This document shows, in pieces, positions 1 to 22,629 of a stretch of DNA of 22,629 bases. Position 1 is the first letter of the stretch. Every line of letters starts with the position of its first letter. Both the position numbers and the translations under genes were made by a program. The notes beneath the pieces were generated by a model, which made no database searches, had not been told where the DNA came from, and saw only the letters and a list, made by a program, of their open reading frames with translations. Source of the DNA: a virus; IMG/VR virus record IMGVR_UViG_3300032288_001615, positions 1 to 22,629 of that record, one strand, 5' to 3'.

Positions 1-1475
1 AAGTGTTGGCATGAACCATCGTTAGCAATAATAGATGACCAGATATCGTTGTAATCATCTTGTGATAAAGTACCAGATTCACTTGATAATTTATCTTGAA
101 TAACTTTATCTAACCATTTGTTCTTGTTTAGAAATGCTCCCGATAAAGTGTCCTGACGATAAGCGTTAGCACGATAAGGTTCGATACTAGGAGAAGTATT
201 TCCCATGATGATAGACGAAGAAGCATTTGGAGCGATAGCCATAAGATGACTAAAACGTTGACCACTGCCAACGGCATCAGGAGCTTCCCCACGTTCGGTA
301 CCCAATCGAAGATTTGCTTCATTTAATCCCTCTCTAATTGATTTGAATATCCTGTTATTCGTTACTTTTGCCATAACTCCTTCAAACGCAATACCTTTTC
401 GTTGAAGATAAGCATGGAAACCTAAAGCACCAATACCAATAGAACGTTCACGGCTAGCAGAATGCTTGGCACGAGCAATATGGTCAGGAGCATTATCAAT
501 AAAATATTGAAGTACGTTATCAAGCATTTCAGCTACATCACGTAGAAAGAGTTTATTATCTTTCCATTCATCATAAGTCTCTAAATTCAAACTAGATAAA
601 CAACATACAGCAGTGCGTTGTTCATTCGTTGGTAAAATAATTTCAGAACATAGATTCGATTGATGTATCTTCAAACCTTTGTCTTTTAGAAATTGTGGCA
701 TCATTCTATTACTTGTATCAATGTAATGAATGTATGGTTCACCTGTGTGCATACGATATTCAATAATTTGTTGCCACAAATGTTTGGCTGATACAGTTTC
801 ACGGATTTCACCAGAATGTGGATCTTTTAATTCCCACTTATCATCATAATCAGAATCTAACATACACTTCTCAATGATTTCCATGAAGTCATCGGTGATG
901 TTAATACCATGATGTAAATTTAAACATCGTTGATTTTGGTCACCTGTTGGTTTCCGCATTTCTAGAAATGCAATTATATCAGGATGAGATATATCAAGAT
1001 AAGCGGCGTAAGAACCACGGCGAGTACGACCTTGACGATAAGCCAAAGAACTTGCATCATAAATTTTAAGATGCGGCATAACACCAGTAGATTTATCATC
1101 AGCAGACCTAATACCAAAACCAATACCCACACCACCGCCGAGCATACTGAGCCAATTAGTTTCTGATAAGTTGTCAACTAGTCCCTCCGCTGTGTCTTCA
1201 ATAAAGTTAAGAAAACAGCTAATAGGCATTCCTCTCTTAGAGCGACCAAACGATAAGATTGGTGTTGAGTAGGAGAGCCAGTGCTGTGATGAGTATTCAT
1301 ACAGTCTTTGAGCATGTTCATCGTTTGTTGAAAACGTTTTTGATACAAAGGCAAATCTGTGTTGCGGAGAAATTTCATCTTCTCGCATATATGATTCTTG
1401 TAGTCTTTTGATTCCGAGTTCATCGAATAATTTATCTCTTTCTAAATCTATCTTTATACCTAGATATTCATTCAT
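1..1475 (-). CDS. nrdA: Ribonucleoside-diphosphate reductase alpha subunit, class I (partial, C-terminus off window)
   Basis: This is the large subunit of class I ribonucleotide reductase, which reduces NDPs to dNDPs for phage DNA synthesis. The open frame runs from ATG at 1475 to the left edge, about 491 codons, with no stop. The active-site landmarks of NrdA are visible: a redox cysteine in MPISCF (C87 here, matching E. coli C225), the radical site SNLCSEI (N-x-C-x-E), the partner cysteine in TAVCCLSSLNL, and the signature GNTSPSIEPYRANAY. The radical-transfer tyrosines near the C-terminus lie beyond the window. The start has a clear RBS (AAGGATAG) and sits 14 bp after thyX. Only 86 residues precede the first redox cysteine, against about 224 in E. 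coli. The allosteric ATP-cone and part of the N-terminal helical domain are therefore absent. Short ORFs in other frames here are shadows. Confidence 0.96.
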   Translation of the reverse strand, partial: MNEYLGIKIDLERDKLFDELGIKRLQESYMREDEISPQHRFAFVSKTFSTNDEHAQRLYEYSSQHWLSYSTPILSFGRSKRGMPISCFLNFIEDTAEGLVDNLSETNWLSMLGGGVGIGFGIRSADDKSTGVMPHLKIYDASSLAYRQGRTRRGSYAAYLDISHPDIIAFLEMRKPTGDQNQRCLNLHHGINITDDFMEIIEKCMLDSDYDDKWELKDPHSGEIRETVSAKHLWQQIIEYRMHTGEPYIHYIDTSNRMMPQFLKDKGLKIHQSNLCSEIILPTNEQRTAVCCLSSLNLETYDEWKDNKLFLRDVAEMLDNVLQYFIDNAPDHIARAKHSASRERSIGIGALGFHAYLQRKGIAFEGVMAKVTNNRIFKSIREGLNEANLRLGTERGEAPDAVGSGQRFSHLMAIAPNASSSIIMGNTSPSIEPYRANAYRQDTLSGAFLNKNKWLDKVIQDKLSSESGTLSQDDYNDIWSSIIANDGSCQH

Positions 1476-1489
1476 ATTTTAATCTATCC

Positions 1490-2137
1490 TTATTTTTCTT
1501 CTATAAATTCCGCCATCATAGGAAAGATTTCCTCGATAGCGTGACCACATAAAGCGGCAACCATTCTATGTTCTTCTTGCGTACCCTTTGCTGACCGGAG
1601 TTGTATATAGTGTACCCATGACCTAAGAGTTCCATTCATATACAAACGAGAAACAGTCATACCTTCTGGTAATACTGCTCTTGCTTGTTCCTTAGCAATT
1701 CCATTTGCAATAGCCCAATCATATGCACTTGTTGCCGATTCTATCACTTTTTGTTGATAATTTTCCCACCATGATTCTAATGCTAGATTATCAGACTTAA
1801 TAGAATTCTGTCTATTCTTCAAATCTTGCATTCGTGCTTCTTTCTTTTCAAAACCTAAATCAGCAACTGCATATCGCTGGCTAAATTCCTGAAACGAAAA
1901 GGAACGATGGCGTAATATTTGCCTTGCAATGTCTCTTGTTGTTTCTATCTCCATGCAAATGTTCACCATCTCCAGCGGCGACCAATGTTGGTTTTTGATA
2001 AGATAACGAACCAACTTTTCAGCTGTATCGTTATTATTTTGATTTGCGGGATTTGAAACTCTAGCTGCATAAGCAACTTGTTCCAATAAACTTCTCCCCT
2101 CTCTGTCGTGTGTCCATGATATAAGTTTAACGTGCAT
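1490..2137 (-). CDS. thyX: FAD-dependent thymidylate synthase ThyX
   Basis: ThyX makes dTMP from dUMP using methylene-tetrahydrofolate, FAD and NADPH. The diagnostic motif RHRx7S is present as RHRSFSFQEFSQRY (R76, H77, R78, S86). The length, 215 aa, fits the family. The supporting C-terminal signature MTVSRLYMNGTLRSW, with the SxxxxxNGxxRxW pattern, is also seen. The gene lies between the primase and nrdA with short gaps and probably shares their transcript. The trio makes sense as an early/middle nucleotide and replication module. The start has an RBS (TGGAGA). Function is confidently assigned from motifs; expression class is inferred from context. Confidence 0.96.
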   Translation of the reverse strand: MHVKLISWTHDREGRSLLEQVAYAARVSNPANQNNNDTAEKLVRYLIKNQHWSPLEMVNICMEIETTRDIARQILRHRSFSFQEFSQRYAVADLGFEKKEARMQDLKNRQNSIKSDNLALESWWENYQQKVIESATSAYDWAIANGIAKEQARAVLPEGMTVSRLYMNGTLRSWVHYIQLRSAKGTQEEHRMVAALCGHAIEEIFPMMAEFIEEK

Positions 2138-2149
2138 TCACAATCTCCA

Positions 2150-3160
2150 TTATCTTTTTTTCCAATTAATAAATTCCATCTTTGCTCTAAGATTTACAAA
2201 GGTACTTTTACTTATAAAATCTTGTATTTCGTCAGGTGAGAATCCACCATTCAAAACCATTTCATTCACATCCTTTTCTACAATCAATTCTGGCCAAATA
2301 ACAACAGCATAATGTTCATCAATAGCTTTCTCCATCTGCTTATGTAGTTCTTTATTCCGAGGCTCATTGTCATAAACCAAAACTATTTTTGTTCTGTCAA
2401 ATAATTTAGATGCCGACATCAAATTTGCATCGGCAGTTGCGATGGCGTTCTCCAAGAACATGGAGTCAATAGGACCTTCCACAACATAAATGGTCTTCTC
2501 CTTGTCGATCCTATCAAGACCAAAGACCTTGTGATTATCATCATTCATCTTTATGGTGATATATCTCAACTTAGATTCACCCAAGGCACGACCTTGAAAT
2601 GCTATCAGATTCTTATCTTCATCATAGAATGGTATTACCAGGCGTGGGTCGTTCTCTTTGAGGGTGTCCTTCTCAAGATTGAGGCTTTCCACGAACTTCT
2701 TAAAATCTTCTGCGTAATATAGTTCTGAATAAAAGGCCTGTGGTATTTGTCTTGCTTCCACGTATGTCTTAGCAAAATGGCCATCTGGTAACGATTCAAT
2801 TGAAGGAATCGTAAGCGACTTCTTAAACTTGGGTGCTGGTGCCTTAAAGTCCTCAAAGTTCGGTGTCGGCGAATTGGTAGCATTACCGTTTTTATACCGT
2901 TCAAGTGAATACTCCTTACAAAGTGTAGGATCAACTTTATCTAAAAAGTTATAAAAAGATGTGGATGCACCACAGTTGTGGCACATGTAAAAGTAATTGT
3001 TCTTTTTTTCGTAAATATATCCACGTGTCTTGGATTTATTCTTTGATGAATCGCCACAGAGAGGGCACCTGAAGTTATACAGGTTCTCTTTCTTCTGTGT
3101 GAATTTTTGAAGCTTCGGGGATACCCTCAGCAAAAAGGTTCTATCAATAAAAACGGACAT
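2150..3160 (-). CDS. 61: DNA primase, T4 gp61 type
   Basis: This is the primase that lays down RNA primers for lagging-strand synthesis, acting with the replicative helicase (gp41 in T4). The N-terminus has a zinc ribbon with CPLCGDS (C32, C35) and CHNCG (C60, C63). The middle contains the primase-type stretch LVIPFYDEDKNLIAFQGRA. The TOPRIM domain shows the catalytic glutamate in VVEGPIDS (E228) and the metal-binding aspartate in LVYDNEPRNK (D264). The length, 336 aa, is close to T4 gp61 (about 340). It is the first gene of the primase-thyX-nrdA run, and a dyad containing TATAAT lies just upstream. Third-position GC is noticeably higher in parts of this gene (for example 2641-2700), which creates a 99-codon shadow ORF that I do not regard as real. 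Confidence 0.93.
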   Translation of the reverse strand: MSVFIDRTFLLRVSPKLQKFTQKKENLYNFRCPLCGDSSKNKSKTRGYIYEKKNNYFYMCHNCGASTSFYNFLDKVDPTLCKEYSLERYKNGNATNSPTPNFEDFKAPAPKFKKSLTIPSIESLPDGHFAKTYVEARQIPQAFYSELYYAEDFKKFVESLNLEKDTLKENDPRLVIPFYDEDKNLIAFQGRALGESKLRYITIKMNDDNHKVFGLDRIDKEKTIYVVEGPIDSMFLENAIATADANLMSASKLFDRTKIVLVYDNEPRNKELHKQMEKAIDEHYAVVIWPELIVEKDVNEMVLNGGFSPDEIQDFISKSTFVNLRAKMEFINWKKR

Positions 3161-3164
3161 AACA

Positions 3165-3206
3165 AATTGTTGTAAAGTTTACAAGAAACTCTATTATACA
3201 ACAATT
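3165..3206 (-). promoter_or_regulatory. Dyad with embedded TATAAT upstream of primase
   Basis: A perfect 10-bp inverted repeat (AATTGTTGTA / TACAACAATT) occupies 3165-3174 and 3197-3206. Inside it is a second short dyad (AGTTT/AAACT). On the minus strand a TATAAT hexamer lies at 3198-3193, immediately after the upstream arm. No good -35 element is visible at 17 bp. The element fills the gap between the small coiled-coil gene and the primase. It could be a sigma70-like promoter with an operator, or an mRNA hairpin protecting the primase transcript. The dyad is seen directly; its role is inferred. Confidence 0.45.
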
Positions 3207-3510
3207 AATGCAAAAAGGCGAGTACTTTATCCATGTGACCAGAAAGTATTCCGGCAAATGCAACACCGCCGGCAACCATCCACACCATCTTTTGTCGGAT
3301 TTGTTCTAGGTTACTAATCTTCTTTGCTAGTTCGGCATGCTGGTCACAAGATGCAGTATACATTTCATCCAGTTTTTCAACTAGACTATCTCTGGTTTTA
3401 TCCAGACAATCGTGCATGTCTCTAACATCCACTTTTAAGTCATCCATTTTCTCACTAAGGTTTTCCACCTTAGTTTCAACTATGCCAATCCGTTCTACTG
3501 TTGTAGCCAT
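3205..3510 (-). CDS. Small coiled-coil protein with C-terminal membrane segment
   Basis: A 101-aa protein of unknown function. Residues 1-75 are highly charged and heptad-like (predicted coiled coil). They are followed by one hydrophobic segment (about 78-92, MVWMVAGGVAFAGIL) and a short tail. This layout resembles XhlA-type haemolysin/holin-accessory proteins, a resemblance of architecture only. It starts directly after the stop of the secreted-protein gene without a clear RBS, so translation may be coupled. It lies at the end of a run of small membrane or secreted genes next to the endolysin, so a lysis-accessory or membrane-tethering role is a reasonable inference. Confidence 0.75.
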   Translation of the reverse strand: MATTVERIGIVETKVENLSEKMDDLKVDVRDMHDCLDKTRDSLVEKLDEMYTASCDQHAELAKKISNLEQIRQKMVWMVAGGVAFAGILSGHMDKVLAFLH

Positions 3511-3711
3511 TTATTTTTTCACAGGTACTTCTGTGCCTTCTAGTTTCTTGTGAATCTTGATTGATTTGCAATCTTGTATTGGTTTATTAGTCTTTTTGTC
3601 CATAACTGGTTTACCATCTTTACCAACTCGGTCATGGCAAACTTCTTTTGTCTCAGCAGCAAATACTGTTGAACATAAAGCAATTAATAAAATTGTTAGA
3701 TATTGTTTCAT
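3511..3711 (-). CDS. Small secreted protein with signal peptide
   Basis: A 66-aa protein. The reading frame is open further upstream, but the start at 3711 is preferred. It has an RBS (AAGGAT) overlapping the stop of the preceding gene, and it gives a clean signal peptide, KQYLTILLIALCSTVFA, with likely cleavage after AFA or nearby. The mature part (about 48 aa) is basic, with two cysteines (VCHDR and DCKS) that could form a disulfide in the periplasm, and it repeats short K/D/P-rich phrases. No family function is recognised. Its setting in the lysis/periplasm cassette suggests export before or during lysis. Confidence 0.75.
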   Translation of the reverse strand: MKQYLTILLIALCSTVFAAETKEVCHDRVGKDGKPVMDKKTNKPIQDCKSIKIHKKLEGTEVPVKK

Positions 3712-3721
3712 TTTTTTATCC

Positions 3722-3952
3722 TTACCAAGTGACTGCGCCGGCAGATATTTTACGGAGACCCATGTTAACAAGACTCAATGCTAACATTTGATATTCTAAT
3801 GGTAATACAAAACCATAACTGGTTTGTGCAACTACTGCTACACCTGCAATAATGTTAGCCCAAAAAGTTTTACTGTAATACCATTTTTTGCCAGTCATTT
3901 CACCTTCAATGACTTCTGCTACTGCTTGTGTAATTTGTTGATTTGTTGACAT
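3722..3952 (-). CDS. Small membrane protein, holin candidate
   Basis: A 76-aa protein. After a polar N-terminus comes KKWYYSKTFWANIIAGVAVVAQ, a pattern shared by many small phage membrane proteins annotated as holin-like (W-x-SKT-x-W before a transmembrane helix). A second hydrophobic segment (YQMLALSLVNMGL) follows near the C-terminus. Two short membrane helices, small size and proximity to the GH19 endolysin and spanins make it one of two holin candidates here. The start has a strong RBS (AAGGAAAT). The identification rests on architecture and context, not on a diagnostic motif. Confidence 0.7.
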   Translation of the reverse strand: MSTNQQITQAVAEVIEGEMTGKKWYYSKTFWANIIAGVAVVAQTSYGFVLPLEYQMLALSLVNMGLRKISAGAVTW

Positions 3953-3960
3953 TTATTTCC

Positions 3961-4407
3961 TTAAAGTTCTGGTTGTAGTGCTGGAGGTGGTGCTAATTTA
4001 CCACCAAAACCGGTAACTGGCGCTGGTGCAAAACTTGTGCTGACTGCGCTTGATACTGGCGGAGAAAAACTAGGTGTTGATGAAACACTTGGCGATGAGG
4101 CTGGTGCTGGTGAAACTGGTGGTGGTTTATTTGCTGCATCTAGTGCCTTTGCTCGTAAATCTTTATCGTTACCAGCTAACATGATACCAGACAAGGTGCC
4201 AGTTAAGAATGTCGCAATAGGAATAATCAACTCAAAAAACTTCTGGTCAATAGGACTGATAGCGTTCAATGGTTGTGTTACAAAGATGATAGAGTATAGA
4301 ACAACAAAAACAATACCTGTCAATGTTAATGCTAGACAAATACCAATAAAAAATTTCAGGCGATCCATTAACTGTTCGCCGGTGTACATATAATTATTAT
4401 TTTCCAC
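3961..4407 (-). CDS. Two-helix membrane protein with Pro/Ser-rich tail, holin or lysis-accessory candidate
   Basis: The protein has 148 aa if translation starts at the GTG at 4407. That start is favoured by an ideal RBS (AAGGAG, 6-nt spacing) inside the end of the upstream gene. A later ATG at 4389 lacks such a site. Two transmembrane segments are evident (FIGICLALTLTGIVFVVLYS and IIPIATFLTGTLSGIMLAG). The last third is a low-complexity tail rich in proline, serine and alanine, ending in LAPPPALQPEL. The gene overlaps the upstream one by 11 bases. The arrangement fits a membrane protein with a disordered tail in cytoplasm or periplasm. Holin activity is possible but not shown. Confidence 0.72.
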   Translation of the reverse strand: MENNNYMYTGEQLMDRLKFFIGICLALTLTGIVFVVLYSIIFVTQPLNAISPIDQKFFELIIPIATFLTGTLSGIMLAGNDKDLRAKALDAANKPPPVSPAPASSPSVSSTPSFSPPVSSAVSTSFAPAPVTGFGGKLAPPPALQPEL

Positions 4408-4681
4408 AATTCGCTCCTTGAGATGGTGTAGTACATTGTGCTGGTGCTGGTGCAACAGAACTTTCAGGTTTTGGTGGTCCGAGTCTTGGATCTCTCTGAC
4501 CTTTAAAAATATGTTCAGGACAAGTTCTTGTCACATCACATCTTGGTAGTTTACAAATATCTTTGTCCCAGTTATCTGGGTCTTGGCAAGGATAACGAAA
4601 TCTATCACCACCAAAAAATGCTAATGACAACGGCAAAATAATTATGCCAATTGCTACAAATAATAGTTTTTTGTCATTCAT
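4397..4681 (-). CDS. Small exported Cys-rich protein of unknown function
   Basis: A 94-aa protein with an N-terminal hydrophobic segment (about residues 5-22, LLFVAIGIIILPLSLAFF) that could be an anchor or uncleaved signal. It is followed by a short Cys-rich region (FRYPCQDPDNWDKDICK, RCDVTRTCPEHIF) and a flexible Pro/Ala tail with two more cysteines. Six cysteines after the membrane segment suggest disulfides in the periplasm. I know similar proteins only as unnamed products of marine T4-like phages. Start supported by RBS AAGGAA. Neighbours on both sides are exported or membrane proteins. Confidence 0.75.
   Translation of the reverse strand: MNDKKLLFVAIGIIILPLSLAFFGGDRFRYPCQDPDNWDKDICKLPRCDVTRTCPEHIFKGQRDPRLGPPKPESSVAPAPAQCTTPSQGANCGK
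4414..4419 (-). promoter_or_regulatory. RBS selecting a GTG start
   Basis: AAGGAG on the minus strand, 6 nt before GTG at 4407-4405. It decides the start of the two-helix membrane protein and lies wholly inside the 3' end of the preceding gene. Confidence 0.7.
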
Positions 4682-4690
4682 ATTTATTCC

Positions 4691-5125
4691 TTAGTTACAC
4701 CAAGAAGTTTTAGCTTCACCATAATACTCACGAGCATAACCTTGTTGTATCAACATCATACGAAGACTTTTTCCATCTAATATTACATCACCTAAGACTC
4801 GACCACCATACTTATCCCAATCCATGAGTATAATTTGTCTTTTAGTTGCTGCATTGATTTGAGCTTTAGTGAAGGCACTAGCTGCTTGTCCTCTTGCATC
4901 TTCACTTGGACAACCTGCTCTGAATCCTTTTTCTGGTGTATCAACACCAAATACTCTGATTGAAAGTTCTTGTTTAAGTGGTGCAGGTAAAAATGGTGCT
5001 TGAAATGCAACAGTATCACCGTCAATAACACGGGTAATTACTGCATCATATGTGACACCTTCTTTTTGTTTTTGTGCAAATGTTAAACAAGGTATTAATA
5101 ATAAAATAAGTAATAATTTTTTCAT
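4691..5125 (-). CDS. Secreted SNase-like thermonuclease
   Basis: A staphylococcal-nuclease-fold enzyme that cleaves DNA and RNA with calcium. The 144-aa protein begins with a signal peptide (MKKLLLILLLIPCLTFA), so it should act in the periplasm or outside the cell. The SNase landmarks are intact: IDGDT (D35, D37), IRVFGVDTPEKG (R57, D62, E65), KYGGRVLGDV (R109) and LIQQGYAREYYGE. C72 and C143 could form a disulfide. It begins 2 bp after the endolysin gene stop with an RBS (GGGAG). A nuclease exported at lysis could clear host DNA released from the cell or attack DNA of competitors; this is inference. Confidence 0.9.
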   Translation of the reverse strand: MKKLLLILLLIPCLTFAQKQKEGVTYDAVITRVIDGDTVAFQAPFLPAPLKQELSIRVFGVDTPEKGFRAGCPSEDARGQAASAFTKAQINAATKRQIILMDWDKYGGRVLGDVILDGKSLRMMLIQQGYAREYYGEAKTSWCN

Positions 5126-5127
5126 TA

Positions 5128-5751
5128 TTAAACTCCCAAAACATGGAGTGCATGTTCGTAATGTTTAATACGGTCTTCAAGACCAATGGTACCACCATTG
5201 ATTCGTTTTGTTAAAGTGAGTATATCACCTTTGTCAGCCCACTGGTTTAATTTGTTTGATTCCCAGAACCAGCAAGCAGATTGTGCTGCACCTTCAAATG
5301 TTGCAAGGTACTCAGATGCTTCTTCTGGAGAAATTTCTAGTGAATCGGCAAATGCGATATAGTTTGATTTACCAGTCAACTGGATGAGTCCACGGCCACA
5401 ATACTTGTATCCGTCACCAGATGATTCATCTCCGTTACCCATACGTGAGGCATATACTCTGTTGGCAATCGCTTCCTGTTTGTTTGGTTTGGCACAATAC
5501 TCTTCGGCAAGTGCATCAGTTGGAAAATACTTGGCAAACAACTTACGTAGAGTTGCTGGTTTGTAATTTAGATTTTCTTTGAGTGCTGTAAATCCACCAG
5601 ATTCGTGAGCACATTGTGCCATGAAAGCAGCAATACGTTGTGGTGTATTGATTTCATAATCTGGTAACAATATAGCCAAGGCATGGTGCCAATGGTCAAT
5701 ATATGGATTCTTTGGTAGTAATTGTTTCAGTTGGTCTTTTGTCAGTTCCAT
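5128..5751 (-). CDS. GH19 (chitinase-like) endolysin
   Basis: A glycoside hydrolase family 19 protein which in phages cuts peptidoglycan glycan strands as the endolysin. The protein is 207 aa. The catalytic glutamate is in AQCAHESGGF (E50). The family core continues with NRVYASRMGNGDESSGDGYK and GRGLIQLTGKSNY, typical of phage GH19 lysozymes rather than plant chitinases. A further conserved part is KRINGGTIGLEDR near the C-terminus. There is no signal peptide, so export depends on a holin, candidates for which lie just downstream. RBS AGGAG. Spanin genes lie about 1 kb upstream, completing a Gram-negative lysis set interrupted by Fe-S genes. Confidence 0.94.
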   Translation of the reverse strand: MELTKDQLKQLLPKNPYIDHWHHALAILLPDYEINTPQRIAAFMAQCAHESGGFTALKENLNYKPATLRKLFAKYFPTDALAEEYCAKPNKQEAIANRVYASRMGNGDESSGDGYKYCGRGLIQLTGKSNYIAFADSLEISPEEASEYLATFEGAAQSACWFWESNKLNQWADKGDILTLTKRINGGTIGLEDRIKHYEHALHVLGV

Positions 5752-5759
5752 AATATCTC

Positions 5760-6083
5760 CTAAACAGTAAAACTGCTACCACAACCACATGTGTGTTTAG
5801 CATTTGGATTTGTTATAACAAATTCTTTTGTCATCAATTCATCTTTATAATCAATACTAGCACCTTGTAGATATTGCATACTCATAGCATCAACTAATAC
5901 TTTAAATTCACCTAATGATACTTCAAAGTCATCTTCATTTTTAATTTCGTCTAGTGTAAAACCATAATTAAAACCAGAACAACCACCACCTTGAACGAAA
6001 GTTCTAAGTGAGATATTCGGATTATTTTCTTCCGCTAGTATGTCTAAAATCTTAGACTTTGCAGCACTTGTTATTGTAATCAT
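5760..6083 (-). CDS. erpA: A-type Fe-S carrier protein (ErpA/IscA-like)
   Basis: A HesB/IscA-family protein that carries Fe-S clusters from the scaffold to apo-enzymes. All three cluster cysteines are present: [11 protein letters not shown] (C35) and HTCGCGSSF (C99, C101). The text around them, including [16 protein letters not shown] and [15 protein letters not shown], is close to bacterial ErpA. The 107-aa length is normal. Its start lies inside the 3' end of iscU (32-bp overlap) with no strong RBS, so translation is probably coupled. It is followed directly by the endolysin. As phage gene content this is an auxiliary metabolic gene, probably supporting Fe-S enzymes late in infection. Confidence 0.94.
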
Positions 6084-6435
6084 TTATAGCGGCCTTTATA
6101 GCATCTTCTGCAAGTATTGAACAATGTATTTTAACCGGTGGGAGGGCAAGTTCTTCAGCAATTTCTGAATTACTAATTTTTCCCGCTTGGTTAAGTGTTT
6201 TTCCTTTGATCCACTCGGTAACAAGGCTTGAACTTGCGATTGCTGAACCACATCCGTATGTTTTGAATTTTGCATCTTTTATTATTCCATCTTCTACTTT
6301 AATTTGAAGTTTCATAACATCTCCGCAAGCAGGTGCGCCGACCATACCAGTACCAATGGTATCATCAATAATACTAAAACTACCCACATTCCGGGGGTTT
6401 TCATAATGGTCAAGCACTTGTTGGGAGTAAGCCAT
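6052..6435 (-). CDS. iscU: Fe-S cluster assembly scaffold IscU
   Basis: IscU is the scaffold on which [2Fe-2S] clusters are built from sulfur given by the cysteine desulfurase. The protein is 127 aa. The three ligand cysteines are in GAPACGDVM (C37, with D39), [12 protein letters not shown] (C62) and [12 protein letters not shown] (C105). The chaperone-recognition motif LPPVK (98-102) is intact, so it should still dock to the host HscA. No IscS, HscA/B or ferredoxin gene is in the window, which implies use of host partners. Its C-terminus (NNKCCKV) carries two extra cysteines and is overlapped by erpA. The ATG shares a base with the stop of a 15-codon mini-ORF (TAATG). Confidence 0.95.
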
Positions 6436-6482
6436 TATTTTTTATGGCTTTCACCACAAATTGGACATTCTTCTTTGTTCAT
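6435..6482 (-). CDS. Possible 15-codon CxxC mini-gene between o-spanin and iscU
   Basis: A short frame encodes a 15-residue peptide, MNKEECPICGESHKK, with one CPxCGE zinc-knuckle-like or metal-binding half-site. It is bounded at both ends by start/stop overlaps: its ATG overlaps the o-spanin stop (ATGA), and its TAA overlaps the iscU ATG (TAATG). Such chaining is how every neighbouring real gene is joined. No clear RBS is present, so it would rely on reinitiation. It could be a real micro-protein that binds iron or zinc, a coupling leader for iscU, or chance. Confidence 0.4.
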   Translation of the reverse strand: MNKEECPICGESHKK

Positions 6483-6736
6483 TTTACACTTTCAAAAATG
6501 TGTTTCTGAATTTTATACCATTCAATCCATGCATCGTTCTTCACGGCACATTCATAATATGTAGAATAATTTATTGTTATAGTATTAGCGACTTCACTTA
6601 ACTTGGAACCTTCTTTTAAAGCCTGAAGTTGTGGACAAGTCTGTAATGAATATTTAGGGGCTTCAGGAAATTTAGAAGTAACAGGAACAGTTGTGGAACA
6701 TCCAGCCAACATTAATACCATAATTAAATATTTCAT
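6479..6736 (-). CDS. o-spanin (Rz1-like outer-membrane lipoprotein)
   Basis: An 85-aa lipoprotein. The N-terminus MKYLIMVLMLAGCSTT has a lipobox LAGC with lipidation at C13. The mature protein is about 73 residues. It directly follows, with a 4-base ATGA overlap, a membrane protein with coiled coil that has i-spanin features. This is the classic order for a two-component spanin that fuses inner and outer membrane in the last step of lysis. The mature part is less proline-rich than lambda Rz1, and contains two further cysteines (QTCPQ, YECAV). Assignment is from lipobox, size and context. Confidence 0.82.
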   Translation of the reverse strand: MKYLIMVLMLAGCSTTVPVTSKFPEAPKYSLQTCPQLQALKEGSKLSEVANTITINYSTYYECAVKNDAWIEWYKIQKHIFESVK

Positions 6737-7161
6737 TTTGTTGCTGCCTTATTGTGTACTTCAACAAATTCTTTTGGAATGACACAAGTGTTATCATATT
6801 TAACAATTTCACGGTCTATGTATTGTTTGACAACAACTTGTTTCTGTACAATCCTTTCTTTGGCCTTTTCAACTTTGTTTTCTATAACAGTATTGGCTTC
6901 TTTAGACTGTTCTTCTGCTTTGGCAACTTTGGCTTCCATCTCTTTGACACGAGCTTCCCATGCTTCATTATCATAGATGGCACCAGACATGAAAGTTCCA
7001 AAAACAATAGCTAACAATGAAACAATCTGTATCGGTTTACGATACATGTAAATCATTGGGATTGGAATGTATTTGAATAGATATGTAACAGCGAATCCAA
7101 TCAACCCAACGAGGAAGATTGCATAGAATATCCAGTCAGGCAGAAATTTTAGAATCCACAT
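6733..7161 (-). CDS. i-spanin (Rz-like) membrane protein
   Basis: A 142-aa protein with two hydrophobic segments (about 10-30 and 44-62), then a charged helix of coiled-coil character (about 65-118). It ends with the Rz-like sequence DNTCVIPKEFVEVHNKAA. The CVIP...HNKAA phrase is typical of phage Rz-type inner-membrane spanins. The second transmembrane segment before the periplasmic coiled coil is unusual, since most i-spanins have one. It overlaps the lipoprotein gene by 4 bases, supporting a spanin pair. It begins right after the stop of a head-region protein, so lysis genes follow structural genes on one late transcript. Confidence 0.8.
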   Translation of the reverse strand: MWILKFLPDWIFYAIFLVGLIGFAVTYLFKYIPIPMIYMYRKPIQIVSLLAIVFGTFMSGAIYDNEAWEARVKEMEAKVAKAEEQSKEANTVIENKVEKAKERIVQKQVVVKQYIDREIVKYDNTCVIPKEFVEVHNKAATK

Positions 7162-7743
7162 TTACATTTTTGTCTGTTTACGTTTTAAGAATGACATTAC
7201 TGGATTTCTTTTCTTTGATACGCCAGGTTCACCACCAGCGCCGCCTGAACCAGCAATATTTCCACCACCAACATTATTAGTAGGTACACCACCTATGGCA
7301 CCATCTTCTTTAACACAACTGCCTTGTGTAAATTCTTTTGTACCTTTTTTACGTTTGTATCCTGGCCAACAGGCTTCATCCATAGATTCATCATTTTCGG
7401 AAAGCTTGTCTACTTTATCAATATAATTCATGGTATTTTTTTTCATCGATGAACCAGGTTTTCTTAATAAACCTTTTTCTTTTTCTTCACGTTTTTTGGA
7501 TTTTGCAATTTTATCTAAATCAACTCTAGTAAATGGATTAAATTTGTTAGATTCTTTGATGTTCTTTTTGGCCAAGTCCATTGTGATACCTTTTGCAATT
7601 GCAGCATTGTGGCCACCTTCACGAGCACCTTGGTCATAATACTCCTTAGCCTTATCATCTAAGTGTTTTTTCTGACGAGCAATTTCAGCAGCATCTTGTT
7701 GCTTGGTCGCCCCTGGACCCAAATATTGCTTAAATGTTTTCAT
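7162..7743 (-). CDS. Basic virion-associated protein with capsid-targeting-like N-terminus, unknown function
   Basis: A 193-aa Lys-rich, largely disordered-looking protein. It opens with MKTFKQYLG, similar to the T4 internal-protein targeting peptide (MKTYQEFIAE). It contains MDEACWPGYKRKKGTKEF then GSCVKED (C125, C143), a motif I associate with phage structural-region proteins. It then has a Gly/Asn-rich linker (about 148-172) and a basic end, KKRNPVMSFLKRKQTKM. The charge and disorder suit packaging with DNA in the head. The gene overlaps the upstream one by ATGA and is followed by the spanin pair. No enzymatic motif is visible. Head location is inferred from its N-terminus and position. 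Confidence 0.75.
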   Translation of the reverse strand: MKTFKQYLGPGATKQQDAAEIARQKKHLDDKAKEYYDQGAREGGHNAAIAKGITMDLAKKNIKESNKFNPFTRVDLDKIAKSKKREEKEKGLLRKPGSSMKKNTMNYIDKVDKLSENDESMDEACWPGYKRKKGTKEFTQGSCVKEDGAIGGVPTNNVGGGNIAGSGGAGGEPGVSKKRNPVMSFLKRKQTKM

Positions 7744-8126
7744 ATTGCTCTTAGTATTTCTATTATATTGGTTTCTAATGGAATATCCTGTGTATAGATG
7801 TTTTTTCCTCTTATACCATATACTATATCAGGCATAATATCTAAGTATGATAGAAAAGTTTTCAGTATATCATAATCACGTTCATCTATTCTATAGAACA
7901 ATATTCTTGCAGTAGATTCTGGACCAAAAACATTGTTCAATAGTATGATATGATTTAAAATTAATCTTTCTTTGACGGATTTAGTTATCTTATATCTACG
8001 AAATAACCTTTTCAGGTATTTTGTCCTTTTGATATCTCCATCAAACTCAGATTGTATACAATGTGGTGAAGTATAGCATTTTATAGCATACATCAAAAAA
8101 TTGTCATCATTTAAATCATCAAACAT
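7740..8126 (-). CDS. Conserved T4-like marine phage protein of unknown function
   Basis: A 128-aa soluble protein, beginning MFDDLNDDNFLMYAIKCY. It contains RTKYLKRLFRRYKI and the phrase ERLILNHIILLNNVFGPE, then ILFYRIDERDYDILKTFL. It matches in feel a conserved hypothetical family found near head genes in cyanophages and other marine T4-like phages; I do not know a function. It looks helical, with no signal, transmembrane or metal motif. There is no RBS in front of its ATG. Instead a GC-rich hairpin ends about 6 bases upstream, so translation may depend on coupling or on RNA structure. Confidence 0.78.
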   Translation of the reverse strand: MFDDLNDDNFLMYAIKCYTSPHCIQSEFDGDIKRTKYLKRLFRRYKITKSVKERLILNHIILLNNVFGPESTARILFYRIDERDYDILKTFLSYLDIMPDIVYGIRGKNIYTQDIPLETNIIEILRAI

Positions 8127-8132
8127 ATTGAA

Positions 8133-8151
8133 GGGGGGTAGTTAACCCCCT
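8133..8151 (-). terminator. GC-rich intergenic hairpin after virion gene
   Basis: On the minus strand GGGGGT-loop-ACCCCC forms a 6-bp stem (8134-8139 with 8145-8150), extended by a possible G-U pair, with a 5-nt loop. It lies between the stop of the Gly/Ala-rich virion protein gene and the next ATG. No U-run follows in the direction of transcription, so it may be an attenuator, a transcript-end stabiliser or a start-site control rather than a standard terminator. Confidence 0.5.
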
Positions 8152-8157
8152 GTTGTA

Positions 8158-9024
8158 TTAATTATCAGGTAAAGTAATATCGTCTGAACCATCACCAACT
8201 ATGGTTGACTGAGCAACAAGAGTTTCAAACTGTACACGACCCGCACGTCCACCAGTACCAGCTATTTTCAAATTCCAGCCAATGTGTGTTGCATGTTCTG
8301 CACCATCTGAACCTTGGCCAAGACCTCTACTCGCAACAGCAGTAGCACGTGTGCCGGCATCAATTGCTAAATATTGACCGGCTTCACCTGTACTCGTTAT
8401 ATTAATTACAACAGCGTTAGCGGCGTTTGCAGCAGTTGTTGATAGTTGGAATCTGTTTGCATCAAGTGGTGCAGCAAAATATGTTGTGCCATTCAATAAA
8501 CCAGTGATGTTTGCAGAACCACCCCAATTAAATGTTAAAGAAGCACCGTTTGCTTGTCCGTGGCCAGTATACATGATTGTATCATTAGCTGTAATAACTG
8601 CAGCTGTAGGAATAGTTAAAAGTGGTATTTGAACCGTAACTGTTGGATCTGATGTGAATGCTTGACCTGTATTAGCAACAGCAATGTTTGTTACTACACC
8701 ACCAGCAATACTAGCTGTTGCGGTTGCATCCTTACCGCCACCACCAGAGATGGTTACACCAGGAGCTTCCACATAACCTGCACCAGCAATTGCAACTGCG
8801 ATGCCACCAACATTGTCTGAACCTGCGTTTGCTTCTGTTGCATCAATCATAAACAAACCAACAGTTTGGTCTGTTCTATATACACTTGCAGTTGTATTTC
8901 CATACAAAACGGCTACGTTTGCTGCTGTTGGTGCGGATGTAGGTTGATTAAGTTGTGTTGATACTGAACTAACTGCCCAATATGGTGCGTTAGCTGCGTT
9001 ATCGTTATTTCCCCAAGATGACAT
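8158..9024 (-). CDS. Virion structural protein, Gly/Ala-rich beta-type
   Basis: A 288-aa protein with the conserved opening MSSWGNNDNAANAPYWAV and closing region HIGWNLKIAGTGGRAGRVQFETLVA, both known to me from structural proteins of marine T4-like phages. The middle (about 70-135) is a beta-rich repeat pattern, GAGYVEAPGVTISGGGG and then PTVTVQI. It is followed by GTTYFAAPLDANRFQLS (about 179-195), a module common in phage surface proteins. It is low in charge and cysteine-free. It has the strongest RBS in the region (AAAAGGAG), its own candidate late promoter, and a hairpin after its stop, all expected of an abundant virion component. The exact place in the particle (capsid decoration, neck or fibre) cannot be told. 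Confidence 0.82.
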   Translation of the reverse strand: MSSWGNNDNAANAPYWAVSSVSTQLNQPTSAPTAANVAVLYGNTTASVYRTDQTVGLFMIDATEANAGSDNVGGIAVAIAGAGYVEAPGVTISGGGGKDATATASIAGGVVTNIAVANTGQAFTSDPTVTVQIPLLTIPTAAVITANDTIMYTGHGQANGASLTFNWGGSANITGLLNGTTYFAAPLDANRFQLSTTAANAANAVVINITSTGEAGQYLAIDAGTRATAVASRGLGQGSDGAEHATHIGWNLKIAGTGGRAGRVQFETLVAQSTIVGDGSDDITLPDN

Positions 9025-9056
9025 TTTATTCTCCTTTTAACCGAGGGTTATCTTTG

Positions 9057-9064
9057 TATTTATC
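9057..9064 (-). promoter_or_regulatory. Candidate T4-type late promoter (GATAAATA)
   Basis: GATAAATA on the minus strand, one base from the T4 late consensus TATAAATA, lies 33 nt upstream of the virion gene start at 9024 and overlaps the stop of the previous gene. The position suits an own late promoter for an abundant protein. One mismatch in an AT-rich genome keeps confidence low. Confidence 0.35.
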
Positions 9065-10658
9065 TGTTATTGTTTTTAGGTTTATCAGATTGACCTAATG
9101 AACCTGGTTTAGGTGGCTTCATCATAGGATCAATTTCTACTGTGTCACGTGGAGTGCCTGTTAAGGTTGTTCCACCTGTCATAATTGCTGCGGCTTGTGG
9201 TTTCCCACCAACCGATTCAATCTTCTTTTCATTGTCACTTAATTTTGGTTTTTTACCATAAGTGGCAATAGATTTTCCTTCTTTCTCCGTATCATAAATC
9301 TCCTCCTTCATGCCTTTCCTTTTGTAGATAGACTTGATAATTCGAGCAGACTTTGACATTTGAATCAACTTTTTACCTTTTGATACAGTATCATCTGGAT
9401 TGTTTGCACAATCATAAGGTGATTGAGTGGCAGATTGTGGATCTTCCAAAGCAGCTTCTTGTTGTTGAACAGGTTGTTTAGCCTTTTCATTTCTTTCTGC
9501 GGCCTCACGGGACTTATCTTTAAGTTCTCTGGCTTCACGTTCTTTACGGAGTGCTTGTGCCAATCGGAGAGCAGCAGAACCTTCTTGTATTGGTGTGCCT
9601 TCAATTTCAACCGAATCGGCAGTATACTTTCCACCTTGCGATGGATCTGTACCTTTAGGTAATTCTAAAGTTGTTGTCAATCTTCTTGTAGCACGATTCA
9701 AACCCATTAGTTGTTTATCGTGGGTTGCTCTTGGCATACCTTTTGGTTTATCTTGGCGAGTTGCACCAGTCTGAGCATATCTTTTCTTCAAATAAGAATG
9801 TGTTAGTTCTTTTGATATTTCATCAATAGGTTCTATTTCTTCCATCATGCGACCTTTGTGTTCAATAGAAACAATCTTAGAACCGGGAGCATGTTTAGTT
9901 ACCAGTTTGTGTGCATGGTCTTCATTATCCGCTTTAACATTAAATGATTTAGTATCAGTCTTAACATGATATTTTTGTTTGATTATTTTAGTTGGACCAA
10001 AATGTTTGTCTTTCCAAGGATCATGAGCTTCTTTTACATCTTCATTCTTACTAGACAAGTAGTTACCAACAGTATCCACATAATCTGTGGCCAAAGTGAT
10101 TTTAGATTGTATCCATGCTGGTAGTTGTTTTTTAGCGTCTTTATTAACATATGTACGAATCATATCAATGGCACGTTCTAATTGTTCTAATTGGTCTAGT
10201 ACCATACTACCTTCGTCATCCAACATCCTACCCATGGCAATAGCAATATGATTTTCTTTAACATGTCTTGACCTAATATTAGGAAGATTAGCAATCATTT
10301 TATAATCTGCCATTGTCAATACACCTTTATTGCGAATTTGTATTAGTCTTTCAACTACACGGTGTAAATCAATGTCTGACTTGATATCTTCTCTTGTCAA
10401 TTCAAGCACACGAATCAATAAAGGAATATCAAATGTAACGGTATCTTTCTTATCAGTACCTTCAACAACTCTAGTTAAATCGGTCGCATGGTCACGTTGC
10501 CATTTTTTAAATTGTCCCATTTTTGAATGAGCAACTTTTTGGTCTTTAGTAACAGTTTTAGGATTAAGACCCCTAGATTTTAAAAATCTATCTAACGTAG
10601 GACTTTCGGCAACTTGTCCTTTGACAATCGATTTCAATAAATCGGATTTCTTAGACAT
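9060..10658 (-). CDS. Large charged structural-region protein of unknown function
   Basis: A 532-aa protein conserved, as far as I recognise it, in marine T4-like phages. The N-terminal part holds SPTLDRFLKSRGLNPKTVTK and a helical region to about residue 200. From about 220 there is a small domain, KYHVKTDTKSFNVKADNEDH, resembling a short beta-alpha module. Next comes EEIEPIDEISKELTHSYLKK, a version of a motif that recurs twice in the upstream gene. The rest is charged and low in complexity, with a Gln-rich stretch and a final conserved-looking part containing GGTTLTGTPRDTVEIDPMMK. It overlaps the upstream gene by 8 bases. A scaffold, internal-head or tail role is possible; none is proved. 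Confidence 0.78.
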   Translation of the reverse strand: MSKKSDLLKSIVKGQVAESPTLDRFLKSRGLNPKTVTKDQKVAHSKMGQFKKWQRDHATDLTRVVEGTDKKDTVTFDIPLLIRVLELTREDIKSDIDLHRVVERLIQIRNKGVLTMADYKMIANLPNIRSRHVKENHIAIAMGRMLDDEGSMVLDQLEQLERAIDMIRTYVNKDAKKQLPAWIQSKITLATDYVDTVGNYLSSKNEDVKEAHDPWKDKHFGPTKIIKQKYHVKTDTKSFNVKADNEDHAHKLVTKHAPGSKIVSIEHKGRMMEEIEPIDEISKELTHSYLKKRYAQTGATRQDKPKGMPRATHDKQLMGLNRATRRLTTTLELPKGTDPSQGGKYTADSVEIEGTPIQEGSAALRLAQALRKEREARELKDKSREAAERNEKAKQPVQQQEAALEDPQSATQSPYDCANNPDDTVSKGKKLIQMSKSARIIKSIYKRKGMKEEIYDTEKEGKSIATYGKKPKLSDNEKKIESVGGKPQAAAIMTGGTTLTGTPRDTVEIDPMMKPPKPGSLGQSDKPKNNNR

Positions 10659-11907
10659 TTTTCTTGCCCATCATTTCATTTCTCATTCTACCAAGAGAAT
10701 TCTTAGCCAATCTCTGTGCAACTTTCATTGGTTTAGTCATATCGGTCGCAAAATTAGGTTGTGAACCGCATCCAGCATCCATGTTTGGATCTTTACCTTC
10801 TTTTACTTCTTGTTCTGGTTTGTCCTTTTGCTTAGAACCACCATAACGTGAACCTTCTTTCTTACCAGAACCACCTGATGGTTTAGGACCAGACTTCACC
10901 TTTTCTTGTGCGGCTTTGACCATATCGTCCCAGCCTTCTTCAACTGTTTCAGTTTCTTCTTTCTTGTACATATCTTTCTTCAGACGGTCTAAATGGTCTT
11001 TATCTGAACCACCGGTCAAAGCTTTGAAAGTTTTCTTAGCAACATTTTTGATAGCATCCTTTAGGCCTTCTTGAACAACTTCTTCATTATTCTTTGAATA
11101 GTATGCTGCCAAGGCCATTTCTTTACGTTTAGCATCGGACTTACCAGCAAATTTAGGATTATCTGAATGTACAAAGTCATGGATCCAATCACCAGCAGAA
11201 GCGTCTTTCGACATTACTTCATTAATCAATTCGTCCAGAACCGGTTCTTCTAATCTCTCTTTCATTTGCTTAAGAGTATATTCTTCTTTTTTCATTTTGT
11301 CATGAGCTTTACCCATGTTCTGGATGTCTTTGGCATTCTCTTTTGAACCGGATTGAGTTTTGCCTTTCATGTATTCGGATTTCTTTTTATCCAAATATGA
11401 ACCTAATGTTGACTTTGACAATTCATCAATCTGTTCAACTTCTTCAAATGCATGTTGACCAGATGGTTTCAAACCTGCTGCTCTATTTTTAGTTTCAATC
11501 TTATTGCTTGCTTTACCGGCAAGGTCATATCGCTTAGTTGCTTTACCTTCATCACCTTCACGACTTGCATCAGAAGCGGCAGAAGTTGCAGCACCTTTTA
11601 CTCTTGTTAATGTATTGATAGATAGCTCATCAATCTGTTCTGCTTCTTCTTTAACTTTCTTTTCTCCACGGAGAATTTTGAAATCTTCTGGATCAACTTT
11701 GTTGTTCTTATTTTTATCAATTAAATGTTGATTGCCCTTCAAAGCTTCATCAACGTTATCTTCTTTACGGAGAAGCCTGAAGTCTTCCGGATCAATTTTA
11801 TTGTTCTTGTTTTTATCAATCTTGTGTTGATTACCCTTGAGTGCTTCTTGTTGTAAAATCTCTTTTACAGCATCAGCAACAGGATCGTGTTTTTTTAAAT
11901 TTATCAT
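10651..11907 (-). CDS. Structural-region protein with duplicated EF-hand/dockerin-like loops
   Basis: The protein has 418 aa from ATG 11907, chosen over a longer frame because it has a GGAG RBS and gives the natural start MINLKKHDPVADAV. Residues 22-84 are a 33-residue tandem duplication, ALKGNQHKIDKNKNNKIDPE then ALKGNQHLIDKNKNNKVDPE. Each has a calcium-loop pattern D-x-N-x-N-x-x-(I/V)-D-x-x-D followed by FxxLR, as in EF-hands and dockerins. Two copies of an EE-x-EQIDELS-x-x-TL motif follow (about 90-105 and 157-172). The rest is highly charged, alternating Lys/Glu-rich segments with short ordered ones such as AGDWIHDFVHSDNPKFAGKS. Probably a virion or assembly protein; the function is unknown. 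Confidence 0.8.
   Translation of the reverse strand: MINLKKHDPVADAVKEILQQEALKGNQHKIDKNKNNKIDPEDFRLLRKEDNVDEALKGNQHLIDKNKNNKVDPEDFKILRGEKKVKEEAEQIDELSINTLTRVKGAATSAASDASREGDEGKATKRYDLAGKASNKIETKNRAAGLKPSGQHAFEEVEQIDELSKSTLGSYLDKKKSEYMKGKTQSGSKENAKDIQNMGKAHDKMKKEEYTLKQMKERLEEPVLDELINEVMSKDASAGDWIHDFVHSDNPKFAGKSDAKRKEMALAAYYSKNNEEVVQEGLKDAIKNVAKKTFKALTGGSDKDHLDRLKKDMYKKEETETVEEGWDDMVKAAQEKVKSGPKPSGGSGKKEGSRYGGSKQKDKPEQEVKEGKDPNMDAGCGSQPNFATDMTKPMKVAQRLAKNSLGRMRNEMMGKKNV
11668..11847 (-). repeat. Two 81-bp direct repeats encoding the EF-hand-like units
   Basis: Copies lie at 11668-11748 and 11767-11847, offset 99 bp (33 codons). They are clearly alike at DNA level but with many third-position changes, so this is an old or selectively kept in-frame duplication rather than a recent slip. 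Confidence 0.85.
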
Positions 11908-11920
11908 TATTGTTCTCCGT

Positions 11921-12223
11921 TTAGCAATTCCACTTGCGTAGTGATTTATTGATCCTTGAATCAGGGTCACGGGCTGTGGCCGCTGAGGTTAATCTCTTTT
12001 TCATTCCCGACATTCTAGCACAAAATGACTTGCGTCTATTTGCTGCCTTGGATCCGGCTTTTAATTTAGAAGGCTTAGTTGTAACAGCCATAGAAAGTTT
12101 AGAACCTGGATTTTCAGCACGATAGGATGCAATACCCTTTCGGTTGAGTCCACCTTCTGGATTCTTACCAGCAGAACGTTGCCATGCTGGAGATTCTTCT
12201 AAAAATTCTAAGAATGATTTCAT
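11921..12223 (-). CDS. Small basic head-region protein, conserved in marine phages
   Basis: A 100-aa, strongly basic protein. The N-terminus MKSFLEFLEE resembles the T4 capsid-targeting peptide, and LEE before S fits a prohead-protease-type site (L-x-E). The remainder is a compact conserved family: SPAWQRSAGKNPEGGLNRKG, NPGSKLSMAVTTKPSKLK, KAANRRKSFCARMSGMKKR and a terminal DPDSRINKSLRKWNC. I recognise this as a widespread phage family without known function. Charge and size suggest nucleic-acid binding. Cysteines occur at SFCAR and at the very last residue. The ATG overlaps the stop of the nucleotidyltransferase-kinase gene (ATGA). Confidence 0.88.
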   Translation of the reverse strand: MKSFLEFLEESPAWQRSAGKNPEGGLNRKGIASYRAENPGSKLSMAVTTKPSKLKAGSKAANRRKSFCARMSGMKKRLTSAATARDPDSRINKSLRKWNC

Positions 12224-14106
12224 CTTTTCTTCTTTTTCTTTTCTATTGTTCCGCCAATGTTATCTTTTGGATTTTGCATTGGTTCCTTATTAGTTGATCC
12301 TGGTGTAGCACCCATGTCATTTGCACCTGGATCATCAATAGCTTCTTTTTTAATTTTAATATTCTTTCTAAATTTCTTAAAAGTATTATCGTAACTATTA
12401 TCTAACGGATTAGGTGAACCACCTGAAGGCATTCCTGTATTTCCAGGATATTGAAAATTATAATCTATGCTCTCACTAGATACTGGGTTACCTATTCCTG
12501 CACCACCAGTTAAACCTGATCCATTTGTACGAGTGTTCCATGTTGATCCAACACCATCTGTGTCTTGGATACGAGAATCTTTTAATGATTTATCACCAAA
12601 CTTCTTGGTTCTTACTTTGTCTTTGTCCTTGGAGAAGTTGCTTTCTTTGGCCGTGGGGAAGATTTGGAGCCTTGGCTGGTTTTCTTCGGAGTAGGTTTTG
12701 AAGGTGTAACTTCCACGTTTTTTGTTGGCGTCCCACTTGATGTTGTCGGTGTTGGGGTCTCCGGCACGGTTGTCGGAGGTAATGTCTCCTGGACCTGCGG
12801 CTGTTGGACCAACTGATTTTCTGAGTTTGATGGATTTGTTTTCGTTGAACCGGTGAACAAACCTAGAAGTTTTCTTAACATAGTCATTTTCCTTAAATAA
12901 AGAATTAATTGAATCTCTTATATTTAGCTGCCCATGGTTTTCTAACCACATGTTTGCTGTTTCGGTATAAGATTTACCACCAAGGAAGTCATCAACATTT
13001 TGGTAAGTAAATGTGATATCTTCCTGTATTGATTCTAGTGCAACACTATTATCAAAATTTACAAATCGTTCAAAGTTCTGACGATATGCTTCTTTGCTAC
13101 TTTGAGCTAATTCCCACTTTTCTTTTCTAACAGATTCAGATACCATCTTAGTCAGACGTTCATTTCTTTGTTTACTGGCTTCATTGGTTGTATCGACAAA
13201 AACAAGCATTGTCTCATAACCAAGTTCTTCTAGTTCTTCCTTGATTGTAATCATTCTATAGTGGTCATCAGCTGGACCATTGATGATTAAAGGAAGGCGA
13301 GAACGAATTGCTTCTCTACGATAATCTTTTGATGATTCGGATAATTTCTGTTTATCCATGAGATAATCAAATGCTTGAACTGAATTGATTTCAATAGCAC
13401 CTTGATGTGGAATAGACTCACGAATGACAACATCTTTGCCGGAACCTGGTCCACCAGTCACAAAGATTGCTTTGAATAATCCATGATATGATGATTCGTG
13501 GATACCCATACCTTTACGAGTATCATGCATTAATTCTTTTGCATGTGTATCAGAAACGTGTGATGGAACGCCTTGTTTGAACTTACCAATGTCTTTATTC
13601 TTGGCATGTTCACGCATCTTGGTGCCAGACATACCAGACGTTCCTTCAGAATCTGGATCACGATGGCCAGCGGAATGTACTTGAATCTTTTTAAAATTAT
13701 ACAAATGACCTTCGTGTGTACCATTGTATTTGTGTAACTTTTCGTGATATTCTTTAACACGGTCTGAACCAGCAACCATATGTAAGTGTGTTACACCTTG
13801 TTTATGTAACTTGGCTGCATGGTGTAAGAATGTTGGATGTTCTTTAGTGGAGGCTGCAAAATTAGTGCCTGGAGAATATCTCTTGAGGTGCTTAACTTTC
13901 TGAGCAGAGGATAATGGATTTTTATTCTTATCCTGAGAATGTGATGTTACAACAGTATGTCCAGCATTATGTTTTTTGGCCACATCTTTAACTTTGTCAA
14001 TTAGTTTCAAGTGGCCAGTTGTAGGAGGATTCATACGACCAAAGGTCATAACGTGGTGTACATCACCACTTTTTTCTTCCTGCAATATATCTAAAAAAGA
14101 TTTCAT
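12220..14106 (-). CDS. Nucleotidylyltransferase / P-loop kinase fusion with disordered tail (NadR-like layout)
   Basis: A 628-aa multidomain protein. Residues 1-11 (MKSFLDILQEE) look like a capsid-targeting peptide. Residues 17-190 form a HIGH-superfamily nucleotidylyltransferase with MTFGRMNPPTTGH (the (T/H)xGH motif, T29-H32) and SGTKMREH (the ISSTxxR-like site, R165). Residues 210-360 form a P-loop kinase with Walker A VTGGPGSGKD (K224). From about 400 the protein is low in complexity but holds a conserved-looking block (DNRAGDPNTDNIKWDANKK). The order adenylyltransferase then kinase matches NadR (NMN adenylyltransferase plus nicotinamide riboside kinase), but the substrate is not proved. 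The first domain is rich in histidine. Codons for the block at 12601-12780 are unusually C-ending, and a second frame there is open (see findings). Confidence 0.88.
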   Translation of the reverse strand: MKSFLDILQEEKSGDVHHVMTFGRMNPPTTGHLKLIDKVKDVAKKHNAGHTVVTSHSQDKNKNPLSSAQKVKHLKRYSPGTNFAASTKEHPTFLHHAAKLHKQGVTHLHMVAGSDRVKEYHEKLHKYNGTHEGHLYNFKKIQVHSAGHRDPDSEGTSGMSGTKMREHAKNKDIGKFKQGVPSHVSDTHAKELMHDTRKGMGIHESSYHGLFKAIFVTGGPGSGKDVVIRESIPHQGAIEINSVQAFDYLMDKQKLSESSKDYRREAIRSRLPLIINGPADDHYRMITIKEELEELGYETMLVFVDTTNEASKQRNERLTKMVSESVRKEKWELAQSSKEAYRQNFERFVNFDNSVALESIQEDITFTYQNVDDFLGGKSYTETANMWLENHGQLNIRDSINSLFKENDYVKKTSRFVHRFNENKSIKLRKSVGPTAAGPGDITSDNRAGDPNTDNIKWDANKKRGSYTFKTYSEENQPRLQIFPTAKESNFSKDKDKVRTKKFGDKSLKDSRIQDTDGVGSTWNTRTNGSGLTGGAGIGNPVSSESIDYNFQYPGNTGMPSGGSPNPLDNSYDNTFKKFRKNIKIKKEAIDDPGANDMGATPGSTNKEPMQNPKDNIGGTIEKKKKKR

Positions 14107-15293
14107 TTACGTACTTTTAACAAATTTTGTTTAGCAAATTCTGCACGGTTAACCAACTTAGTCGGTTCATTATCATGGTGAACCACAAAACCTTCAGGTT
14201 TAGATTTCTTACCGGCAATGTGGTGTTGATAATGTCCTTCGTGTGTTTCCATTGAACTAACCAAGTGGTTCTTGGCTTGTTGTAGGTGGTGGTGCATAGT
14301 TAACAAATTACCATAATGTTGTTTGTTCTTCTCAACATGAGCAATTTGTTTGGCACCTTCACCAGTCTTTTCGGCCTTGGATTTCTCAGTCTTTACTTTG
14401 GCTGCCTTCTTTTCGTGTTCAGAATGCAGGTGTTCTTTAAAACCTTTGACAGAAGGAACTTCATCATGTCTTACTGTTTTATTGATATAGGTAGATAGAT
14501 GGCCAGTTTCACCTGAGTGTGCTGCGTGAACCGCATCATACATTTTATGACCATGTGTATCATGGATTTCTTTGGCTGCAGCCATATGTTTCTGAAAACC
14601 ATGTTCGTTTGCAGTTGAATGTGTTACTTTAGATGTATCATGTTCAGCACCGTGATGATGAACATCTGGATGTTCTTTGAAATTGTGGTGGTCAACATGC
14701 GGAGTGGCATGTTTCATGTCATCACTATATTTACTGTGTACAACTACACCAACTTTAGACCTTTTAATTTTATCTGCTTCTTTGCCATGAGCAGTATATG
14801 TAATCGTATTTGGTGTGAAAGAAACTTTGTTTTTTGCAGCTTCAAACAAATATTCTTCTTTCAACACCTTTGTATCAGTATGGTGCATTAAATCACCTTG
14901 ATATACACCAGTTTTAGGTGTTACTTTTGGTAGATGTTTGAGAGCGTGTTTTAATGTTGTTGCAAGACCTGGTGCATGACCGTGGTTCTTGTCAATGTCT
15001 TTTTCTGTATGGTTAATCTTTGGATTCTTGTTGAAGGCCGACTTGGTGGCTACAAAAAACTTACCGTTCTTAGGGTGATGGCCAAAGACAATCGATGGAG
15101 AACCATCATACTTCATTGTCAGACTACTGTTTTTGGCACCAGCCTTCATATGAGCATGTGCTTTTGTCAATGCGGCATGAGCGTGTTCAAACCCAGCATG
15201 GCCGTGCATCAAAGGACGGTCTTCTGCATGGTGAATGTGCTTGAGTTCGCCGCTTTCGGCTTCTTCCTTGAGGAAGGATTGAAATGTTAACAT
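14103..15293 (-). CDS. His-rich covalent nucleotidyltransferase (ligase-fold) head-region protein
   Basis: A 396-aa protein. It starts MLTFQSFLKEE, again resembling a capsid-targeting peptide. The ATP-grasp-independent ligase/capping motifs can be traced: motif I KYDGSPSIVFG (K61-x-D-G), a motif III-like GVYQGDLM (about 129-136), motif IV PEGFVVHH (E367) and motif V TKLVN (K379). Hence a covalent lysyl-NMP nucleotidyltransferase of the DNA/RNA ligase superfamily is the best guess; the real substrate is unknown. The sequence between III and IV is long and extremely rich in histidine: I count 54 His in 396 residues. I know relatives as conserved unnamed proteins of cyanophages. It is the first gene after the double promoter. 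RBS AAGGG. A ligase, RNA repair or non-catalytic structural role are all open. Confidence 0.82.
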   Translation of the reverse strand: MLTFQSFLKEEAESGELKHIHHAEDRPLMHGHAGFEHAHAALTKAHAHMKAGAKNSSLTMKYDGSPSIVFGHHPKNGKFFVATKSAFNKNPKINHTEKDIDKNHGHAPGLATTLKHALKHLPKVTPKTGVYQGDLMHHTDTKVLKEEYLFEAAKNKVSFTPNTITYTAHGKEADKIKRSKVGVVVHSKYSDDMKHATPHVDHHNFKEHPDVHHHGAEHDTSKVTHSTANEHGFQKHMAAAKEIHDTHGHKMYDAVHAAHSGETGHLSTYINKTVRHDEVPSVKGFKEHLHSEHEKKAAKVKTEKSKAEKTGEGAKQIAHVEKNKQHYGNLLTMHHHLQQAKNHLVSSMETHEGHYQHHIAGKKSKPEGFVVHHDNEPTKLVNRAEFAKQNLLKVRK

Positions 15294-15339
15294 AGATTTA
15301 TACCCTTAGAAATGCAACACACTTTGGTTGCCTGTGGGT

Positions 15340-15347
15340 TATTTATA
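15340..15347 (-). promoter_or_regulatory. T4-type late promoter
   Basis: TATAAATA on the minus strand is an exact match to the T4 late promoter consensus read by gp55 with gp33/gp45. It is located 47 nt before the first head-region gene (15293). The predicted leader holds a small hairpin (GCAAC/GTTGC, 15314-15331). It is consistent with late expression of the block 15293-7162 and beyond. Confidence 0.8.
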
Positions 15348-15351
15348 ACGG

Positions 15352-15380
15352 ATTATATCACAGACCATCAAATTTGTCAA
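15352..15380 (-). promoter_or_regulatory. Perfect consensus sigma70 promoter (extended -10)
   Basis: On the minus strand TTGACA (15380-15375), a 17-bp spacer and TATAAT (15357-15352), preceded by TGA to make an extended -10 (TGATATAAT). All 12 consensus positions match at ideal spacing. The start would fall near 15345, inside the late promoter. This would be recognised by unmodified host RNA polymerase, so the downstream genes may also be made early. Confidence 0.88.
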
Positions 15381-15403
15381 TTATTCGATCCGATATATAG
15401 ACG

Positions 15404-16081
15404 TTAATAATCTTCGATTTTACCGCCGGATAACCAACCTCGACAGTAAATGGTATCGAATTCCATAAGATATTCTTTTGGTACACTTACAAAATGTGCA
15501 TGTTCGAAATCCATAAAATCAGTCAAAGGTAACACCTTTTTTAATGATTCCATATAAGTATCAATCAATGATGGACAAAAAGAAAACATCCTAGTTATTA
15601 ATAGATGTGTGGCTTCAAGTTGTACATTAGGCATCCATGTTGGTGTTCTCTTTTTAAAAATAAATTTACCAAAATGGTCATGGTCATCAACATTAAAGCC
15701 GTCAGTTAATAGAGTTCTTCCCGACACTTTAAATATTCTTTTAACTTGTTTCAATACAGGTTCGTTTTTTAATTGATTTAGTGTAGCAAAAAGAAGTACT
15801 GTTTCAGCAGCACTTTGTTGTTTATATGTTGATAATGCTTTGACTGTCGGTTCTTCACCAAAATCATAATAAAAATTACAATAATTAGCTATAACATCTT
15901 TATCCATTTGAGGAACTGGATTAACAGATGCATCAGTAAAAAGTATTATGCTATCTGGAACTAATTCTCTTATTCGTTTAAGTGTTGCGACTGTCTGAGA
16001 AAATCTATCTTCTGGTGTCCAAACGCCAGTTAAAGGTCTAAGTGCTGAGGTAACCAAAAATAGGTTTTTATCTGGTATCAT
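15404..16081 (-). CDS. Putative glycosyltransferase-like protein
   Basis: A 225-aa protein that starts with NLFLVTSALRP and continues with an alternating strand-helix pattern (DSIILFTDAS at about 43-52). It has a KVSGRTLLTDGF segment (118-129), which recalls the acceptor or donor loop of small sugar transferases, then DFMDFEHAHF and a C-terminal RGWLSGGKIEDY. A DxD motif is not clear. Assignment rests on these weak resemblances and on being the last gene of a sugar-activation and transfer cluster; it overlaps the nucleotidyltransferase-HAD gene by ATGA. It could equally be a sugar-modifying protein of another fold. Confidence 0.7.
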   Translation of the reverse strand: MIPDKNLFLVTSALRPLTGVWTPEDRFSQTVATLKRIRELVPDSIILFTDASVNPVPQMDKDVIANYCNFYYDFGEEPTVKALSTYKQQSAAETVLLFATLNQLKNEPVLKQVKRIFKVSGRTLLTDGFNVDDHDHFGKFIFKKRTPTWMPNVQLEATHLLITRMFSFCPSLIDTYMESLKKVLPLTDFMDFEHAHFVSVPKEYLMEFDTIYCRGWLSGGKIEDY

Positions 16082-17103
16082 AGAAAATCAGAAAGATTAT
16101 CAGAATCACGTTTCAGATTAATAGCTTCGGCTCTAGGATATGGGTTATTATTATTGTAATCATTAATCAAAATACGTTTAGAATTCTGTAAACCACACAA
16201 TAAAGTGAAACTCTTAAACCCCAGAGAGTATAACAACTCTCTGGTTTTTGAAGTATGTTCGTTTTCTCTAGCAGTTGTGAAGATGAATTGAGCACCATTC
16301 TCCTGTAAATCCAAGAGTCTTTTTATATTATTAACCAATGGAATTACTTCTTTATCATATGAATTTTCACCAACTCTACCTTGAGCTTTGATGATTGTGC
16401 CATCAATATCACAGAAGATTACAGGTTTATCATTATGTTCAAACCAATCTTGTGATGTTCCAACATCAACATAGTTATACACTAACTTCTCAGTAAACAT
16501 TTGCATATCACTAATACAACGACCGATAACATCAGACACAAACAATTCTCTATCTGAAGTCAGAGATTCAAATTCTCTTTTGAACATCATTGCTGAGGAG
16601 AATTTATAACCACCAACACAAAAGGTATCTGATACCACTTCTTTCTCTACAATATCTGTAATGATGCCGTTGTTATTGGAAACAGTAAAACTCTTGGATG
16701 ACAGTTTCTTCAATACTTCATGTTGTGATATTTTAGACACACAGACATAGTTACCATCAGAAAACTCATGGTCAAAATAACTATCACAATCTTTAATGAA
16801 AATCTCAGAAGTGTGTAATCCGGCCATCTTAATGATTTGATATACTGTATCGGCTGGACCTCTGGTTGGTTTGTCTAGTATATAAATCAAACAATTCTTA
16901 TGTTCATGTTTGATTTGTTCTGTGACATTATATTTTTCTTCATGTTCTTTTAATATACCAATGTGTATTCTGTCACCACGGTTAATAAATGGACGCAAAG
17001 CATTAATCAACATCATATCATGCTTATAATCATATAAGAGATATTTTGGTTTCATGTCTGGGAATCTGGTAGACAGACCAGCGGCTGGTACAATTATTTC
17101 CAT
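16078..17103 (-). CDS. Sugar-phosphate nucleotidyltransferase fused to HAD phosphatase
   Basis: A 341-aa bifunctional protein. Residues 1-225 form a nucleotidyltransferase of the sugar/choline type: PAAGLSTRF (6-14) with MKPKYLL, a metal-binding KDCDSYF (D105, D107), and YVDVGTSQDW (211-220). Residues 228-341 form a HAD-superfamily hydrolase with all motifs: FCDIDGTI (D232, D234), FTTARE (T276), K309 and LINDYN (D315). Such fusions occur in capsule and LPS pathways. The enzyme pair would activate a phosphorylated sugar (or similar) with an NTP and remove a phosphate at another step. It overlaps the kinase gene by 10 bases and the transferase-like gene by 4, so the three products probably act together. 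Confidence 0.9.
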   Translation of the reverse strand: MEIIVPAAGLSTRFPDMKPKYLLYDYKHDMMLINALRPFINRGDRIHIGILKEHEEKYNVTEQIKHEHKNCLIYILDKPTRGPADTVYQIIKMAGLHTSEIFIKDCDSYFDHEFSDGNYVCVSKISQHEVLKKLSSKSFTVSNNNGIITDIVEKEVVSDTFCVGGYKFSSAMMFKREFESLTSDRELFVSDVIGRCISDMQMFTEKLVYNYVDVGTSQDWFEHNDKPVIFCDIDGTIIKAQGRVGENSYDKEVIPLVNNIKRLLDLQENGAQFIFTTARENEHTSKTRELLYSLGFKSFTLLCGLQNSKRILINDYNNNNPYPRAEAINLKRDSDNLSDFL

Positions 17104-17840
17104 AATCTCTTTATCTCTTTCATAATAAAATCATAATTTTTATCTCCAATTTTTGTATATAGATACACTCTTAATAACATTAAAATTAAAAGTGAATCAT
17201 CAAAAGCATCAGGATACCATCTTCTTAATTTGTCTTGTATGTGTTGTAGTTTGGTGTCAAGCCGCAAATCTGTATTACGTAGAAACCATTTACATTCTAG
17301 GTCTTGCCTCATCTTTGCAATATCAAATATATATGAATCATACTCCGTTGTTACTGCATCTATCATATAAAAATCATCACCATTTTTGTGTATGATATTC
17401 TCTAATGTTAAATCACCATGATATGTTGACTGTGGTAGTTTTTTTGGTAGTCTCTCTATCAATTCATCTCTTGTGAATGGTAGATTTTTATCATCTAACA
17501 TCCATTCTAGTTTTTTGATATATGTATCGGTGTAATCTTTATAGACCGAATCATCTGAGAAAGAATCTATTGTATCTGTAATGAAGTTGATTAATGAACT
17601 TGTATTATTATGAATCAAATATGTTTTCATATCTAATCCATGTATATATTGCATATGTAAGAGATTTCCTTCTATATGATATATCTCCGGCACAGGATAA
17701 CACCTTTCAAACAGGTTAGTTAATCTTTCAAGGTTTCTTTCAACATTATTTACCTTTTTAATGTATAAACCATTTTCACCTTCCATCAAATAGATTTGGC
17801 TACCAGAATAACCTGTTAATTCTTTTATGGTTTTGTCCAT
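17094..17840 (-). CDS. APH/choline-kinase-like small-molecule kinase
   Basis: A 248-aa protein kinase-like enzyme of the aminoglycoside phosphotransferase/choline kinase group, which phosphorylates small molecules. The catalytic loop STYHGDLTLENII (H141, D143, N148) and the metal-binding aspartate in FYMIDAVTTEYDSY (D161) are intact, followed by FDIAKMRQDL. The glycine-rich start is weak (GYSGSQIYLMEGENGLYIKK), with a likely ATP-binding lysine in the KK pair. Overlap with the nucleotidyltransferase-HAD gene indicates a kinase then nucleotidyltransferase route for making an activated sugar or an alcohol such as choline. The substrate cannot be read from the sequence. Confidence 0.87.
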   Translation of the reverse strand: MDKTIKELTGYSGSQIYLMEGENGLYIKKVNNVERNLERLTNLFERCYPVPEIYHIEGNLLHMQYIHGLDMKTYLIHNNTSSLINFITDTIDSFSDDSVYKDYTDTYIKKLEWMLDDKNLPFTRDELIERLPKKLPQSTYHGDLTLENIIHKNGDDFYMIDAVTTEYDSYIFDIAKMRQDLECKWFLRNTDLRLDTKLQHIQDKLRRWYPDAFDDSLLILMLLRVYLYTKIGDKNYDFIMKEIKRLWK

Positions 17841-18502
17841 TGGTCGATATCATCACGAATCAAGGAGTGCCATGATCCATTGTGTGGACCAGGAGGAAAT
17901 GGATTGTTCATGTTACAATATACTAAATTTTCTCCGTGTAAATTATGTTCATGTAGATTGGCTCTCATCATATCTTCACCAATAAATTGATTTCCTGTGT
18001 CATAGTATTTGTCTATATTAATATATGTTGACATGTAATCCATCATAGTTTTCTTTGAGCCAAAAGCAAATTGGTCATTACCAAAATCTCTCTCAGGTAC
18101 CATTCGACAGTTTGGTATATACAATTTACTACCATCTAAATCATTAAATGGTATAAACACATTCAATGCATAGTCTGTACGTGTCTTAATAACCCAATCA
18201 TATTCACCTTCAATCAAATGACTACAAACATACATTGAGTAAAGCATACGATAGGTAAATCGTGGTGGATGTTTCTCCGCATTCGGTGTGTTGGTGTATT
18301 TGTTATCAAAGTCACCAAGAGGTGGTACTTGTGTATGTATTTTAACTGGTTTATACAACTCGGCTAGTTTATCTTCACCTGGAAACTTCCAAGTATGAAT
18401 ATACACATCTACATCATAATGGTCTAATAGATTACGTTTATAGTATTCATAACCTTGTTCAAATGCTCTGGCTTGGCCAGAGAAACATAATGCAATTTTC
18501 AT
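17825..18502 (-). CDS. Glycosyltransferase-like protein (CFSGQAR family)
   Basis: The protein has 225 aa using the ATG at 18502; an in-frame TTG two codons earlier is less likely. It begins KIALCFSGQARAFEQGYEYY and continues VDVYIHTWK, then EYDWVIKTRTDYALN (about 100-114), and later FGSKKTMMDYM and IGEDMM. This set of motifs (SGQ-R, D-V-(Y/F)-IHTW, IKTR-x-D) belongs to a group of phage and bacterial glycosyltransferase-like proteins. Known members are predicted rather than tested, so the sugar is unknown. It overlaps the kinase gene by 16 bases. The leading gene upstream is a methyltransferase-fused protein. Confidence 0.82.
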   Translation of the reverse strand: MKIALCFSGQARAFEQGYEYYKRNLLDHYDVDVYIHTWKFPGEDKLAELYKPVKIHTQVPPLGDFDNKYTNTPNAEKHPPRFTYRMLYSMYVCSHLIEGEYDWVIKTRTDYALNVFIPFNDLDGSKLYIPNCRMVPERDFGNDQFAFGSKKTMMDYMSTYINIDKYYDTGNQFIGEDMMRANLHEHNLHGENLVYCNMNNPFPPGPHNGSWHSLIRDDIDQWTKP

Positions 18503-18504
18503 AA

Positions 18505-19902
18505 TCAATTCTTTTCGTTATATAACTTTACATATTCTTTATGTAAATCTCCATACTTTGATTTGTATGAATCATCTGTTATTGGAAACTTTTTGTATGA
18601 TATGTTGTCGGGATTCAGAAAAAGGTATAATGAAAATAGTCTTTCTACAATGAAACTAAAATTTGGTATTTGTTTTCCATTATATGTGTTTAAATCTTCA
18701 AACATATATTTTCGTAACTCTGGATCTGCGTAAGCTATAGAACCAAAGTTATCTACAAATTTCTTATATTTGAACCAAAATCTTGAATTTCCAACAAAGA
18801 AATTGCTGGTTGCGAAATGGTCACCTTTGTAAACAATTTGTTCAACTGGTGTTTCTATTCCTATTTTGGGAAATATTTTGTTAGCAAAGTCAAGTAAACC
18901 TGGATGCCATCTGTCACCTTGCACCCATAAATTAATTTCATTGGCTGCATTATCTAAAGTTGGATCCACAAAATAAACATCATAACCAGAATTATCAACT
19001 ATCCAATTTCTGAATTTTTCTTCTGATAAATTAACTTTTTGATTCCATATCCAAGATACTAAACCAAAATAAGAACCATCATCTATATGTTTATCATATA
19101 ATTTATTCCAAATAATATACTCACGCATTTCTGGATTATTGCCGTTTATATTATCGAACGGTGTAAAAATAGGATTCAATACTTTAATTTGTTCTTCTTT
19201 ATAATATGATTGATATATGTGTACACAAGGTTTTCTACATAAAACAGTTAAACCATTATTGTTTGCAAACTTTTCTCTAATGTACCACTCATCATTTTCC
19301 TTTAAAAATTCTTCTATGGCTGTAAACAAACCTTGTTTTTGAGTTTGAATTCCAGCATGAGTACTAAACGTGTGTGATATAGGATTTTCACCTTCATCTA
19401 CATATCCAAAAGTTGTAGTATCATGGAATATCATGTACTTTCTAACTTTGTGTGAATGTTGTTTCAATTCTTTTTTCAGTTGTCTGTAAACATGCCATGT
19501 ATCAATAAACAATAAATCCGTTTCTTCAATTTCAAAATTAGGATCCACAGTATCACCAATAATAAAATCCATATCAATTCCATTGAGTGCGGCCAAGGTC
19601 ATTGCATTTTCAATTGGTGCCGGATTAATATCAATAGAAACAAGTCTTTTTGGTCTGGTAGATAAGAAAGCCCAAGTGCTAACGACACTTCTTACACCCA
19701 TTTCTGTAATATGGCCACAATGTGATGCATATTTAGCAAGTGTATCTAAATGTTGATTAATATCACTAGGTGTTCTTTTCTTATTTTCAAATTCAACTTG
19801 AATTGATGATTGAGTGTTTTCAGGTTCACCTCTATCTTTTGGTCCAACAAAAATTGTTCCACTATTAATAACGGATGTAGTATCAAATATATAATCTAAC
19901 AT
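18505..19902 (-). CDS. SAM-methyltransferase-type domain fused to a large C-terminal domain
   Basis: A 465-aa protein. Residues about 50-210 form a Rossmann methyltransferase-like domain, with the nucleotide-binding ITEMGVRSVVSTWAFL (65-80), the acidic end of the second strand SIDINPAPI (D91), then DLLFIDTWHVYRQLKKEL (D134, H137) and MIFHDTTTFG (H160, D161). D-T-W-H and F-H-D-T recall cephalosporin-hydroxylase-like/MTase family 24 members that act in sugar or O-methyl modification. Residues about 225-465 are a separate domain rich in Tyr, Trp and Asn (EMREYIIWNKLYDKHIDDGS, WVQGDRWHPG, KGDHFATSNFFVG), which I do not recognise beyond a glycosyltransferase-like look. RBS AGGAAT. Probably a sugar-modifying enzyme within the glycan cluster. 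Confidence 0.85.
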   Translation of the reverse strand: MLDYIFDTTSVINSGTIFVGPKDRGEPENTQSSIQVEFENKKRTPSDINQHLDTLAKYASHCGHITEMGVRSVVSTWAFLSTRPKRLVSIDINPAPIENAMTLAALNGIDMDFIIGDTVDPNFEIEETDLLFIDTWHVYRQLKKELKQHSHKVRKYMIFHDTTTFGYVDEGENPISHTFSTHAGIQTQKQGLFTAIEEFLKENDEWYIREKFANNNGLTVLCRKPCVHIYQSYYKEEQIKVLNPIFTPFDNINGNNPEMREYIIWNKLYDKHIDDGSYFGLVSWIWNQKVNLSEEKFRNWIVDNSGYDVYFVDPTLDNAANEINLWVQGDRWHPGLLDFANKIFPKIGIETPVEQIVYKGDHFATSNFFVGNSRFWFKYKKFVDNFGSIAYADPELRKYMFEDLNTYNGKQIPNFSFIVERLFSLYLFLNPDNISYKKFPITDDSYKSKYGDLHKEYVKLYNEKN

Positions 19903-19912
19903 TAATTTATTC

Positions 19913-20560
19913 CTATTCTATTTTTATAAATGCAGTTTGCCATGGATCTCGTAATTTTAATGGTTTGAGTTTATGCCAATTACATTGAATAAACATTTCA
20001 ATAGCCATTCGAGGACTCATTTGTGCAGCTGCTGTGCCATTTTCATCTGTATATTTCCACTCACTAGCATCATCACATAACATAATACCACCAACTTTCA
20101 ATAATTTCCAAGATAATACCAAATCACTGAGAACTCCACTAGCTCTATGGTCACCATCAACATAGATAAAATCTGCTTTTACATTTTGATTAATTAAATC
20201 AATTAAACCATCCTCACTATGTTTTCTAATATAATTTACATTTTTATATGCATTGACTGATAAATTATGTGTGAAATGATTATAAGTTACCAATGGTTCT
20301 TCCGGCATATCGGTACTACCAACATGTGGATCTATGGCATGTATTATCAAATCTTTATTTAATTGACTATAAGTATCACTAATCCAAAACGTAGTATTGC
20401 CTTCAAATACACCAACCTCAATTATCGTTGAAGGAATTCCATAAAGTTCAAAAAGGCGTGCAATGTTTAATTTTGCACCGGCCGTAAATAATTCATCACC
20501 ATAACTCGATAATGAAAAGTCCACAGTAAACGCATAATCTTCATAATTCCAATATTCCAT
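19913..20560 (-). CDS. Class I SAM-dependent methyltransferase
   Basis: The protein has 215 aa from ATG 20560, which overlaps the upstream stop (TGATG) and has an AGGA RBS; an in-frame TTG one codon earlier is discarded. The SAM-binding motifs are clear: TIIEVGVFEGNTTFWI (45-60), HAIDPHVGS (74-82) and ADFIYVDGDHRASGVLSDLV (129-148), then VGGIMLCDD. It is of the Methyltransf_24 / O-methyltransferase type often found among glycan and small-molecule modification genes. The next gene downstream holds a related domain. It is likely to methylate a sugar or lipid-linked intermediate, by context only. Confidence 0.88.
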   Translation of the reverse strand: MEYWNYEDYAFTVDFSLSSYGDELFTAGAKLNIARLFELYGIPSTIIEVGVFEGNTTFWISDTYSQLNKDLIIHAIDPHVGSTDMPEEPLVTYNHFTHNLSVNAYKNVNYIRKHSEDGLIDLINQNVKADFIYVDGDHRASGVLSDLVLSWKLLKVGGIMLCDDASEWKYTDENGTAAAQMSPRMAIEMFIQCNWHKLKPLKLRDPWQTAFIKIE

Positions 20561-21423
20561 CAATTTGTCCTATATGTAAAAAAACTATTAGGATCATCTT
20601 GATTGTATTTGTCCATCACAAATTTCTTCCATTCTGGTACACGGTCATATTGGTGTACAATACAGAATGGTTTACCTTTTGATGTCTTAACAATTCCTTC
20701 TTCAAAAATAGGTTCATACTCAGTTAAGAATGGTCTAAACATATCAATCTTAGATGGGTCAACCGTTGTACCAGCTTGTACAGCCCAACCAGATGATTGT
20801 GTTGCAAATAGTGTAATGTCTTTGTATGGTTGTGTTTGTATTAATACATTGTACACCGCTTGGTCAACAATAGGAATTGGCCTATTGGTTGCATTAGTGA
20901 AGATGTTGAACACTAAGTCTTTGATGTATTCAGCAGAACCACCAAGTGTTCCTACGTTATATATTTCATTGTGTTTGAATATATTATGAACATGTTCACC
21001 GTAACATTGCATCAGATTATCATTACCCCAAGGTTCATCTTTGTATAACATACCTTCCGAACCTGCAACAAGTTGGTGCATATCTTTTACACCAATATTA
21101 TGGTAATCTAACCATTTGAAAGGGTCTTCTTGGAAATATACATCTTTAACATCGGTAGTTATAACCAAGTTAAATTTTTTCCAATTTAATCTTAGATATT
21201 CATAAATGGAAAAGAATCGTAATACATGAACAGGAATGTTTGCCTTAGGCATATCAACTAGTTCAAATCCTTTGTTAGCCAAAATTCTTTTGGTTTCATC
21301 GGATGCGTTACCAACACACATAACTCTATGTGCATCTGGCATAACTTCACATATCGATTCGACCCAAGGTTTGAGTTGATTGTAATCATAGTTGGTGAAA
21401 CCACCAATAATCAAATTTTGCAT
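20560..21423 (-). CDS. Glycosyltransferase, GT-A-like
   Basis: A 287-aa protein. It begins with NLIIGGFTNYDYNQLKPWVE, a Rossmann-like strand, then HRVMCVGNASDETKRIL. The metal/donor motif LVITTDVKDVYFQEDPFKW (86-104) with D91 and D94 is typical of GT-A enzymes that place a nucleotide sugar. Later GTLGGSAEYIK and IVDQAVYNVL give the usual acceptor-side pattern (G-G...D-Q). C-terminal CIVHQYDRVPEWKK contains a histidine often used for metal or donor contact. ATG is 2 bp from the oxygenase stop. Sugar and acceptor are unknown. Confidence 0.88.
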   Translation of the reverse strand: MQNLIIGGFTNYDYNQLKPWVESICEVMPDAHRVMCVGNASDETKRILANKGFELVDMPKANIPVHVLRFFSIYEYLRLNWKKFNLVITTDVKDVYFQEDPFKWLDYHNIGVKDMHQLVAGSEGMLYKDEPWGNDNLMQCYGEHVHNIFKHNEIYNVGTLGGSAEYIKDLVFNIFTNATNRPIPIVDQAVYNVLIQTQPYKDITLFATQSSGWAVQAGTTVDPSKIDMFRPFLTEYEPIFEEGIVKTSKGKPFCIVHQYDRVPEWKKFVMDKYNQDDPNSFFTYRTN

Positions 21424-21424
21424 A

Positions 21425-22183
21425 TTAATAACCAGTCCTCACTTTAATAAAATCTAAAATACTTTGGTCACCTTTTTGTTCTGTTCGTGGAACAAATAAA
21501 GCTTTCTGTCTCTTATTACTTATATCATCAGTTGGAATCAAGTAGTAGAAAGCAAGACTCTTTCTGTATTGTCCTTCTGGTGCAAATATACCTTCTGTAA
21601 CACCATGCCAAGAATTTTGTGAGGTATCAAATAGAAGAGCTCTATTGAAAATTGGAGATACAGATTTAATTAAATCTTTTGCTTGGCCAGTTTCTTCATC
21701 GTGCGACCACAAACCTAAATTACCACCCCATGATTCTTGCCAATCAGGATTAAGGTAAATAATTATGTTAAGTTTACGTTTCATATCCAACTTAGGATGA
21801 ATATCGTAATCTAAGTGTGTATTGAGGTAATCACCTGCCTTATGCATGTGGATACCACCACCATGCAATCCAAAGTCAGCCATCAACTCAGGTTGTTGTG
21901 TTAGTTGTCGTAGATGACTTGTGAATTCCTGGTTAACGAGGCACGTTGCGGCCTTGTAAATGTTTTTTGGAAACTTAGTCCAATTTTGTATTGTTCTTTT
22001 CTTCTCAATAGGATTGTCATACTTTGCATCATTGTTTTCTTCATATCCTGGCATATCACCAAATATGTTACGTGCAAATGACTCAACAAAAAAGTTATCA
22101 ATTACAACATGATTAAATGGTTTAGCTTGTAAAAAAGATTCACTTAAGCCAGACCAATCGTGGTCATTAATTATTTTCTCCAT
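21425..22183 (-). CDS. 2-oxoglutarate/Fe(II)-dependent oxygenase
   Basis: A 252-aa dioxygenase of the prolyl-hydroxylase-like group. The iron triad is visible: HLDYD (H123, D125) and SWHGV (H193), with the 2-oxoglutarate-binding arginine in YRKSLAFYY (R207). Characteristic strands KLNIIIYLNPDWQESWGGNL and RALLFDTSQNSWHGV fit the double-stranded beta-helix fold. Such enzymes are common in T4-like marine phages. In this cluster a glycan or protein hydroxylation role is likely, though a nucleic-acid substrate cannot be excluded. It overlaps the upstream gene by 13 bases. Confidence 0.92.
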   Translation of the reverse strand: MEKIINDHDWSGLSESFLQAKPFNHVVIDNFFVESFARNIFGDMPGYEENNDAKYDNPIEKKRTIQNWTKFPKNIYKAATCLVNQEFTSHLRQLTQQPELMADFGLHGGGIHMHKAGDYLNTHLDYDIHPKLDMKRKLNIIIYLNPDWQESWGGNLGLWSHDEETGQAKDLIKSVSPIFNRALLFDTSQNSWHGVTEGIFAPEGQYRKSLAFYYLIPTDDISNKRQKALFVPRTEQKGDQSILDFIKVRTGY

Positions 22184-22629
22184 GGAAACGCTCCATTATA
22201 TTTTTCATTCATAACTCCGTTACCATAGTAAAAGAATTCCGGTTTAACTGAGCCTTCGTTGCCAGCAACACGATAGTTTACAGTATATTTACCCGTACAA
22301 TTATAGTTAGGTAAGTTCTGAGACAACACCTGAAACCAAACTCTGTCTTGTCCCCAACCGCCATGCCATACAGATGCCAATTTTACTGCATATTCAGTTT
22401 TAAGGCAATAGCAGTTTGTATCAATATGGTTATAATCACCAGAAAATACTTTAAACTTACCTAAAGATTCACAATTATCTTTACATAAGAAGTTACCATC
22501 TTTGTCGGTTATATTTCGTAAAGAATGTGACCAATCTTTCTTATTGATTTCAATTTCTTCAATACAGTTTTTTACGTGGTCTTTTTCCAACCAACAATCT
22601 TGGTCTAGATATAGTACATATTTGGTATC
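22171..22629 (-). CDS. Glycosyltransferase family 2-like, GT-A (partial, N-terminus off window)
   Basis: The frame is open to the right edge, so the start lies beyond the window; an internal TTG at 22590 is not a likely start. The first visible residues are DTKYVLYLDQDCWLEK, with a D-x-D metal motif (DQD) at the end of the nucleotide-binding fold. Later come TEYAVKLASVWHGGWGQDRVWFQVL (an acidic G-Q-D-R motif where GT2 enzymes have ED) and a short C-terminal part, FFYYGNGVMNEKYNGAFPW. About 152 residues are visible. It belongs to the glycan cluster and overlaps the oxygenase gene. Confidence 0.85.
   Translation of the reverse strand, partial: DTKYVLYLDQDCWLEKDHVKNCIEEIEINKKDWSHSLRNITDKDGNFLCKDNCESLGKFKVFSGDYNHIDTNCYCLKTEYAVKLASVWHGGWGQDRVWFQVLSQNLPNYNCTGKYTVNYRVAGNEGSVKPEFFYYGNGVMNEKYNGAFPWRK

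Follow-up and report, generated by a model that had tools for sequence, protein, structure and literature searches.

The window analysed here, a 22.6 kb IMG/VR-class virus record taken as a whole, is a fragment of an uncultivated T4-like phage that we assign to a Kyanoviridae-like aquatic group. According to the list of its open reading frames (ORFs), all genes discussed lie on the minus strand. In the order of transcription, sugar and modification genes (22183 to 15404) are followed by a cassette (15293 to 7162) and a spanin-like gene, beyond which come Fe-S genes, a chitinase/lysozyme-like gene, a DNA primase gene and thyX (Table 1). Synteny places the cassette in the interval that lies between gp41/mazG and gp61 in HTVC008M, Melnitz, Syn9, S-CRM01, S-SZBM1 and S-SCSM1. 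Four of its proteins, referred to here by their start positions 15293, 14106, 12223 and 7743, begin with a short tag; of the named phages, Pelagibacter phage HTVC008M and Methylophilales phage Melnitz encode the best matches to the 14106 protein. The initial annotation had called the four head-region proteins, a label that we abandoned since the 22.6 kb window yielded no gene for a capsid, portal or scaffold protein.

Table 1 Features of the cassette and of the downstream genes in window coordinates.
Feature	Position	Strand	Basis or remark
T4-type late promoter core TATAAATA, putative	15340..15347	-	47-54 nt upstream of first tagged gene
Tagged DUF6267 protein, RNA-ligase-like nucleotidyltransferase, 396 aa	14103..15293	-	PF19782, E 2.7e-94
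Predicted capsid-targeting tag MLTFQSFLKE	15264..15293	-	Predicted cleavage after E10; ORF start MLTFQSFLKEE
Tagged adenylyltransferase (NMNAT/PPAT-like) with P-loop kinase	12220..14106	-	PF01467
Predicted capsid-targeting tag MKSFLDILQE	14077..14106	-	Score 18.7; ORF start MKSFLDILQEE
Tagged small basic protein with DUF6321, pI 10.9	11921..12223	-	PF19846, E 1.4e-18; composition
Predicted capsid-targeting tag MKSFLEFLEE	12194..12223	-	Score 24.3; ORF start MKSFLEFLEES
Untagged cassette protein with EF-hand-like and EQIDELS repeats	10651..11970	-	
Untagged cassette protein with central segment DIPLLIRVLELTREDIKSDIDLHRVVERL	9060..10658	-	
Untagged putative virion protein	8158..9024	-	PHROG matches: baseplate/head proteins
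Tagged basic protein, 193 aa, no Pfam match	7162..7743	-	Pfam search
Tag MKTFKQYLGP	7714..7743	-	Score 20.5 despite no E10; ORF start MKTFKQYLGPG
DNA primase, gp61-type	2150-3160	-	
thyX	1490-2137	-	

Several cassette proteins are basic and poor in hydrophobic residues. Among the untagged ones, the putative virion protein starts with MSSWGNNDNAANAPYWAV, which resembles the start of a gene in a related genome (G001) that has its own TATAAATA late promoter. The DIPLLIRVLELTREDIKSDIDLHRVVERL segment of a second untagged protein resembles, by eye, stand-alone tagged mini-proteins of 71-80 aa found in L032, L047 and L069. Immediately upstream of the cassette, the sugar/modification cluster (15404-22183) includes a nucleotidyltransferase-HAD fusion, a methyltransferase, a 2OG-Fe(II) oxygenase and an APH/RIO-like kinase. 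NifU_N and Fe-S_biosyn genes lie side by side in the phage lysis/late region (5760-6435), and a staphylococcal-nuclease-like protein (4691-5125) has a hydrophobic N-terminal stretch.

The N-terminal tag and its carriers

Translation of the ORFs gave the four N-termini exactly as initially annotated, and the T4 targeting peptide with which they had been compared, MKTYQEFIAE, was confirmed in the T4 record for both IPIII and IPII. All four window tags have F4 and L8, residue 7 is F, I, F and Y, respectively, and E10 is present in three. In these three, the L-x-E sites (LKE, LQE and LEE) occupy residues 8-10, the position of the T4 site; the 7743 protein indeed lacks such a site and continues from L8 into G9-P10. 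Mutational work on T4 IPIII attributed targeting mainly to residues 4 and 7 and gp21 processing to residues 8 and 10, and a T4 variant with Asp at position 10 was targeted but not processed (PMC9026906). Since the 7743 protein has L8 but P10, we counted it as tag-bearing and not as a full member of the T4-type capsid targeting sequences (CTS); targeting without cleavage at the residue-10 site is predicted for it. Within its family of 36 tagged proteins, 25 have E or D at residue 10.

We aligned the N-termini of homologs of the two largest carriers. Across 35 DUF6267 homologs, M1, F4 and E10 did not vary and conservation of F7 and L8 was at least 90%; these conserved residues are those mapped in T4 IPIII. 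Across 31 adenylyltransferase-kinase homologs, M1, K2 and E10 were invariant and F4 was at least 90% conserved. This conservation is partly built in, since the sequences were chosen as tag-motif matches; the motif used to choose them did not require E10.

The initial annotation had left room for a chance match, which was rejected by shuffles, motif counts and a permuted pattern. With a score matrix trained on 140 tag decamers from the loci, the window's own tags included, the four tags scored 18.7-24.3 and T4 IPIII 14.2, and no shuffled N-terminus reached these values. Counts of a loose core motif, 1-7 per genome, were mostly within the range given by shuffles (mean 0.9-1.8, maximum 4-6), and we therefore used the matrix and a stricter motif instead. 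The strict motif opens 11 genes in six complete genomes, compared to ~0.2 by shuffling. Two degenerate DNA patterns of the tag gave at least 120 matches each in viral contigs, where the one permuted control pattern gave none, and 232 of the 249 pattern matches listed begin an ORF of at least 60 aa.

Among loci fetched by homology, 326 distinct proteins carried the tag. They formed 32 clusters, of which a few resemble chance matches without E10. Among the matches listed, the pattern scans gave at least 220 distinct tagged proteins in at least 76 clusters, including 51 singletons. We used star clustering with coverage, as single linkage had chained unrelated families and was dropped. Pfam names among the tagged representatives were SAM lyase, ADP-ribosyltransferase exoenzyme, adenylate kinase, adenylyltransferase, DUF6267, HAD phosphatase, HD domain, lysozyme, methyltransferase and DUF6321; about half of the 30 cluster representatives scanned had no Pfam match.

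A SAM lyase represents a tagged cluster of 33 among the matches listed, and tagged SAM lyases recur in viral contigs, for example at L474:5285-5797 and L187:3840-5081. Together with the presence of the S-CREM2 one in a published virion list, they fit injected anti-restriction. At L395:6150-6758, the tag is followed by an ADP-ribosyltransferase exoenzyme domain (PF03496), which recalls T4 Alt, and a tagged protein at L136:8889-9323 contains FHDLPAKD, similar by eye to FHDLPDKD of T4 IPII.

Predicted folds of the two large carriers

Two of the carriers had been said to look like enzymes, a ligase-fold nucleotidyltransferase and a nucleotidylyltransferase-kinase. In the 15293 protein, the ligase motifs are intact, and K61xD63G64 (motif I), E367G368 (IV) and K379 (V) are invariant in the 35 homologs. 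The structural model (pLDDT 87.7) is confident from ~residue 18; residues 1-17 have mostly low pLDDT, and the tag is thus placed in a low-confidence stretch preceding the folded domain. RNA ligases ranked first in VIA-align (Naegleria RNA ligase Z 9.0, T4 Rnl2 8.0), but Foldseek with the model gave no significant match and a PDB sequence search with the DUF6267 alignment gave none. The ligase assignment therefore rests on the motifs and a moderate fold match, and on this basis we read the protein as RNA-ligase-like, with its active-site motifs preserved and its activity inferred. It contains 13.6% His and no Cys, compared to 1-4% His in untagged homologs, which contain Cys; the tagged Melnitz DUF6267 protein is Cys-free with only 1.2% His.

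For the 14106 protein, PF01467 and the fold matches of both domains fit a nucleotidylyltransferase-kinase. In the model, the adenylyltransferase domain matched the PPAT/NMNAT fold (Z 12.7-14.6), PPAT structures matching as well as or better than NMNAT, and the P-loop kinase domain resembled guanylate/polynucleotide kinases (Z ~13). The sequence TTGH provides the (H/T)xGH motif, and the C-terminus is modelled as disordered from ~residue 403. A PDB sequence search with the family alignment found no match. We conclude from the sequence and the modelled fold that this protein is an adenylyltransferase-kinase, for which NMN has not been shown to be a substrate.

Putative late promoter, prohead protease and virion proteins of relatives

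The element TATAAATA, which we take to be a late promoter from the T4 consensus and without transcription data, has a single match in the window. Of 84 distinct regions upstream of tagged DUF6267 genes, 77 contain it at about -50, compared to 1.5 expected by shuffling. It was not enriched upstream of the later tagged genes in the cassette, as an operon predicts. In four relatives of 172-180 kb (G001-G004), it occurs 5-8 times per genome versus 27-34 expected from composition, and in all four it is found upstream of both scaffold gene 22 and the cassette with the tag. The genes that it precedes in these genomes are a handful, many of them late; since it is under-represented genome-wide and placed before few genes, it is usable for mapping late operons. 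A second TATAAAT immediately 5' of the 15293 start was left out of the promoter reading.

The prohead protease family PF03420 was present in all eight long relatives. Among tag-bearing contigs, it was present in 8 of 9 longer than 150 kb and in 1 of 7 shorter ones; the window, a 22.6 kb fragment, showed no protease gene. A search for protease sites had been proposed in the initial annotation. Scaffold proteins are rich in L/I-x-E (S-CREM2 z 5.0, HTVC008M z 2.8), but the cargo bodies showed no uniform depletion, and the 14106 family contains about twice the shuffle expectation. Depletion of L/I-x-E as a sign of cargo exposure to the protease is thus not general and was not retained.

Published virion proteomes of related phages were compared with the tag. 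For S-CREM2, 52 of 219 proteins are listed in the virion (PMC10665884, Table 3). The top five matrix scores among its 219 translated CDS belong to gp154 (named adenylyltransferase), gp6 (SAM lyase), gp14 (kinase), gp136 and gp13, and all five are in that list (hypergeometric 6e-4). S-CREM2 was not among the matrix training genomes. With a simple regular expression, the tag was found in 4 of the 52 virion proteins versus 1 of the 167 others (p 0.012). The ranking concerns a single genome in which tagged proteins are few, and the virion proteins were already known when the short-tag variant was admitted. The tag is absent from many virion proteins of S-CREM2, including hypothetical ones, and is therefore not the sole way in. 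One protein in the published list, gp12 (L187:7704-10313), is annotated as Cas9; its first ~170 residues resemble S-CRM01 g128 (44% identity, E 2e-40), a tag-like stretch lies inside this g128-like part, and ~700 further residues follow. We considered an injected Cas9 and dropped it, as no Pfam domain matched.

Tagged NMNAT-like homologs of the 14106 protein are reported from the virions of S-CREM2, S-SZBM1 and S-SCSM1. S-SCSM1 ORF91, detected by mass spectrometry (PMC9602691), starts with MKSFLQFLKEA, and the virion protein S-SZBM1_140 (PMC9146016) starts with MRFRQFIIEA, shorter by one residue. The cytidylyltransferase T4-GC190 is present in S-SM1 virions (PMC3037559). In the S-SZBM1 list, the untagged S-SZBM1_139 adjoins a tagged protein; S-SZBM1_191 and S-SZBM1_192 are tagged, yet are missing from the 30-protein list (PMC9146016). 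Homologs lacking the tag, which were to count against packaging, do exist in the DUF6267 family and fulfil this condition in part, but the untagged S-CREM2 gp87 and S-SZBM1_141 are absent from their phages' virion lists. The authors of two cyanophage proteomes regarded such enzymes as possibly co-purified and not packaged (one of the two is PMC9602691).

Proposed packaging, alternatives and known systems

We consider it highly probable that the cassette encodes a late operon whose products carry a T4-type tag, are packaged in the prohead, cleaved and ejected with the DNA. Almost all of the computational tests relevant to packaging point the same way, and the initial proposal is supported by the residue pattern, its conservation, the unrelated bodies behind it, the protease of relatives, the promoter and the homologs in virions. 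The support for the tag, its conservation, the promoter and the virion presence of homologs comes from sequence and from published data on relatives; core binding, cleavage, injection and cargo function are inferred, injection and cleavage by analogy with T4.

The first ten residues of the four proteins would then act as a T4-type capsid targeting sequence on products made late, from an operon headed by a TATAAATA promoter of the type preceding gene 22. The tag would bind the prohead core and so bring its carriers into the prohead, where a gp21-type protease would cut three of them after E10 and leave mature enzymes inside the head. The 7743 protein may keep its tag or be cut at another site. 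At infection, the packaged proteins would exit together with the DNA, and the RNA-ligase-like protein and the adenylyltransferase-kinase could act immediately on host RNA or on nucleotide/NAD pools. This pair might thereby serve repair or counter host defence; its function is a guess, with repair of RNA and supply of NAD/nucleotides against host defence both plausible by inference. The small basic proteins may serve as T4 IP-like factors. Hydrophobic residues are scarce in tagged enzymes, which often also lack Cys, and it is our speculation that low hydrophobicity may help unfolding for tail passage. Since several unrelated enzymes are tagged and tagged homologs occur in purified particles of related phages, such phages probably inject ready-made enzymes.

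Alternatively, the tag might target the prohead core while its carriers are scaffold or assembly factors, mostly degraded or expelled instead of injected. The operon and scaffold gene 22 have the same type of promoter, the basic, hydrophobic-poor composition of several cassette proteins would suit such factors, and gp21 cuts T4 core proteins to pieces (PMC9026906). We nevertheless regard this as unlikely, since both large carriers have the folds of enzymes and conserved motifs of the active site, SAM lyase, ADP-ribosyltransferase and adenylate kinase are also among the cargo, and tagged homologs persist in the mature virions of three phages. It is very improbable that the N-terminal likeness reflects a constraint on the mRNA start region, acting in translation control, and not on the peptide: there is some bias to A/T-rich codons at positions 2, 4 and 8, but most conserved residues vary in their third codon position, the F7 and E10 codons are near bulk, and the conserved positions coincide with those mapped in the T4 peptide. 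Finally, we give practically no credence to the tagged genes being duplicates of one ancestor whose tag has no sorting role, because, although some small families share repeats and are possibly related, the bodies fall into 32 and at least 76 clusters at the similarity thresholds used, unrelated folds included, and DUF6267 occurs both with and without the tag.

Extending the packaging of tagged proteins beyond this window, we think it likely that aquatic T4-like phages share a modular delivery system in which a single decamer serves as the tag for loading dozens of unrelated effector enzymes into the prohead. The cargo would comprise SAM lyase, ADP-ribosyltransferase, adenylate kinase, RNA-ligase-like, adenylyltransferase-kinase, HAD and HD enzymes. 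If true, this would provide a sequence handle for injected phage effectors straight from metagenomes, and it suggests that many head-packaged effectors still await study. The injected proteins of aquatic phages are largely unknown, and the enzymes in cyanophage virions have so far been regarded as possibly co-purified material. Since the short tag ranks virion proteins first in a phage outside the training set, the proposal is testable by sequence, proteomics and reporter fusion.

In the open-licence literature, we found no description of the tag outside T4 and its close relatives, where it would be a sorting signal common to aquatic T4-like phages, and no link between it and the enzymes known from cyanophage virions; the search did not extend to subscription journals and preprints, so an earlier description is not excluded. 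The T4 internal proteins IPI, IPII and IPIII and their capsid targeting sequence were reportedly described by Mullaney and Black. The window tags share with them a decamer with an aromatic residue at 4, an aromatic or aliphatic residue at 7, L/I at 8 and E at 10, and unrelated bodies likewise follow one tag, the T4 IPIII body being Cys-free and basic. Unlike the T4 internal proteins, the cargo here includes large multi-domain enzymes, one window carrier lacks E10, and the phage belongs to a Kyanoviridae-like aquatic group. T4 Alt is an ADP-ribosyltransferase that is packaged in the head and injected. It is an enzyme in the head, as is proposed for the window carriers, and the tagged ADP-ribosyltransferase in viral contig L395 parallels it, without a direct comparison with Alt, whereas the window carriers are ligase-like and adenylyltransferase-kinase proteins.

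The NMNAT/cytidylyltransferases of cyanophage virions (S-SM1 T4-GC190, S-CREM2 gp154, S-SZBM1_140 and S-SCSM1 ORF91) are homologous to the adenylyltransferase domain of the 14106 protein and differ from it in the kinase domain and C-terminus. The tag is present in all three with a known start (S-CREM2, S-SZBM1 and S-SCSM1). The published passages on these enzymes mention no sorting signal, and co-purification is considered in two of the papers. In phage P1, an N-terminal signal of DarB is sufficient to package a reporter and DarB is believed to enter the cell; the authors found no consensus among Dar N-termini (PMC9024508). The packaging signal is N-terminal there, as is proposed here, the sequences not having been compared with the T4-type tag. 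In conclusion, a T4-type CTS and packaged enzymes are each known already, and the cargo described here is much broader.
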